From: an uncultured Flavobacteriaceae bacterium
Lineage (GTDB): Bacteria; Bacteroidota; Bacteroidia; Flavobacteriales; Flavobacteriaceae
Assembly: GCA_905181625.1 (NCBI GenBank)
Contig: CAJIYJ010000005.1
Span: forward strand, 1-64,000
Direction of reading: 5' to 3'
Length of the DNA stretch: 64,000 bases
Position numbers and translations under genes: made by a program. Below the pieces are notes generated by a model. It ran no database searches, was not told the DNA's origin, and saw only the letters and a list, made by a program, of their open reading frames with translations. The first letter of the stretch is position 1, and each line of letters begins with the position of its first letter. This document shows, in pieces, positions 1 through 64,000 of the stretch.

Positions 1-14
1 ATAAACTATAAAAA

Positions 15-890
15 ATGAAAGGTATTATTTTAGCAGGAGGTAGTGGAACAAGATTATATCCTTTAACAAAGGGGCAGTCTAAACAATTATTGGCGATTCA
101 TGATAAGCCAATGATTTATTATCCTCTTTCTGTTTTAATGTTAGCTGGGATAAAAGATATCTTACTAATTTCTACACCATCTGATTTACCTAATTTTAAA
201 AGATTATTTGAAAATGGAAATCATATAGGTCTAAACATTTCCTACGCTGAACAAAAAAATCCTAATGGAATAGCCGAAGCCTTTATTATTGGAGAAAATT
301 TTATTGGAAATGACAATGTTTGCTTAATTCTTGGTGATAATATTTTTTATGGAGGCGGATTTACTAAACTATTAAAAAAAGGTCTAGAAAAGGTTAATAA
401 ATCCAATGATGCTCTTGTATTTGGGTATTATGTGAATGATGCGAAAAGATATGGTGTTGTTGAAAATGACCAAAATGGAAATGTTATAAGTATAGAGGAA
501 AAACCCCAACATCCAAAAAGTAATTACGCTGTAGTTGGGCTTTATTTTTATCCTAATTCAGTTGTAGAAATTGCTAAAAAAATATCACCTAGTAATAGAG
601 GAGAACTTGAAATAACAAGTGTTAATCAATTCTATTTAAAAAACAAACAATTAAAAGTTGAACTGTTAGATGATGATTTTACTTGGCTTGATTCAGGTAC
701 TCACGAATCAATGCTTGAAGCGTCCAATTATATTCACACAATCGAAAAAAGAAAAGGACTAAAAGTGGCCTGTATTGAAGAAATTGCCTATTTATTAGGT
801 TACATAAGCAAAACAGATCTAATGAAAATAGCAGAGCCTATTCAAAACAATCCCTATGGCAAATATTTAATGGAAAAGGTATTAAAATAA
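15..890 (+). CDS. rfbA: Glucose-1-phosphate thymidylyltransferase
   Basis: RmlA joins glucose-1-phosphate and dTTP to give dTDP-glucose, the first step of dTDP-L-rhamnose synthesis in the cytoplasm. The 291-residue length is normal for the family. The nucleotide-binding signature [11 protein letters not shown] lies at residues 8-18, followed by the KQL segment and the [17 protein letters not shown] block typical of RmlA. The LGDNIFYG motif is near residue 106 and EEKP near 161. It is the first gene of a rfbA-C-D-B run on the plus strand. The promoter is probably outside the window, since only 14 bases precede the start codon. Identity is very secure. Confidence 0.97.
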
Positions 891-926
891 TTATGAAATT
901 AAGTAAGAGCCAATATACCTGACTTA

Positions 927-1445
927 GTGATTTGTGAACCAAAAAAATTGAAAGACGAAAGAGGGTTTTTTTGTGAATCATTTAGAAAAGATAGTTTAGA
1001 AAATCTTCTAGGACATTCATTGAATTTTTGTCAAGAAAATCTTTCCGAGTCAAAATATGGTGTTTTAAGAGGTTTACACTTTCAAATAGAGCCAAATGCT
1101 CAATCCAAATTAGTGAGTGTTGTAAAAGGGAGGATTTTAGATGTTGCAGTAGATATCAGAAAAAATTCTAAATTTTATGGTCAAAGTTTTTCTATTGAAT
1201 TAGATGATAAAACCAATAAACAACTATTCATTCCAAAAGGATTCGCCCATGGATTTGTTGTTTTATCAAAAACGGCTAGAGTTAGTTATAAAGTAGATAA
1301 TTACTACAACCCAAAATCTGAAAGAGGCTTGAACTATAACGACCCTTTATTAGAAATTGACTGGAAAATTGATAAAAAATCAATTATTACAAATGAAAAA
1401 GATAATAATTATTCTTCTTTTGACTCTGAATTTTTTTTTGAATAA
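927..1445 (+). CDS. rfbC: dTDP-4-dehydrorhamnose 3,5-epimerase, 5' end frame-disrupted
   Basis: RmlC epimerises dTDP-4-keto-6-deoxyglucose at C3 and C5. Family hallmarks are DERGFF, the catalytic-His segment GVLRGLHFQ (His51 from this start) and the FIPKGFAHGF block. The frame opens only at GTG 927, which gives 172 residues and lacks the first ~12 residues of the family (usually about 180-185). Upstream in the same frame the DNA still reads ANIPDLVICEPKK, a typical RmlC N-terminus, but the matching start ATG at 893 (MKLSK) is one base out of phase. So either a real one-base indel between 903 and 922 or a sequencing error shortens the gene. The body is intact. The enzyme is needed by the surrounding rfb genes. 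Confidence 0.88.
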   Translation: MICEPKKLKDERGFFCESFRKDSLENLLGHSLNFCQENLSESKYGVLRGLHFQIEPNAQSKLVSVVKGRILDVAVDIRKNSKFYGQSFSIELDDKTNKQLFIPKGFAHGFVVLSKTARVSYKVDNYYNPKSERGLNYNDPLLEIDWKIDKKSIITNEKDNNYSSFDSEFFFE

Positions 1446-1448
1446 CAA

Positions 1449-2312
1449 ATGAAAAATATTCTAATTACAGGATGTCATGGTCAATTAGGCTCTGAATTTA
1501 AAAATTTAGAAAAGGAGTTCCCTAATTATAAATTCTTTTTTAGAGATTTAGACCTCGATATAACTCAAAAGAAAAAAGTTGAAGATTTTATAAAAAAAAA
1601 TAAAATTAATGTCATTTTAAACACAGCAGCTTACACAAATGTCAATAATGCTGAAATTGAAAAAAATAATGCTGACTTAGTGAATGTAGAAGCGGTAAAG
1701 AATTTAGTAAACTTATCTGAAAAACATAATTGTAAGTTAATTCACTATTCAACTGACTATGTGTATGACGGGACAAGTAAAACCCCAATTAACGAAAAGT
1801 GTTTAGTAAATCCCATTAATTATTATGGAGAATCAAAAAGAAAAGGGGAAATATTTATAGAGAACTCACCTTCAGAATCAATAGTCATTAGAACTTCATG
1901 GCTTTACTCAAGATATGGGCATAATTTTGTAAATACTATTATTGAAAAAGCAACAAAAGAAAAAGAAATAAACGTTGTAAATGATCAGTTTGGATGTCCA
2001 ACTTACGCTAAAGATCTTGCTTGGGATTCCTTGAAGATTTTAGAATCTAACATAAAACTAGATAGTAGAGGTAAAGTTTATAATTATTCCAACTTAGGAT
2101 CAACCAATTGGAGTGATTTTGCAAAAAAAATAATAGAACAATTAAATATAAAATGTGAAATCAATGAAGTTTCAACTGCTTATTTTAAATCAACTGTGAG
2201 ACGTCCAGCATATTCTATAACTAATAAAGCATTAATTTCCAGCACTTTTAATTTAAATATCCCCAAATGGGAAGATTCATTAAAAACTTATTTAACTAAC
2301 TTTAAATTATGA
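1449..2312 (+). CDS. rfbD: dTDP-4-dehydrorhamnose reductase
   Basis: RmlD makes the last step, NAD(P)H reduction of dTDP-4-dehydro-L-rhamnose to dTDP-L-rhamnose. It is an extended SDR of 287 residues. The N-terminal nucleotide loop ITGCHGQLGSEF is at residues 6-17, the STDYVYDG strand near residue 103, and the catalytic Tyr-x3-Lys in YYGESKRKGE near residue 125. The start ATG lies 3 bases after the rfbC stop, and the stop overlaps the rfbB start by 4 bases (ATGA), so the two are translationally coupled. Length and motifs match the family. Confidence 0.96.
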   Translation: MKNILITGCHGQLGSEFKNLEKEFPNYKFFFRDLDLDITQKKKVEDFIKKNKINVILNTAAYTNVNNAEIEKNNADLVNVEAVKNLVNLSEKHNCKLIHYSTDYVYDGTSKTPINEKCLVNPINYYGESKRKGEIFIENSPSESIVIRTSWLYSRYGHNFVNTIIEKATKEKEINVVNDQFGCPTYAKDLAWDSLKILESNIKLDSRGKVYNYSNLGSTNWSDFAKKIIEQLNIKCEINEVSTAYFKSTVRRPAYSITNKALISSTFNLNIPKWEDSLKTYLTNFKL

Positions 2313-3298
2313 AAAATATTTTAATCACTGGTGGTGCTGGATTTATAGGCTCCCATTTAGTGAAGTTTTTTGTTGAGAATTATCCAAAATATAACATTAT
2401 TAATTTGGACAGTCTTACTTATGCTGGTAACCTTGACAATTTAAAAGAAATAGAACATAAATCTAATTATAAGTTTATTCAAGAAGATATTTGCAATCAT
2501 ATAAAAATTAAAGAAATATTAAAAAAAGAAAAAATAAATAGTATCATTCATCTAGCAGCAGAATCTCATGTAGACCGTTCTATTACAGATCCATTTTCTT
2601 TTGCTAAAACAAATGTTTTAGGGACCTTGTCACTACTAGAAGCTGCAAAAAATTATTGGAACTCTGATTTTAAAAATAAACTTTTTTATCATGTATCAAC
2701 CGATGAAGTCTATGGTAGTTTAGGGTCTGAAGGGCTCTTTACTGAAAAAACTGCTTATGACCCTCATTCTCCCTACTCTGCGTCAAAAGCTTCTTCTGAT
2801 CATTTTGTAAGGGCTTTTCATGATACTTACAACCTGCCTATAGTTATTTCCAATTGCTCAAATAATTATGGTCCCAATCAATACCCAGAAAAACTGATTC
2901 CTCTATTTATTAATAACATCATAAATAACATCCCAATTCCAATTTATGGAAACGGGAAAAATATAAGAGACTGGCTTTACGTTGAAGATCATATATCTGC
3001 CATTGATTTGATATTTCATAAAGCCAAAATCGGTGAAACCTATAATCTTGGAGGAAATAATGAGATTACTAACAATCAAATTGCCAATGTTTTAATTGAA
3101 AAACTTGATCAAAAATTAAAAAGAACAAAGGGAGAGTCTTTGAATTTGATAAAGTATGTAGAAGACCGATTAGGTCATGACATGAGATACGCGATCGATA
3201 GTTCTAAAATAAAATCTGAATTAAATTGGTTTCCAAAACATAATTTTGAAAATGGAATTGACAAAACAATCGATTGGTATATAAAGAACCTTACTTAA
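2309..3298 (+). CDS. rfbB: dTDP-glucose 4,6-dehydratase
   Basis: RmlB converts dTDP-glucose to dTDP-4-keto-6-deoxyglucose with bound NAD+. The 329 residues carry the Rossmann loop GGAGFIGSH (residues 8-16), the AAESHVDRSI block near residue 83, the STDEVYG strand with catalytic Asp-Glu near residue 130, and the YSASKAS Tyr-x3-Lys near residue 157. It closes the rfbA-C-D-B operon. The gene order A-C-D-B differs from the enterobacterial B-D-A-C order but is compatible with a complete pathway. It is followed by a decayed nucleotidyltransferase gene rather than further sugar genes. Confidence 0.97.
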   Translation: MKNILITGGAGFIGSHLVKFFVENYPKYNIINLDSLTYAGNLDNLKEIEHKSNYKFIQEDICNHIKIKEILKKEKINSIIHLAAESHVDRSITDPFSFAKTNVLGTLSLLEAAKNYWNSDFKNKLFYHVSTDEVYGSLGSEGLFTEKTAYDPHSPYSASKASSDHFVRAFHDTYNLPIVISNCSNNYGPNQYPEKLIPLFINNIINNIPIPIYGNGKNIRDWLYVEDHISAIDLIFHKAKIGETYNLGGNNEITNNQIANVLIEKLDQKLKRTKGESLNLIKYVEDRLGHDMRYAIDSSKIKSELNWFPKHNFENGIDKTIDWYIKNLT

Positions 3299-3302
3299 AT
3301 CC

Positions 3303-3700
3303 GAAATTAAAACAGGAATAACCTTTAGCGCTTTTGATTTTTTTCATGCAGGCCAGGTGAAATATTTGAAGAAGCAAAGTCAATATGCAATTATTTAATT
3401 ATAGGATTGCCATTAGATCCTTCAATCGATAGACCAAATAAAAATAAGCTCAATCATTGAAAGATATGTTCAGTTAAGAGCTTGTAAATATATAAATGAA
3501 GTAATTTCTTATATTACAGAAGAAGATCTTATTGATGTTTTAAGTAGTTTTAAAATTGATCTAAGAATCATAGTTGAGGAATATAAAGAAAAAGAATTCA
3601 ACGGTAAAGATTATTGTAAGACAAAAGGAATTGAAATATACTACAATAAATAGTGCATCGGTTTTCTTAAGCTGCATTAATAAATCAAATAGCAAAAAGT
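3303..3700 (+). pseudogene. Decayed cytidylyltransferase/adenylyltransferase-family gene
   Basis: No intact ORF is present, but reading across frames recovers a near-complete small nucleotidyltransferase. ITFSAFDFFHAGQVKYL starts at about 3315 and shows the HxGH-type motif with Gln in place of the last His. A one-base loss at about 3368 leads into EEAKSICNYLIIGLPLDPSI, DRPNKNK. A further frame change near 3452 gives SIIERYVQLRACKYINEV, ITEEDLIDVLSSFKIDLRII, EEYKEKEFNGKDYCKTKG and IEIYYNK, followed by stops and the degenerate HRFS tail. The initiator ATG is also gone. The family resembles glycerol-3-phosphate cytidylyltransferase-like proteins found near polysaccharide genes in flavobacteria. 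At least three lesions make function very unlikely. Confidence 0.85.
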
Positions 3701-3724
3701 CGAAAATTCTAAAAAAAATGGAAA

Positions 3725-5098
3725 TTAATTTTTTCGAAAACTTAGATTTGAGGAAAGCCTTAAAATAGTCATAATTACTATTTTAACATCCATTACTATG
3801 CTCCAGTTTTTAAAATAGAATACATCCATTCTAACTCTTTCTCTCATGTCAACTATTCCTGAAATAAAACCTGAAAAGCCTTTGGCTTGTGCAAGACCTG
3901 TAATCCCAGGTTTGAAACGATGCCTCTTATTGAATTTATTAATTTTAGACTGGTACTCTTTATTTAAATTAATAGGATGAGGTCTAGGACCAACCACAGA
4001 CATATCGCCCATTAATACATTTAAAAATTGCGGCATTTCATCTAGTGCTGACAATCTTAAAACCCTCCCAATTTTAGTTAATCTATTATCATTATCATCA
4101 GCCCATTTTGAATCTGATTGAGAGTTTACAACCATAGTTCTAAACTTAATACAATTAAAAAATGAGTTCTTGTATCCCTCTCTTTTTTGAATAAAAAATA
4201 TGGGGCCTTTTGAATTCAGTTTGATTAATAATCCTATAATTGGAATCATCCAAGAAAGAAAAAGCACAGATACGAGTAATGAAAAAATAATATCAAAAGT
4301 TCTTTTTAAAATTTGATTATATAGATTATCCAGGGGAAGTTTATTGATGCTGATATATGGAACTGATGAAATTTTAGAAATGAAGAAATTCTTAACATCA
4401 TAATTAACAAGATCAGGAATAGAATTGACTTTTAAGTTATGTTCATCTGCCTTTTTAACTAAATAATCTTGCTGATTAAAAGAAAGTTTTTCTGAAAAAA
4501 ATATAATATCATATTTTTTAAATATACTATCATCTAAATCAATTATTTTTCCCTGAAAAGTAATGTTATTTATTTTTTTTGTGACCTTAGAATCGAAAGT
4601 AAATAAACCAGATGATCTATAACCAAATTCAGGAAATTTAATTAATTCTTCATACAAATGCACGCCATGAGAATTATATCCCACAATCATACATCTTAAA
4701 ATATTTCCACCAAATCCTCTGTATTTTTCTAAAACTAAATTCAAGCTCAGTCTATAAGAAAGCATTAAAAAATAAAAAAGAGTAATGGCTATTGCCAGAG
4801 TACTAAGTTGAAACTGAAAGTTAAAAAAGAACAAATTGAAAATAGCTATTAAGCCAGAAAAAAAGAAAAGACTTTCTAAAGTGGATTTCACAAGGCTAAG
4901 AAGTTCTATTCCTCTCCCTAATACATGAGATCTAAAAATAAGAGACATTACAAACCAAAAGACTATAAATAAATAATTATATACATTCCAAATAGAAAAG
5001 GTTAAATAAAGCATCACTTTACTACAAAATAGAATGACAAAAAACTCCCCTAAATAGTAAAGAAATGGAAAATACGTATTAAATCGGGTTTTAAACAT
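3725..5098 (-). CDS. Polyprenyl-phosphate sugar-1-phosphate transferase (WcaJ/exopolysaccharide type)
   Basis: This membrane enzyme would start a surface polysaccharide unit by moving a sugar-1-phosphate from a UDP-sugar to undecaprenyl phosphate. About four N-terminal membrane segments (within residues 5-115) are followed by a soluble region like the CoA-binding-type domain of these proteins. A C-terminal bacterial sugar transferase domain starts near residue 268 (LKRTFDIIFSLL, then a membrane segment). Its hallmarks are KRxG-type IQKREGYKNSFF, FNCIKFRTM, LSALDEMPQFLNVL, GDMSVVGPRPHP and KPGITGLAQ. I chose the ATG at 5098 (457 residues) rather than 5116, because a TATATTTG promoter box sits between the two. 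The substrate sugar cannot be told. The adjacent rfb genes suggest a rhamnose-containing glycan. Confidence 0.92.
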   Translation of the reverse strand: MFKTRFNTYFPFLYYLGEFFVILFCSKVMLYLTFSIWNVYNYLFIVFWFVMSLIFRSHVLGRGIELLSLVKSTLESLFFFSGLIAIFNLFFFNFQFQLSTLAIAITLFYFLMLSYRLSLNLVLEKYRGFGGNILRCMIVGYNSHGVHLYEELIKFPEFGYRSSGLFTFDSKVTKKINNITFQGKIIDLDDSIFKKYDIIFFSEKLSFNQQDYLVKKADEHNLKVNSIPDLVNYDVKNFFISKISSVPYISINKLPLDNLYNQILKRTFDIIFSLLVSVLFLSWMIPIIGLLIKLNSKGPIFFIQKREGYKNSFFNCIKFRTMVVNSQSDSKWADDNDNRLTKIGRVLRLSALDEMPQFLNVLMGDMSVVGPRPHPINLNKEYQSKINKFNKRHRFKPGITGLAQAKGFSGFISGIVDMRERVRMDVFYFKNWSIVMDVKIVIMTILRLSSNLSFRKN

Positions 5099-5103
5099 AT
5101 ATA

Positions 5104-5111
5104 CAAATATA
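5104..5111 (-). promoter_or_regulatory. -7 box TATATTTG of the sugar transferase gene
   Basis: It matches the Bacteroidota -7 consensus TAnnTTTG exactly and ends 5 nt before the ATG at 5098, so the transcript would start at or next to the start codon. It argues against the upstream ATG at 5116. No clear -33 TTG was seen at the usual spacing. Confidence 0.5.
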
Positions 5112-5155
5112 TGCATTCTAAAGCGTATGTTTTAAAATATAAAAAAAACAATTAG

Positions 5156-5237
5156 TACTTCGGGTGGGAATCGAACCCACACTCTTTACAGAACTGGATT
5201 TTGAATCCAGCGCGTCTACCAATTCCGCCACCGAAGC
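5156..5237 (-). tRNA. tRNA-Leu (anticodon CAA)
   Basis: The reverse complement folds as a class II tRNA of 82 nt. The acceptor arm is GCTTCGG/CCGAAGT (first pair G-T), the D arm holds GGTAGACGC, and the anticodon stem CTGGA/TCCAG encloses the loop TTCAAAA with anticodon CAA. There is an extended variable arm and a T arm GTGGG-TTCGATT-CCCAC. The CCA end is not encoded. It stands alone between the sugar transferase gene and prs. The anticodon reads TTG leucine codons. Confidence 0.95.
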
Positions 5238-5315
5238 AAGGAGCGCTAAAATATAAAATAATCTGATTAATAAGATATTATACCCTTATAAATTATATAT
5301 CATAAAATAAATTGC

Positions 5316-5323
5316 TAAATTTG
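5316..5323 (+). promoter_or_regulatory. -7 box TAAATTTG upstream of prs
   Basis: An exact TAnnTTTG match 17 nt before the prs ATG, which would give a leader of about 10 nt. No convincing -33 element was seen. Confidence 0.45.
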
Positions 5324-5340
5324 CCAACCAATTAAGAAAA

Positions 5341-6282
5341 ATGCCTGAAAATAAAACTGAAGCTAAAATTTTTGCCTGTACTCAAAGTACTAAAATAGGT
5401 GAAAATATAGCTAAAGCTTATGGATTGAAACTAGGGAAAGTTATTTTTCATCATTTTAGTGATGGAGAATTTCAACCTTCTTTTGAAGAATCCTTAAGAG
5501 GAAGTAGAATATTTTTAATTGGCTCTACTAATCCAAGTTCTGATAATTTAATGGAGCTTTTGTTAATGATAGATGCCGCTAAAAGAGCTTCTGCTAGACA
5601 CATAACTGCTGTAATGCCTTACTTTGGTTGGGCGCGTCAAGATAGAAAAGATAAGCCTAGAGTTCCTATAGGGGCTAAATTAATAGCTAAATTATTAGAA
5701 AGCGCAGGTGCCACTAGAATAATTACAATGGATCTTCATGCGGATCAAATTCAAGGATTTTTTGAAAAACCAGTAGATCACTTATATGCTTCTACAATTT
5801 TCATTCCCTATCTAGAAAGTTTAAAGTTAGATGACTTAACGATTGCATCCCCGGATATGGGCGGTTCTAAAAGAGCTTACGCCTATTCTAAGTTTTTAAA
5901 AAGTGATGTGGTAATATGTTATAAGCAAAGAAAAAAAGCCAATATCATTTCTCATATGGAGCTTATCGGAAATGTTGAAGGTAAAAATGTAGTGCTTGTA
6001 GACGACATGGTAGATACGGCCGGCACACTAACAACTGCTGCTGATTTAATGATGGAAAGAGGAGCAAAATCAGTAAGAGCCATATGTACTCATCCTTTAT
6101 TATCTGGAAAAGCTTATGAAAGAATTGAAAAATCTCAGCTTAAAGAATTAATAGTTTCTGATAGTATTCCAATTAAAAAAGAATCTAATAAAATTAAAGT
6201 TTTATCCTCAGCTAGCTTATTTGCTGATGTGATGAAAAATGTTCACAATAATAAATCAATAAACCCATTTTTTATAAAATAA
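5341..6282 (+). CDS. prs: Ribose-phosphate pyrophosphokinase
   Basis: It makes PRPP from ribose-5-phosphate and ATP for nucleotide, His, Trp and NAD synthesis. The 313 residues are the usual length. Visible hallmarks are HHFSDGEF near the N-terminus, FGWARQDRK near residue 98 (ATP contact), the metal-binding [11 protein letters not shown] near residue 137, and the PRPP loop [11 protein letters not shown] near residue 220. It begins a plus-strand housekeeping run, and L25 follows 4 bases after its stop, so the two are probably cotranscribed. Confidence 0.97.
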
Positions 6283-6286
6283 TATC

Positions 6287-6961
6287 ATGAAATCAATTAC
6301 AATTAACGGATCTAAAAGAGAACACGTAGGTAAAGTAGCTACCAAAGCCTTACGTAATGCTGGAAAGGTACCTTGCGTTATATACGGAGGAGAAAACCCG
6401 ATACATTTTTCAGCAGACGAATTATCATTTTCAAAACTAGTATATACAGGGGATGCCCATACTGTTGTTGTTGTTTTGGATGACGGAAATAAAATAGATG
6501 CAGTAATGCAGGATATTCAATTCCATCCAGTTAATGATAAAATTCTACATGTAGATTTTTTCCAACTTCACGAAGGAAAAGAAATCACTATGATTATTCC
6601 AGTTAGAATTGAAGGAACTGCTCCAGGGGTTAGAGATACAGGAGGATTACTTTCAAGAAATAAAAGAAAACTGAGTGTTAGAGCTTTACCAAAAAACTTA
6701 CCTGATTTTCTTTTAGCAGACATCTCTACACTGAACTTAAACGATAGTATTACAGTTACTGATTTATCAGAAGAAACTTTTACAATTCTTCACCCTGAAA
6801 ATCAAGTTGTATGTCAAGTAAAAATGTCTAGAGCTTCAATGTCTATTGAGGAAACTGACGAAGAGTTAGAGGAAGGAGCTGAAGGTGCAGAAGGAACTGA
6901 AGGTGCAGAAGCAAATGCTGAAGGATCTAAAGAAGGTGGAGAAGCAAAGACTGATAGCTAA
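6287..6961 (+). CDS. rplY: 50S ribosomal protein L25/general stress protein Ctc
   Basis: It binds 5S rRNA in the large subunit. It has the long (224-residue) Ctc form: an N-terminal L25 domain (residues 1-95, with [10 protein letters not shown] and HVDFFQL) plus the C-terminal TL5-type beta domain (100-180). It ends in a Glu/Gly/Ala-rich low-complexity tail (about 190-224), common in Bacteroidota. Coupling with prs and pth is a frequent bacterial arrangement. A stem-loop terminator follows the stop. Confidence 0.95.
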
Positions 6962-6980
6962 AAACTTCTTATTATAAAAC

Positions 6981-7019
6981 AAAAGCATTCCTTTTATATT
7001 TAATTGGGATGCTTTTTTT
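6981..7019 (+). terminator. Rho-independent terminator after L25
   Basis: The stem AAAAGCATTCC (6981-6991) pairs with GGGATGCTTTT (7006-7016) with one T-G wobble and a 14-nt loop, followed by T residues. It covers the first codons of the longest pth reading frame (from 7009), which supports the later pth start. Confidence 0.85.
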
Positions 7020-7092
7020 ATTTTTAATAATTCAAACTAACTCATTGAACTGGCTAGAATTTTTTAAACTAAGATCTAAACCAACTATTGAT

Positions 7093-7659
7093 ATGAATAA
7101 ATTTCTAATTGTTGGAATTGGAAATATCGGTAAAGAATACTTTGAAACAAGACACAATATTGGTTTTGAAGCTTTAGACTATGCTTGTAAGGAGTTTGAA
7201 GAGATTTTTTCTACACAGAAATTAGGAGATATTGTTAAATTTAAACTAAAAGGGAAAACATTAATATTATTAAAGCCTAGTACTTATGTTAACTTAAGTG
7301 GTAAATCTGTAAGGTTTTGGCTACAAAAAGAAAATATTCCAATTGAAAATCTATTAGTAATTTCTGATGATCTTAATTTAGATTTTGGTGCCATTCGAAT
7401 AAGAACCAAAGGATCTCATGGAGGACACAATGGACTTAAAGATATTCAAGAAGTCTTAAACACCCCTATTTACAACAGGTTACGCTTTGGAATTGGAGGA
7501 GACTTTTCAAAAGGGAGGCAATCAAACTTTGTATTATCTAAATGGTCAAAAAATGAGCAGTCAGAACTAATCACCTTAAGGCCTTTATTTCATCAAATTA
7601 TTACTAATTATGTTAATAACGGAATAGTGGATACAATGAATAAATTCAATAGCAAATGA
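7093..7659 (+). CDS. pth: Peptidyl-tRNA hydrolase
   Basis: It frees tRNA from peptidyl-tRNA that drops off ribosomes. From ATG 7093 the protein is 188 residues, normal for Pth, and begins with the family strand KFLIVGIGNIGKEYFETRHN. His21 is the catalytic base, ISDDLNLDFG carries the conserved Asp, and GSHGGHNGLK follows. The frame is open from 7009, but the extra 28 codons overlap the L25 terminator and are not family-like, so I reject them. The stop overlaps ribF by 4 bases. Confidence 0.95.
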   Translation: MNKFLIVGIGNIGKEYFETRHNIGFEALDYACKEFEEIFSTQKLGDIVKFKLKGKTLILLKPSTYVNLSGKSVRFWLQKENIPIENLLVISDDLNLDFGAIRIRTKGSHGGHNGLKDIQEVLNTPIYNRLRFGIGGDFSKGRQSNFVLSKWSKNEQSELITLRPLFHQIITNYVNNGIVDTMNKFNSK

Positions 7660-8591
7660 AAGTATTCAAAGGAATTGATAAATTCATAATTGAATCGAGC
7701 ACTATTGTAACTATCGGAACTTTTGACGGAGTTCACAAAGGGCATCAAAAAATATTAAAGAAGCTCGCTAATCAGGCTAATAAATTTAATTTAAAATCTG
7801 TTGTTTTAACTTTTTCTCCGCATCCAAGGACAGTCTTAAATCCTACTGCACCACTAGAACTAATCAACACAATTGAAGAAAGAATAAAATCAATATCATA
7901 CTGCGGTATCGATTATATCATAGTGCACCCATTTGATAAAGCTTTTTCAAATTTATCTGCTGAGGAATTTGTTGATTCTGTATTAGTTAAAAAACTAAAT
8001 ACTAAAAAAATATTAATTGGCTATGACCACAGATTTGGGAAAGGTCGAAAGGCAGGTATTAAAGATTTACAGTTTTTTGGTTCAAAGTATAATTTTGAAG
8101 TTATGGAAATTGGAGTAAAAGAAGTGAATAATATTTCTGTAAGCTCTACAAAAATAAGAACATCAATTTCAGAAGGAAATATTAAAAAAGTTTATTCTTA
8201 TTTAGGATATAACTTCTCGTTAAGCGGTGAGGTAGTTAAAGGAAATGCTATTGGAAGAACCATTGGTTTTCCAACAGCCAACATAAAAATTTCTGATAAT
8301 AATAAGTTAATTCCAAAAAATGGAGTCTATCTAATCTCATCTATTTTAGACAAAATTCAATATTACGGAATGATGAATATTGGAGTGAAACCAACTTTAA
8401 ATATTAAAAAACAATCTATAGAAGTTAACTTTTTTAAATTAAAAAAAGATTTATATGGAAAGATTTTAGAGGTGTCTGTATTGCAATTTCTCCGAAATGA
8501 AGAAAAATTTAATAATCTTGATGATTTAAAAAATCAAATTAAAATTGATAAGGAAACTTGCTCTACTTTAATTAATGAGCTCAATAAATAG
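7656..8591 (+). CDS. ribF: Bifunctional riboflavin kinase/FMN adenylyltransferase
   Basis: It makes FMN and then FAD. The N-terminal adenylyltransferase domain (residues about 15-180) shows GTFDGVHKGHQKIL with the HxGH-like motif and the YDHRFGKGRK block. An SSTKIR segment leads to the C-terminal riboflavin kinase domain (about 183-305) with GNAIGRTIGFPTANI. The 311-residue length is typical. The ATG overlaps the pth stop by 4 bases, so translation is likely coupled. Confidence 0.96.
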   Translation: MKVFKGIDKFIIESSTIVTIGTFDGVHKGHQKILKKLANQANKFNLKSVVLTFSPHPRTVLNPTAPLELINTIEERIKSISYCGIDYIIVHPFDKAFSNLSAEEFVDSVLVKKLNTKKILIGYDHRFGKGRKAGIKDLQFFGSKYNFEVMEIGVKEVNNISVSSTKIRTSISEGNIKKVYSYLGYNFSLSGEVVKGNAIGRTIGFPTANIKISDNNKLIPKNGVYLISSILDKIQYYGMMNIGVKPTLNIKKQSIEVNFFKLKKDLYGKILEVSVLQFLRNEEKFNNLDDLKNQIKIDKETCSTLINELNK

Positions 8592-8624
8592 CCTTAAGTT
8601 TATATTCTAAATATAATATTCCAC

Positions 8625-8632
8625 TACATTTG
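8625..8632 (+). promoter_or_regulatory. -7 box TACATTTG upstream of serS
   Basis: An exact TAnnTTTG match in the ribF-serS gap, 16 nt before the serS ATG. This suggests serS has its own promoter. Confidence 0.45.
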
Positions 8633-8648
8633 TAAAAATTAAAATTCA

Positions 8649-9914
8649 ATGTTACAAGTATCGACTATAAGCGAAAACCTTGAAAAGATCACTAAATCAA
8701 TGTTAAAAAGGAACATTGACATTAATTCTATTCTTGAAAAAATTATTGAAACTGATAACAACAGACGATCAACGCAGTCTAGTCTAGATAACTCGTTGGC
8801 TAGTTCTAATCAATTAGCTAAAGAAATTGGAGAGTTTTTTAAAAGTGGGGAAACAAAAAAAGCAGGAATCTTAAAAGAAAAAGCAGGCTTTTTAAAAAAA
8901 GAAAGTAAAAATTTTTCTGAAAAATTATCAAATATCATTAAAGAGCTTAATAATTTACTTTTAGAAGTTCCTAATATTCCTCACGAACTTGTGCCTAGTG
9001 GTTCCACTGAAAGTGATAATAAAGAAATTTTTAAATGGGGTTCTATTCCAGAACTAAAAGAAAGTGCATTACCCCATTGGGATTTGGCTTCCAAATATGA
9101 TATTATTGATTTTGAATTAGGAAATAAAATTACAGGAGCAGGGTTTCCAGTATACAAAGACAAAGGGGCAAAAATACAAAGAGCATTGATTAATTACTTT
9201 TTAGACAAAAACACAAAGGCAGGTTATAAAGAGTTTCAAGTACCTATACTTGTGAATGAAGATTCAGGTACTGGAACTGGTCAGCTCCCTGACAAAGAAG
9301 GTCAAATGTATTATATTAAAGAAGATAATCTTTATTTAGTGCCTACTGCTGAAGTACCGCTTACCAATATTTTTAGAAATAAAATAATTAAAGCTTCTGA
9401 ACTACCTATTTGTCTGACAAGTTATACACCTTGTTTTAGAAGAGAAGCTGGCAGTTATGGCTCCCACGTAAGAGGTTTAAATAGACTTCATCAATTTGAT
9501 AAAGTTGAAATAGTTAGAATTGAAGATCCTGAGAATTCTTACAACGCATTAAACGACATGGTTGATCACGTTAAAGATATTTTAAAGGAATTGAATTTAC
9601 CATTTAGAATTCTTAGACTCTGTGGAGGAGATTTAGGATTTACGTCCTGCTTAACTTATGACTTTGAAGTTTACTCTGCTGCACAAAAAAGGTGGTTGGA
9701 GGTTAGCTCAGTATCAAATTTTGAATCTTTCCAGTCTAATAGGTTGAAATTAAGAATTGATAAAGGTGAAAACAAAATTTTAGCTCACACTCTTAACGGA
9801 AGTTCTCTGGCACTACCTAGAATAGTTGCCTGTATTTTAGAAAATTATCAAAAAGATGATTGTATCGATATTCCCAAAGTACTCATTCCATATGCTGGGT
9901 TTGAAAAAATTTAA
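8649..9914 (+). CDS. serS: Seryl-tRNA synthetase
   Basis: It charges tRNA-Ser and tRNA-Sec. The N-terminal residues 30-110 form the charged coiled-coil arm that grips the long variable arm of tRNA-Ser. The class II catalytic core follows, with VPTAEVPLT (serine site), motif 2 FRREAGSYGSHVRGLNRLHQF, LRLCGGDLGF and motif 3 LNGSSLALPRI. The 421-residue length fits the family. Confidence 0.97.
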   Translation: MLQVSTISENLEKITKSMLKRNIDINSILEKIIETDNNRRSTQSSLDNSLASSNQLAKEIGEFFKSGETKKAGILKEKAGFLKKESKNFSEKLSNIIKELNNLLLEVPNIPHELVPSGSTESDNKEIFKWGSIPELKESALPHWDLASKYDIIDFELGNKITGAGFPVYKDKGAKIQRALINYFLDKNTKAGYKEFQVPILVNEDSGTGTGQLPDKEGQMYYIKEDNLYLVPTAEVPLTNIFRNKIIKASELPICLTSYTPCFRREAGSYGSHVRGLNRLHQFDKVEIVRIEDPENSYNALNDMVDHVKDILKELNLPFRILRLCGGDLGFTSCLTYDFEVYSAAQKRWLEVSSVSNFESFQSNRLKLRIDKGENKILAHTLNGSSLALPRIVACILENYQKDDCIDIPKVLIPYAGFEKI

Positions 9915-9926
9915 AATTTTTTTAAA

Positions 9927-10706
9927 TTGAAAGAATTAAAACCAAAAAAAAGATTAGGGCAGCATTTTTTAAAGGATTCTAATATTGCAAAAAAAATTGT
10001 TGATGGATTAAACAATAATGATTTAAATTGTATAATAGAAATTGGTCCTGGGATGGGTATTTTAACAGATCATCTTATTCCTTTTAAAAAAAAAATAAAA
10101 CTTGTCGAGATAGATTCTGAATCTGTAAAATATTTAAATGAAAAATATTTTGATTTAAATGAGCATATAATTGAAAAAGATTTTTTAAAAATTAATTTAA
10201 AAGAATTTGATTCCCCAATTGGTATAATTGGCAATTTTCCTTATAATATTTCCTCTCAAATATTATTTAAATTATTAGAAAACAAGAATATAGTTGATCA
10301 ATTAGTTGGAATGTTTCAATTAGAAGTAGCTAAAAGAGTTTGTGCACCACCAGGATCCAAAACCTATGGTATTTTATCAGTTCTAGTTCAAGCATTCTAC
10401 GATACTGAATTCTTATTTTCACTATCTCCAGATTATTTTTCGCCACCACCTAAAGTTAATTCTGGTGTAATTAAATTAATAAAAAAAAAAGAAATCAATC
10501 TCAAGTGTGATGAATTTTTGTTTTTTAAAGTAGTAAAAACTTCCTTTCAACAACGTCGTAAAACACTCCGAAATAGTCTAAAGATATTTAATTTAAGTGA
10601 TAATATAAAAGAAGATGTTATCTTTGGAAGACGTCCGGAAACACTTAGTGTTGATGAGTTTGTCCTGCTTACTAATATTATAAAAAATGGAATCATTCCA
10701 GCTTAA
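9927..10706 (+). CDS. rsmA: 16S rRNA dimethyladenosine methyltransferase
   Basis: KsgA/RsmA dimethylates the two adjacent adenines of 16S helix 45 using SAM. Hallmarks are KKRLGQHFLKD at the N-terminus, the SAM motif IEIGPGMGILT near residue 38, the catalytic GNFPYNIS near residue 102, and QQRRKTLRNSLK near residue 209. The start is a TTG at 9927, 12 bases after serS. The family N-terminus begins right there and no ATG is available, so the TTG is credible. The 3' end overlaps mgtE by 20 bases. Confidence 0.93.
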   Translation: MKELKPKKRLGQHFLKDSNIAKKIVDGLNNNDLNCIIEIGPGMGILTDHLIPFKKKIKLVEIDSESVKYLNEKYFDLNEHIIEKDFLKINLKEFDSPIGIIGNFPYNISSQILFKLLENKNIVDQLVGMFQLEVAKRVCAPPGSKTYGILSVLVQAFYDTEFLFSLSPDYFSPPPKVNSGVIKLIKKKEINLKCDEFLFFKVVKTSFQQRRKTLRNSLKIFNLSDNIKEDVIFGRRPETLSVDEFVLLTNIIKNGIIPA

Positions 10707-12042
10707 TGAAATTTTATTAAATAAAATTGCTGATTTAATTTTAGCAAAAAAAAATGTCGCTTTAAAAAAGCTAGTAAAAGACATTCATTTTGCCGATATG
10801 GCAGAAATCATAGATGAACTTAATGTAGCTGAAGGAGTCTACTTAATAAAGCTTTTCGATAGTGAGAAAACATCTGAAATTTTAACTGAGCTAGATGAAG
10901 ATGTAAGAGAAAAAATTCTTAAGGCTCTTTCTGTCAAAGAAATTGCAGATGAAATTGAAGAACTAGATAGTGATGATGCTGCCGATATTCTGTCGGAACT
11001 TTCTGAAAAAAGAAAAAAGCAGGTAATCTCTGAAATTAGTGATAATAATTTAGCTGATAATCTTAAAGAACTTTTATCGTATAACGAAGATTCTGCAGGT
11101 GGTCTAATGGCAAAAGAACTTATTAAGGCAAACGAGAATTGGTCTGTCTCAAAATGCTTGAACGAAATTAAAAAACAAGGAGAAAATATAACTCGTGTTC
11201 ATTCAGTATATGTTGTTGATGATAACGAAAAACTTATAGGAAGACTGTCTTTAAAAGATCTCATAACATCATCTTCAAAAAGCATAATCAAAGATATTTA
11301 TATCCCCAAAGTAGATTCAGTTAATGTTTTAGAAAAAGGAGAAGATATCGCTAAAATAATGTCAAAGTATGATTTGGAAGCTATTCCAGTTGTTGATGAT
11401 AAAAAGCATTTAGTAGGTAGAATTACTATTGATGATATAGTAGACTTTATAATTGATGAAGCTGAGGAAGACTATCTACTGGCTGCAGGTGTTCAAGGAG
11501 ATGTAGAAGCAGATGACTCAATAATAGAACTTACTAAAGCTCGATTGCCTTGGCTTTTTTTAGGCTTAGTCGGAGGTTTAGGCAGTGTTTTTATTCTAGA
11601 AGGCTTTGAAGAATTCATGACTGATCCTAATTATAAAACATTATTTTTTTTCACTCCATTAATAGCTGCAATGGCTGGAAATGTAGGAGTACAGTCTTCT
11701 GCTATAATTGTTCAAGGACTAGCAAATGACACAATGAAGGGGAGTCTTTTAAAAAGATTAGTTAAAGAGTTGGGAATTAGTTTAATAAATGGAATTATTT
11801 TAAGTTTATTAACTATATTTTTTGGTTTAGCAATAAATCAACCTATAGAGTTAAGTCTTGTTATTTCTCTTTCAATGCTCTGTGTGATTGTAGTAGCAGC
11901 TCTAATTGGAACTTCAATTCCTGTAATTTTAGAAAAAAGAGGTATAGACCCAGCAATTGCCACAGGACCATTTATTACAACTAGCAATGATATTTTTGGA
12001 ATTTTTCTTTTCTTTTATATTGCTAAAATATTTTTACTATAG
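10687..12042 (+). CDS. mgtE: Magnesium transporter MgtE
   Basis: It is a Mg2+ channel/transporter of the inner membrane. The order is: acidic superhelical N domain (about 20-130, with ELDSDDAADILSELSEK), two CBS domains (about 135-255), an acidic connecting helix (EAEEDYLLAAG), then about five membrane helices from residue 285 (LPWLFLGLVGG, PLIAAMAGNVGVQSSAIIVQGL). GNVGxQ is a family signature in the pore. The 451 residues are the standard length. The start lies inside the end of rsmA (20-base overlap). Confidence 0.96.
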   Translation: MESFQLNEILLNKIADLILAKKNVALKKLVKDIHFADMAEIIDELNVAEGVYLIKLFDSEKTSEILTELDEDVREKILKALSVKEIADEIEELDSDDAADILSELSEKRKKQVISEISDNNLADNLKELLSYNEDSAGGLMAKELIKANENWSVSKCLNEIKKQGENITRVHSVYVVDDNEKLIGRLSLKDLITSSSKSIIKDIYIPKVDSVNVLEKGEDIAKIMSKYDLEAIPVVDDKKHLVGRITIDDIVDFIIDEAEEDYLLAAGVQGDVEADDSIIELTKARLPWLFLGLVGGLGSVFILEGFEEFMTDPNYKTLFFFTPLIAAMAGNVGVQSSAIIVQGLANDTMKGSLLKRLVKELGISLINGIILSLLTIFFGLAINQPIELSLVISLSMLCVIVVAALIGTSIPVILEKRGIDPAIATGPFITTSNDIFGIFLFFYIAKIFLL

Positions 12043-12047
12043 TCAAA

Positions 12048-12977
12048 ATGAAAATACTTCATTTAGATAGCACTCACTCTTATTTATATGATGAATTAAA
12101 AGAATTAGGATATACTAATCATTTTGATTTTGAATCTTCTAAAGAAGAAATAGAAAATAAATTATTTGATTATTGTGGTATTATAATTCGAAGCAGACTC
12201 ACTATAGATCAAGTCTTTTTAAATAAGGCTATAAATATTAAATTTATTGCACGAATTGGATCAGGAATTGAAAATATTGATGTAGATTTTGCCAAGTTTA
12301 AAAACATTTCGATCATTTCTACACCTGAAGGAAATGCAAATGCTGTAGGTGAGCATGCTGTTGGAATGCTTCTTTCACTAATGAATAATATTAATAAATC
12401 TGAACAAGAAGTCTCAAAGGGAATTTGGTCAAGAGAATCCAACAGAGGAGATGAATTAAAAAACAAAACTGTTGGATTAATCGGATATGGTAATACGGGA
12501 AAAAGTTTTTCAAAAAAATTATCTGGATTTAATGTTAAAGTAATTTTTTTCGACATTAAAAATAACCTAGATGATGAAAATGCAGAATCTGTTTCATTAA
12601 AAGAAATTCATAAGCAAGCAGATGTAATTAGTCTACACACTTCTCTTACAAAAGAATCTGTTGATCTTATTAATCAAAATTTTATCAATAAATGTACTAA
12701 ACCTTTCTGGCTAATTAATACTGCACGAGGAAAATGTGTAAATACAAGTCACTTGGTCAAAGCATTAAAAGAAAGAAAAATACTGGGAGCAGCTTTGGAT
12801 GTTTTAGAGTATGAAAAAAGTTCTTTTGAAAAAATCTCCAATCCCAAAGATAATAGTTTAGAGTTTTTAATAGAATCAGATAATGTAATAATAACCCCAC
12901 ACATTGCAGGATGGACAAAAGAAAGTAAAATTGAATTAGTAAAAGTAGCAATAGATAAAATCAAAAAATTAGAATGA
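12048..12977 (+). CDS. D-isomer-specific 2-hydroxyacid dehydrogenase (phosphoglycerate-dehydrogenase-like)
   Basis: This is an NAD-dependent D-2-hydroxyacid dehydrogenase. The catalytic-domain start IIIRSRLTID and GSGIENID are followed by the Rossmann domain with GLIGYGNTGKSFSKKL near residue 145 and an Asp at the strand end (FFDIKNN), which favours NAD. INTARGKCVN carries the substrate Arg, and a C-terminal HIAGWT holds the catalytic His. At 309 residues it lacks the C-terminal ACT domain of full SerA proteins. The substrate is not provable; 3-phosphoglycerate is possible. It lies 5 bases after mgtE and overlaps the next gene by 4. Confidence 0.85.
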   Translation: MKILHLDSTHSYLYDELKELGYTNHFDFESSKEEIENKLFDYCGIIIRSRLTIDQVFLNKAINIKFIARIGSGIENIDVDFAKFKNISIISTPEGNANAVGEHAVGMLLSLMNNINKSEQEVSKGIWSRESNRGDELKNKTVGLIGYGNTGKSFSKKLSGFNVKVIFFDIKNNLDDENAESVSLKEIHKQADVISLHTSLTKESVDLINQNFINKCTKPFWLINTARGKCVNTSHLVKALKERKILGAALDVLEYEKSSFEKISNPKDNSLEFLIESDNVIITPHIAGWTKESKIELVKVAIDKIKKLE

Positions 12978-13381
12978 AAAATATTTTAATATTATGTACA
13001 GGAAATTCCTGTAGAAGTCAAATTGCTGAGGGCTATTTCTCCTGCTTATTAAAAGAGAAAGCGAGGGTTTACAGTGCAGGAATAGAAACTCATGGATTAA
13101 ACAGCTATGCGGTTGAAACAATGAGTAGAGATCGTGTCGATATCTCTAAAAACACTTCAAATAATATTAAAGAGTATTTGAATATTAATTTTGATTTTAT
13201 CATTACTGTATGTGATCATGCTAAGGAAAATTGTCCTTTTTTTCCATCTAAAAATGCAATTGAAATTCATCAAAATTTTTTTGATCCTTCAAAAATTACA
13301 AACTCTAATAATGATGACTATGATCAATGTAGAGATGAAATTAAAAAATTTACTATAGATTTTTGTAAAAAATATTTTTAG
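12974..13381 (+). CDS. Arsenate reductase/low-molecular-weight tyrosine phosphatase family protein
   Basis: The P-loop C8-TGNSC-R14-S is the LMW-phosphatase signature. Cys80 and Cys87 (TVCDHAKENCPFFP) sit at the spacing of the two resolving cysteines of thioredoxin-coupled ArsC (10, 82, 89 in plasmid pI258 ArsC). So arsenate reduction by a Cys relay is the better guess over protein-tyrosine phosphatase activity. No arsenite pump or ArsR gene is next to it. The start overlaps the dehydrogenase stop by 4 bases. The stop codon abuts that of the convergent aspartate kinase with no gap. Confidence 0.8.
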   Translation: MKNILILCTGNSCRSQIAEGYFSCLLKEKARVYSAGIETHGLNSYAVETMSRDRVDISKNTSNNIKEYLNINFDFIITVCDHAKENCPFFPSKNAIEIHQNFFDPSKITNSNNDDYDQCRDEIKKFTIDFCKKYF

Positions 13382-14632
13382 CTACCTCACAACTAGTTGC
13401 AGAATTTCTTTAGTTCTTTGCTCTAAAAGGAGTTGATTATTCTTTAAAATTTCATTTGCAGAATCTTTCTCAAAGTGTCTTATCGTAAATAAACTTACCT
13501 CTTCAATACACTCTACTTTAAAAGTGGCTTTCAGAATTGACAACAATTCTTTTAGTCTATTAAACTTGTCATATATACAAACAGAAAAACTAATTGCAGA
13601 ATTTTGAATTAAATCAACCTTCATTTTATTTTCATGTAAAATCTGAAATATTTCACTAATATTATCTTCCACTATAAAAGAAAAATCAAGAGAAGATAAC
13701 TTTAAAAGGTTAAGGTTTCTTTTCACTATAAAACAAGGCACTTCAGGTTCAATTTTTACTCCTCTAGAAATAGCAGTCCCAATAGAATTTGGATTCAAAA
13801 AAGATTTTACATAAAGAGGGATTTCCTTTTTTTGTAAAGGCTGTAAAGTTTTAGGATGTATAACAGAAGCTCCATAAAATGCTAACTCGATGGCTTCTGT
13901 ATAAGATATTTTTTCTAAAAGTTGTGTTTTTTTAAATACTCTTGGATCTGCATTTAAAACTCCTGGGACATCCTTCCAGATTGTAACTGATTCGGCATTT
14001 AGACAGTATGCATAAATTGCTGCAGAGTAGTCGGATCCTTCTCTTCCTAAAGTTGTATTAAAATTATTTTCATTGCTAGCAATGAAACCTTGAGTAACAT
14101 TTAAAATTTTATTATTAATTTTTTTAAAAATATTGTTTTGTGTGAGATCCCAATTTAAGTTAGCATCTCTGTAGTTTGAATCAGTCTTAATAAACTCTCT
14201 AGAATCTACCCAATTAGATTTTATGTTTTTATAATTTAAATAAGCGCTAATTATTTTAGTTGAAATTAGTTCCCCTTGACTTACTACTTGATCATATACA
14301 AAAGAGTAGTTCGGAGATTTATTTCTTTTTAAAAATCCTCTCAAATTTTCAAATATTTCATTAATCTCATTAAAGATTTCATGTTTATTATTAGGAAAAA
14401 GATTTAAAACTATTTCATTATGAAATTTAAAAACTTCATTTAAAGAATATTGTAACTCGTTTTTATTAGAAAAATAATTTTTAACAACTAGTTCTAGGGC
14501 ATTAGTTGTTTTACCCATAGCAGACACAATTACTAGAGTTTTGTCAAATCCTATTTCGCTTAGGACTAAGAATAAGTTTTCTACACCATTAGAGTCCTTA
14601 ACAGATGCTCCTCCAAATTTAAATATTTTCAT
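13382..14632 (-). CDS. lysC: Aspartate kinase (monofunctional)
   Basis: It phosphorylates aspartate, the entry to Lys/Thr/Met/DAP synthesis. The N-terminal kinase motif KFGGASVKD starts at residue 5. GREGSDYSAA near residue 198 and VTIWKDVPGVLNADPR near 216 are strong family motifs, and the C-terminal third (about 300-416) has the ACT-type regulatory fold. The 416 residues contain no homoserine dehydrogenase fusion. It is encoded opposite to the upstream run, and its ATG overlaps the GNAT gene stop by 4 bases. Confidence 0.93.
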   Translation of the reverse strand: MKIFKFGGASVKDSNGVENLFLVLSEIGFDKTLVIVSAMGKTTNALELVVKNYFSNKNELQYSLNEVFKFHNEIVLNLFPNNKHEIFNEINEIFENLRGFLKRNKSPNYSFVYDQVVSQGELISTKIISAYLNYKNIKSNWVDSREFIKTDSNYRDANLNWDLTQNNIFKKINNKILNVTQGFIASNENNFNTTLGREGSDYSAAIYAYCLNAESVTIWKDVPGVLNADPRVFKKTQLLEKISYTEAIELAFYGASVIHPKTLQPLQKKEIPLYVKSFLNPNSIGTAISRGVKIEPEVPCFIVKRNLNLLKLSSLDFSFIVEDNISEIFQILHENKMKVDLIQNSAISFSVCIYDKFNRLKELLSILKATFKVECIEEVSLFTIRHFEKDSANEILKNNQLLLEQRTKEILQLVVR

Positions 14633-15108
14633 TTGTTTAATATAAAATTATTAATCGCCTTTTCATTCATTTGTGCAATATTCCATTCATCTGAAACTAC
14701 AGCTCCATTAGATTCATAAAATTTAATTGCGCTAACATTCCAGTTTAAAACTGCCCACTCTACTCTTTTAACTCCCATAGAATGAGAGTGTCTAATGAAA
14801 TTTGAAAACAAAGCGCTACCAACACCAATTGATCTGCATTTTCGAGTAACTATCAAATCTTCTAAATGCATTGTGACTCCTTTCCAAGTTGAATATCTGT
14901 TATAGCCTAAAGACATTCCGATAATTTCATCCTTTAAAACAGCTACAAAACAAATAAATAAAGGGGGAGTTGAAAAACCATCTTTAACTAGATCATCATA
15001 AGTTAATTCTACTGCATGAGGTTCACGTTCAAACTCGGCCAACTCTTTAATCAATAACAACACAGAACTCATGTCGTTTTTTTTAGCTTTTCTAATCACT
15101 AAATTCAT
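14629..15108 (-). CDS. GNAT-family N-acetyltransferase
   Basis: This is an acetyl-CoA-dependent acetyltransferase of 159 residues. LVIRKAKKNDMSSVLLLIKELAEFE and GMSLGYNRYSTWKG.TMHLEDL, followed by VTRKCRSIGVGSALF (acetyl-CoA loop R-x2-x-G-x-G/A), resemble the diamine N-acetyltransferase (SSAT-like) subgroup. The substrate is unproven. It is in an operon with aspartate kinase (4-base overlap) and has a TACTTTTG promoter box upstream. Confidence 0.85.
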   Translation of the reverse strand: MNLVIRKAKKNDMSSVLLLIKELAEFEREPHAVELTYDDLVKDGFSTPPLFICFVAVLKDEIIGMSLGYNRYSTWKGVTMHLEDLIVTRKCRSIGVGSALFSNFIRHSHSMGVKRVEWAVLNWNVSAIKFYESNGAVVSDEWNIAQMNEKAINNFILNK

Positions 15109-15127
15109 TTATATCTATATATTTTAA

Positions 15128-15160
15128 CAAAAGTAAACCAATGAATTTAAAATTCACAAA
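15128..15160 (-). promoter_or_regulatory. Promoter of the GNAT-lysC operon
   Basis: On the minus strand a TTTG (15157-15160) and a TACTTTTG -7 box (15128-15135) are spaced 21 nt apart, as in Bacteroidota -33/-7 promoters. The box lies 19 nt before the GNAT start codon. Confidence 0.55.
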
Positions 15161-15168
15161 TTCATTAA

Positions 15169-15194
15169 TTGTATAACAATTTTATGGATATTTG
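15169..15194 (+). promoter_or_regulatory. Promoter of mfd with start-codon-proximal -7 box
   Basis: TTG (15169-15171), a 15-nt spacer and GATATTTG (15187-15194, one mismatch to TAnnTTTG). The box ends 5 nt before the ATG at 15200, which implies a leaderless mRNA. Confidence 0.4.
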
Positions 15195-15199
15195 TGACA

Positions 15200-18100
15200 A
15201 TGAAAAAAGTGGGTAATAGTCCACATTCCTTGCCCTTTTTAAAGTCTCTGAAAATTCAGAAACTAAGACATTCTATTGCTAAATCTCAAAATAATTATGA
15301 TTTAAGTGGGCTATATGGATCTGCTAAATCGTTTTTAATAAACCAACTTTTTGATAAAAAAAGAAATTTCATCTGGATTCTTAATGACAAAGAATCTGCT
15401 ATCTACCATTTTAATGATTTAGAGAATTTTAATGATCGTAGAAATTGTTTTTTTCTTCCAAGCAGTTATAACAGGTACAAGGATTTTAAAAAAACTAATA
15501 GTCAAAACATTTTCAAAAGAACTGAAGTTATAAAAAATTTAAATTCAGGAATCCACTCACAAATAATTGTCACGTACCCAGAAGCTATTTTTGAAAAAAT
15601 TATTCAAAAAAAAGAGATTAAAAAAAGGATTTTAAAAATTTCTAAAGGTCAAATATTAAATCTTGAAATTTTAAACGAGCAATTATTTGATTTTGAATTC
15701 AACAGAGAGGATTTTGTAATAGAGCCCGGAGATTTTTCAGTTAGGGGGGGGATAGTAGATGTCTTTTCTTATTCCAATAACTTACCTTACAGGATTGAAT
15801 TTTTTGGAGATGAAGTGGAGAGTATAAGAAGTTTTGAGATTGAATCTCAGACTTCAAATAACACATTTGAATCAATTGAAATTTTAGCTGATTTAGAAAA
15901 CAAAGAAAGTAGTTACAGCAGAGATCATATCTTTAATTTTCTTAACAAAGAAAGTGTTATAATCTCTGAAAACCTTACTTTTTTAAAAGATGAATTAAAA
16001 GATCTAAATACATATTTAACTGATATAAAATCAACTCAAAATGAATTTAATCCAAAGCAGATAAATGAGCTTTTTTACAATGGAGATTCATTGTTATTTG
16101 ATTTAGAAAAGTTTTCAGTTATTAACCTGACAGCAGAAAAAAACGAGAAACTAAATTTTTTTAATATTATTCCGCAACCTGCATTCAATAAAAAGTTTGA
16201 TCTTTTAATTGAAAATTTAATTAGCTATAAAAAAAAAGGATATTCTATTAGAATTTTCTGTAGCTCAAAAAATCAAATTAATAGATTTAGAGAGATTTTT
16301 GAGGAAAACGAAATTCTAACAAATATTAACTTAATTGAGAAACCTATTTATAAGGGTTATATAAACCATGATGAAAAAGAAGTGTGCTATTCTGATCATG
16401 AAATATTTGACAGATATCATAAATTCAAAATATCTTCTGGATTTTCTGCTAAAAAAAGAGTCAGTTTAAATGAACTTAATCAATTAGAAATAGGAGATTA
16501 CGTAACACATATTGATCATGGAATTGGAGTTTTTGGAGGATTAAAAAAAATTAAAGTAAATGACAAAATTCAGGAGGCTATCAAACTTACATATGGAGAA
16601 AGAGACACCCTTTATGTTAGCATTCATTTAATCCATAAAATTTGTAAGTATAATGGTAAAGATGGAACAAAACCAAAGATTTTTAAACTTGGATCAGGAG
16701 CCTGGAAAAAAATTAAATTAAAAGCAAAAAGTAGAGTCAAGCAGGTTGCGTTTAATTTAATTGAAGCTTATGCAAAAAGGAAATTAAAAAAAGGATTTCA
16801 ATATGGCCCCGATTCATCTATTCAACATGAACTTGAAGCATCCTTCATTTACGAGGACACACCGGATCAAATAAAGTCTACGTTAGATATAAAAAATGAC
16901 ATGGAAAGCCTACAGCCCATGGATCGATTAATTTGTGGTGATGTTGGGTTTGGAAAAACAGAAATCGCCATCAGAGCAGCGTTTAAAGCAATTGATAACG
17001 GGAAACAAGTAGCTATATTAGTTCCTACTACTATTCTTGCATTTCAACATCATAAAACTTTTTCTAAAAGATTAAAAGATTTTCCAGTAACTATTGATTA
17101 TTTAAACAGATTTCGATCAACAAAAGAAAAGAATACAATTGTTAGTGAAATTAATTCTGGTAAAATTGATCTAATAATTGGGACACATCAACTTGTAAAT
17201 AAAAAAATTGAATTTAAAAACTTAGGGTTATTAATTGTTGACGAAGAACAAAAATTTGGAGTTAGTGTTAAAGAAAAAATTAGGTCTTTAAAAGAAAATA
17301 TTGATGTTTTAACCCTAACTGCTACCCCCATTCCAAGAACACTACAGTATAGCTTAATGTCAGCTAGAGATTTATCTATAATTAATACTCCTCCACAAAA
17401 CAGGTTCCCTATTGAAAGCAATGTTATTTCTTTTAATGAAGAGATAATTGCTGAAGCAGTTAATTTCGAAATTCAAAGAGGGGGACAAGTTTTTTTTGTA
17501 CACAATAGAATTGAAAATATAAATGAGGTAAGCGCTATGATTTCAAGGCTTGCTCCTAATGCTGACATAGGAATCATTCATGGTAGGATTGAAGGAGTAA
17601 AACTCGAAAAAACCATGCTAGATTTTATTAATGGAAAATTTGATGTGTTAGTTTCTACAACAATAATCGAAAGCGGGTTAGATGTTCCTAATGCTAACAC
17701 AATTTTTATAAATAATGCACAAAATTTTGGACTAAGTGATTTACATCAAATGAGAGGAAGAGTTGGAAGAAGTAATAAAAAAGCATTTTGTTATTTCATA
17801 ACCTCTTCATTTTCTTCAATGACTAAAGAAGCAAGAAAAAGAATTGAAGCAATAGAACAACATACTGAACTTGGAGCAGGGTTTCATATAGCTATGAAGG
17901 ATTTAGAAATAAGGGGAGCGGGAGATTTACTTGGAGCAGAACAAAGTGGGTTTATAAATGACATTGGATTTGAAACTTATCAGAAGATTTTGAAAGAAGC
18001 TGTTGAAGAACTCAAAGCAAAAGATTTTAATGAGCTATTTGGTGAAAATTCTATCAATGAAAACAAAATTATTAATTTTCAAATTGATACAGATTTAGAG

Positions 18101-18526
18101 ATTTTGTTTCCGGATACTTATATCAATAATATAAAAGAAAGATTAAATCAATATCAAAAATTATCAGAAATTAAAACTAATGAAGAGCTGAACGAATTCA
18201 CAAATATCTTAGAAGATCGCTTTGGCAAATTACCTAATCAAACTATTGACTTGGTAAAAACCATTGAGTTGAAATGGCTAGGAATTGAAATTGGATTTGA
18301 AAAAATTATTTTAAAGAATAATAAAATGATCTGTCAATTTATATCAAATAAAGAAGATAGTTATTATAAGAATGGAAAATTTAAAAAAATACTATTAGAC
18401 GTTCAAAAAAATCCGACACTCTGTCATATTAAAGAGAAAAAAAAGAATGATGTAGAAAAGCTTTTATTAATTTTTAATCAAGTAAAGTCAATAACTCAAG
18501 CTATAAATTATTTAAAGATTTTTTAA
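15200..18526 (+). CDS. mfd: Transcription-repair coupling factor
   Basis: Mfd is a DNA translocase that pushes stalled RNA polymerase off lesions and recruits UvrA. The UvrB-like N-terminal region includes FVIEPGDFSVRGGIVDVFS and YRIEFFGDEVESIR (about 175-210). The CarD-like RNAP-interaction domain starts at GDYVTHIDHGIGVFGGL (about 432). Helicase motifs follow: Walker A GDVGFGKTEIA near residue 578, DEEQ in VDEEQKFG near 680, LTATPIPRTL, and QMRGRVGRSNKKAFCY. The C-terminal TRCF domain closes it. The frame also opens at GTG 15194, but I prefer ATG 15200 because 15194 lies in the -7 box. The end overlaps the convergent ACT-domain gene by 15 bases. Confidence 0.97.
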   Translation: MKKVGNSPHSLPFLKSLKIQKLRHSIAKSQNNYDLSGLYGSAKSFLINQLFDKKRNFIWILNDKESAIYHFNDLENFNDRRNCFFLPSSYNRYKDFKKTNSQNIFKRTEVIKNLNSGIHSQIIVTYPEAIFEKIIQKKEIKKRILKISKGQILNLEILNEQLFDFEFNREDFVIEPGDFSVRGGIVDVFSYSNNLPYRIEFFGDEVESIRSFEIESQTSNNTFESIEILADLENKESSYSRDHIFNFLNKESVIISENLTFLKDELKDLNTYLTDIKSTQNEFNPKQINELFYNGDSLLFDLEKFSVINLTAEKNEKLNFFNIIPQPAFNKKFDLLIENLISYKKKGYSIRIFCSSKNQINRFREIFEENEILTNINLIEKPIYKGYINHDEKEVCYSDHEIFDRYHKFKISSGFSAKKRVSLNELNQLEIGDYVTHIDHGIGVFGGLKKIKVNDKIQEAIKLTYGERDTLYVSIHLIHKICKYNGKDGTKPKIFKLGSGAWKKIKLKAKSRVKQVAFNLIEAYAKRKLKKGFQYGPDSSIQHELEASFIYEDTPDQIKSTLDIKNDMESLQPMDRLICGDVGFGKTEIAIRAAFKAIDNGKQVAILVPTTILAFQHHKTFSKRLKDFPVTIDYLNRFRSTKEKNTIVSEINSGKIDLIIGTHQLVNKKIEFKNLGLLIVDEEQKFGVSVKEKIRSLKENIDVLTLTATPIPRTLQYSLMSARDLSIINTPPQNRFPIESNVISFNEEIIAEAVNFEIQRGGQVFFVHNRIENINEVSAMISRLAPNADIGIIHGRIEGVKLEKTMLDFINGKFDVLVSTTIIESGLDVPNANTIFINNAQNFGLSDLHQMRGRVGRSNKKAFCYFITSSFSSMTKEARKRIEAIEQHTELGAGFHIAMKDLEIRGAGDLLGAEQSGFINDIGFETYQKILKEAVEELKAKDFNELFGENSINENKIINFQIDTDLEILFPDTYINNIKERLNQYQKLSEIKTNEELNEFTNILEDRFGKLPNQTIDLVKTIELKWLGIEIGFEKIILKNNKMICQFISNKEDSYYKNGKFKKILLDVQKNPTLCHIKEKKKNDVEKLLLIFNQVKSITQAINYLKIF

Positions 18527-19168
18527 ATTCTTTACTACTCTAAAAGCTTTGTCTACCTGTTCTTCGTTAACTAAAATAGTAAACTCATTGGAAGTTGAAA
18601 TAACTTCATAGATATTAATTCCTTCCCAAGAGAGTCGTTGAAATACAAAATAATATACTCCTGGAATTGATACGTTTTCTGCAGGTAGCTTTATAGAAAT
18701 TGAAGACAAATTACTTTGTTTTGAAATACAAATTTCATCCTTAAGAATAGTCTCAACTAATGAGGATAAGTTTCCACTAACAACTATATTACATTCATTT
18801 ACTCCTCTTGAAGAGGTGTAGAAATCATCATTATTATCAACTTTAGATAAAAGTTTGGCTTGATTACTTAAAAGTGTATCTGAGACTTTAAAATTATAAT
18901 CAACAAGTGAGGATCTAACAGTAATGTCTCCAATATCTTTAATGATTTTTACAATTTTATAAGTTGTTCTAAATTCCAATTCACTAGAGAGCCTCTTTAA
19001 GGCCATAACTATAGCTCCATATCTAACTTCTTTTTTTAAGGATAATTCTATTTCTGTCTTAATAATTCTAGAAAGGGAAGTCAAGTTTATAATTCCTTGA
19101 GATAAAGCTGAAATTAAAAAAGGCTTAGATTTTATATAATCTTCGACAGCAGATGAAATCGTTTTCAT
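18512..19168 (-). CDS. ACT-domain protein of unknown function
   Basis: About 218 residues from ATG 19168. The C-terminal half (about 145-215) looks like an aspartate-kinase-type ACT domain: ENVSIPGVYYFVFQRLSWEG, INIYEVISTSNEFTILV, and NEEQVDKAFRVVKNL. The N-terminal 60 residues are helical and could be a winged-helix or helical-bundle segment (LSQGIINLTSLSRIIKTEIE). I do not know a characterised homologue. It may sense an amino acid. It is transcribed alone, tail to tail with mfd. The ATG at 19186 is rejected because a TATATTTG box lies between it and 19168. Confidence 0.75.
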   Translation of the reverse strand: MKTISSAVEDYIKSKPFLISALSQGIINLTSLSRIIKTEIELSLKKEVRYGAIVMALKRLSSELEFRTTYKIVKIIKDIGDITVRSSLVDYNFKVSDTLLSNQAKLLSKVDNNDDFYTSSRGVNECNIVVSGNLSSLVETILKDEICISKQSNLSSISIKLPAENVSIPGVYYFVFQRLSWEGINIYEVISTSNEFTILVNEEQVDKAFRVVKNLKNL

Positions 19169-19174
19169 ATTATA

Positions 19175-19182
19175 CAAATATA
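19175..19182 (-). promoter_or_regulatory. -7 box TATATTTG of the ACT-domain gene
   Basis: An exact TAnnTTTG match, 6 nt before ATG 19168, so a leaderless transcript is likely. An inverted repeat lies just upstream in the -33 region. Confidence 0.5.
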
Positions 19183-19190
19183 GCAATCAA

Positions 19191-19224
19191 ATAATTATTT
19201 GTTATAAATAAAACAAATAATTAT
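19191..19224. repeat. Perfect 13-bp inverted repeat (candidate operator)
   Basis: Arms ATAATTATTTGTT (19191-19203) and AACAAATAATTAT (19212-19224) are exact reverse complements around an 8-nt spacer. The repeat covers about -16 to -49 relative to the -7 box of the ACT-domain gene and lies about 90 bp before metG. Low complexity raises the chance level, but 13 of 13 pairs is long for a random match. Confidence 0.5.
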
Positions 19225-19310
19225 GAATATAACATTTTGCAACACAGATCAGCTTATTATAGTAGCAAAAGGAAAATTTAAATGATTATTTTTAAGGAAT
19301 ATATTTAAAA

Positions 19311-20990
19311 GTGAAAAAAAGATACACCATTACATCAGCCCTCCCATATGCAAATGGGCCTATTCATATTGGCCATTTGGCTGGAGCTTATATTCCTGCT
19401 GACATATATTCAAGATTCCTAAGACTTTCAGGTCATGATGTTTGTTTTGTTTGTGGAAGTGATGAACATGGCGCTGCAATTCCTATTAGAGCTAAAAAAG
19501 AAAGAACTAGTGCTCAGAATATTATTGATAAATACCATTTCATTATAAAAGAATCATTTATTGATTTCGGCATCTCATTTGACAACTATTCTAGAACCTC
19601 TTCTGAAATTCATCATGAAACTGCTTCAGAATTTTTTAAAGATTTAAATGATAAAAATATTTTTATTGAGCAAGAATCTGATCAACTATATGATTCTACA
19701 GAAAATCAATTTTTGGCCGATCGGTTTGTGGAAGGGGAATGCCCTAAATGCAACTTTGATGGAGCTTATGGTGATCAATGTGAAAGCTGTGGATCAACAC
19801 TTAACGCCACTGAACTAATAAACCCAAGATCTAAATTAAGCGGAAATAAACCAACATTAAAAAAGACAAAGCATTGGTTTCTCCCTTTAAATAAATTTGA
19901 ATCTTTTTTAAAAAAATGGTTTTTAGTAGAGAAAAAAGATGAGTGGAAAACAAATGTTTTTGGCCAAGTTAAATCATGGATAAATGAAGGTTTGAAACCT
20001 CGTGCAATTACTAGAGATTTGGATTGGGGAATTCCTGTTCCTATTAAAGGAGCAGAAGGAAAAGTGTTATACGTATGGTTTGATGCACCAATTGGATATA
20101 TTTCATCTACAAAAGAGTGGGCTAAAAGAAAAAAGATTGACTGGAAACCCTATTGGCAAGACCCTAAAACAGAACTTGTTCATTTCATAGGAAAAGATAA
20201 TATTGTATTTCACTGTATTATATTCCCTTCAATACTAAAAGCTTCAGGTAAATACATACTACCTACTAATGTGCCAGCTAATGAATTTTTAAATTTAGAG
20301 GGGAATAAAATTTCAACTTCAAAAAACTGGGCTATTTGGCTTCATGAATATCTTGAAGATTTTCCAGAAATGCAAGATTCTTTAAGATACGCACTAACTA
20401 CTAATGCACCAGAAAATAAAGACAATGACTTTACTTGGAAAGATTTTCAAGCTAGAAACAATAATGAGTTAGTAGCAATTTTAGGAAATTTTATAAATAG
20501 AGTTGCTGTATTAACTCAAAAATATTATGACAGTAAAGTTCCTTCAATTGGAATTCTAAATGATAATGAACAAAGTTTAGTTAATGAGGTGTATTCTTTT
20601 CCTAAAAAAATTGGAGATTCTATTGAAAAGTTTAAGTTTAGAGAAGCCGTTAATACCATGATGGATTTAGCAAGACTAGGCAATAAATATCTTGCGGAAG
20701 AAGAGCCTTGGAAACTAATTAAAACTGATGATTCTGAAAGGGTAAAAACTATAATGAACATAAGCTTGCAAATCTGTGGTGTTCTAGGTTTGGTTTGTGA
20801 ACCTTTTTTACCTAATACATCTAAAAAACTTAAGGCAATATTTAATATTAAGGATACTGAATGGGATTCTATATCAAAAGAATCTCCTATAATTGCTAAA
20901 AATATTGAAAAAAGTTCTTTGATTTTTAGAAAAATTGAAGACCAGGAAATTGAACTTCAACTTGAGAAACTCAATGAATCAAAACAGTAA
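19311..20990 (+). CDS. metG: Methionyl-tRNA synthetase, core form
   Basis: A class I synthetase. The HIGH motif is in [10 protein letters not shown] (residues about 17-26), a zinc knuckle with CPKC...CESC lies near residues 144-162, and the KMSKS equivalent is NKISTSKNW near residue 334. The start is a GTG at 19311 ([15 protein letters not shown]), exactly the family N-terminus. At 559 residues it has the anticodon domain but no C-terminal EMAP/tRNA-binding domain; Bacteroidota MetG proteins often carry one and reach about 680-700 residues. The stop overlaps the next gene by 17 bases. Confidence 0.95.
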
Positions 20991-21777
20991 AATTGGTATT
21001 ATTGGTTGCGGATGGTTAGGGTTTGCGCTAGCTAAAAAGTTAATTTCAGAAAACTATCAAGTAAAAGGATCAACTACTTCTATAGAGAAAATTGAAAAAT
21101 TCAATAAACACAATATTGAACCCTGTTTACTTCAAATTAATGAGGATGAAATTATTGGTGAAATATCTACGTTTTTAAAAAATCTAAATATTTTAATTAT
21201 TTCTATCCCTCCAAAATCAAGAAAGAACTCTTCAAGTTCATATTTAAATAAAATAAGGCGTCTGAACGAAGAAATTCAAAAAAGTTCAATAAAGAAAATA
21301 ATTTTTATTAGCAGCACATCCGTTTATGGGTCTAATCAAGGGAAAGTTAATTCAAATATAATAGCTAATCCAAATACAGCAAATGGAGCATTAATACTAG
21401 AATCAGAGAAATTCTTTAACAATAAATATTCAACAGTAATTAGATTTGGTGGTCTTATTGGCAATGATAGAAACCCTGTATTTTTTTTAATAAAAAAATT
21501 AGAAATTAAAAATTCGTTAGCTCCAATAAACCTTATTCATCTAGATGATTGTATTGGGATTATAAGTTCAATTATAAATAAAAACATGTGGGGTAAAGTG
21601 TTTTCAGCTGTAGCCCCTTATCACCCTTCTAAAAAAGAGTATTATACAAAGAAATCTATTGAGTTTGGCTTAGGTAAGCTTAATTTTAGTGAATTAAAAA
21701 CAAAAATTAATAAACAGATTTCTGACAATAAAATCAAAGATGATTTAAACTATAGCTTTATTTATCCTAAACTTTAG
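20974..21777 (+). CDS. NAD(P)-binding SDR-family protein (YeeZ-like)
   Basis: An extended-SDR-like Rossmann protein of 267 residues from ATG 20974. Evidence is [16 protein letters not shown] at the N-terminus with a Gly-x2-Gly-x2-Gly-type loop, [10 protein letters not shown], the strand [16 protein letters not shown], and [15 protein letters not shown]. The canonical Tyr-x3-Lys is not obvious, as in the YeeZ group, so catalysis is uncertain. The frame opens earlier (20935), but that part overlaps metG and is not family-like. Confidence 0.75.
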
Positions 21778-21783
21778 TTTAAC

Positions 21784-22284
21784 CTAATTCTTTTTTTTAA
21801 TTTCAACACTTTCCTTTGCAACTGCATTCATTCTACTGATTAATGCATTATAAGAGTCAGCTATGTTTTTTAGATTCTCTTTAAAAACTTTTAAATTATT
21901 TTGATTTAGCTCTTCTAAAGTACCTGCTTTTAATATGTCCGTTTTAAAAACCCTGAATCTACCAATTATTGAGGGAATGTTTAAAACTGTGGGTATATGA
22001 ATTTCATTTATTTCATTTATTTCTAGCTTATAAGACTCAATAAAAAAACGTAATTGCCTAGAATCAGATGTTGATATTGTAGCTGCCTTTTTCAATACGT
22101 CAACATCTCCCCATAAATTAAATACTTGATTATAATTTGAATCTAAGCCTATAAGAATTGGCAAAGAATCTTTAACGAAAAAACTGAATTGCGAATAATC
22201 TATTGACTTATTTATTGGTTCTATTTTTTTTGTTGATTTAGAGCAAGAGACCATGAAAAAGCAAATTATAAGAAGAAGTCTCAT
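21784..22284 (-). CDS. Small lipoprotein of unknown function
   Basis: 166 residues from ATG 22284. The signal MRLLLIICFFMVSC ends in a lipobox Cys near residue 14, followed by SKSTKK and a soluble helical domain with many Ile/Asn/Glu residues (EINEIHIPTVLNIPSIIGR, LNQNNLKVFKENLKNIAD). I do not recognise the family. The frame is open to 22380, but only the inner ATG gives a lipoprotein signal. It converges on the SDR gene with a 6-base gap. Confidence 0.6.
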   Translation of the reverse strand: MRLLLIICFFMVSCSKSTKKIEPINKSIDYSQFSFFVKDSLPILIGLDSNYNQVFNLWGDVDVLKKAATISTSDSRQLRFFIESYKLEINEINEIHIPTVLNIPSIIGRFRVFKTDILKAGTLEELNQNNLKVFKENLKNIADSYNALISRMNAVAKESVEIKKKN

Positions 22285-22313
22285 TAAATGATTATTTATT
22301 TCAGATAAAAATA

Positions 22314-22346
22314 AGGTTTTTAAATCTAGGCGCACAAATAAAACCT
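22314..22346 (-). terminator. Possible terminator at the 3' end of the PUL
   Basis: On the minus strand AGGTTTT pairs with AAAACCT (7 bp, 19-nt loop) and is followed by a T-rich run. It lies just after the stop of the broken GH5 gene. The long loop makes it weak. Confidence 0.3.
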
Positions 22347-22354
22347 TTCTACAA

Positions 22355-23170
22355 CTACTCCGTTTTAAAAGAATAGACAATTGAGTAACTACTATTTACT
22401 CCGTCTGATGTCTTCACTCTCCAGTAATAGGTGGTTGCAGCTTCTAAAGCTACACTGGCTGTCTTAGCAATGTGCCTCCTGGCAAAGTCCAATTAGTCTC
22501 ATTTATCAGGTCGTAACCTCCAATCCATTCATTGTCTTTATATCTATCCGCTATTTTTTCCCATAAAGCAACAATTTTTACTTGATTAGCTTCGCTTTCC
22601 CATAAAGAAGGTTTAGAATCATCATAATCTGAAATATCTGCATTATATCCCTGTCCCCCAGGAGCTGCATGTAAGTCTAAATCACATACATATTATGAGG
22701 TTTAGCCCATTCTAACACATTATCAATAATGGTAAAGCCTTCTTCAATCCACGTTTTCTGACCAGCTACTGGCTCATCTTCAATTGGAAGTGTCATTAAA
22801 TTATAGTGCATTGGAATTCTAATGCTGTTAAAACCCCATGCAGCTAAAGAATCTAAATCCCTTTTAGTAAAATGATTTTTTCTCCATTCTTTAAAAAAGT
22901 TTCTGTCTTTTCAGCACCCATTAATTCAATGAGTTTACTCTTTATTTCATGTTGAGGCCCCGCTAATCCAGCAGACTGATTCATATAACCATCCATAACA
23001 AGCCAACCTCCAGGTCCCATTCCTCTTAACAAAACTTCGTTTCCATTTTTATCAACTATTTTCTTTTCACTTGTTTTAAGACCATGTGAAAAAGAAAAAT
23101 TAATAAATAAAATACTAATTATTATATGAGTTAAGATATAAAGGAATGTTAAAAGTATTTTTTTATTCAT
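22355..23170 (-). pseudogene. Broken GH5 glycoside hydrolase
   Basis: The N-terminal part is open: a signal peptide, then KKIVDKNGNEVLLRGMGPGG and GLAGPQHEIKSKLIELMG. It loses frame near 22890. In the next frame it continues as KRDLDSLAAWGFNSIRIPMH, EDEPVAGQKTWIEEGFTIID and EWAKPHNMYVI. A one-base loss near 22685 then leads to DLHAAPGGQGYNADISDYDD, SKPSLWESEANQVKIVALWE, YKDNEWIGGYDLINETNW. Right after that, most of the catalytic barrel is missing. The frame jumps to EAATTYYWRVKTSDGVNSSY and ends at 22355, a tail like a fibronectin/secretion segment. So the gene carries two frameshifts and an internal deletion that removes the nucleophile region. It is the last member of the PUL operon. Confidence 0.88.
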
Positions 23171-24603
23171 TATACTTTATTTAGATTTCTATTTTTCAAA
23201 ATTTTAGCAATTTCATTAGCACGATTTTCTGTTAAATCATAATTTTTCATCACATACATAGCCGTTAATGTTCCTATAATAGGGACCAATGAATAAAAAA
23301 TTCTTAATCCAGTGATTGCTCCTTCAGGTTGTGTAGCTATGTCAGGTGTGAAGCCTACATAAGCCATTATAAAGCCACTAAACAAGCCTGCCAATGCTGA
23401 ACCGAATTTCACCATCCACCAATATATAGCCCCAAAAGTTCCTTCCTTCCTTGGCAAACCATTATTTAACTCATCTAAATCACAAACATCTGCAGTCATG
23501 CTCATCATAAGAGTAAACAGACCACCAATTCCAAATGAAAAGAATGGTAAAGCATATAAAAACATGTATGGTTTTTCTGGAATAAATAAAAACCAAAATA
23601 AAATATATCCAATTACAGAAATTCCTTGAGAAATCATAAACGTATTCTTTTTCCCAATTTTTTGAGACATTTTAGTCACAATAGGTATAACTAAAAAAGT
23701 AGTAATTAAAGCTCCAATAGAACCATGTAGAGTTGGCCAATAACCAGCTGCGGCAGCATCTCCATTAAACAAATGATATACTATTATAAAAAAAGAAAAA
23801 GCGGCTATAGTTTGAAAAGAATTAAAAACTAGAAATGTAGCAATACATAATTTTCTAAAAGGTTTATTATTATAAGCCTCTTTGAATCCTTTTATAATAT
23901 CTTTTATACTGCTTTTAAAGTTTGACGATGTTAAAGGTTTTAAATTATCGTCTGAAAGCGTTGATTTACTTTTTATAAAAATTGCTGGAATAATAGCTAA
24001 AATTGTACATGCAATTCCTACATAAATCGACAATTCTCTTGTGCCTGATTCCGCATTTTCAAACCAAGTTGGATCGTATATTATAACCCAAAACCACGGA
24101 GCTATTACCCATGCCCATTGACCAATCCACTGGGCAACAGCCATTATTCTTGTTCGTTCATGAAAGTCATTACTCATTTCATAACCCATAGCAACATAAG
24201 GCACACTAAAAATGGTTAAGCCAATATAAAACACAAATGACAACATTAAAAAATACCAAAAATTATAAGTCAATCCGTTTACAGCAAATAATTGCCACAT
24301 TGCAATAAATGATATTCCCATTATTATTGCGCCAATAAAAACATACTGTCTTCTTCGTCCCCATTTAGATTTTGTGTTATCAGAAATAAAACCCATTATT
24401 GGATCCGTTATGGCATCAAAAATTCTTGGCAAAAAGAAAAGAAGACCCCATAATAATGGAGGAAATCCTAAATCTTGAACTAGAATTACCATAAAAATAC
24501 CAAGAGCTGCAGGAAACATTTGGTTCGCTAGCATACCAAAACCAAAAGCAATCTTTTGACTCATTGGAACTCCATTTGAGGACTCTGAATTAGAATTTTT
24601 CAT
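23170..24603 (-). CDS. MFS sugar transporter, GPH (MelB-like) family
   Basis: An inner-membrane cation/sugar symporter of 477 residues with about 12 membrane segments. Family features are MSQKIAFGFGMLANQ at the start, the conserved loop RIFDAITDPIMGFISDNTKSKWGRRR (residues about 64-89, read in two parts), and the matching mid-protein loop. In this PUL it should carry short gluco-oligosaccharides or glucose from the periplasm to the cytoplasm, where the phosphorylase acts. It overlaps the GH30 gene by 4 bases and touches the broken GH5 gene by 1 base. Confidence 0.9.
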   Translation of the reverse strand: MKNSNSESSNGVPMSQKIAFGFGMLANQMFPAALGIFMVILVQDLGFPPLLWGLLFFLPRIFDAITDPIMGFISDNTKSKWGRRRQYVFIGAIIMGISFIAMWQLFAVNGLTYNFWYFLMLSFVFYIGLTIFSVPYVAMGYEMSNDFHERTRIMAVAQWIGQWAWVIAPWFWVIIYDPTWFENAESGTRELSIYVGIACTILAIIPAIFIKSKSTLSDDNLKPLTSSNFKSSIKDIIKGFKEAYNNKPFRKLCIATFLVFNSFQTIAAFSFFIIVYHLFNGDAAAAGYWPTLHGSIGALITTFLVIPIVTKMSQKIGKKNTFMISQGISVIGYILFWFLFIPEKPYMFLYALPFFSFGIGGLFTLMMSMTADVCDLDELNNGLPRKEGTFGAIYWWMVKFGSALAGLFSGFIMAYVGFTPDIATQPEGAITGLRIFYSLVPIIGTLTAMYVMKNYDLTENRANEIAKILKNRNLNKV

Positions 24604-26096
24604 ATTTTGTTATTTTTTATAACAACCGTTTGAATTGCTTGTGGGCTTATTACTATTTTTTTTGATAAATCTTCTAAATTTAAAGTGAAGCTTTTTTGAG
24701 TTTTTCCTTCATTAAAAATTACTGCAACAATAGAGTTGTCAGGATTTTTTGAAGCCGTAATCATTAAGGAGTCATCTAAATTCTCTACATCAATAACCTC
24801 CGCTCCAGGTCTTATAAACTTGCTGAAATGAGACATTATATAATACAATGGCGTGAAATAAACTTCGTCTTTTTCTGGGTCAACAATAACTGGAGCTACA
24901 CACCAATTTTGTTTCCAATTTGGCCCACCCTGTCTGTCCAATACCATGTTCCAATCTACCCAACCATCAACCCAATTATTAAGACACCCTATTATATCTC
25001 TAGCATACCTATTAGCTGGAGCGTACTTTGGATGTAAATGTTTTTTATCTTCTTCACGCCAATCGTATCCCCAATCAGTGGCTTCTTTTTTCCAATACCA
25101 ATCATCATCATTCCATTTAGGAACTTCAGAATCAATACAAGCTTCAGTTTGAATTAAATACTTGTTTGGTGCTTTTTCATGTGCATATTGTAAAAAATCT
25201 GGGAAATAATCATAAGTACTTTCATACCAATGGATAGCAGTACCATCATAATACTGTGAAGAAGCCTTGTCTTTATACATAACATCTACCCACTCTTTTA
25301 TCCCTTCTCTATTTTGATCGTATCCTAAGATTTTCAATTCTCCTTTGCCATCCTTTTCAAGTTTAGGACCTAAATAATTTTGAACGAAATTGGTCATTTC
25401 TTCAGGTGAATAATGCATGCTCTCCCAATTATAATTATTTCCATGAGGTTCATTTTCAACAGTAAAACCCCAAATATCAATTCCTTCATCTTTGTAAGCA
25501 TCTACATATTTAGAGAAAAATAACGCCCAAGTATCATAGTATTCTGGCAAAAGTTTTCCTCCTACCCAATCATTATTATCTTTCATCCATGGTGAAGCTG
25601 TCCAAGGAGAAGCAAATATTTTAAATCCATCTTCTGAAATACTTAATGCCTCTTTAATCATAGGAATTAAATCATCTTTATCTTCCTGAATTGAAAAATA
25701 TTCTAAATTTTTATCATTAGGAATAGGTGAATAGGAATAGTTTGACAAAGAGAAATCACATGAATTCATATGAGTTCTGGTAAGGGAATATCTTGCTCCT
25801 TCATTAGAAAAATAAGCTCTTAAAATTGTATCTCGATTTTTTTGACCTAATTTATTTAATAAATAAGCTGAAGATTCAGTGAATGCTCCACCAAAACCTG
25901 TAATAGTTTGGTACTTTTTTTCTGGATTTAAGGTGATTATTGAAGTCTCTTTAAATTCATCAAAATGTGTAATTTTAGTTAACTTGTTTCCACTTTGGGA
26001 AGTTTCGTATACTTCAACTATTTGTTCTGATTTTTTATTACAAGAGCTAATTATTAAAAAAGTCATTAAAATTAATATTTTAATTTTTTTAATCAT
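24600..26096 (-). CDS. GH30 family beta-glucanase/glucosidase lipoprotein
   Basis: A clan GH-A enzyme of 498 residues. The lipobox is in LIISSC near residue 19. The family strand YQTITGFGGAFTESSAYLLN lies near residue 62. The acid/base Glu216 is in VENEPHG and the nucleophile Glu318 in IQTEACID. The C-terminal beta domain includes FSKFIRPGAEVI and VAVIFNEGKT. GH30 members act on glucosylceramide-type beta-glucosides, beta-1,6-glucan or beta-1,3-glucosides. In this locus, cleavage of beta-1,6 branches of laminarin is the likely role (inference). It sits between a GH-A enzyme and the transporter. Confidence 0.9.
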   Translation of the reverse strand: MIKKIKILILMTFLIISSCNKKSEQIVEVYETSQSGNKLTKITHFDEFKETSIITLNPEKKYQTITGFGGAFTESSAYLLNKLGQKNRDTILRAYFSNEGARYSLTRTHMNSCDFSLSNYSYSPIPNDKNLEYFSIQEDKDDLIPMIKEALSISEDGFKIFASPWTASPWMKDNNDWVGGKLLPEYYDTWALFFSKYVDAYKDEGIDIWGFTVENEPHGNNYNWESMHYSPEEMTNFVQNYLGPKLEKDGKGELKILGYDQNREGIKEWVDVMYKDKASSQYYDGTAIHWYESTYDYFPDFLQYAHEKAPNKYLIQTEACIDSEVPKWNDDDWYWKKEATDWGYDWREEDKKHLHPKYAPANRYARDIIGCLNNWVDGWVDWNMVLDRQGGPNWKQNWCVAPVIVDPEKDEVYFTPLYYIMSHFSKFIRPGAEVIDVENLDDSLMITASKNPDNSIVAVIFNEGKTQKSFTLNLEDLSKKIVISPQAIQTVVIKNNKI

Positions 26097-26097
26097 T

Positions 26098-27105
26098 CTA
26101 ATTATTAAATTTCTCCTTTAAAACATTAAAAGTTTCTTTTTTATTTCTTTCTATATCCATAATGCCCCAAAACTCTTCATTTGGTGCGCCATCATAAGGA
26201 ACTCCCGAACTATTAGGGGCCCATCCCCCAACATCTTGTTTGTCTGGATTTCCAGCTTTCCATAAACCGTCCAAAAATGAAAAAACAAACAAACCAGATA
26301 CAATTTCAGAATTTTGAAAGACAGCATCAATTATTTTAGAATTCGCATCAGCTTGTGCTTTTTGATTTTCACCTTTTAAATAGCCGTTTTTTTCAATAGT
26401 CATATAGCTATCACTTCCTGCTTCTGACAGATAAACTGGCTTATCGCTTACAGACTCCCATTGTTTAAAAATTGAAGAGGGGTCATCCCACCTATATACA
26501 TTTAATCCCCAAATGTCAATATTGGGATTAGAACTTAAAGCTTCTGAGTTAGGCAACTCACCATGTGCTGTAGCTACAGGACGATTTTTATCATTCTCTT
26601 TAATTAAAAGTGCGGATTTGTTGAGTGCATTGTACCAATTTTTCACATCTCCTTCAAACCATTCTGGGTGATAGTTATACTCATTTCCTAATTCCCAAAA
26701 TAAAATAGCATTATGATTTTTAAACTTATTTATATAATCAATAAAAGTTCCAGAATAGATGTCATAATATCCCCCCTGATTAAATCCAAAACTAATAATC
26801 ACTTTAATTCCAGCTTGTTCAATTTTATTTAGTACATCTATCTGATCTATTGGCTCATAAACTCTTATAGTATTAATTCCTGCCTCTTGCATTAAACTAA
26901 GGTCTTGATCTATGTTATTAAAGCTTCTTTTAGTACTTCCTTTTGGGACGGGATGATAACAAACTCCTTTTATAAAATATGGAATATTATTAACTAATAA
27001 TTGTCTGTTTAACGTTGTTACTAGATCTGTTTTATTATCGTGATAGATCGTACTTTCAGATAATATAATTGAAACGAACAATATAAATAGATTAATTATT
27101 TTCAT
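26098..27105 (-). CDS. Secreted clan GH-A TIM-barrel glycosidase, family uncertain
   Basis: 335 residues with a cleavable-type signal (hydrophobic 4-15, no lipobox), so probably periplasmic. The barrel starts at YFIKGVCYHPVPKG. Strand 4 carries ILFWELGNEYN with putative acid/base Glu142, and strand 7 carries VYLSEAGSDS with putative nucleophile Glu228. The sequence has the look of GH17/GH72-like or GH2-C beta-glucan enzymes. I cannot fix the family by eye. Next to GH17 and GH30 genes it most likely acts on beta-1,3-glucan oligomers. The gaps to its neighbours are 1 and 6 bases. Confidence 0.75.
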   Translation of the reverse strand: MKIINLFILFVSIILSESTIYHDNKTDLVTTLNRQLLVNNIPYFIKGVCYHPVPKGSTKRSFNNIDQDLSLMQEAGINTIRVYEPIDQIDVLNKIEQAGIKVIISFGFNQGGYYDIYSGTFIDYINKFKNHNAILFWELGNEYNYHPEWFEGDVKNWYNALNKSALLIKENDKNRPVATAHGELPNSEALSSNPNIDIWGLNVYRWDDPSSIFKQWESVSDKPVYLSEAGSDSYMTIEKNGYLKGENQKAQADANSKIIDAVFQNSEIVSGLFVFSFLDGLWKAGNPDKQDVGGWAPNSSGVPYDGAPNEEFWGIMDIERNKKETFNVLKEKFNN

Positions 27106-27111
27106 TTATTT

Positions 27112-28410
27112 CTAATTTTGATTTGATTTTGTTTCTGAGGGAATTAACACATCTTTTTGTAAATTTTCCAGAACCCCGTTATATGTTTTTTTAATAAAAT
27201 TTCCGTTTCTAGTTAACCCTTTAAAAACTCCATTATCTACACTATCCCAAAGAGCATATTTTGCTTTTCCGTCAACAGTGAATAACCCAAAATTATTTTC
27301 TGAACCATTGGGATTTCCATCTTTCCACTGCTCATTAAATGCTTCAAAATAAAAACAAGAAATCTCTTCTTTATTAGTCCATTCACGCATTTTCTTGTAA
27401 TATATAGCTTGCTTAAATTCATCAGCTGCATGAGAACCGTTTTCTCCATAAAACCCACTTGACACTGTAGCCCAGCCTAATTCTCCAATATGGATTGGTT
27501 TGTTAATTCCAAGACTTTCAATATAATTTTTTACACTATTGTACTGTGAAACAGCATGAGAGTAAACATTTTCCATTGATTTTTCAATTAATTCTTTATT
27601 AGAAAGTTTATTTTTATTGCTTTCACTTAATTCCCAGAACTCTGAATTATAATGAGTGTCGTGAAATGCATATGTATGCATAGAAACATAATCTACTGCA
27701 TTAATAAGAGCAGTCAGATCTTTTGTGTGATAAGAAGAATCTCCCCCTCCCCAAGATGCAAAATTATCTGAGCTTGTTATCCATAAATTTTCAGGAAGTT
27801 TATTTTTATTTTTTAAATCTTGTAGATGATTTACCCATTTTAAAATAACTGAAGGCTGTACATAATAACTCGATGCCCAATGAACCATCGCTTCATTTCC
27901 TACAGCAATAATTTTTACAATATCTGGATATCTATTTGCTAAACTTATTGCTTTTTGAATTTCAATCGAGTTAGCAGACTCATCTGCTTTATCATGATTA
28001 GGGCTTGAAGTCCATGCATTTTCACAATCAATCCAAGCGCCTAGTTTAACATACATTTCAAAAGATGAATCTTCTATTTTTAACTCTCTAATTGCTTTTA
28101 AAATATTAGGAGCTTGTTCTAATTGTAAATTATAGGTTCTCAAAATTTTCACTCCCATGGCAGATAAAATTTTAAGATCCTCTTTCAACTCAGAAATTGT
28201 AGGCTGAATATCACGTGTTTTTTCGCGATAACCGCCATAAGAAATTGCTAAATAATTTGAATTCCCTAAGATTTCAGATGCTAGTTTATCTCCAGTACTT
28301 GACTCCTTTTTGTTTTCACATGAGAAAAATAAAATGCTAATTGATAATAGTAACATAACATTATATCCTAAGAGATCTTTCATTTTATTATTATTTAATC
28401 CAATTGTCAT
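27112..28410 (-). CDS. GH17-like beta-1,3-glucanase lipoprotein
   Basis: 432 residues. The hydrophobic LLLSISILFFSC gives a lipobox Cys near residue 30, followed by ENKKESS. The GH17 signature elements are visible: VGNEAM with acid/base Glu173 and IHIGELGWAT with nucleophile Glu310. FYFEAFNEQWKDGN and ENNFGLFTVDGKAKYALW follow near the C-terminus. GH17 enzymes cleave beta-1,3-glucan, and laminarin-specific GH17 enzymes are known from marine flavobacteria. The start ATG overlaps the stop of the phosphorylase gene in a TAATG, which favours this start and coupled translation. Confidence 0.88.
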   Translation of the reverse strand: MTIGLNNNKMKDLLGYNVMLLLSISILFFSCENKKESSTGDKLASEILGNSNYLAISYGGYREKTRDIQPTISELKEDLKILSAMGVKILRTYNLQLEQAPNILKAIRELKIEDSSFEMYVKLGAWIDCENAWTSSPNHDKADESANSIEIQKAISLANRYPDIVKIIAVGNEAMVHWASSYYVQPSVILKWVNHLQDLKNKNKLPENLWITSSDNFASWGGGDSSYHTKDLTALINAVDYVSMHTYAFHDTHYNSEFWELSESNKNKLSNKELIEKSMENVYSHAVSQYNSVKNYIESLGINKPIHIGELGWATVSSGFYGENGSHAADEFKQAIYYKKMREWTNKEEISCFYFEAFNEQWKDGNPNGSENNFGLFTVDGKAKYALWDSVDNGVFKGLTRNGNFIKKTYNGVLENLQKDVLIPSETKSNQN

Positions 28411-31400
28411 TAAAAATTATTTTTAATGACAAATACTACAATCTTATTCACTTCGTCAGTTCTTTTAAAAACTTTAGAACTTATTTTATCATTTAGCTTT
28501 TTGCCATTAAATTCAATAGATTTTCCATTATTTAAATAAACTGTGATTTTTGAAGCAGTTGACTTTTGATATATAATTGGGACTTGACAATATGTAAATC
28601 CTAATGAGTTCTTTTCTAGCTTAATTGAGCTACTTTTTTTATCAAGATTTATATAATTAAATATTTGAGTCTTATTTAAAAACTCTTCATTTTTTAAAAT
28701 TTCAGGATTAAAGCAAATTACTCCCTTGTCAATTTGAATGCCTAATTCCCCAAACCTACTTAATAAGTCTTCTTTTACTTGACCTGTCATCCCGGGTTGT
28801 TGTGCCCCCTTTCCTTCTGGAGTGTGCGAATAAGGATCTGTTGGAAAAGCCCCATATAATTCAGGAGATTTTTTAACTCCAATTCCTTCATTAATTTCAA
28901 AATAATGATCAATTAACTTATTAACTATTACTTTATCTTCATTTTGCTGAGAAGCTGATTTGATGACTTCAAATACTGCTAATAAAAGCTTTGAAACCAT
29001 ATGCCAATAAATAGATCCCAAACCTTCATATCCAAAAAACGTTCCTGATCTTCCTGTAAAAGATTTATGATCGAATACTTGCTCAAAAATTTGAAGAATT
29101 TTTGACATCTCATTTTTTAAAAGACTGTTATAATGCTCAGGAAGCATTTTTAAAGCTTTTATTAAACAATTTGCGTTATTGAAATTTCCATTAAAATGGT
29201 ATCCTCCCAATACATCTTTATTAATAATTTGAGAATTACCATCTTCAATTAACTTTTGTAATAAAGTTGACTTTAGAACATTCTCTTTTCCAATGTTATT
29301 TTTGTCGATAAAGCGACCTAAATCTTTATTAGGGTATAAGGTGTAGCTAGATTGATCTTTTCTAAACAATTTACTTTGCTTTAAACTATCCAGCACTTTT
29401 AAACTTTCGCTTGCGGATAGGTATCCTGAGCTTAATATTGCTACTTGACCTTCTAACATTTCTGGCAAACTTGAAATAATTATCTTACCATTTTCTTGTA
29501 GTGACATTAAATTGTAAGCGTGGTATAGGTTGTCCTTTCTTTTATTAGCCAAAATAGAATGATCTAAAAATGCTAAAGAAATTTTAATAAAACTTTTTAA
29601 TTTTTCTATTGATAAATTTTGCTTATCTGATGAGAACCCCTGACTATAAATATTGTTTCTGTAAATACTTCCTGCCTTTCCAAGAAGATCTAATATGACT
29701 TTGCGATCAATATCGGAAATATCTTTTGAGAGAAGGTGTTTATTATCTTGAAATGCCGTGTGAATTTCATTATAAAAATTAAACAATTCTAAAGAGATAC
29801 TGACCTTATCAATTTTGCTTTTATTAAGAGTCTTATCAAAAAAGTTTAAAAACCTTCTTAAATAATAAAGCGTTACCATTGAAACTCCATTTCCTACTAA
29901 CGCATTATTAGCATCATTCCACTCAGGCCGTTGCGTATTCATCCATATACCTCCCTCGGGAATAAAATTTGAAAGTTTTGATAAAACAGTAGCTAAAATC
30001 TTTTCAATAAAATTTATTTTATAAATATTATTGTTAGGATCCTTTAAAAGAGCTCCATCTACTCCATTTTTTTTTCTGTCATCTTGAATTTTCTTTTCGT
30101 TTTCGTGATCAAAATCAATAGTATTTTTAGAATCTACTAAAATCTGCTCATAACTTTTTATTTTATACGGGACATTAGCATAAACAAATACATTTTTCGA
30201 AAAGTAATTTAATAGTCTACTAGGGTAATAATCTTCAATAAATTCTAAAAACTTAAGAAGATAAATAATTTGATGATCTCCCCAATAACCAATATAAGCC
30301 CAAGGATTGTCAGGCTCTACTGTTTCCCAGTCAAAGCCATCTTTAGTAACTCTATAAGGATTGTATCCCTCAAATGTAGTAGCATTCAAAAATTTATGAA
30401 TCATCCCATCAATAAATTCTGGATAAGAATGCGCTAATGATTCCCAATTTTGAAATATATCCCTCCAATTTCCTTGATAATCTAGAATTTTAGATCCATC
30501 TTCTTCACTCTTTGTGTTTATTGAAAATTTATTCCATGGACGACTTGGATCCCCGTGTCTTCTACTAAATTTTAAAGGCAAATATTCAAAGCATAAACGT
30601 TCAAAATCAGTATCATCATTCTTTTCATAAATAAGTTTTAAATCACCTAAAGAAAATAAAATTGGAAGAGAGTTTAATGTTTCTATGTTGTTCTCGTATA
30701 CTTCTTTATTAGCATTTGATATATATGGAATGAAATCAGATTTTTCAATTTGATAGCTATTATCAAATATTCCTCCTCGCATTAAATTAAACATCGAGTT
30801 AGAAAAATGACGAATATTTCTGAGTTTATCTGCTGTAATTTGAATTCCATCACAGGATCCAACTATCTCTATTAAATGTTTTGATCCGGCTTTAATATCA
30901 TTTTCGATATGAGTAGATATACTTGAATTGTTTTTTATAAGTTTTTTTATATAAATTATGTCAGAAACTGTTTGATTTACATTGGCTACTATCATCCAAT
31001 TTTTAGACTTATTGCTTGAAAGGGTTAAGCTTGTATTAAGAAAATAAGCTCCCTTTTCAGCTCTTATATTATTTTCTTGAATTACTTTATCCCCTCTTCT
31101 AAAATTTTCAATTTGTAAAGAAGAAAGTAAATACTTAGGATTTGTTAAGCCATAAGACCATACAGTATTAGCTTTTAAAGCTTCACTAGGCTCAGCCTTA
31201 TCAACTATAATAGCGCTTAAAGAATAAACGCCTAATCCTGTATCGGTTTCAAGTTCACACTTCTTATAAGCATCAACTAGATTACTAGATCTATTTTGCA
31301 GCTCTTCATTAACCCCGCTTGGAACAATATTTTGTATCCCATCTAATAAATCTAACTCAACATCTGATGATCCATTATTTGTTATATTCGATTTTCTAAC

Positions 31401-31877
31401 AAAGCCATGCTTATCACTTGAATTCCATTGATAAGAAAATTTCAATTCTAAATCGTGATTAATTTCTTCAAAAATTATTTTATTCCCTATTGAATTCTTG
31501 TAGAGGTTTCGTGTTATTTTATAGACACTACTAAGTTTTCTAGAAAAAGGCTCCCAAAGAAATTTTTTGCCACTTTTTGAAACAAGCAATAAGGTTTTGC
31601 TACCTGTAACCTCTTCAGATTCCGTAATCTTATCGTCAGTATAATAAGGAAATAAAGCTGAATCACTATTCTTTCTTCCGGCCGACAGACTTCCAGTACT
31701 TGAGATGAACATCCAATGGTTAGAATCACTTACAATACTCATAAAAAAAGGACGCATCGAGTCGACGTTAGAAATTTTATAAAACTCTTCGCTTTGTATT
31801 GTTACCAACTCTCCTTTAACTTCTTGTTTAGATAGATGAGCTTCTGTATTTCCTAAATATATTTTACTATTAGACAT
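28410..31877 (-). CDS. GH149-type beta-1,3-oligoglucan phosphorylase (probable)
   Basis: A protein of 1155 residues with no signal peptide or membrane segment, so cytoplasmic, unlike the other enzymes of the locus. The architecture fits GH94/GH149-type phosphorylases: an N-terminal beta-sandwich (about 1-330; HWMFISSTGSLSAGRKNSDS, FLWEPFSRKLSSVYKI), then an alpha/alpha-barrel-like region (DWETVEPDNPWAYIGYWGDH near residue 520, GGIWMNTQRPEWNDANNALVGNG near 640, TGRSGTFFGYEGLGSIYWHM near 950). The length matches GH149. These enzymes use phosphate to release glucose-1-phosphate from beta-1,3-gluco-oligosaccharides. The family call rests on size, absence of a signal and context, so a search should confirm it. 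Confidence 0.8.
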   Translation of the reverse strand: MSNSKIYLGNTEAHLSKQEVKGELVTIQSEEFYKISNVDSMRPFFMSIVSDSNHWMFISSTGSLSAGRKNSDSALFPYYTDDKITESEEVTGSKTLLLVSKSGKKFLWEPFSRKLSSVYKITRNLYKNSIGNKIIFEEINHDLELKFSYQWNSSDKHGFVRKSNITNNGSSDVELDLLDGIQNIVPSGVNEELQNRSSNLVDAYKKCELETDTGLGVYSLSAIIVDKAEPSEALKANTVWSYGLTNPKYLLSSLQIENFRRGDKVIQENNIRAEKGAYFLNTSLTLSSNKSKNWMIVANVNQTVSDIIYIKKLIKNNSSISTHIENDIKAGSKHLIEIVGSCDGIQITADKLRNIRHFSNSMFNLMRGGIFDNSYQIEKSDFIPYISNANKEVYENNIETLNSLPILFSLGDLKLIYEKNDDTDFERLCFEYLPLKFSRRHGDPSRPWNKFSINTKSEEDGSKILDYQGNWRDIFQNWESLAHSYPEFIDGMIHKFLNATTFEGYNPYRVTKDGFDWETVEPDNPWAYIGYWGDHQIIYLLKFLEFIEDYYPSRLLNYFSKNVFVYANVPYKIKSYEQILVDSKNTIDFDHENEKKIQDDRKKNGVDGALLKDPNNNIYKINFIEKILATVLSKLSNFIPEGGIWMNTQRPEWNDANNALVGNGVSMVTLYYLRRFLNFFDKTLNKSKIDKVSISLELFNFYNEIHTAFQDNKHLLSKDISDIDRKVILDLLGKAGSIYRNNIYSQGFSSDKQNLSIEKLKSFIKISLAFLDHSILANKRKDNLYHAYNLMSLQENGKIIISSLPEMLEGQVAILSSGYLSASESLKVLDSLKQSKLFRKDQSSYTLYPNKDLGRFIDKNNIGKENVLKSTLLQKLIEDGNSQIINKDVLGGYHFNGNFNNANCLIKALKMLPEHYNSLLKNEMSKILQIFEQVFDHKSFTGRSGTFFGYEGLGSIYWHMVSKLLLAVFEVIKSASQQNEDKVIVNKLIDHYFEINEGIGVKKSPELYGAFPTDPYSHTPEGKGAQQPGMTGQVKEDLLSRFGELGIQIDKGVICFNPEILKNEEFLNKTQIFNYINLDKKSSSIKLEKNSLGFTYCQVPIIYQKSTASKITVYLNNGKSIEFNGKKLNDKISSKVFKRTDEVNKIVVFVIKNNF

Positions 31878-31905
31878 TCTAAAATTTTATAAATAACCAA
31901 TTCTT

Positions 31906-33510
31906 CTATTGATAAATCCTTACATATTCGATCTCCATAATATCACTGTCAAAATCAGATGCAATTTCGCCTCCCATAGTTCCTCCCATGGCAACGTTTA
32001 AAATGATAAACTGATTCCAATTAAAAGGAAGAGCACAAGAATTTCCTACTATATGATGTGGCTTGTCATCAACATAAAATGTTAGCGCCTGTTTGGTCCA
32101 AACAAGTGAATAAACATGAAATACTTCCGTAATATCAGAGTAATCATTGCTAATATGAGAATCCCCTCCTCCATAATTATCAGGATGATGTACTGTAGAT
32201 TGAACTTTAAAATTATTTGATTGAGCTGCTTCTAAAATATCTATTTCACCACAAGCAGGCCAAGTGACAGTTTTAAAATTAGAACCTAGTAACCATAAAG
32301 CTGGCCAAGCACCTTTTTTTCCTGGAATTTTCGCTTTTATATCTACTCTTCCATAAGTAAAGTCTTTTTTAGTATTAGATATTATTCTAGCCGAAGTATA
32401 ATTGTTTCCATTATAAGATTCCTTTTTAGCTATAATTTTTAATTTACCATCTTCAACTTTAGAATTATCTAATCTACTTGTGTAAGATTGAACCTCGTTA
32501 TTATACCAACTATCACCAACTTCATGAACCCATTTGTCTGAATCAATAGCACCCGTATAGTCAAATTCATCAGACCAAACTAAACTAGAAAACTGATCCT
32601 TAGGGCTAATACTTGAAACAGTATTAGTAGTAAGCCATACATACCAAGCTATATCCTGGTCATCAACTGTCCTTAAATAGATGTTTTCTGAATCATAGCA
32701 TTCAATAGTATAACTATGTTCTCCTACATAAAAGCCTACAAAGCCTTTATCCCCAAATTCAACTTTATTAAGATTATCTTCTTTTTTTGCAGAAAATGTT
32801 GTTTGATAATTGCTTAGTGGATAATTCTCTATATCACCATCACCATTTGGAGATTGAGAAGTAGAGCCAAAATCATCATTTAGATGATGGCCCTTTCCAA
32901 ATATAGTTTCGTTTGTTTTATGAGAATAAGTTCCGTTTATATTAAAAGTATATTCATCATCATAAAACCCTTTATTTAATTTAGAAAAAGCATAAGCTTC
33001 CCAATACGTCGAGTATCGTTTATCTTGAGTTCCATTAGAAAAATGAGCGTCTTGGGCAGAGTTAATTTTCCAGGTTTTAGAAGAACTACCTGCCAATAGC
33101 TCTAAAAGAGTTTGCTCAGATTCAGGCTTAACATAGACAGTAATTGTTTTATCTATACTAACATAATTGTTAGTTGAAGAATAGGCTAATACCTTAATAT
33201 TATATGTTTTAGTGCCAACTTCTGTATAGGTGAATTCAGCAGATCCAGTACTGGTTTTTGATCTCCCAGTTCCAAATCTAAAACTATAAGAAACAGCATT
33301 AGTTGCTAACGCTGTAAACTTTACAGTCCCCGAACCATCTCCATTTGGATTATTAGAATCTGAACCAACTATATCAAATGACAAGCTTAAGTTTGAAGGA
33401 ATGATTTCTTGTGAATCAACTGGGCCTGATCCCTTATCATCATCTGATCCTGAACTAGAACATGAAATGAAAATATTTAAAATAAAAAATAGTTTTAAAA
33501 ATTTTGTCAA
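31906..33510 (-). CDS. GH16 laminarinase, surface lipoprotein with PKD-like module
   Basis: An endo-beta-1,3-glucanase of 534 residues. The lipobox Cys is near residue 17, followed by SSSGSDDDKG, an acidic stretch like the Bacteroidota surface-export signal. Residues about 38-130 form a PKD-like domain (NPNGDGSGTVKF), and about 135-295 a second beta domain also found in the neighbouring lipoprotein. The GH16 catalytic domain fills about 305-534: SLVWSDEFDY, then GEIDILEAAQ with nucleophile Glu422, Asp424 and acid/base Glu427, and VWTKQALTFYVDD. It would cut laminarin at the cell surface to feed SusC/D. A terminator precedes the gene. Confidence 0.93.
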   Translation of the reverse strand: MTKFLKLFFILNIFISCSSSGSDDDKGSGPVDSQEIIPSNLSLSFDIVGSDSNNPNGDGSGTVKFTALATNAVSYSFRFGTGRSKTSTGSAEFTYTEVGTKTYNIKVLAYSSTNNYVSIDKTITVYVKPESEQTLLELLAGSSSKTWKINSAQDAHFSNGTQDKRYSTYWEAYAFSKLNKGFYDDEYTFNINGTYSHKTNETIFGKGHHLNDDFGSTSQSPNGDGDIENYPLSNYQTTFSAKKEDNLNKVEFGDKGFVGFYVGEHSYTIECYDSENIYLRTVDDQDIAWYVWLTTNTVSSISPKDQFSSLVWSDEFDYTGAIDSDKWVHEVGDSWYNNEVQSYTSRLDNSKVEDGKLKIIAKKESYNGNNYTSARIISNTKKDFTYGRVDIKAKIPGKKGAWPALWLLGSNFKTVTWPACGEIDILEAAQSNNFKVQSTVHHPDNYGGGDSHISNDYSDITEVFHVYSLVWTKQALTFYVDDKPHHIVGNSCALPFNWNQFIILNVAMGGTMGGEIASDFDSDIMEIEYVRIYQ

Positions 33511-33610
33511 TTTGAGAGGTTCTAAGTTGATTGTTTAGTTCAATAAAAGATTTGAGTATTGGTTTAAAATAATATTGCCATTGAAGAAAATACTGTCTAA
33601 CGTAATTTTA

Positions 33611-33646
33611 AAAAAAACTGAAAGGACATACGCCACTTTCAGTTTT
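33611..33646 (-). terminator. Internal PUL terminator between binding protein and GH16 genes
   Basis: On the minus strand AAAACTGAAAG (33636-33646) pairs perfectly with CTTTCAGTTTT (33614-33624) around an 11-nt loop, followed by further T residues. It lies in the 158-bp gap before the GH16 gene. It would lower transcription of the enzyme genes relative to susC/D and the binding proteins. Confidence 0.8.
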
Positions 33647-33668
33647 CTTTAAAAAGAATTAAACAAAA

Positions 33669-34547
33669 TTATTCAACTGCTATTAATTTATAATACCATT
33701 TTCTACCTAAATCATCAGTAGTTGTAAGGTGCATTGTGTTTGAAGTTGGAAAAACAATAGTATAATCGTGAGTTCCAGTATACAAAGCAACGTGACCAAT
33801 TCCAGAAAATGAAATAGTTTCTACTCCACCAGGTGCTGTTACATTCCAAGTTCCTGAATAATCTGCAAGAGGAAAGTTTTTATGTGTATCATCTACAGGC
33901 TCATCAGTACCACCAACATCAGCTGCATATTCAAATTTTACTGCACATCCTCCATTAGTTGTATGAGTATAACCTCTTCCAGTTAAACTAAAAGTCCACG
34001 TATCATCATCAGATCCATAGTCAGTTCTACTGTTTGGACCTGCTGAATACCAAATTGGCTCAGTTGAATCTGCAGGACCAACTCCCACATGTCCTCCTTC
34101 TGAAGTATTTAATTTCCAAATTCTAGATGAATTACTTGTCAGATTAGTCACAAATTCTGGTTGAGGAGAATAGTTTGCAAAAACCTTAACAGAAACAGAC
34201 TTCATTGAAGTAGTTCCTCCAGTTCCAACAGCAACCGCTGTGACAACATAAGTATGTGTGCCTGTAACGCTAAAATTAATTGTATGTTTTCCATATGGAG
34301 CTAATGTTTCCACACCATCAAAAATCAATTTATATGTCAAGGCATTATTAGCGCTCACATTAAAGTGTACTGTTCCGCTTCCGTCTCCATTAGGATAAGC
34401 CTCGTCTACTCCAATTATTTCAGCAGTAATTTGAACATTTGAAGGAGCTATTATAGCCCCAAGCTCGTAGTTTTCTTCCTCACAACTTACTAAAGTGAAA
34501 GTAGCTAAAATGAAAACTGATTTAAATAAAAATTTTAATTTTTTCAT
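33669..34547 (-). CDS. Surface glycan-binding lipoprotein sharing the GH16 N-terminal module
   Basis: 292 residues. The signal ends in VSC (about residue 22) followed by EEENYE, an acidic surface-export-like stretch. A PKD-like domain (about 33-125; YPNGDGSGTVHF, GTHTYVVTAVAV) is followed by a second beta domain (about 130-292; SSRIWKLNTSEGGH, GHVALYTGTHDYTI, LTTTDDLGRKWYYKL). Both domains align block by block with residues 38-295 of the GH16 protein next door, so this looks like that enzyme without its catalytic domain. A role in holding laminarin at the surface (SusE/SGBP position) is inferred from context. Confidence 0.8.
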   Translation of the reverse strand: MKKLKFLFKSVFILATFTLVSCEEENYELGAIIAPSNVQITAEIIGVDEAYPNGDGSGTVHFNVSANNALTYKLIFDGVETLAPYGKHTINFSVTGTHTYVVTAVAVGTGGTTSMKSVSVKVFANYSPQPEFVTNLTSNSSRIWKLNTSEGGHVGVGPADSTEPIWYSAGPNSRTDYGSDDDTWTFSLTGRGYTHTTNGGCAVKFEYAADVGGTDEPVDDTHKNFPLADYSGTWNVTAPGGVETISFSGIGHVALYTGTHDYTIVFPTSNTMHLTTTDDLGRKWYYKLIAVE

Positions 34548-34560
34548 AATTTTTTAATTT

Positions 34561-36480
34561 TAATCTTTTTTATTTTTTAACAAAATATAAATTATCGATA
34601 TAAACAGTACCGTTACCATCCCATACTAATTGCATGAATTTTGAAGCATCATTAGTGTATTCAGATAGTGGGATATCAACACTTACCCAACCACCTTTAG
34701 AAATAGAACTAACCGAAACAAGTGCTTCTTTTTTTCCTTCATCATTATCTGCATAAGCAGTGTTGACTAGCTTTAAACCAAGCTTTGATGAATTTGGCGT
34801 CCAATAATCAAAATGAACGTGGGTTTTAGTAGAAATATCTGTTCCAGGATCGTAATTAGTAACTAAACCTGAATAATTTAAATTAGAATACTTTAAAATA
34901 TTATTCCCGTCAATAGTTACCGTTTCTAGTGTTGTTGATTGACCCCAATCAGGATTCCACTCAGACACATTTTCATCAGTATAACTATCGCTAAAAATTG
35001 AAGTAACGTCAGAAGCAGCAGCTGATGGTGCTGTAGGAGCTACAGTTGGTTTATCTTCATAAAAATATAAATTGTCTATATAAACCGTACCGTTACCATC
35101 CCATACTAATTGCATGAATTTTGAAGCATCATTAGTGTATTCAGATAGTGGGATATCAACACTTACCCAACCACCTTTAGAAATAGAACTAACCGAAACA
35201 AGTGCTTCTTTTTTTCCTTCATCATTATCTGCATAAGCAGTGTTGACTAGCTTTAAACCAAGCTTTGATGAATTTGGCGTCCAATAATCAAAATGAACGT
35301 GGGTTTTAGTAGAAATATCTGTTCCAGGATCGTAATTAGTAACTAAACCTGAATAATTTAAATTAGAATACTTTAAAATATTATTCCCGTCAATAGTTAC
35401 CGTTTCTAGTGTTGTTGATTGACCCCAATCAGGATTCCACTCAGACACATTTTCATCAGTATAACTATCGCTAAAAATTGAAGTAACGTCAGAAGCAGCA
35501 ACAGATGGTGCTGTAGGAGCTACAGTTGGTTTGTTTTCATAGAAATATAAATTATCGATATAAACCGTACCATCACCATCCCATACTAATTGCATGAATT
35601 TTGAAGCATCATTAGTATAATCAGAAAGTGAAATATCTACACTCACCCAACCACCCTTAACTATTGCAGGTGCTAAAACAAGCGCTTCTTTTTTTCCTTC
35701 ATCATTATCTGCATAAGCGGTGTTGACTAGCTTTAAACCAAGTTTTGTAGCATCCTTAGTCCAATAATCAAAATGAACATAGTTCATAGAACTGATATCT
35801 GTACCAGGATCGTAATTAGTAACTAAACCTGAATAATTTAAATTAGAATACTTTAAAATATTATTCCCGTCAATAGTTACCGTTTCTAGTGTTGTTGATT
35901 GACCCCAGTCAGGATTCCACTCAGACACGTTTACATCAGTATAACTATCGCTATAAATAGAAATAACGTCATCTGAAGCAACCGAAGGTGCTGCAGCAGC
36001 AGCAGTAGGAGCATCTGATGGTAAGTTATAGAAATATAGATTATCTATCCAAATTTTTGAGGCACTACCATCCCAAACTAACTGCATGAACTTAGCAGTG
36101 TCATTTGTGTAGTCAGAAAGTGGAATATCTACACTTACCCACTCCCCTTTTGTAATAGCATCAACAGAAACAAGCGCTTCTTTTTTAGGATCTCCATCAC
36201 CATAAGCTGTATTAACTAATTTTAAGCCTAGCTTGGTTGCGTCTACTGTCCAATAATCAAAATGAACATAAGTTTTACCTGTAAGAGCTGTGCCAGGATC
36301 GTAGTTAGTTACCAAACCTGAATAATTTAAGTTTTGATATAAAAGAGTTTCATTACCCTCAATTTTGACAGTTTCTAATGTTGTTGATTGACCCCAATTA
36401 GGATTCCACTCAGACACATTTACATTAGTATACTGGTTACTAAAAATTGAAACTACATTGTCTGGATGAGCAAGTGGTTT
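34561..36480. repeat. Four in-frame tandem DNA repeats, two identical over 414 bp
   Basis: Repeats start about every 480 bp (160 codons; 492 bp between the two left-most protein copies because of an Ala-rich linker). Bases 34607-35020 and 35087-35500 are identical throughout. The copy at 35521-36000 is partly diverged, and that at 36001-36480 more so. The pattern fits stepwise duplication from the 3' end of the gene or recent gene conversion. Confidence 0.9.
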
Positions 36481-37587
36481 AGGAGCTGCTGTTAAAGGTT
36501 CTGTAACTTTTGCATCTTGTGAAAAATCATCAACATAAAAAGTCCAGTCATCACCACCTTCACCCATAGTTCCTAAATCAAAGAACCAAACTATTTTTCT
36601 ATATTCTTTAGATGAATCAATAGCACTCATATCAAAAATAACCTCTTCCCAACCTTTATTTCCAGATAAAGTTGCTGAAATTTCTCCGCTGTTTACAGCG
36701 GCATCATCGATGTTTTCTAGTTTCATCGTCATAGTTCCTCCGGCTCTAGGAGACCAAACCTTAACTTTAATTTGATTTTTTATAGATAAATCTTTTATTG
36801 GATTAGTAGTTGTAATGACATTTCCTGCCCAAGTTTCTCCAGCTCCTTTAACAACTTTTCCAACTTTAGCTGATGAATTTCCAGATGAATCAGGATTGTC
36901 GATAACACTATTACTTGTTCCTCCAAAACTTATAAAAACATTCGTGTCAAAACTCTCAAAGTCTACAGGCAATAAGGTTTCTGTAAACATAGTTACCGTT
37001 TCTGTTTTTTCAGTTGTAGCAGAGCCACCACTAAAAGCAATAACTTTTACATCATAATCACCTCCAGTTGGATAAGTGTAATTTACCGATCCATCAACAG
37101 CTAACTCAACAGGATCTTCTCCTTCTATTCCAAAGTATACGTGAAAATAAGTTGCAAAATCAGCTTTAGCTGAAACCGTAAGAGTTAATGCTTCAGGAGC
37201 TAATGTTAAAGTTAAGTTTTCAGGTGCCTTGAAAGAAACTGTTAAAGGTGCATTAGCAGATGTTTTTAAACCATTAAGTCCATTTGCTGTTATATTAACT
37301 TCAAATGAACCTTCCGCATAAGTATGACTAACACTTGAGCCAGGTTTAATATCACTAACTGCATCTGACGAGCTGTCTCCAAAAGAAGAAATATCAAAAC
37401 TAACAGCCCCTTCTGCTTCAGGTGTAATAGTTACTAAACCTGTATTATCTTGAGTAATTACAAAATTAGCCGTAACGTTTGAAGGAGCTTCGATTCCAAA
37501 ATCAATTTCCTCCAAAAAATCATCTTGACAACCAATAAAGGCAGTGATCAAAAAGAAAAATGTGAATATTTTATTTATTTTTTTCAT
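34570..37587 (-). CDS. Multidomain glycan-binding surface lipoprotein with four tandem repeats
   Basis: 1005 residues. The lipobox is in AFIGC (Cys20), followed by QDDFLEEIDFG, an acidic surface-export-like stretch. Two PKD-like domains (about 34-118 and 119-206) are followed by a CBM-like beta-sandwich (about 207-360) and then four copies of a ~160-residue domain (about 369-529, 529-689, 689-849, 849-1005). Each copy has SEWNPDWGQSTTLETV, YSGLVTNYDPGTDIS, VHFDYW, LGLKLVNTAYADND and VYIDNLYFY, resembling carbohydrate-binding beta-sandwiches. It has no catalytic domain. The place after susD suggests the SusE/F role. The last two copies are nearly identical at DNA level. Confidence 0.85.
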   Translation of the reverse strand: MKKINKIFTFFFLITAFIGCQDDFLEEIDFGIEAPSNVTANFVITQDNTGLVTITPEAEGAVSFDISSFGDSSSDAVSDIKPGSSVSHTYAEGSFEVNITANGLNGLKTSANAPLTVSFKAPENLTLTLAPEALTLTVSAKADFATYFHVYFGIEGEDPVELAVDGSVNYTYPTGGDYDVKVIAFSGGSATTEKTETVTMFTETLLPVDFESFDTNVFISFGGTSNSVIDNPDSSGNSSAKVGKVVKGAGETWAGNVITTTNPIKDLSIKNQIKVKVWSPRAGGTMTMKLENIDDAAVNSGEISATLSGNKGWEEVIFDMSAIDSSKEYRKIVWFFDLGTMGEGGDDWTFYVDDFSQDAKVTEPLTAAPKPLAHPDNVVSIFSNQYTNVNVSEWNPNWGQSTTLETVKIEGNETLLYQNLNYSGLVTNYDPGTALTGKTYVHFDYWTVDATKLGLKLVNTAYGDGDPKKEALVSVDAITKGEWVSVDIPLSDYTNDTAKFMQLVWDGSASKIWIDNLYFYNLPSDAPTAAAAAPSVASDDVISIYSDSYTDVNVSEWNPDWGQSTTLETVTIDGNNILKYSNLNYSGLVTNYDPGTDISSMNYVHFDYWTKDATKLGLKLVNTAYADNDEGKKEALVLAPAIVKGGWVSVDISLSDYTNDASKFMQLVWDGDGTVYIDNLYFYENKPTVAPTAPSVAASDVTSIFSDSYTDENVSEWNPDWGQSTTLETVTIDGNNILKYSNLNYSGLVTNYDPGTDISTKTHVHFDYWTPNSSKLGLKLVNTAYADNDEGKKEALVSVSSISKGGWVSVDIPLSEYTNDASKFMQLVWDGNGTVYIDNLYFYEDKPTVAPTAPSAAASDVTSIFSDSYTDENVSEWNPDWGQSTTLETVTIDGNNILKYSNLNYSGLVTNYDPGTDISTKTHVHFDYWTPNSSKLGLKLVNTAYADNDEGKKEALVSVSSISKGGWVSVDIPLSEYTNDASKFMQLVWDGNGTVYIDNLYFVKK

Positions 37588-37605
37588 ATTTATTATGTAT
37601 AAGTA

Positions 37606-39072
37606 TTAGTATCCTGAATTTTGAGTTAATCCAGAAATATCAATTTCGGTTTGAGGAATTGGAAACACTTCGTGTTTACCAGCTACAAAACCTGAAATTT
37701 TAGTTGCAGCTTCACCAGTTCTAACTAAATCAAAAAATCTGTGACCTTCCATAGCTAGCTCTAATCTTCTTTCTTCCCAAATTTCACTAGTTAAAGCAGT
37801 CCCTGTAGAAGAAGAAGCTTTTGAATCATCTCCAAATGCTCTAGCTCTAACTTGATTTAAATAATTTTGAGCTTTTGTATCATCTGCAGCAGATTTTCTG
37901 TTATTAGCTTCAGCAGCCATTAATAGAACATCAGCATACCTAATAGCTCTATAATTGTTTTCATAATTCAATTCTTGTTGAGCAGCACTTGAGCCAGCTC
38001 TAGGAATATATTTATGATTATAATAACCTGTGTGTTCATACGCAGATGTATATTCTGCTCCAGTATCAGCTGCCCAAGCAACTATATCTAGTACAGCAGT
38101 CTTTTTTCTTTTATCGTCATTTAAATAAGCGTCAAAAAGATCTTTGGAAGGCAAGTTAAAACTCCATCCTGAAGCATAAACTGTTCCGTTATATCCTCTA
38201 ATTCCATGGTGAATAATTCCAAAGCTTCCTTCAGATCCTTGAGGGAAACCCCAGTCCCACCAGTTAGAGTTTTTTGAATGTTGTACCTCAAATACAGCCT
38301 CAGGTCCATTTTCTCCAGAGGTTAAAAACACATCTTGAGGATTAGCTGGAAGTGTATATAGCCCAATCAAAGGTTCCAAAATATTAGCTGTCTCATCAAA
38401 TTTATTTTGGTATAAGTAAACTTTTCCAAGTAAAGCATGAGCAGTAAACGAAGTTGCTCTACCATCTGTACTCTTGGCAGCAGGAAGTGAAGCTATTGCA
38501 GATTTTAAATCTTTCTCAATTTGAGCATAAACTTCTGCTTTAGGAGATCTAGATAAAGTTGCAGAATCTCCAGCAGTTAATCTTGATGTAGTAAACAAAG
38601 GAACATCACCAAAAATTTTAACTAGTTCAAAATAAAAGTAAGCTCTTAAAAACTCTACCTCTCCATAAAGCTCAGCTTTTCTAGAAAATTGTATTTTATC
38701 TTTATTTTCAACTAAATAATTAGCTCTGTTAATACCTTCATACATCCATTTCCAAGTTGAAGTTAATTGGTCGTTAACTGGATCATGAATCATATCATCT
38801 ATTTTTTGAAGTCCAACTACATCAGTAGCACTTTCTCCTCCGCACAATGAGTTGTCAGAAGCAATATCTCCAATCATTATACTGTAGATATTCCATTGAA
38901 GAACATCATAAGTTCCAACTAAAGCCGCTTCAAAGTCAGCAGAAGTTTTAAAGTAATCATCTGCAACAATCGTATATGCTTCAGATGCTTCATAGTCAAC
39001 GTAATCTTCACAGCTAAAAAAGCCTAATGAAAGAATGACTATTAAAATGTTATTAAAAATTTTATTTTTCAT
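37606..39072 (-). CDS. susD: SusD-family glycan-binding outer-membrane lipoprotein
   Basis: 488 residues. The signal ends at FFSC near residue 21, followed by EDYVDYEASEAYTI. The SusD N-terminal TPR-like region shows DDYFKTSADFEAALVGTYD, YEGINRANYLVEN and FLRAYFYFELVKIFGDVPL (near residue 145). The C-terminal block RYADVLLMAAEANNRK...LNQVRARA and EERRLELAMEGHRFFDLVR is the standard RagB/SusD ending. It caps the SusC transporter and delivers oligosaccharides. It lies 11 bases after susC, as in almost all PULs. Confidence 0.97.
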   Translation of the reverse strand: MKNKIFNNILIVILSLGFFSCEDYVDYEASEAYTIVADDYFKTSADFEAALVGTYDVLQWNIYSIMIGDIASDNSLCGGESATDVVGLQKIDDMIHDPVNDQLTSTWKWMYEGINRANYLVENKDKIQFSRKAELYGEVEFLRAYFYFELVKIFGDVPLFTTSRLTAGDSATLSRSPKAEVYAQIEKDLKSAIASLPAAKSTDGRATSFTAHALLGKVYLYQNKFDETANILEPLIGLYTLPANPQDVFLTSGENGPEAVFEVQHSKNSNWWDWGFPQGSEGSFGIIHHGIRGYNGTVYASGWSFNLPSKDLFDAYLNDDKRKKTAVLDIVAWAADTGAEYTSAYEHTGYYNHKYIPRAGSSAAQQELNYENNYRAIRYADVLLMAAEANNRKSAADDTKAQNYLNQVRARAFGDDSKASSSTGTALTSEIWEERRLELAMEGHRFFDLVRTGEAATKISGFVAGKHEVFPIPQTEIDISGLTQNSGY

Positions 39073-39083
39073 GTGATATATTT

Positions 39084-42000
39084 TTAAAATTTAAGATTTA
39101 AGCCAAGTGATATAATTCTTGGAGAAGGATATGTTCCTCTGTCCACACCCGTGTCAAGTACTGGACTTCCACCGTTAGAAATTTCAGGATCATAACCTGT
39201 GTAATCAGTGAATGTAAAAGCATTTTTAGCAAGAGCATAAACTCTTAAGCTACTAAGGCCTAGCTTAGATGCAGTGGCTTCAGAAAAATTATAACCTAAC
39301 TGAATGTTTTTGATTTTAACAAAACTACCATCTTCAACATATCTGTCAGAAGCTCTACTGTTATTGTTAGCATCTATAAAAGAATATCTAGGCTCAGTAG
39401 TGCTTGTGCCTTCACCTGTCCATCTATTTAGAACAGATGCAAATTTGTTAGTGTAGTTTAACCCTCTTTCATATCCTCTAAAAATATCATTTCCAACTGA
39501 TGCGTATGTAAATACAGATAAGTCAAAATCTGAAACAGTTAATGCGAAGTTCCATCCTAAAGTAAAGTCTGGAAATGGATCTCCAATTTTAGTTCTATCC
39601 TCAGCGTCAATTTTACCATTTCCATCAACATCAACAAATCTGATATCTCCAGGCTGTGCATTGTTTTGAGTAGCATGCGCATCAATATCAGCTTGATTTT
39701 GGAAGATGCCATTAGTTTTATAACCCCAGAATATACCAGGCGATTCACCTTGTCTAAATTGAGTTAAGCTAGTAAAAGGAATTCCATAACCACTTCCCCA
39801 AATATATTTGTCTCCATTATTAATTTCCTTAACTAAGTTTTCTGCAGCTGTAAAATTAAATGTAGTATTGAAACTTACATTTTTAGCGATTTCATCACCA
39901 TATGATAAACTAAGTTCATATCCTTTTGTTTCAGTCTTTCCAATATTAGCAACTGGATAACTTGGGATGCCTAAGTAAAGAGATAAGGTAGGACTAAATA
40001 ATAAGTCATCAACTGTTTTAATAAAGTAATCAGCTGTAAATTTTAATTTAGAATCAAACATTCTTAAATCAGCTCCAATATTTGTCTGAGTTTGATTTTC
40101 CCATGAAACATCATTATTAGGAATTCCTAATAAAGTAGAACCTGAATAAATAGTTTCTCCAAAAGTGTATTTTGGAAAAGTTGAAATAGTTCCGAATTGA
40201 GGAGATGCATTATCATTACCTACAGTTCCATAACTAGCTCTAAATTTTAAAAAGTTAATAGCTGAAGAGTTGAAAAAATCTTCATTTGATGCTACCCATC
40301 CAATTGATGCAGAAGGGAAAACAGCAAACTTATTATTCTTTCCAAAACTAGTTGAACCATCTCTTCTAACAGTTACAGAAGCTAAGTATTTTTCTTGAAA
40401 ATCATATTCAACTCTTCCCATTAAAGAAACACTTCTATTAACACTTTGCCAAGATCCAGTACTTTGATCTTCCATTCCACCAGCAGCAGAACTTAAATCC
40501 GCATAAGTCCAAGAATTAAAAGGAACATCAACATTACTTCCGCTAAGCATATTGTTAGTGCCTTTTCCAATAGTAAATCCAGCAAAAACATTAAAATTAT
40601 GCTCGTCGTTTAAACTAAAATCATAATTACCAAAAAGTTCATATGAATAATTAAACCAATTTTGTTTAGTTTCAGATACTCTATTGTGATCATCCTCAGT
40701 TCTTGGAGATAAATCAGCATTAGCATTAGTTCTATTATGTCCAACTCCATAGAATTGAAGTGGAGTAAAGCCTTTAGATTGTTGCCATACACTTGAATAA
40801 CCTAATCTAGAAGTGATTTTGAAATTATCCATTAATTGATATTGTAATTCTATTTTACCAATTAATTTATCAGTTTTATTATCACTGTAGGAGTTAGAAA
40901 CTCCAGCTAAAGGATTAATAATTTCTTGAGTAATTGTACTACTCATTCCATACGCACCATCAACCATGGTTGAAACCGTAGGGTCAAAGTTTAATGCATT
41001 CCCAATTTGATTCCCACCAAGACCATTGCCTTGAATGTTAGAATATTTAGTATGGATGATAGCTTTTAAATTATCCGATAACTCAGATGTAAAGTTTGCC
41101 GTAAAATTTGCAGTATCAAAAAAGTCTTTTTCAGTACCAAATGCAACTCCTTCTTGTGCAGTATATCCAGCTGAAAGATAGTAAGTTGACTTACTGTCAC
41201 CCCCCGAAGCAGAAAAATTTGTTGTAGAAATTGGTGCTGCACTAAATAATTCCTTTTGCCAATTAGTCCCTACACCCAATCCTGAAAGATTAGAGAAAAT
41301 AATTGAACCTCCAGATGATACACTACCCTCATTAAGAATAGCCGCATATTGTGACGCATTTAAAACATCTATATATTTATCAACTTCTTGCATTCCGAAT
41401 GATGTGTCTAAAGAAAAAATCGTTTCTTGATTTTTCTTTCCAGATTTAGTAGTAATAACTATAACACCATTACCACCTCTTACACCATAAAGAGCAGTTG
41501 TAGAAGCGTCCTTTAATACAGAAACACTTTCGATATTAGCAGGATTAATAGCATCCATATCATATAACGAAGAATTGATACCATCAATAACTACTAAAGG
41601 ATCAGTTCCAGAAAAAGAAGTTATTCCTCTAATTAAAACAGAAGGCTTACCTCCAGGTGATCCACTAGAAATAACATTAAGACCTGCCTGCCCTTGTAAA
41701 GCATCTTCTATTCTAAGTGGCTTTAGTTTTTCAACATCTTCAGCAGAAACAGTTGAAACTGCTCCAGAAATATTAGAAGCTTTTTGAGTACTGTAACCTA
41801 CAAGAATTACTTCGTCTAAAGATTCTACATCTTCATCAAGAGAAACACTTAGGTTGAATGAACTACCGACTGTAACATCTTTAGTTAAATAACCAATGTA
41901 AGAAAATTGAATAACGTCTCCGACAGAAACTCCTATTAGACTAAAATTTCCATTAAAGTCAGTCGTAGTACCATTTTGAGTACCGCTAATTACAACGCTT

Positions 42001-42119
42001 ACACCTGGTAAAGGACCATCATTAGATGAATCCGATACAGATCCATTCAAAGTAGCATCTTGAGCTACGATTAAAAAAGATCCAAATAAGATAAGTAAGG
42101 ATAAAAATTTTGTTTTCAT
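39084..42119 (-). CDS. susC: SusC-family TonB-dependent outer-membrane transporter
   Basis: 1011 residues. A signal peptide (about 1-19) is followed by a CarboxypepD-regulatory-like domain (about 24-100; GPLPGVSVVISGTQNGTTTD), then the plug with LDEVILVGYSTQKASNISGAVS and LQGQAGLNV, then the 22-strand barrel ending in IISLGLNLKF. The DEVVVVGY-like TonB box is present. It imports gluco-oligosaccharides using TonB energy. It is the first gene of the operon, with a 239-bp upstream gap holding a promoter and an inverted repeat. Confidence 0.97.
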   Translation of the reverse strand: MKTKFLSLLILFGSFLIVAQDATLNGSVSDSSNDGPLPGVSVVISGTQNGTTTDFNGNFSLIGVSVGDVIQFSYIGYLTKDVTVGSSFNLSVSLDEDVESLDEVILVGYSTQKASNISGAVSTVSAEDVEKLKPLRIEDALQGQAGLNVISSGSPGGKPSVLIRGITSFSGTDPLVVIDGINSSLYDMDAINPANIESVSVLKDASTTALYGVRGGNGVIVITTKSGKKNQETIFSLDTSFGMQEVDKYIDVLNASQYAAILNEGSVSSGGSIIFSNLSGLGVGTNWQKELFSAAPISTTNFSASGGDSKSTYYLSAGYTAQEGVAFGTEKDFFDTANFTANFTSELSDNLKAIIHTKYSNIQGNGLGGNQIGNALNFDPTVSTMVDGAYGMSSTITQEIINPLAGVSNSYSDNKTDKLIGKIELQYQLMDNFKITSRLGYSSVWQQSKGFTPLQFYGVGHNRTNANADLSPRTEDDHNRVSETKQNWFNYSYELFGNYDFSLNDEHNFNVFAGFTIGKGTNNMLSGSNVDVPFNSWTYADLSSAAGGMEDQSTGSWQSVNRSVSLMGRVEYDFQEKYLASVTVRRDGSTSFGKNNKFAVFPSASIGWVASNEDFFNSSAINFLKFRASYGTVGNDNASPQFGTISTFPKYTFGETIYSGSTLLGIPNNDVSWENQTQTNIGADLRMFDSKLKFTADYFIKTVDDLLFSPTLSLYLGIPSYPVANIGKTETKGYELSLSYGDEIAKNVSFNTTFNFTAAENLVKEINNGDKYIWGSGYGIPFTSLTQFRQGESPGIFWGYKTNGIFQNQADIDAHATQNNAQPGDIRFVDVDGNGKIDAEDRTKIGDPFPDFTLGWNFALTVSDFDLSVFTYASVGNDIFRGYERGLNYTNKFASVLNRWTGEGTSTTEPRYSFIDANNNSRASDRYVEDGSFVKIKNIQLGYNFSEATASKLGLSSLRVYALAKNAFTFTDYTGYDPEISNGGSPVLDTGVDRGTYPSPRIISLGLNLKF

Positions 42120-42160
42120 AAATTGATTTTTGTTAGAAAACTAAACTTAAAAGAAATAAA

Positions 42161-42190
42161 CTGTATAGCAAACATAAATAACCTATACAG
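42161..42190. promoter_or_regulatory. Inverted repeat around the susC -7 box (candidate operator)
   Basis: CTGTATAG (42161-42168) and CTATACAG (42183-42190) are exact reverse complements with a 14-nt spacer. Inside the spacer, on the minus strand, is TATGTTTG (42169-42176), an exact TAnnTTTG -7 box, giving a leader of about 43 nt before susC. No -33 TTG is at normal distance, as expected for an activator-dependent promoter. Half-sites TGTATAGGT recur at 42317-42325 and 45242-45250, near the regulator gene. Confidence 0.55.
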
Positions 42191-42358
42191 AATTATTGAA
42201 AATAATGCAAAGAGCAATAAATATTGCTAATAACATAGATTACTAGGTTAATTTTTTATGAATTTATTAATAAATAGAAATCAAAAATAGGAAATAAAAA
42301 AGCGAAAATATGTAAATGTATAGGTAATGTAAGGTTGTTTTTGAGTAAATATTATTCA

Positions 42359-45172
42359 TCATAAGCTCAACAAATGATCTGTAAGTCCCTCATTATGGGA
42401 TAGATTCATCTTTTTTCTAAGCCTATAGCGCTTAATTTCCACACTACTTAAAGAGATATTAAGTAAAGGTGAAATATCTTTTGAAGAAAGATTTAATCTA
42501 AGATAAGCACAAAGTCGTAAGTCATTATTTGTAAGCGTGGGATGCATTTGTTTAACTTTTTTCAGGAAATCTTTATCAGCATTATTAAAGGCTTCTTCAA
42601 AAAATTTCCAATCATCTTTATTGTTTAAATTTCTATCGATCATTTTAATTACAGAAAATATCTTCTCGCTAGAATCAATTAATTTTAGATCAGATTTTAT
42701 CTTACTTAAGAATTGGTTCTTCTTTATCATGCTCATTGTTGAAATAGCCAGTTCTCTATTCTTTCCTTCAATGTCATCTTGTAGTTTATTGTTTTCAATA
42801 GACATAAGAGCCTGCTTTTTTTCAATCTCTTTTAACTCGAGTTTGTTTTGATTTATTTTAATTATTTTTTCTTCTTTAAGCCTGTAGTAATTATGAGAAG
42901 CCTTATTAATAAGAAAAATACTAATCAATAGAATCAGTACATAATTAGTGATCATAAAATTCGATAAATACCATGGGGGCAGAATAGAAAATTTAAAAAT
43001 TTTTTCATCCGATGATACAACCTCTCCAAAGTATGCTCTGACTTTGAACTCATAATCATTGGGCTTTAAATTATTAAAAGAAACTACTGAATCCTCAGTA
43101 AGGGGACTCCATTGATCTAAATATCCCTCTAAATAATATTCATACTTTATTATTTGAAATTTATCATAATTCCTGGTATTAAAACTAATCTTTACATTAT
43201 TATAATTATAATCTAATTCAGCTCTATTAAATAAGTTTAGTGCAACTGTATTGTTATTAATCTCACTAGCTTCGACTTTTTCAATTATTATATCTGGAGT
43301 AACTTGAGAATAAGTTTCTAAATTAAAATCTATATATCCGTTGTTAGTCCCTATTATATAGTGCTTATCTTTTGTTATTGATATATTCTCAAATACAGTT
43401 TTTCTTAATTTTTCTGGAAATAAAACAGATTTAATTTTTCTTTCGTTTGAAATAAAGTCTTTAGCCATATAATGCATATAGCTTTTTGAAAACATCCACA
43501 GTTTTTTACTTTCATCATTAATTATGATCCCATTTATCAATTCCTTTGAGGATAAATTGGAAAGGAAGATGTCTTTTTCAAAATTGTCAATCTCAGAATT
43601 ATATTTATAAAATCCTTTTTCATAATTATAATAAATTTCTCCGTCAAACTTAGCTAAGCTTACATTTCCTCCTATAGCAACGGACGTATCTATTTTAACA
43701 TTAATTAAATCCTGAAAATTTTTAGAAAAAGAAAGACTGTAAACTCCTTTATAGCCATGACTTACAATCACTTTATTATTATTAGTAATTTCAAAAAGTC
43801 TTGAAGATGTATTGAAGCCTTTTATTTTATTTCGAACCTTCCACTTGCTATTAGTTTTTTCTAAAATTTTAAAACCATAATAACTACCCTCTAAAATTAA
43901 ATTAGATTCATCAGGGATTGCTCTAAAAGCCCAGCTTCCTGCAGTTTTACTAATTTTCAATGCCTTACCCTTATAAACCTGAAACGCCCCTTCATTATGC
44001 CCACAAAACAACTGATCATTTATTACAGATAAACTCCAAACTTGACCAGACGTGTTCTCTATTATTTTAAAAGGGTCAGTAGAATTATATTTTTTATAAA
44101 ACAGCCCTTGATTAGTTCCAATATAAAGAAAGTCATTATAGTGTTTAGAAGCATAAACAGTGCCTAAGACTCCGCCGTAATCATTAAAAATCTGAAACGG
44201 AGATTTACTGTTTATTACAGAAATCCCATTATCCAGTCCTAACCATATATTAGAATTAAGATCTTCAAAAACTGATAAAACAGTATTATTTCCGATCCCT
44301 CTTGATTTATCAATAGTATTTAAATAAGATCCTTTGTCATTTAGTAAAATAACTCCCTGACCAACTGTGCCTATTGCGAAGCCATTGTCTTTTAATCTAA
44401 TGGCGCTATAAACAATATTTCCTTCATTTAAAATATTAGAAGTAATATTCCAAGGCAACAATACTCCATTGGGATATAATTCAAAAGATTCTAATTCATC
44501 AGTAATTAAAAGAAGGTTTTTATTATTCTTAAACATACTAACGATCTGATGAGAATTATTACTATCAATTAACCTAGGGTCACTTGACAAGAGGACTTTA
44601 TCACCATTTTGAAAAATATACAGTCCAGATTTTGAAGTAAAATAGAGTCTTGAATCAACAATAAAAGAATTAGATATTTCTTCATTAGGATCAAAAAATT
44701 CCATTTTTTCTGAAACCTTATTAAACATTATTAATCTTGACAATGATTGAAAAATAATCCAATCATCATAATCTAAGACATCCCAAAACTCCTCATCAGT
44801 ATCAATAATTAATTTTGATTTTTCAACCAAAGAAGTATAGACGTATGAGCCTTTATTTGTTTTTTCCCAATATCCAAAATCCTGATATGATCCAGTGTAA
44901 ACTCGATTGTCTATGAATTTTGTCGAACGGATAATAGAACCATTTTTGGAAAAGAACATGTTCCATCTAGAACCATTAAAGGTTAGAAGACCTGAACTAT
45001 TGGCAATAAAGATTTCTCTATCCTTAGACTGGGTAATCATCCAGTTTTGGTTAGCTCCGTTATAATCTTTAGGCAAATAAGATTGTATAGGTGGCAACAA
45101 CTGGGACTGCATGCTAAATGAAAGCAGACTGAATAATAAAAAATGTTTTAAATATCTCTGATAATCAAGCAC
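42359..45172 (-). CDS. Membrane-bound beta-propeller sensor with LuxR-type HTH
   Basis: 937 residues. A signal/anchor segment (about 8-23) is followed by a long periplasmic beta-propeller-like region (about 25-650), a Y_Y_Y-type beta-sandwich (about 690-755; YYLEGYLDQWSPL, LKPNDYEFKVRAYF), one membrane helix (about 775-795), a coiled coil (about 800-865; LKEIEKKQALMSIENNKLQD) and a C-terminal LuxR-like HTH (about 874-937; MHPTLTNNDLRLCAYLRLNL, SSVEIKRYRLRKKM). There is no kinase or receiver domain, so signal and DNA binding are in one chain, distinct from hybrid two-component PUL regulators. The start is GTG 45172. Control of the downstream PUL is inferred from position. Confidence 0.88.
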   Translation of the reverse strand: MLDYQRYLKHFLLFSLLSFSMQSQLLPPIQSYLPKDYNGANQNWMITQSKDREIFIANSSGLLTFNGSRWNMFFSKNGSIIRSTKFIDNRVYTGSYQDFGYWEKTNKGSYVYTSLVEKSKLIIDTDEEFWDVLDYDDWIIFQSLSRLIMFNKVSEKMEFFDPNEEISNSFIVDSRLYFTSKSGLYIFQNGDKVLLSSDPRLIDSNNSHQIVSMFKNNKNLLLITDELESFELYPNGVLLPWNITSNILNEGNIVYSAIRLKDNGFAIGTVGQGVILLNDKGSYLNTIDKSRGIGNNTVLSVFEDLNSNIWLGLDNGISVINSKSPFQIFNDYGGVLGTVYASKHYNDFLYIGTNQGLFYKKYNSTDPFKIIENTSGQVWSLSVINDQLFCGHNEGAFQVYKGKALKISKTAGSWAFRAIPDESNLILEGSYYGFKILEKTNSKWKVRNKIKGFNTSSRLFEITNNNKVIVSHGYKGVYSLSFSKNFQDLINVKIDTSVAIGGNVSLAKFDGEIYYNYEKGFYKYNSEIDNFEKDIFLSNLSSKELINGIIINDESKKLWMFSKSYMHYMAKDFISNERKIKSVLFPEKLRKTVFENISITKDKHYIIGTNNGYIDFNLETYSQVTPDIIIEKVEASEINNNTVALNLFNRAELDYNYNNVKISFNTRNYDKFQIIKYEYYLEGYLDQWSPLTEDSVVSFNNLKPNDYEFKVRAYFGEVVSSDEKIFKFSILPPWYLSNFMITNYVLILLISIFLINKASHNYYRLKEEKIIKINQNKLELKEIEKKQALMSIENNKLQDDIEGKNRELAISTMSMIKKNQFLSKIKSDLKLIDSSEKIFSVIKMIDRNLNNKDDWKFFEEAFNNADKDFLKKVKQMHPTLTNNDLRLCAYLRLNLSSKDISPLLNISLSSVEIKRYRLRKKMNLSHNEGLTDHLLSL

Positions 45173-45200
45173 TTAAGTATTTTTAGATAGTATTTAAACA

Positions 45201-45231
45201 CAAACTTATAATAAATTAAATTAATCAAATA
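45201..45231 (-). promoter_or_regulatory. Promoter of the PUL regulator
   Basis: On the minus strand a -33-like TTTG (about 45228-45231) lies about 17-19 nt upstream of an exact -7 box TAAGTTTG (45201-45208), 28 nt before the GTG start. A TGTATAGGT half-site (45242-45250) lies just upstream, at a position usual for an activator. Confidence 0.5.
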
Positions 45232-45287
45232 AAAACAGATATGTATAGGTTCATATTAGCACAGTAATGAATATAAAAAAGCAGTAA

Positions 45288-45460
45288 TTATAAATAAAGT
45301 GAAATCCATAAAATAGCCAAGCCAGCAGCAAACCCAAATCCATTCATAGCAACAAATTGCTCAGCTGATATGTTAGCAACTATAAGCGAGGTTCAAATTG
45401 TCCGCTAAGGAAGTAGATTTCCAGCTAAAAATAATCTTCTGCACTTTTATTTTTTTCATC
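45288..45460 (-). pseudogene. N-terminal fossil of a sodium/solute symporter (SSS)
   Basis: Reading on the minus strand from 45460 gives DEKNKSAEDYF, a one-base loss in a T run, then AGNLLP-stop-RTI-stop-TSLIVANISAEQFVAMNG and FGFAAGLAIL, ending at 45288. This is the conserved start of SSS sugar symporters (DYFLAGRSLPWW...ANISAEQFIGMSG). It aligns with residues about 25-80 of the intact SSS gene 47 bp upstream, but the sequence is clearly different, so it is not a recent copy. The remaining ~450 codons are gone. Confidence 0.82.
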
Positions 45461-45506
45461 TTTTTCTCATGAAATACATAAGAATATACTTTAAAATAGA
45501 ATGTTT

Positions 45507-47153
45507 TTATGCAAAATAGATATAAATACCAATCACGATGGCACAAATAGTTCCTCCAGCAAGTTTTGTATATTTCCATGGAGTGATGTCTACCTGTTTT
45601 GTGTAATCATGCACAAAATCATGCTCTGTTGGATATAGTTTTCCAATAATCAGCATAATTATAATATTCAATATAAACAATATTGCCATTACATCTAAAA
45701 AGTGAGGATATGCTTGTGCTTCAATCAAAGCTAATTGGGCTAGATCTGTAATGTTAGATACAGCAGCAGCATCCATTGCTTTATCTATAAAATAATCTTT
45801 TAAAAAGAATTGACTTATAATGTATAACAAACATCCCGAAACAAGTCCAACTTTTGCCGCAATTGCTGGAACACGTTTGGTTAAATAACCAACAATAATA
45901 ATAGTTAAAATTGGGATGCTGTAAATACCGTTTATTTCTTGTAAATAATCAAACAAGCTTTCTGCATTTGCTATTAAAGGGGCTATAAACATGGCTAAAA
46001 ATGCAAGGATAATTCCAAACATTTTTCCGTATTTTATCACAGTTTTTTCATCTGCTTCTTTATTGATGTGTTGTTTGTAAATGTCGATTCCAAACAATGT
46101 AACACAACTGTTTAAAACACTATTAAAAGAACTTAAAATTGCGCCAAACAAAACGGCTGCAAAAAAGCCAACCCAAGCATCAGGAAGTACTTCTTTTACC
46201 AACATTGGGTATGCACTGTCTGCAGATTCTAAATTCCCTTGAAACAAATGAAAAGCAATTAAACCCGGCAAAACCACAATAATGGGGCCTAATATTTTGA
46301 TAAATGAGGCCAGTAATAATCCTTTTTGACCTTCTTTTAAATTCTTTGCTCCTAAAGCCCTTTGTATAATTTGTTGATTGGTTCCCCAGTAAAATAATTG
46401 CACCAACATCATTCCTGTAAATATGGTATAAAAAGGTACTGGATCTGTTGGTCCACCCATCGATTTAAATTTCTCTGGGTTTTCATTGATTAGAACTGAT
46501 AATCCATCTATAATACTTCCGTTATCTCCAATCAGCATCAATCCAAAAACTGGAACTAAAAGCCCTCCAATTAACAACCCAATGGCATTGATTGAATCGG
46601 ATATTGCTACCGCTTTCAATCCGCCAAAAATAGCATAAATAGAACCAACAATTCCAATTCCCCAAACACATATCCAGATAGACTGTGTGTGTGTAACGTC
46701 TAATAATTGGGGTATGTCAAACATCCCACTAATAGCTAAAGAACCCGAATATAAAATTACAGGTAATAACACCACAACATATCCAGTAAGAAATAGCCCA
46801 GATGTTAAGGTTTTAGTAGTCACATCAAATCGTTTTGCTAAAAAGCCAGGAACTGTGGTCAATCCTCCCTTTAGGTATTTGGGCAATAAAAAGAGCGCTG
46901 TTACAATCATTGCAATTGCAGCAAGCGTTTCCCAAACCATAACAGACAAACCGCTTTGATATGCGGCACCATTTAAACCTACAATTTGTTCTGTAGACAA
47001 ATTTGTTAGTAATAAAGAACCCGCAATTACTCCAGCCGTCAAACTTCGTCCACCTAAAAAATATCCATCAGAGGATACTTCTTCTTTTCTTGTTTTTAAA
47101 TAAGCGATGATGGCTACTAAAACTGTAAACCCAATAAATGTAAAGAATTGCAT
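45507..47153 (-). CDS. Na+/sugar symporter, SSS family (SGLT-like)
   Basis: 548 residues with about 14 membrane segments. The N-terminal SSS signature is SSDGYFLGGRSLTAGVIAGS and LLTNLSTEQIVGLNGAAYQS (about 28-67). WGTNQQIIQRALGAKNLKEG (near residue 255) and GAILSSFNSVLNSCVTLFGID (near 338) are typical of the SGLT/galactose-glucose branch. It probably takes up free glucose or another hexose with Na+. It lies upstream of the regulator and may not be part of the PUL operon. By eye its base use is less A+T-rich than its neighbours, and the remnant of an older SSS gene lies just downstream, which suggests replacement by transfer. Confidence 0.88.
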   Translation of the reverse strand: MQFFTFIGFTVLVAIIAYLKTRKEEVSSDGYFLGGRSLTAGVIAGSLLLTNLSTEQIVGLNGAAYQSGLSVMVWETLAAIAMIVTALFLLPKYLKGGLTTVPGFLAKRFDVTTKTLTSGLFLTGYVVVLLPVILYSGSLAISGMFDIPQLLDVTHTQSIWICVWGIGIVGSIYAIFGGLKAVAISDSINAIGLLIGGLLVPVFGLMLIGDNGSIIDGLSVLINENPEKFKSMGGPTDPVPFYTIFTGMMLVQLFYWGTNQQIIQRALGAKNLKEGQKGLLLASFIKILGPIIVVLPGLIAFHLFQGNLESADSAYPMLVKEVLPDAWVGFFAAVLFGAILSSFNSVLNSCVTLFGIDIYKQHINKEADEKTVIKYGKMFGIILAFLAMFIAPLIANAESLFDYLQEINGIYSIPILTIIIVGYLTKRVPAIAAKVGLVSGCLLYIISQFFLKDYFIDKAMDAAAVSNITDLAQLALIEAQAYPHFLDVMAILFILNIIIMLIIGKLYPTEHDFVHDYTKQVDITPWKYTKLAGGTICAIVIGIYIYFA

Positions 47154-47210
47154 AATGATTTAATTATTTTTTGCTGATTGGTAACCCTGTTAGTTGAAAA
47201 ACTGAGTTTT

Positions 47211-47218
47211 CAAATGTA
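47211..47218 (-). promoter_or_regulatory. -7 box TACATTTG of the SSS symporter gene
   Basis: An exact TAnnTTTG match on the minus strand, 57 nt before the start. Just downstream, at the expected transcript start, TTGAAAA (47194-47200) and TTTTCAA (47207-47213) form a 7-bp inverted repeat with a 6-nt spacer, a possible operator. Confidence 0.4.
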
Positions 47219-47382
47219 ATTGTTTTTTTATCATAAATGAAATTATAAATATTCAGGTAATCTCAAAAGTGTTAAGATGGTACGAAATGAAAACAATAAT
47301 GTCTAAACCTGAAATGTCCATAACAATTAGCTATTTGGTTATAATTAATTTAAATCTAGCTTATTTAAATTAAAATAATTCA

Positions 47383-47390
47383 TAGTTTTG
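47383..47390 (+). promoter_or_regulatory. -7 box TAGTTTTG of the Rieske protein gene
   Basis: An exact TAnnTTTG match ending 6 nt before ATG 47397, so the mRNA is probably leaderless. The TTG at 47388 in the same frame lies in the box and is not taken as the start. Confidence 0.45.
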
Positions 47391-47396
47391 AGTAAT

Positions 47397-47864
47397 ATGA
47401 AAAACAAAAGAAGAGATTTTTTAAAAAAAGTATGCCCCTCTGTTGCCCTTGCATTTTTTGGAGTAACTATGTTAGAGGCATGCTCATCTGGGGGTGAAGA
47501 AGATTCTTCGTCTAATGGTGGGGATAGTAGTTCTAAAGGATATACTGTTAACGGGAACACTGTTGTAATTGATTTGAATCACTCTTCATTTAGTTCATTA
47601 AACAGTAATGGCTGGATTAATTTCGGATCACAAGGAATGCTTTTATTAAAAATAGATGCTTCTACATATAGAGCATTTACTAATAGTTGCCCTCATCAAG
47701 GCAATCAAAGTCAATGGAGCTATAATAGCTCAGTAGACAAGTTTGTTTGTGGTGCTCACGGAAACTCTTATCCTACTGATTGTTCAACAGCAGGCACTGC
47801 AGGTGGCGCATTGAAATGCTATACGGCAAACTTTAATAGCGGAAAATTGACAGTTACGAAATAA
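47397..47864 (+). CDS. Tat-type lipoprotein with Rieske [2Fe-2S] domain
   Basis: 155 residues. The N-terminus MKNKRRDFLKKVCPS has a twin-Arg motif, a hydrophobic stretch and a lipobox-like LEAC (Cys near residue 29), then SSGGEEDSSS, an acidic/Ser linker like a surface-export signal. The Rieske domain (about 55-155) has cluster ligands Cys98-x-His100 (CPHQGN) and Cys118-x2-His121 (CGAHGNSY). Export by Tat fits a protein that folds its cluster in the cytoplasm. The electron partner is unknown. It is transcribed alone, divergent from the SSS gene. Confidence 0.85.
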   Translation: MKNKRRDFLKKVCPSVALAFFGVTMLEACSSGGEEDSSSNGGDSSSKGYTVNGNTVVIDLNHSSFSSLNSNGWINFGSQGMLLLKIDASTYRAFTNSCPHQGNQSQWSYNSSVDKFVCGAHGNSYPTDCSTAGTAGGALKCYTANFNSGKLTVTK

Positions 47865-47934
47865 TAATTTTCTTGATTTATTTCTATAAAAACACATGAC
47901 TAACCTAGTTTAGAATTAAATTCTTGACTGGAAA

Positions 47935-49437
47935 TTATAGCTGATCAATATTATTTATAATTCTTCTATTAAAGCTTAGAGCACCAATCTTATTTTTCAA
48001 TCCTTTAATCCATGGCCCGTTGAATATATTATTTGTATTCAAGTATTCTTTATTAGGTAACCAGGTAACTGTAGAATATTTTTTATCACTTTTTAATTTA
48101 ATTATAATTTGTTTGTCTTTTAAAATTATTCTTTTTACGTCTCCATTTATAAGAGCTGAATTCTTTTCGATACTAAAAAAAAACTGATCCTTTGAGAAAT
48201 ATTTAACTCCTTTTAACTCTAGGACTTCCTCTATTTCAATTGCTTGATCAAAAAGTAATGTTATTTCTTTTTTCCCACTGTAATAAGCATTCAATAATTG
48301 AGGAGGGGTAATGATAGATGTTTGTTTTTCTTCAAAAAAATCTCTAGAAACCAAAGGCAGTATTCTCTGGGCAAATTCTTTATAACCCTCATATGAAAAA
48401 TGACAACCATCGTGGCCAATAACACCTGTAGTAGACATTATTTCTACATAGTCATAGCGCTTAAAAATCTGATTTTGAATTTCACGTAATTCCGATTGAA
48501 AACTAGATCCACAGCCAGGGTGTATCTGAAATAAATATATTTTTTCTAATCCTTTATAAACTCGTTTCCAATCTTTATTTAATCTGTCAAACTTATCTGC
48601 ATATGATAAATAACGTTTGTCAGAATCCGACTCACCTTGATGGTAGAATATAGCCTTAATTCCATTCTTAAGACCTGCTTGATCCACTCTATAAGCTAAC
48701 CTGCCAAAACTAGTTTCTAGTGAACTTTTTTCAGGAAATAGCATATTTTCTTCAATAGTTGAAGAGCCACTTCCTCCGTTAATAATACATACAGGGATCA
48801 TATGTTTCTCAACTAATAATTTTGCTAATTCCATTCCCCAAACTCCAACACCATGTTGTATTTTGGTAGACCAACCACCATCATACCCTTTTTCCCATCC
48901 TTCGCCTTCGCAATTTTTACAATTTCCCGTTGCTAAGCCCCATCTAGTTTTTTTATCAGTATCAGAATATTTTTCATAACCAGTTTTTACTCCAAAACTT
49001 CTACAAAATGGACTTGAATAATTTGATTGTAAACTACTTGCATGAGAATTTGATTGGCCTGTAATAATATACGCATCACCACAAACTACATTATCTGCGA
49101 TAAAAGAAAGTTTCTTAACACCATCGGTTTGATGATATAGCTCAAATTTATACTGAAATAAACCAGCCTTAATTATTGTTGAAAAATTAAATTTATTGTT
49201 CTCAATTTCAGGAACTATTTCTTTAAATAAAATTCCATCCTTATATACTTTTAAACTCAGTATATTAATATCGTTATCCGCACTTACTGTTCCAGAAAAA
49301 ACGACAGATGCGTTATCATTTGTATCCCGTGCAAATAATTGGTTTTCTTCAGGATGTTTTTCAAGTTTTAACTGTTGAGTATAAGAACTAGTTGTCAAGA
49401 AAACAAACAGGACAATTGTAAGAAATCTAAATTTCAT
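47935..49437 (-). CDS. Secreted SGNH/sialate O-acetylesterase-like carbohydrate esterase
   Basis: 500 residues from ATG 49437 with a signal peptide (KFRFLTIVLFVFLTTSSYTQ). The esterase core shows VVCGDAYIITGQSNSHAS (block I with the catalytic Ser in GQSN), INGGSGSSTIEE (Gly block), YHQGESDSDKR (block III) and GHDGCHFSYEGYKEFAQR (Asp-x2-His block V). An N-terminal beta domain and a C-terminal beta domain (about 400-500) flank it. The family (SASA, PF03629-like) removes acetyl groups from sialic acid or xylan-type glycans. The substrate here is unknown. The frame is open to 49497, but only 49437 gives a signal peptide. Confidence 0.83.
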   Translation of the reverse strand: MKFRFLTIVLFVFLTTSSYTQQLKLEKHPEENQLFARDTNDNASVVFSGTVSADNDINILSLKVYKDGILFKEIVPEIENNKFNFSTIIKAGLFQYKFELYHQTDGVKKLSFIADNVVCGDAYIITGQSNSHASSLQSNYSSPFCRSFGVKTGYEKYSDTDKKTRWGLATGNCKNCEGEGWEKGYDGGWSTKIQHGVGVWGMELAKLLVEKHMIPVCIINGGSGSSTIEENMLFPEKSSLETSFGRLAYRVDQAGLKNGIKAIFYHQGESDSDKRYLSYADKFDRLNKDWKRVYKGLEKIYLFQIHPGCGSSFQSELREIQNQIFKRYDYVEIMSTTGVIGHDGCHFSYEGYKEFAQRILPLVSRDFFEEKQTSIITPPQLLNAYYSGKKEITLLFDQAIEIEEVLELKGVKYFSKDQFFFSIEKNSALINGDVKRIILKDKQIIIKLKSDKKYSTVTWLPNKEYLNTNNIFNGPWIKGLKNKIGALSFNRRIINNIDQL

Positions 49438-49580
49438 TATAGTTTTTATTGAATTGAATAATTCAATATAACAATAAAAAAAATGAATTATATACATATA
49501 TCTAATAAAGTATATAATTCATATTTTTTGCATTTCTAAAACAAATAAAAGGGAATTTTTTTTGTAATTAGAGAATTTTA

Positions 49581-50159
49581 TTAAAACTCTAAATCAGCAA
49601 CTAACTCAAATTCATCATAAATTGCTTTGTCCTTCAATCCATCAAAGAAACTTGTAGAGCCATATCTTACATCGAATTTTGTTCTATCTATTTTTAATGA
49701 TGCATTTGCTTTGTTTCCATAAACTGAAAGATTAAACGAAATAGACTCAGTTTTTTCTTTAATAGTCATATCTCCAGTGACTTTATATGAGTTTTTACCT
49801 GTTGATTCAACCTTAGTAAAGTTCAGTGATGCGGAAGGAAATTTTATAACTCCAAAGAAATCGTCAGATTTTAAATGACCTTCTAAATTTCCTTTATACT
49901 CACCTTCTAAATCGGTAACTATAATCGTTGACATATCTATTTCAAAGTTCCCTCCAGTCAATATATCTTTATCAAAATTTAGGTGTCCAGATTTAATTGA
50001 GATAATTCCTACATGAGAACCAGTTACTTTATAACCTTTCCAGACAACTTTACTGCTATCTAATTTAATTTCTTTCTTATCGCTATCTATTGTTGTAAAG
50101 GAAAATGTTATAAATGCTACGATTACTAAAGTAGCTATGTTTTTAATTGAATTTTTCAT
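49581..50159 (-). CDS. YceI-family periplasmic lipid-binding protein
   Basis: 192 residues. After a signal peptide (about 1-25) comes the YceI lipocalin-like barrel: KLDSSKVVWKGYKVTGSHVG, SGHLNFDKDILTGGNFEIDM, HLKSDDFFGVIKFPSASLNF, and YKVTGDMTIKEKTESISFNL. Family members bind isoprenoid or amide lipids, and some respond to stress; the ligand here is unknown. It lies 31 bases downstream of the SnoaL-like gene and is probably cotranscribed with it. Confidence 0.92.
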   Translation of the reverse strand: MKNSIKNIATLVIVAFITFSFTTIDSDKKEIKLDSSKVVWKGYKVTGSHVGIISIKSGHLNFDKDILTGGNFEIDMSTIIVTDLEGEYKGNLEGHLKSDDFFGVIKFPSASLNFTKVESTGKNSYKVTGDMTIKEKTESISFNLSVYGNKANASLKIDRTKFDVRYGSTSFFDGLKDKAIYDEFELVADLEF

Positions 50160-50190
50160 TTTTATTGTTTTAAATTGTTAATATTATAAA

Positions 50191-50544
50191 TTATGCTCCG
50201 TAGTAAAATTTCTCTTTTATTATTTTTCCATCTTTCCAGTCTTGTACTGCAACTTGTGTGTAATTTTTAATTCCCCAATCTTTATGAGTATAGTCAAAAT
50301 GCCACTCTACCATGGTTGTGTTTTCTCCGATAGTTACTTTTAATGGTTGAGCGCCTCTAAATTCTGTTATAGCTCCAAAGAAATCTTCTTCACGTTGTCT
50401 GTTGGCAACTTTTCCTTCAACAATTGGATTGTCATTTTCTTGCATAACTACATCGTCATGATAGAATTGGTCAAAAGCTTCTAAAGCTTTTCCTTGAATA
50501 ATCATGTCATTAATGGTGCTAATTTTTTCTAATAAGGTATTCAT
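50191..50544 (-). CDS. SnoaL/NTF2-like cone-fold protein
   Basis: 117 residues. It has a small alpha+beta barrel pattern: an N-terminal helix pair (ISTINDMIIQGKALEAFDQF), YHDDVVMQENDNPIVEGK, the central helix with REEDFFGAI, then beta strands ending in EKFYYGA. This is typical of SnoaL-like polyketide-cyclase/NTF2 proteins. Its function is not predictable; many are small-molecule binders or stress-related. It pairs with YceI. A near-consensus AATATTTG box lies upstream. Confidence 0.75.
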   Translation of the reverse strand: MNTLLEKISTINDMIIQGKALEAFDQFYHDDVVMQENDNPIVEGKVANRQREEDFFGAITEFRGAQPLKVTIGENTTMVEWHFDYTHKDWGIKNYTQVAVQDWKDGKIIKEKFYYGA

Positions 50545-50640
50545 TTTTTTAAGTTTTAATTATTATGTTACAAATATTCAAAACATTAAAGTTTTAGAAA
50601 ATGAAGTAAATTATGAAATAATATTAATCTAGATTAACAT

Positions 50641-51225
50641 CTATTGATCGTGAATGAGTTGACTTTTAATTTTACTCAAAAATTCTTTGGTTATTCCCAA
50701 ATAAGAAGCAATCATATATTGAGGAACTCGTTGCTCAATTTCAGGATATGTTTCCTTAAATATTAGATAGTGTTCTTTGGCTGCAAGACTAAAATTTTTA
50801 ATAATTCTTTTTTGTGAAGCTACAAAAGCACGTTCAATAATCTTTCTAAAAAATCTCTCGAGCTTGGGAATTTTGGTATATAACTCCTCAAGATTTTCAA
50901 ATGTAAATTGAATAAGTTCAGTATTCTCCAAACATTGAACGTTAAAGTCAGCAGGAGTTTGAGTTATAAAACTTCCTAAATCTGAAGTCCACCAATCTTC
51001 AACGGAGAACATCACAGTATGTTCTTGACCTTCTTTATTCGTATAAAATGTTTTTGTACATCCCGAAATAATGAAATTGGCACTTTTGCAAATGTCTCCT
51101 TGTTGAACTATGTATTGACCTTTGAGGTAATTTCTGTGAATTATTTTAGAAAGTAGAATAGTTTTTTCTTCAACAGTTAAGTTGATATATATATTTATAT
51201 AATCTAATAAAGGTTTATTATTCAT
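50641..51225 (-). CDS. Crp/Fnr-family transcriptional regulator
   Basis: 194 residues from ATG 51225. An N-terminal cyclic-nucleotide-binding-type beta barrel (about 20-115; YIVQQGDICKSANFIISGCT and TVMFSVEDWWTSDLGSF) is followed by a dimer helix and a C-terminal HTH (about 145-190; EQRVPQYMIASYLGITKEFLSKIK). It resembles the many Bacteroidota Crp-like regulators of unknown effector. It lies directly upstream of the SnoaL-yceI pair on the same strand and may control it. Codons upstream of 51225 in the same frame are not family-like. Confidence 0.88.
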   Translation of the reverse strand: MNNKPLLDYINIYINLTVEEKTILLSKIIHRNYLKGQYIVQQGDICKSANFIISGCTKTFYTNKEGQEHTVMFSVEDWWTSDLGSFITQTPADFNVQCLENTELIQFTFENLEELYTKIPKLERFFRKIIERAFVASQKRIIKNFSLAAKEHYLIFKETYPEIEQRVPQYMIASYLGITKEFLSKIKSQLIHDQ

Positions 51226-51425
51226 AGTTATTTTCGGCTTAATCCTAACGTTAAATATAAAGTAGTAGCAGAGTAAAACGTACTTACTTTCTGTTCGCAA
51301 GATACTTAATCAAATGCAAAAACAATTTGAATTAAAAACCCAAAAAATCTTAATAATTATTATTAACTAAAGCTTACCTAATTTATAATATAAGCAGATA
51401 TTGATAAAAATTATATATTTAATAA

Positions 51426-52643
51426 ATGAGAATATTTATAATTTTAGTTGTTTTCTCGCTTACACTTCAGTCATGTTTCAAATCTATTTATGAACCTAAA
51501 TTGGGAAATTATAGAGCAGAAATGATTACAAAAGATGGTTCGATTTTACCTTTCAAATTTGAATTATTAAAAGTGTCGAATCAGTTAACAATGAAAGTTA
51601 AAAATGACAAAGAAACACTTCTTTACGATCAAATTGAGTATGAAGGAGATTCTATAAGAATTTATATGCACCCTTTTGATGCAGTGATTATTGCAAAAGC
51701 TGAAGATGGATTTCTTAAAGGAAGATATCTAAAGGAAGAATCAGGAAAGGAAACTCCCTTTAAAGCAATAATTAGCGATGCCCCTAAATTTGAATCTAGT
51801 AAAAAAGCTAATCTTAATCTAAACGGTAAATTCAGAACAGTTTTTAGACCAGAAAAACCCTATCCGGGATTAGGAGTTTTCACCCAAAAAGGTAATCAGG
51901 TTTCTGGAACTTTCATGAAAAATTCTGGGGATACAAGGTTTCTTTCTGGAATTGTTTATGGAGATTCTATTAAGCTTTCAACTTTTGATGGAGCACACCC
52001 TTATTTAATTAAAGCTGCCAAGTTAGGTGATACAATTTATGGAAGTTTATATTACCAAAGTAGTTCAATCACTAAATTCTGGATGATTCAAGATGAAAAC
52101 TATGAACTTACAAATTCAAAAGAGCTTACTAAATTAAAAGATGGTTTTGATACAATCAATTTTAGTTTTAAAGATAGTAAAGGTAAATTAGTAAGTCTAA
52201 GTGACAAACAATTTAAAAACAAGGTAGTAGTTGTTCAGATTATGGGAACTTGGTGCCCCAATTGCTTAGATGAAACTCAATTCTTTTTATCATATATAAA
52301 AGATAATCCAACTGACGAGTTAGCTTTTGTAGCTCTTAGCTTTGAAGCTGCACGTTCAGAAGAAAAAGCTATAACGAGAATACAAAACATGATTGATAGA
52401 TTTAAAATTCCCTATCCAGTTTTATTGGCTCAGTTCGGCAGTATAGATACCAAACTTGCTCAAGAAAAACTTCCAATGCTTAGAGAAATTCGTTCATATC
52501 CAACCACAATAATAATTAGTAAATCCAAAAAAGTTAACAGTATATATACTGGATTTAACGGTCCCGCCACTGGTCAGGTATTTGAAGATTTCAAAAAAGA
52601 ATTTGATTTAAAAATTAATAGTTTACTAAAAAATGGTTGTTGA
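51426..52643 (+). CDS. TlpA/ResA-like thioredoxin-fold lipoprotein
   Basis: 405 residues. The lipobox is in LQSC (Cys17). The N-terminal ~220 residues form a beta-rich domain resembling the DUF4369-like part of flavobacterial thiol-disulfide proteins. The redoxin domain (about 245-400) starts with INFSFKDSKGKLVSLSDKQF and has the active site GTWCPNC (Cys277-Pro-Asn-Cys280) and a cis-Pro region RSYPTTIII. It is likely a periplasmic thiol-disulfide reductase, e.g. for cytochrome or envelope protein maturation. The partner is unknown. It is divergent from the Crp-like gene. Confidence 0.88.
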   Translation: MRIFIILVVFSLTLQSCFKSIYEPKLGNYRAEMITKDGSILPFKFELLKVSNQLTMKVKNDKETLLYDQIEYEGDSIRIYMHPFDAVIIAKAEDGFLKGRYLKEESGKETPFKAIISDAPKFESSKKANLNLNGKFRTVFRPEKPYPGLGVFTQKGNQVSGTFMKNSGDTRFLSGIVYGDSIKLSTFDGAHPYLIKAAKLGDTIYGSLYYQSSSITKFWMIQDENYELTNSKELTKLKDGFDTINFSFKDSKGKLVSLSDKQFKNKVVVVQIMGTWCPNCLDETQFFLSYIKDNPTDELAFVALSFEAARSEEKAITRIQNMIDRFKIPYPVLLAQFGSIDTKLAQEKLPMLREIRSYPTTIIISKSKKVNSIYTGFNGPATGQVFEDFKKEFDLKINSLLKNGC

Positions 52644-52682
52644 ATTAAAAGAAAAAGATATGCCTATGGTTTATTGTGTTTT

Positions 52683-53042
52683 TTAAAGTAAAGCAGGGAA
52701 GGGTCCAGATATTAGAAATAAAACAATTAGAATTCCTCCAGCAATATATCCGTGTTTGTTATATCCAGTAATCATATGAAAAGGCTTATAGTGTTTCTTG
52801 TTTGTAATGATTTTACCTGTGTTATCAAAAACGACCGTTCTATTGCTCTTGAATTGACTACTATAGTTATATATCCATTTTTCTTTTTCTTCTTGATTTT
52901 CAACCTTTGAAGGTTTTCCATACTTTAATAGGATTAATTCCTTCGCATTATCACTTTTAGCATACAAAGGTCTATTAATAGTTGACGAGCAGCTGTATGC
53001 TGCAAAAAGAATAAAAAATGAAAGTAGAATTAGTTTTTTCAT
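52683..53042 (-). CDS. Small lipoprotein with C-terminal membrane segment
   Basis: 119 residues. The signal MKKLILLSFFILFAAYSC ends in a lipobox Cys (residue 18). The middle part (about 30-80), with ELILLKYGKPSKVENQEEKE and WIYNY, resembles the SmpA/BamE-like outer-membrane lipoprotein repeat found in many small lipoproteins. A hydrophobic stretch YIAGGILIVLFLISGPFPAL ends the chain. I cannot assign a function. It is transcribed alone, converging on the thioredoxin-like gene. Confidence 0.65.
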   Translation of the reverse strand: MKKLILLSFFILFAAYSCSSTINRPLYAKSDNAKELILLKYGKPSKVENQEEKEKWIYNYSSQFKSNRTVVFDNTGKIITNKKHYKPFHMITGYNKHGYIAGGILIVLFLISGPFPALL

Positions 53043-53210
53043 AATCTTAAATTTAACTCAATTCTTAGTGCAATCAAAATAGTTAATAGTAGTTACTCCT
53101 TTTAACCCTCTTAAACCACTGTATATTAATAATTTAAACCATAGTGTTTGACCCTGTTTTGTTTAGGGGTCTGAATGATCGCTGGGGGTTATCTCTTAAC
53201 TCCGTGTCTA

Positions 53211-53348
53211 TTAATTATATTTCTTGTACGACCCATGAGTTTGCTTTATGATTTTGCCTTGCTGTACTAGTATTTTAAGATAGTTGTCAGCACTTCTTTG
53301 AGGAATTCCAATTTCCATTGCTATTGATATAGCCTCCAAATGAATCAT
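53211..53348 (-). pseudogene. C-terminal HTH fragment, possibly from a mobile-element primase/helicase
   Basis: A 45-codon frame reads EAISIAMEIGIPQRSADNYL and KILVQQGKIIKQTHGSYKKY. It is a helix-turn-helix with a wing, as at the C-terminus of DUF3987-type or primase proteins of Bacteroidota mobile elements. Upstream the frame closes within about 8 codons and nothing further is recognisable. It lies about 200 bp past the 3' end of tRNA-Arg, a usual integration site. I saw no gene in the rest of the 53043-53551 interval. Family assignment is weak. Confidence 0.4.
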
Positions 53349-53551
53349 TAACAAGATATCAAACGAATGCTAAGCTTAAGGTAAAAAATGATAGTGTAAG
53401 AAATGCACGAAATGCATACTTAAAAACAATATATTATTTTATAATTTATTAAGATGATCATATAAATAAATTTACAATACAAAAATCGTACAAATATTAA
53501 AGTTATAAATCCTTAATACCAACATATTCAATGAGTTAATATTTGTAATTG

Positions 53552-53623
53552 TAGCCCTGCTAGGAATCGAACCTAGATCTAAAGTTTAGGAAACTTCTAT
53601 TCTATCCGTTGAACTACAGGGCT
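53552..53623 (-). tRNA. tRNA-Arg (anticodon CCT)
   Basis: The reverse complement folds as a 72-nt tRNA. The acceptor is AGCCCTG/CAGGGCT with discriminator A. The D arm has GTTCAACGGATAGAAT, the anticodon arm GAAGT-TTCCTAA-ACTTT with anticodon CCT, and the T arm CTAGG-TTCGATT-CCTAG. It reads AGG codons. Its first 10 bases overlap the stop end of the CruF-like gene on the same strand. CCA is not encoded. Confidence 0.94.
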
Positions 53624-54264
53624 ATAAAGTTTAATACTGTAAAAAAAACAAATTGAACTAAAAGCAAATGAAAAGAAAAAGTTGTGTCTTTTTTATTTGT
53701 AGAGTAATGAAATATTCCTTGAACAAATAATCCTATTATAAACCAGCCTATATAATTTTGAAGAGGTGCTTGTGTTGAATCAAATGCCCAAAAGCCCAGT
53801 TCAGGTGCAACAGGCTCCATTAATAAATCTAAAACAACCATTAGAATAGCTCCAAAAACAACTGCTATCTTTTTGTTCTTTCGAAAGATATAGTTCGTAA
53901 AAGATCCAGATATATAAGTTAGCATAATCCAGTTAACTCCAATCATAATTGGCACACCCAGAATCTTAAACCCTAAATTGTTTAAGTAAACATAATCTCC
54001 AAAAATAAGACCATACTGAACTCCTAGAATTTCAGAAATCATACCAATTAAAAAAATAGCTAAACCAGCTAAAAGATTTTTCCTCTCTAATTCTACTTGA
54101 TTAATAAATAAAAGTGCAAATGAAACAAAAAGATTTATTGGAGTAAAAGCAATAAACAACTCCCTGTTCCCATACAAAATCCCTAACAATCCACACAGAT
54201 GAAATAACCAAATTATGAAAATTGAAATAGCAGTATTAGTGTTTTGAGGAAATAAAATTTTCAT
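53614..54264 (-). CDS. cruF: Carotenoid biosynthesis membrane protein, CruF-like (1',2'-hydratase)
   Basis: 216 residues with about seven membrane segments (e.g. FIIWLFHLCGLLGILYG, FVSFALLFI, IMIGVNWIMLTYISG, FGAILMVVLDLLMEPVAPEL, FIIGLFVQGIFHY). The conserved LLMEPVAPELGFWAF and NYIGWF are typical of the CruF/DUF422 carotenoid hydratase family. CruF adds water to the psi-end group of gamma-carotene-type carotenoids. It overlaps the desaturase gene by 4 bases, and its stop codon lies inside tRNA-Arg. Specificity is inferred from the family and the neighbours. Confidence 0.85.
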   Translation of the reverse strand: MKILFPQNTNTAISIFIIWLFHLCGLLGILYGNRELFIAFTPINLFVSFALLFINQVELERKNLLAGLAIFLIGMISEILGVQYGLIFGDYVYLNNLGFKILGVPIMIGVNWIMLTYISGSFTNYIFRKNKKIAVVFGAILMVVLDLLMEPVAPELGFWAFDSTQAPLQNYIGWFIIGLFVQGIFHYSTNKKDTTFSFHLLLVQFVFFTVLNFIAL

Positions 54265-55727
54265 TTATTTTTTATAATATTAGAAACTATTTTTGCTGAC
54301 AATAAACAAAGTGGAATCCCTCCACCCGGATGAACACTCCCTCCACAAAAATATAGATTTAAAATTTCTTTTGAAAAATTTGGATGTCTTAAAAAAGCTG
54401 ACATCTTATTATTACTTGAAGAACCGTAAAGAGAGCCTAAGTAAGACTGCGTGTTTTGTTGCAGGTCTTTTGGAGTATAAACTTTTTCGAACTCAATAAA
54501 TTCTTCAATATTTACTTTAAGTATTCTGTTCAGTTTTTCAATTGTTCTTTTTCTAATGTTTTCTTTAATCAACTCCCAGTCCTGATCATTGTCATGTGGC
54601 GCATTAATCATCACAAACCAATTTTCAGATCCTTTAGGAGCATCTCCAATAACATCTTTTGAAGTTATATTAACATATACGGTTGGATCATCATAAATTT
54701 CTTTTTTTTCAAAAATTGAATTAAATTCTTCTTTATAATTCTTAGAAAAAAAGATGTTGTGCAATTCCAGTTTTTTAAACTCTTTTTTAATTCCCCAATA
54801 AAATATAAGAGCAGAACTTGATCTTTCCTGATTTAAAACAATTGAAGGTTCTGGGTGTTTTTTCAAAAGCCTTCTATAAGTAGGGACAACATCCATGTTT
54901 GATATCACACAATCAGAGAAATATTCTTTACTCCCAACTCCAACTCCAATCGCTTTGTTATTTGACACTAAAATTTCGGTAACAAAATTATTGAAATAAA
55001 ATTCAACTCCCTGCTTTTTAGCTAATTTGAATAAAGAATTAGTAATATCTACCATTCCGTTTTTGGCTACAAACGTTCCGTATTCCTGTTCAAGATGTTG
55101 AATTAAAGTCATCATCCCTGGTGTTTTGTATGGTGACGAACCATTGTATGTGGCAAATCTATTGAACAGTTGAACTAAATGAGGCTCTTTTAATTCGCTT
55201 AAATTAACATCGTTTAATGACTTATTAATTTGAAATATATTTAGATTTAATAATCCCAATAACACATCTTTTGAATAAAATGTTCTTAACTTATGTAAAG
55301 ATTTTTCTAAAAAAACACTCTTAGTTAAATCATATTTTTTTTTTGCTTTATTCAAATAATTCAATACATTTTTAGATTTCACTCCAAGTTTATCTTCAAC
55401 CTCTTTAGAAAACCTCAGCTTATCACTAAAAGCATTTAGAACAATTCCATCTTCCCAATAATAGTTACATGAAATATCTTTCTTCTTGTACAAAAAACGA
55501 TCTTTAGGATCTTCATTAAATAAATCAAATAACTCATCTATAAAATGAGGCATAGTAAGTAGTGACGGACCCGAATCAAATCTATATGGACCTAATTTAA
55601 AGCTGGTAAGTTTTCCTCCTGGATATTCATTGCTTTCGAAAACTTGAACATCATAACCTAAAGCTTTTAGTCTTAAGCTAGTCGCTATTCCAGCAATTCC
55701 AGATCCAATTATTATAGCTTTTTTCAA
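54261..55727 (-). CDS. crtD: Carotenoid desaturase of the CrtI/CrtD family
   Basis: 488 residues of FAD-dependent desaturase. The N-terminal dinucleotide loop AIIIGSGIAGIATSLRLKALGYDVQVFE starts at residue 4 (given here in family order: GxGxxG, then the Glu that binds ribose). LTSFKLGPYRFDSGPSLLT follows, and the C-terminal GGSVHPGGGIPLCLLSAKIV is the bacterial-type phytoene dehydrogenase signature. Phytoene desaturation (CrtI) and 3',4'-desaturation (CrtD) are hard to tell apart by eye. Its place between CruF-like and CrtA-like genes, as in myxol producers, favours CrtD. No phytoene synthase gene is in the window. Confidence 0.8.
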   Translation of the reverse strand: MKKAIIIGSGIAGIATSLRLKALGYDVQVFESNEYPGGKLTSFKLGPYRFDSGPSLLTMPHFIDELFDLFNEDPKDRFLYKKKDISCNYYWEDGIVLNAFSDKLRFSKEVEDKLGVKSKNVLNYLNKAKKKYDLTKSVFLEKSLHKLRTFYSKDVLLGLLNLNIFQINKSLNDVNLSELKEPHLVQLFNRFATYNGSSPYKTPGMMTLIQHLEQEYGTFVAKNGMVDITNSLFKLAKKQGVEFYFNNFVTEILVSNNKAIGVGVGSKEYFSDCVISNMDVVPTYRRLLKKHPEPSIVLNQERSSSALIFYWGIKKEFKKLELHNIFFSKNYKEEFNSIFEKKEIYDDPTVYVNITSKDVIGDAPKGSENWFVMINAPHDNDQDWELIKENIRKRTIEKLNRILKVNIEEFIEFEKVYTPKDLQQNTQSYLGSLYGSSSNNKMSAFLRHPNFSKEILNLYFCGGSVHPGGGIPLCLLSAKIVSNIIKNK

Positions 55728-55730
55728 CTT

Positions 55731-56399
55731 TTAAAAAATTTTGTAAGATGAATCAATTATCTCAAATCTAGCAAAAAGATCTTCTTTATACCATTTTCTT
55801 TTTCTAGTTTTCTTGATTATCTCAGCATGTGATCCACTATTATATGCGAAATTCTTTACGGATTCTAAATTATCCCATACACTAAAAGTAGCTTGTTGAA
55901 TAAAGGGCCATTCCCCAATTCCTTTAAACCATTCTACACCCTTTGCATTTTTTATAGCATTCGATGCATTAGGAACGGATTTCCAGAACTCAAACATTCT
56001 GTTTACATTAATTGTAGCTCTAGTGATAATCCCTATTTTAGACTCTTTGTTAAGTCTTCCCAAATCAGCTTTGAATGGATTAATACCATCCCATTTTCCA
56101 TGACTTTTAATTGGATGTAAATAAAAATCTTCTCTTGAATATGCCATTTTAGAGATAGATATCGCATGTTGACTTTCGTTAACAAAGTTTAAGGCAGAAC
56201 TTTTATTTTCCCAAACACATAAAATTGAATAAGTAGAAAAGTCTGGAAACAAACTAAATCCATTTCCGGAACCAGTTCCAAGTAATTTGAAAAATTTAAG
56301 ATTAGGGGTTTTTGTCATTTTTTTAAATGCATAATGCATCTGAGTAAATGCCCAAAACTTATTCTTATTATATTTAAAAAAAGAAATTGTTGCTATCAT
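55731..56399 (-). CDS. CrtA-like carotenoid oxygenase (spheroidene monooxygenase family)
   Basis: 222 residues. SFFKYNKNKFWAFTQMHYA, KLLGTGSGNGFSLFPDFSTY and ILCVWEN at the N-terminal half, and GIGEWPFIQQATFSVWDNL with FAYNSGSHAEIIKKTRKRKW near the C-terminus, match the CrtA family. In a Flavobacteriaceae strain (P99-3) a CrtA-related enzyme was described as a carotenoid 2-hydroxylase in myxol synthesis, and that role would fit here. It is 3 bases from the desaturase gene, so one operon. Confidence 0.85.
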   Translation of the reverse strand: MIATISFFKYNKNKFWAFTQMHYAFKKMTKTPNLKFFKLLGTGSGNGFSLFPDFSTYSILCVWENKSSALNFVNESQHAISISKMAYSREDFYLHPIKSHGKWDGINPFKADLGRLNKESKIGIITRATINVNRMFEFWKSVPNASNAIKNAKGVEWFKGIGEWPFIQQATFSVWDNLESVKNFAYNSGSHAEIIKKTRKRKWYKEDLFARFEIIDSSYKIF

Positions 56400-56405
56400 T
56401 AATTT

Positions 56406-57386
56406 TTAATTATATGCTGCTTCTAGTAATGAAATGATTTTAATTTTTGTTTTTTTATCAGAGAAAGAAGCTTTCATAGCATTAATATTACATTTAAGAA
56501 AGTCTTTTTTTGACCAATTAAAAGAATTTGTAACCTTTTCATATTCTTTATTTAATGAAGTGTTTGAAATCGTTCTTCCATCTGAACTAATACTAATCGA
56601 AAGACCTTTTTTTAACAACTTATCAATAGGGTGGTCTTTAAAATTATTATAAACTTTTGTTACTATATTACTTGTTGGGCATAATTCTAAATGAATGTTT
56701 TCTCTTTTTAGTTTATTTAACAAGGTTTCATTTTCTATACTCCTAACACCATGTCCAATTCTAGATGGTTTAATCAGTTTTAAAGTGTCTGAAACACTCT
56801 TATAACCTAAAGCTTCACCAGCATGAGCTGTACAGAATATTTTATTTTGAGCAGCAAACTTAAAAGCATCTATATGATTATCTAAAGGATATCCAGCTTC
56901 GTCAGCTGCAATATCAAAGCCAACTATATTTTTGTTTCTATTTTTGTCAACTAATTGTACAGTCTCCATACTTTGAGATTTACTATAATGTCTCAACGTA
57001 CATAATATTAAGCCAGCTTGAATTCCAGTACTCTTACTTTGCTTAAATGTTATTTTACTGATTATATTTACTACTTCATCTGCAGATAATCCTTTGTTAG
57101 TATGAAGCAATGGAGCGAAACGAATTTCAACATAAAGCACATTGTCACTCCTTAGTTGATTGAACAAATCAATAGTGACTAATTCTAACTCTTCTTTAGT
57201 TTGCATTAAGTCAACAGCATTATCAGCACACTTAATATAATCTTTTAAACAACTACAGCTTGACCCAATAAATTTTTTACAAAAAACATCTTTAGTAATT
57301 TTAGGTCTTAATTTTTTTGCAACTTCAAAGCTTAAACAGCAATCTAAATGAACATGTAATTCGACCTTAGGGTAAATAATACTCAT
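56406..57386 (-). CDS. add: Adenosine deaminase family protein
   Basis: 326 residues of metal-dependent TIM-barrel deaminase. The metal motif is VELHVHLDCCLSFE (His-x-His near residue 10), AEIR-like YVEIRFAPLLHT lies near residue 104, CTAHAGEALG near residue 188 holds the His-Ala-Gly-Glu site, RIGHGVRS near 209 and SSDGRTISNTSL near 267 (the catalytic Asp region is Asp-Gly rather than the common Asp-Asp). The same variant is seen in other bacterial Add proteins. It converts adenosine to inosine. It lies between carotenoid and phosphatase genes with gaps of 0 and 6 bases, so it is cotranscribed. Confidence 0.9.
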   Translation of the reverse strand: MSIIYPKVELHVHLDCCLSFEVAKKLRPKITKDVFCKKFIGSSCSCLKDYIKCADNAVDLMQTKEELELVTIDLFNQLRSDNVLYVEIRFAPLLHTNKGLSADEVVNIISKITFKQSKSTGIQAGLILCTLRHYSKSQSMETVQLVDKNRNKNIVGFDIAADEAGYPLDNHIDAFKFAAQNKIFCTAHAGEALGYKSVSDTLKLIKPSRIGHGVRSIENETLLNKLKRENIHLELCPTSNIVTKVYNNFKDHPIDKLLKKGLSISISSDGRTISNTSLNKEYEKVTNSFNWSKKDFLKCNINAMKASFSDKKTKIKIISLLEAAYN

Positions 57387-57893
57387 TTAATTTACATAAT
57401 ACAAAGCATGGGATGTAGTGTTTCCATCGCATTTATTAATAAAGTAAAGATCAGAATTATTATTATCCTCTATATTCTTATAAATATCTTTTTCTAATAT
57501 TTTATTTGAAAAATCAGGAATCGTGTTACTATGCCCAACTACTAAAACTATTTTACCTTTATTAAGTTCCATGAAATCATTATAATTAATTGATGATGGA
57601 TTATAAATTATAAGTTTTTGAGTTCCAAATAGCATAGGCTTAGCAGTCTCTTTTGTTCTGAAATAATCAGTAGAATAAACAGCATCAAATTTTATGTTTT
57701 TAAAAAAACTATTCCATTTTTCTGCTCTAATTAAACCTTTAGAATTTAAATGAGGATTTTTATCGTTAATATTCTTTCTTTCTTTTTCTGCATGTCTAAT
57801 TAAATAAATAGAAGTGCAATTTAAGTCATTTACAACCTGAGAATAAGAGAGTGAAACAAAGAATAATAGAAAAATTAATATTGGTTTATTCAT
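57387..57893 (-). CDS. Exported histidine phosphatase family protein (SixA/PGAM-like)
   Basis: 168 residues. A signal peptide (KPILIFLLFFVSLSYSQ) makes it periplasmic or surface-exposed. The catalytic LIRHAEKER (Arg-His-Ala-Glu) is near residue 32, DAVYSTDYFRTKETA near 70 and VLVVGHSNTIPDF near 115 (second catalytic His). Members remove phosphate from many small molecules or phospho-His. The substrate is unknown. The start overlaps the mechanosensitive channel gene by 8 bases. Confidence 0.87.
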   Translation of the reverse strand: MNKPILIFLLFFVSLSYSQVVNDLNCTSIYLIRHAEKERKNINDKNPHLNSKGLIRAEKWNSFFKNIKFDAVYSTDYFRTKETAKPMLFGTQKLIIYNPSSINYNDFMELNKGKIVLVVGHSNTIPDFSNKILEKDIYKNIEDNNNSDLYFINKCDGNTTSHALYYVN

Positions 57894-59133
57894 TTACTTT
57901 ATTATTTAGTGATGAAGGAAGTTCAAATAATTCTAAATGAAATGTTTTTAAAGATGCTAATAAATGATCAAATATATCAGACATTATATCCTCATATTTT
58001 TTCCAATCCTGGTCTTTACTAAAAGCATAAATTTCCAAAGGAACACCTTGAGATGTAGGGGTTAATTGTCTACACATTAAAGTCATTTCACTATTAATTG
58101 AAGGATTCTTGTCTAAAAACTCTTCAATATAAACCCTATAAAGACCCAAGTTAGTTAAGCTTCTGCCATTAACTAAAGAAGAGTCGTCAATTTTTAAGTT
58201 AAAATTATACTCTGAAATTTCTTTTTCTTTTCTAATAATATAACCCTCAATTAATTTAATTTTTTTTAATTCATTAAGATCATTTTTACTTAAAAATTTA
58301 ATTGAAGAACCTTTAATTAGCAAAGCTCTTTTAATTCTCCTCACATTAGAATCACTCATTCCTCTCCAATTTTTGAAGGAATCTGAAATTAACTTATAGG
58401 TTGGGATTGTAGTAATAGTCTTGTCAAAATTTTGAATCTTAACAGAATTTAAATTTATTTCAATAACGTCTCCATCAGCTCCATATTTTTCCATAGTAAT
58501 CCAATCACCAATCCTTATCAAATCATTGGCGCTTAATTGAATGCTCGCTACAAATCCCAGAATAGTATCTTTAAAAATCAACAATATAACTGCTGATAAA
58601 GCTCCCATAGCAGTTAAAAAGGTGCTTATCTCTTTTCCAGTAATTAATGAAAAAATAATCAAAATTCCCAGAAACCAAACAACTATTAAACATACCTGTA
58701 CAAAACTTTCAATAGGTTTATCCTTTAAGGATTCGATTGTTTTTAAGTAATCCTTACCTGACCTTAAAAAACTTCTTATTATCCAAATAATTAATAGAAT
58801 AAAATATATCTCAATAAAAATAGTTGTGTAATTAATAAGTGATTCAAACCCCATTAACCAAAAAGGAATGACCCAATAAATAAATAAGACTGGAATTAGT
58901 TTAGAAATATAAATTTGTGCTCGATTAGAAATCAAATAATCATCAAAATTATTTGTGGTTTTTGAAGAAAGTTTGACAAAAAAGTTAGAAATAATTTTTT
59001 TTGACAAAAAATTTAAAAGAATGGATGTTAGCAATACTACTAAACTCAAAACTATTAGATTAATCATCTCCGCATAAAATTCTGGAAATTTCAAAGTCAT
59101 TAAAAAGTCATAAAAAAATCTATTTTCTTCCAT
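57886..59133 (-). CDS. ybdG: MscS-family mechanosensitive channel, YbdG-like
   Basis: 415 residues, the same length as E. coli YbdG. About five membrane segments fill residues 20-195. The pore helix LTAMGALSAVILLIFKDTIL (about 178-197) leads into the MscS beta domain: DLIRIGDWITMEKYGADGDV, LNSVKIQNFDKTITTIPTYK and SDSFKNWRGM, a YbdG hallmark. A larger C-terminal domain follows. It protects against osmotic downshift. It is the first gene of the minus-strand run leading into the carotenoid genes. Confidence 0.9.
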   Translation of the reverse strand: MEENRFFYDFLMTLKFPEFYAEMINLIVLSLVVLLTSILLNFLSKKIISNFFVKLSSKTTNNFDDYLISNRAQIYISKLIPVLFIYWVIPFWLMGFESLINYTTIFIEIYFILLIIWIIRSFLRSGKDYLKTIESLKDKPIESFVQVCLIVVWFLGILIIFSLITGKEISTFLTAMGALSAVILLIFKDTILGFVASIQLSANDLIRIGDWITMEKYGADGDVIEINLNSVKIQNFDKTITTIPTYKLISDSFKNWRGMSDSNVRRIKRALLIKGSSIKFLSKNDLNELKKIKLIEGYIIRKEKEISEYNFNLKIDDSSLVNGRSLTNLGLYRVYIEEFLDKNPSINSEMTLMCRQLTPTSQGVPLEIYAFSKDQDWKKYEDIMSDIFDHLLASLKTFHLELFELPSSLNNKVNE

Positions 59134-59172
59134 TATTGTATAGGTTTATTATTATTTAAATCGAGAATTTAA

Positions 59173-60195
59173 TTAGAATAATTCATCTTGAGAGCTAGAT
59201 TTTTTCTTGCCTAAATGATCATAAGCTAGCTTCGTAACTTCTCTTCCTCTTGGAGTTCTGACTATAAAGCCTTGTTGAATTAAAAAAGGCTCATATACTT
59301 CTTCTAAAGTTTCTGAACTTTCAGAAACAGCAGTAGATAGGGTGCTAATTCCAACAGGTCCTCCTTTAAATTTGTCAATTAAAGTGGTTAATATTTTATT
59401 ATCCATCTCGTCTAATCCATGCTTATCTACATTAAGAGATTTTAAAGCATATCTAGTTATTTCTAAATCAATATTACCATTCCCTTTTATTTGAGCAAAA
59501 TCCCTTACTCTTCTTAATAAAGAATTTGAAATTCTTGGAGTTCCTCTACTTCTTCCGGCAATCTCAATTGCTGCTTGTGCATTAATTTCAATATCTAATA
59601 TTTCTGAACTTCTTTCTACTATTGAAGAAAGAAGTTCTGTTTTATAATACTCTAACCTACTGTTGATGCCAAATCTTGCTCTCATTGGGGCTGTTAACAA
59701 ACCTGAACGAGTTGTTGCTCCAATCAAAGTAAAAGGATTTAAATTAATTTGAACTGTTCTCGCATTAGGTCCAGATTCTATCATTATATCAATTTTATAA
59801 TCTTCCATTGCAGAATAAAGGTATTCTTCAACAATAGGGCTAAGTCTATGTATTTCATCAATAAAAAGAACATCTCTAGGCTCTAGATTCGTTAATAGTC
59901 CTGCAAGATCACCTGGCTTATCTAGGACAGGTCCTGATGTTACTTTTAAATTAACACCAAGTTCATTTGCTAGAATATGTGCTAAGGTAGTTTTTCCAAG
60001 TCCTGGAGGACCATGAAAAAGTGTGTGATCTAAAGCATCAGATCTTTGATTACATGCTTCGACAAATATTTTTAAATTATCTAAAATCTGATTCTGACCT
60101 GCAAAATCGTCAAAAGAAAGAGGTCTTAAAGCTTTGTCAACTTCTAATTCTTCGCCTGAATAGTTGGAGTCGCTAGGGTCTAGATTTTCATTCAT
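59173..60195 (-). CDS. ruvB: Holliday junction DNA helicase RuvB
   Basis: 340 residues from ATG 60195. It is the AAA+ motor of RuvAB branch migration. Motifs are [12 protein letters not shown], Walker [17 protein letters not shown] near residue 60, Walker [11 protein letters not shown] near 106, the sensor/arginine-finger region [19 protein letters not shown] near 155, and C-terminal winged-helix [20 protein letters not shown]. An earlier ATG (60213) is rejected because an exact -7 box lies between it and 60195. No ruvA is adjacent. Confidence 0.97.
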
Positions 60196-60200
60196 TAAAT

Positions 60201-60208
60201 CAAAGGTA
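60201..60208 (-). promoter_or_regulatory. -7 box TACCTTTG of ruvB
   Basis: An exact TAnnTTTG match on the minus strand, 5 nt before ATG 60195, pointing to a leaderless ruvB transcript. Confidence 0.45.
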
Positions 60209-60242
60209 AGCAAAAAGACAAACCCTTATTTAATAGATAATT

Positions 60243-62042
60243 TTAATGTTCTGTTTCTACTTCGTTTACGCCAAGTGGAGTAGTTTGGGGAACAAAATCT
60301 TCTTCATGACCTGGCTTACTATAATCATAAGGCCACCTGTAAACGTGTGGAATTTCTCCATGCCAATTTCCGTGCATGTGATCAACAGGTGATGTCCATT
60401 CTAGAGTAGTGGATTTCCATGGGTTCATTTCTGCTTTTTTTCCAAAAAACATACTTGATATGAAGTTATATAAAAACACCAATTGAGCTGCTCCAGCTAA
60501 TAGTGCAAAAACTGTAATAACTACATTAATATTTGCTAAATCATCAAAATATGGAAAAGCAGTATTAGTATAATACCTTCTAGGTAGTCCAGCCATTCCT
60601 ATAAAATGCATAGGAAAAAATACTCCGTAAGCTGCAATTGCAGTTACCCAAAAGTGAATATATCCTAAATTTTTATTCATCATTTTTCCAAATAATTTGG
60701 GGAACCAATGATAAACTCCAGCGAATAAACCATATAAAGCAGAGATACCCATTACCAAGTGAAAGTGGGCAACTACGAAGTAAGTATCGTGAATATTAAT
60801 ATCTAAAGTACTATCTCCTAAAATGATTCCCGTCAAACCTCCAGTGATAAAAGTTGAAACTAGACCAATTGAAAAAAGCATAGCAGTATTAAATTGTAGA
60901 TTGCCTTTCCAAAGAGTTGTTATATAATTAAAAGATTTGACAGCAGAGGGTATCGCTATTAAAAGGGTTGTAAATGTAAAGACTGAACCTAAAAAGGGAT
61001 TCATGCCTGAAATAAACATGTGATGACCCCAAACAACTGTAGATAAAAATGCAATAGCCAAAATCGAAGCCACCATTGCTCTATATCCAAAAATTGGCTT
61101 TCTTGAGTTAGTAGCGATAATCTCAGATGTTATTCCAAGTGCAGGTAAAAGAACTATATAAACTTCTGGATGACCTAAAAACCAAAATAAATGTTCAAAT
61201 AAAACTGGCGAACCACCTTGATAATGCAAAACTTCACCTTGAACAAAAATATCAGATAAAAAGAAAGAAGTTCCAAAACTTCTATCCATGATTAGTAATA
61301 AAGCAGCAGACAATAAAACAGGAAATGAGATAACTCCAATTATAGCTGTTACAAAAAATGCCCATATAGTCAAAGGAAGTCTAAACATTGACATTCCTTT
61401 TGTTCTTAAATTAATAACCGTAACTATATAGTTTAATGACCCTAATAAAGAAGAGGCAACAAAAATAGCCATAGAGATTAGCCAAAGTGTCATTCCCATT
61501 CCAGATCCAGGTTGAGCTTGAGGGAGTGCACTTAAAGGCGGATAAATTGTCCAACCAGCTGCTGCAGGTCCTGCTTCAACAAAAAGTGAGGCTAACATTA
61601 TCATGCTAGAAAGAAAAAACAACCAGAAAGAAATCATGTTTAAAAGGCCCGAAGCCATATCCCTAGCTCCAATTTGAAGTGGGATTAGTAAATTACTAAA
61701 TGTTCCACTAAGACCTGCGGTCAAAACAAAAAACACCATAATAGTACCGTGAATAGTAACAAGTGCTAAATAAATATTGGGATCCATAACCCCCTCTGGA
61801 GCCCAGTCTCCTAAGAAAATATCAAACACAGCAAAAGATTCTTCTGGCCAAGCTAATTGCAACCTAAATAGCAAAGACATTGCAACGCCAATAAATCCCA
61901 TAAACAATACTCCAAGAATCAGATATTGTTTAGCGATCATTTTATGATCTTGACTGAAAATATATTTAGTTATAAAAGTTTCTTTATGATGATCATGATG
62001 ATCATCATGATCAGAATTAGAAATATTTGTAGCTGCTGACAT
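60243..62042 (-). CDS. coxA: Cytochrome c oxidase subunit I
   Basis: 599 residues, the heme-copper subunit of an aa3-type oxidase with about 12 or more membrane helices. VTIHGTIMVFFVLT carries the low-spin heme His, FWFLGHPEVYIVLLPALGI carries the CuB His and cross-linked Tyr, WGHHMFISGM carries the next CuB His pair, and HDTYFVVAHFHLVMG carries the heme a3 and heme a His. The N-terminus has a His/Asp-rich stretch (HDDHHDHH, residues about 11-18), a possible metal-binding curiosity. It is cotranscribed with coxB (6-base gap). Confidence 0.97.
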   Translation of the reverse strand: MSAATNISNSDHDDHHDHHKETFITKYIFSQDHKMIAKQYLILGVLFMGFIGVAMSLLFRLQLAWPEESFAVFDIFLGDWAPEGVMDPNIYLALVTIHGTIMVFFVLTAGLSGTFSNLLIPLQIGARDMASGLLNMISFWLFFLSSMIMLASLFVEAGPAAAGWTIYPPLSALPQAQPGSGMGMTLWLISMAIFVASSLLGSLNYIVTVINLRTKGMSMFRLPLTIWAFFVTAIIGVISFPVLLSAALLLIMDRSFGTSFFLSDIFVQGEVLHYQGGSPVLFEHLFWFLGHPEVYIVLLPALGITSEIIATNSRKPIFGYRAMVASILAIAFLSTVVWGHHMFISGMNPFLGSVFTFTTLLIAIPSAVKSFNYITTLWKGNLQFNTAMLFSIGLVSTFITGGLTGIILGDSTLDINIHDTYFVVAHFHLVMGISALYGLFAGVYHWFPKLFGKMMNKNLGYIHFWVTAIAAYGVFFPMHFIGMAGLPRRYYTNTAFPYFDDLANINVVITVFALLAGAAQLVFLYNFISSMFFGKKAEMNPWKSTTLEWTSPVDHMHGNWHGEIPHVYRWPYDYSKPGHEEDFVPQTTPLGVNEVETEH

Positions 62043-62048
62043 ATTATT

Positions 62049-63125
62049 TTATTGAATTATTTCAGAAAATGTTTGTTGTTGAGCTTTCCATTTAATGTAA
62101 TCTTTTTCAGATTCTACTACTATTTTCATTTGCATATTGTAGTGAGAAGTTCCACAAATTTTTGCACATAATAATAAATAGTCAAATTGATAAGAATCTA
62201 GCCCCTCTTCTCCATTAGAAATTAGGTCTTGACTTCTATCATATCTAATTTTATTGATTCTAGTAACTTTTGCTACTACATCAGAATTTTGTCTCATTTC
62301 TTCTGTGGTAATTGTTGGTGTAAAAGAGAACTCTGTAATCATTCCTGGTACACAATTCATTTGAGCTCTAAAATGAGGCATATACGCTGAATGAAGTACA
62401 TCTTGAGATCTCATTTTAAAAATAACCTTACGATTAACTGGCAAATGAAACTCTTGAGTAACTACAAAATCATCCATCCCGTTAGGGTCTGATGAGTCAA
62501 TTCCAACAGAATTTTTACCATCAAAGTCATTTAAAAACCTAACATTAGCATCTCCTAAAACGTTATCCTCTCCCCCATATCTTGCTTTCCAATTCCATTG
62601 TTGTGCATACAGCTCAATTACTAAATCATCTTCGTTATCTTCATTGAAATTCATTATTTGTCCCCAAGTGACCATTCCATAAATAATCAAAACAAAAAAT
62701 ATAATAGCCGGAATAACTGTCCAAACTAATTCTAATTTATTGTTATGAGTAAAAAAATAAGCTTTTCTGTTATTTATACCTCTATACTTAAAAGCAAAAT
62801 AATGCAACACAGCCTGAGTTAAAGTTTGTGCAAATAAAATTATTGCAAAGGAAACCCAAAGTAAAGTATCATATTTTTCTCCATGTTCAGATGCTGATTC
62901 AGGCAGTAGGACTTTGGTATAAGCCCAAAAACAATATATCGTAACAATATATATAAAAACCAAAAAGCCAAACATTAACTTACCGTTAAGATCATTATCT
63001 TTCTCAGTTGCTATCTGTGAATCGTCTTTTTTTAATCCTATTTGAGATAATTCAAATATTTTTGTGATCTGCCAGATAGCTATCCCAGTTAAAATTAAAA
63101 TTGTTATTGTTAGTAATACTGTCAT
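62049..63125 (-). CDS. coxB: Cytochrome c oxidase subunit II
   Basis: 358 residues. One short N-terminal membrane segment precedes two further membrane helices (about 50-140), then the periplasmic CuA cupredoxin domain. The domain shows AQQWNWKARYGGEDN near residue 170, DVLHSAYMPHFRAQMNCVPG near 248, and the CuA ligand motif CAKICGTSHYNM near 322. It accepts electrons from cytochrome c or directly from alternative complex III. It is 9 bases downstream of actF, consistent with the ACIII-oxidase operon of Bacteroidota. Confidence 0.96.
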   Translation of the reverse strand: MTVLLTITILILTGIAIWQITKIFELSQIGLKKDDSQIATEKDNDLNGKLMFGFLVFIYIVTIYCFWAYTKVLLPESASEHGEKYDTLLWVSFAIILFAQTLTQAVLHYFAFKYRGINNRKAYFFTHNNKLELVWTVIPAIIFFVLIIYGMVTWGQIMNFNEDNEDDLVIELYAQQWNWKARYGGEDNVLGDANVRFLNDFDGKNSVGIDSSDPNGMDDFVVTQEFHLPVNRKVIFKMRSQDVLHSAYMPHFRAQMNCVPGMITEFSFTPTITTEEMRQNSDVVAKVTRINKIRYDRSQDLISNGEEGLDSYQFDYLLLCAKICGTSHYNMQMKIVVESEKDYIKWKAQQQTFSEIIQ

Positions 63126-63134
63126 TTAAAAAAA

Positions 63135-64000
63135 TTAATACTCAAATTTTTCACTTTCCTTAATTAGCGGATCTCCAGATGGCTCTAACGGAACTTTTGA
63201 AAGACTATTAAAAACTACATAAATAAATAATCCACTAAAAAATAAAATCCCTGATATTTCTGGAATACCTATAAACCACTGGTCTCCAACTGTTGCTGGC
63301 ATTATCATGTTAAACACATCAATATAATGACCTATCAAAATGATAATTCCTGTCATTACAATAAACCAATTAACTCTTTTATAATCGCTATTCATAAGAA
63401 GTAAAAAAGGAAAAATAAGATTTAAAGCTATCATGCCGAAAAAAGGCACATTATAATCTTCTATTCTAGTTATAAAATATGTTACTTCTTCAGGTATATT
63501 AGCATACCAAATAAGCATGAATTGAGAAAACCATAAGTAAGCCCAAAAAATACTAACTCCAAACATGAACTTTCCTAAATCGTGAATATGATTATCATTT
63601 ACTTTTTCTAGATAGCCTTTAGATTTTAAATAAATAGTCACTAAGGCTATAGTAGTAATTCCTGACACAAACATGCTTGCAAAAACATACCAACCAAATA
63701 ATGTACTAAACCAATGAGGATCAACAGACATAATCCAATCCCAAGACATCATAGATTCAGTAACAATAAAGAAAGCTAAAAATCCAGCCGATATCTTAAA
63801 GTTCTTTACATGATTTGAAATATCATTTGATTTATCTTGAGCTAATGAAAATTTACGAGAATAATATCTGTATAGATTCCATCCTAAAATATAAAAAATG
63901 GCTCTAGCAATTAAAAAAGGTGAATTTAAATATCCTGATTTTGCTTGAATAATTTCATCATGCTCTACCACTTCTGGATCCATCCAAACAAATAAATGAT
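63135..64000 (-). CDS. actF: ActF-like alternative complex III subunit, 5' end outside the window
   Basis: An NrfD/PsrC-like quinol-oxidising membrane subunit of alternative complex III. The visible C-terminal part has about seven membrane segments. Conserved blocks are ESMMSWDWIMSVDPHWFSTL near the middle, FWAYLWFSQFMLIWYANIPE, and a DQWFIGIPEISGILFF end. The frame stays open through base 64000, and the ATG at 63983 lies inside the conserved region, so the gene starts beyond the window. It transfers electrons from menaquinol towards the adjacent oxidase. Confidence 0.9.
   Translation of the reverse strand, partial: HLFVWMDPEVVEHDEIIQAKSGYLNSPFLIARAIFYILGWNLYRYYSRKFSLAQDKSNDISNHVKNFKISAGFLAFFIVTESMMSWDWIMSVDPHWFSTLFGWYVFASMFVSGITTIALVTIYLKSKGYLEKVNDNHIHDLGKFMFGVSIFWAYLWFSQFMLIWYANIPEEVTYFITRIEDYNVPFFGMIALNLIFPFLLLMNSDYKRVNWFIVMTGIIILIGHYIDVFNMIMPATVGDQWFIGIPEISGILFFSGLFIYVVFNSLSKVPLEPSGDPLIKESEKFEY

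Follow-up and report, generated by a model that had tools for sequence, protein, structure and literature searches.

Paired inverted operators at helically phased distances before susC in laminarin-type PULs of Flavobacteriaceae: candidate sites for DNA looping by the PUL's own regulator

In the accessible text on SusR-like regulators (PMC3878776), these proteins are called unique and poorly studied, SusR of Bacteroides is an activator, and the sites predicted for SusR/BT3705 and relatives are direct repeats on one face of the helix, with 67 or 77 bp between centers. For lac loops in E. coli, the available part of PMC8501960 reports the best lengths as near 133 and 144 bp, with about 11 bp per turn in vivo. 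A 2026 paper on a laminarin PUL (PMC13188888) gives LuxR as the first gene of many such clusters, and the words promoter and operator are absent from its main text as available. In the open-access PMC literature, no PUL was found to be linked with DNA looping, SusR and looping were found together in an imaging review only (PMC4346097), and no entry evidently describes the operator that we present below.

We compared these systems with a locus on the minus strand of a 64,000-nucleotide stretch of DNA from an uncultured Flavobacteriaceae bacterium (the window). The operon downstream of the regulator gene is a β-1,3-glucan (laminarin-type) PUL, in which GH149 is a β-1,3-glucan phosphorylase. The genes are arranged as follows.

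42359..45172, minus strand: regulator, with a Y_Y_Y sensor part, a long predicted helix and a C-terminal LuxR/NarL-type HTH
39084..42119, minus strand: susC, first gene of the controlled operon
23170..39072, minus strand: remaining PUL (susD, two undefined proteins, GH16, GH149, GH17, GH2-like, GH30, MFS transporter)

Inside the PUL, a 158-bp gap before the GH16 gene (33511-33668) carries on the minus strand what looks by eye like a terminator hairpin, ACTGAAAG...CTTTCAGT, with a T-run, and may split the operon.

A Pfam search of the regulator (E up to 0.001) found Y_Y_Y alone, at residues 668-730, and neither the histidine kinase nor the receiver domain of a hybrid two-component system (HTCS). 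The predicted structure of the C-terminal 210 residues has a long helix (7-103) and, further on, an HTH with its recognition helix at 181-194; the long helix probably spans the membrane and continues as a coiled coil, the membrane part being read from the sequence. The solved folds closest to the HTH model are of the LuxR/NarL type (NarL-DNA 1je8, VraR and LiaR), with every match at E >0.001, including that to 1je8 (rmsd 1.4 over 59 columns). A GerE hit (E up to 1) was obtained with each of 32 orthologs, the best at E 2.3e-7, and the regulator in the window scores 20.2 bits, under the Pfam cut-off of 23.5. In NCBIfam, the model for the BT3442 family comes nearest (E 5e-7), at 28.8 bits where the cut-off is 940. 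As predicted here, the protein would be like the SusR-like regulators of Bacteroides, so far as the accessible text describes them, in being a membrane protein with a periplasmic sensor and a cytoplasmic DNA-binding part that controls a PUL. It probably shares with LuxR/NarL response regulators the HTH fold and the place of the recognition helix (at the match values just given), but its HTH is joined to a large sensor and to a helix predicted to lie in the membrane, and no receiver domain was found.

Searches for the regulator gave orthologs in 13 of the 22 genomes of the genus at E up to 1e-30, and in 216 of the 397 genomes of the family at E up to 1e-180. The next gene after the regulator is susC-like in 76 of 100 loci of a first set, and in 118 of 160 overall. 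One genus genome (L014, L017 and L015) has the regulator gene in three matched pieces with one internal stop; the distal operator described below and TGTAAAGGTTATTTAT persist downstream, and the proximal score is slightly under threshold.

A sequence-only reading of the window had proposed that the regulator binds an inverted repeat around the susC -7 box and matching half-sites nearby, and suggested a motif search before orthologous susC/regulator pairs as a check. Our search applied expectation maximization (EM) to 75 regions reaching from the regulator stop codon to susC, from 60 random starting windows, and was not seeded with that repeat. Besides shifted copies of the first, the two best motifs were ACCtATACAttACCacaACAt and TGTATaTTTTTTGTtG.GgT, with scores of 932.6 and 842.2; the maximum in four shuffled sets was 119.5 (30 starts each, fewer than in the real run). 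An 11-bp direct repeat makes up the first motif (its halves correlate at 0.89 for a shift of 11, and at no more than 0.27 for shifts of 8, 9, 10 and 12), and the second, when reverse-complemented, matches the first (correlation of 0.90 at offset 10 and 0.67 at -1). Each promoter therefore has two mutually inverted operators. Both are 11-bp direct repeats of ACCnnnACA, the distal one soon after the regulator stop codon and the proximal one, inverted, just upstream of the susC promoter. The half-sites are thus conserved beside regulator orthologs, and comparison of loci shows up to four of them per promoter, as well as their orientation. In the window, the region is laid out as follows.

42316..42336, minus strand: distal operator AACCTTACATTACCTATACAT, starting 22 nt past the regulator stop codon (EM motif and family scan)
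42328-42336 and 42317-42325, minus strand: distal half-sites AACCTTACA and ACCTATACA, forming an 11-bp direct repeat
42190..42315, minus strand: AT-rich spacer between the operators, whose length across species varies mainly in steps of about 11 bp
42169..42189, minus strand: proximal operator TGTATAGGTTATTTATGTTTG, in the opposite orientation to the distal one, with the strong half-site TGTATAGGT at 42181-42189 and a degenerate second half
42161..42168, minus strand: right arm of the inverted repeat of the sequence-only reading, a possible degenerate extra half-site (genus promoter comparison)
42142..42149, minus strand: susC promoter, probable -7 box TAAGTTTA (putative function)

Among 12 genus promoters, the conserved columns are TGTA.AGGTTATTTATgTTT and TAagTTTA, where capitals mark 11 or 12 of 12. 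The proximal operator in this genus consists of one good and one poor half-site and lies one turn nearer the promoter. Scoring with matrices trained on 77 first-set loci located both operators, within 80-200 bp of each other, in 140 of 159 loci of the first two sets, representing 132 genomes. In the other 19 loci, an operator is missing or the distance lies outside this range; among them are L004, L005 and L015 of the window's genus, with proximal-site scores of 3.8-8.0.

Long-spaced repeats on one helix face are also predicted for SusR-like regulators in the accessible text. However, the operators here are themselves 11-bp tandems, are inverted rather than direct, are mostly 113-151 bp apart (136 of the 140 loci), and vary in distance by steps of about 11.2 bp over many species; this layout departs from the motif predicted for the SusR-like sites. 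The two designs would appear to be related in spirit, with different layouts, as far as that text allows the comparison.

The distance between operators, measured from start to start, is 147 bp in the window. Among the first 77 loci, distances cluster near 114, 125, 136 and 147. We wrote down a prediction of the spacing beforehand, and then scored 60 further loci with frozen matrices and a preset period of 11.1. Both operators scored above 99% of shuffles in 53 of these 60 unseen loci, and the Rayleigh R at that period was 0.64, including outliers at 174 and 244. When this set was limited to 80-200 bp (n = 52), none of 20000 smoothed nulls (sd 4, 6 or 8) reached the observed value. We drew a third set from another collection, leaving out sequences used before; 25 of its 29 loci contain both operators, R is 0.80, and one distance, 132, is off phase.

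In the pooled 140 loci, the distances (with numbers of loci) are 92 (1), 113-116 (11), 121-128 (50), 134-140 (43), 145-151 (32), 159 (2) and 174 (1). No distance falls at 117-120, 129-133 or 141-144, and 174 is the one off-phase case. The cluster means are 114, 125.5, 136.4 and 147.9, or about 11.2 bp per step, and the best-fitting period is 11.4. Nominal p-values are too small, because the species are related; after thinning to 66 regulators with less than 60% identity, R was 0.69, and none of 5000 nulls reached it. A borderline off-phase pair at 131 (L218) has a sequence identical to that of L095.

Close relatives (at least 70% identity, 41 pairs) differ in distance by 0-3 bp in 34 pairs and by 4 in two; the remaining five comprise one pair with a difference of 14 and four with a difference of 10 or 11. 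In four sets of close relatives with differences of 10-14 nt, the larger step is mostly one block in the spacer (L112/L113, 114 versus 125; L054/L059, 115 versus 126; L075/L096, 126 versus 116; L108/L139, 113 versus 127). We also considered whether a register that jumps along the 11-bp tandem might produce the phasing. The distal operator starts 19-25 nt past the stop codon in 120 of the 140 loci (in the 148-bp cluster, 13 of 32 loci have it at 10, 34, 42 or 44), and the promoter box described below begins at +50 in 97 of 140; these stable positions make register jumping unlikely, and it was rejected.

The two elements of a looping pair, namely two operators and dependence on helical phase, are thus found here, purely by comparison of loci. 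As with lac, two operators of what is probably one protein prefer spacings of about 11 bp per turn, to judge by the available part of PMC8501960. The present case differs in that a LuxR-type membrane-anchored sensor, direct-repeat operators and probably activation are involved, and in that the evidence is comparative.

We consider it quite likely that both operators are bound, on one face of the DNA, by the SusR-like, LuxR-type regulator, which probably loops the DNA and activates the β-glucan PUL. The regulator would be a one-component sensor composed of a periplasmic sensor, one membrane helix, a coiled coil and a LuxR/NarL-type HTH, and the two HTHs of one dimer would occupy each 11-bp tandem operator. 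Because both operators must lie on the same helix face, two bound dimers most likely touch, so that the DNA between them would be looped at the membrane. With its ligand, probably a β-glucan oligosaccharide, the complex would recruit or activate RNA polymerase at the -7 box, and an additional site before the regulator gene would provide autoregulation. That SusR is an activator favors activation here as well.

An alternative that we judge unlikely retains the need for one helix face and dispenses with a closed loop of dimers: one dimer might act at a distance, by way of RNA polymerase or of a protein that bends DNA, or a higher-order cluster at the membrane might wrap the DNA. Phasing alone does not demonstrate a protein bridge, and the operator regions, at about 76% A+T, could be bent. 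However, the same type of half-site stands at both ends, inverted and at lac-loop lengths, which points to one protein at both ends.

A strict two-operator pattern matched 105 places in 87 of 397 genomes, and its reversed control gave none among the matches listed. The 55 places that adjoin a regulator among those listed have R 0.77. Another 32 lie away from any listed regulator in genomes that have one listed (R 0.51), and 18 are in genomes without a listed regulator position (R 0.26-0.30, not significant), although a regulator does lie next to at least two of them (L238 and L254). Distances of 120, 132, 133 (three times) and 142 occur among the 50 strict pairs not beside a listed regulator, and such pairs are less tightly phased than the regulator-adjacent ones. 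We examined the genes around 12 of these 50 places (L231, L232, L233, L235, L252, L264, L271-L273 and L278-L280), and at all 12 tblastn matched one or more proteins from the PUL in the window, most often the GH2-like protein, the MFS transporter or that encoded at 34570-37587; some of these matches are weak (L278 has just a partial GH16, E 2e-7). A single-operator pattern was rejected as a specific genome-wide marker, because its reversed control matches often. In the window's own genome, a search for a second operator pair with a relaxed genus proximal signature gave, at zero mismatches, the known site alone and, with up to two mismatches, 10 and 8 matches, below the control's 14 and 15.

Sequence covariation was assessed in 132 loci with both operators and readable helix residues, after 12 off-pattern regulators were dropped. 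The recognition-helix residues flanking V-E track the half-site core. With R,V regulators (78 loci), the core is mostly TAT or ACA; with K,T (6), ACG, TAG or TCG appears in nearly all strong half-sites; and with K,M (4), it is TCT or CCT. The second distal half-site has ACT in 8 of 12 loci with K,V, versus 5 of 78 with R,V. S,I regulators (9, from the window's genus) have TAT in 15 of 18 distal half-sites, cores are mixed for R,I (21), and K,I is represented by two loci only. Mutual information was above all 500 shuffles, which ignore kinship, in 15 of 18 residue-by-position comparisons, and below that level in the other three. One genome (G193) has two paralogs with different helices and different distal operators: R,V with ACCTATACA/ACCACAACA (L074), and K,T with ACCACGACA/ACCACTACA (L150, proximal site under threshold). 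A paralog group with helix K,T and ACGACA-type half-sites (L109, L118, L119, L131, L164 and L170) offers a ready test case for a recognition code. Beside a regulator paralog with 30% identity (L016), TGTAGAGGT lies about 50 nt past the matched part and before a glycosidase-like gene, which suggests that this type of half-site may reach other regulators.

Half-sites also precede the regulator's own gene. The relevant features in the window are these.

45242..45250, minus strand: half-site ACCTATACA, upstream of the regulator's own promoter-like boxes
45226-45229 and 45201-45208, minus strand: promoter-like boxes TTTG and TAAGTTTG of the regulator

The autoregulation proposed in the sequence-only reading is supported by comparison of these upstream regions. 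CTATACA occurs 75-95 nt upstream of the regulator start in 10 of 10 genus orthologs checked, and 157 loci hold 105 forward half-sites (at least one in 65 loci) versus 12.3 in shuffles, and 38 reverse ones versus 15.9. Where a -7-like box was found, half-site distances are mostly 35, 46 and 57, that is, steps of 11. A full operator is present in only 36 of the 157 loci.

These data bear on the idea that the motif belongs to another transcription factor and that the regulator is merely a neighbor. The genomes are related, which inflates co-occurrence, and binding by the regulator is something that we infer. Yet all 87 genomes with a strict pair carry the regulator (related genomes all counted), changes in its helix residues go along with changes in the half-site core, and its gene is preceded by half-sites; we regard the neighbor explanation as very unlikely. 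As had been proposed, the half-sites probably serve the PUL's own regulator as operators.

The inverted repeat CTGTATAGCAAACATAAATAACCTATACAG (CTGTATAG-N14-CTATACAG, 42161-42190) exists as described. It is present once in the window (0 in 100 shuffles), and its exact 8-bp arms, with spacers of 10-18 allowed, still occur once in the 1.86-Mb genome. The 9-mer TGTATAGGT has six copies in the window versus 0.39 expected from shuffles (33223, 42181 on the minus strand, 42317, 45084, 45242 and 59137), three of which are the copies that had been pointed out. Genome-wide there are 23 (17 forward and 6 reverse), and the reversed control has 24. The 9-mer itself is thus common and is not enriched across the genome, and only its clustering at this locus is unusual. 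The copy at 33223 was rejected as an internal promoter site, because it sits within the GH16 coding sequence, which has a TTG start followed by a lipoprotein-like signal, as judged by eye. Another, at 59137-59145, lies in the short intergenic stretch that separates ruvB from a mechanosensitive-channel gene, and may be a chance occurrence at the genome-wide rate.

A symmetric dimer that sits on this palindrome over the -7 box and acts as a repressor would account for the exact arms and their uniqueness in the genome, and the ACA at the end of the right arm is retained in 10 of 12 genus promoters. However, the right arm is exact in one of the 12, that of this genome, and is absent from both family motifs; the half-sites at 42317-42325 and 42181-42189 fall within the operators, and 42161-42168 lies outside; and the conserved -7 candidate is elsewhere. 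We consider a palindromic operator highly improbable, and rejected it. The inverted repeat is real but is the wrong unit: its left arm and the other half-sites are parts of a larger conserved design, in which an 11-bp direct repeat occurs two times, the copies being inverted to each other. The retained ACA end possibly marks a weak extra half-site at the right arm.

The box bracketed by the repeat, TATGTTTG (42169-42176), does fit a -7 box by its letters. However, TAnnTTTA stands at the distance of TAAGTTTA in 11 of 12 genus promoters, and is shifted by one in the twelfth. The family box TAatTTTA begins 50 nt after the proximal operator start in the 97 loci mentioned above (40 nt in the genus); the run that found it was seeded with the box and gave position 48, to which two free leading columns were added. 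In unseeded runs, three motifs around the operator end ranked above this box. Since the TAAGTTTA-type box is conserved at a fixed distance, TATGTTTG is more likely the -33 region; we infer that TAAGTTTA is the susC -7 box, and that the TTTG named in the sequence-only reading is part of the -33 region. Operators upstream of the -7 box are commoner for activators. The proposed overlap with the -7 box, and with it repression, is not supported, because the operator lies upstream of the conserved -7 candidate, which is about 20 bp further downstream. Lastly, the inverted operators might form an RNA stem (attenuator) in read-through regulator transcripts, in which ACC/GGT and ACA/TGT ends could pair, but the commonest cores are noncomplementary by their letters (R,V: distal TAT or ACA versus proximal TCA, ACT or CCA) and phasing by helical turns is meaningless for RNA, so that we ruled out this explanation as having almost no chance of being correct.

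On balance, we lean toward a family-wide form of the looping reading, in which membrane-anchored PUL regulators loop the promoter between two inverted tandem operators, and selection keeps integral turns in more than 100 species. DNA binding and promoter action of membrane-bound SusR-like sensors are poorly known, and the present locus supplies a concrete candidate operator, a candidate code by which the HTH helix would recognize it, and, for laminarin-type PULs, the sharp and testable rule of whole helical turns. Such PULs are important in the turnover of carbon in the sea. If the looping reading is true, the spacing record would be a natural measure of in vivo DNA twist in Bacteroidota (about 11.2 bp per turn), and would provide, through evolution, a view of how DNA is looped in living cells.
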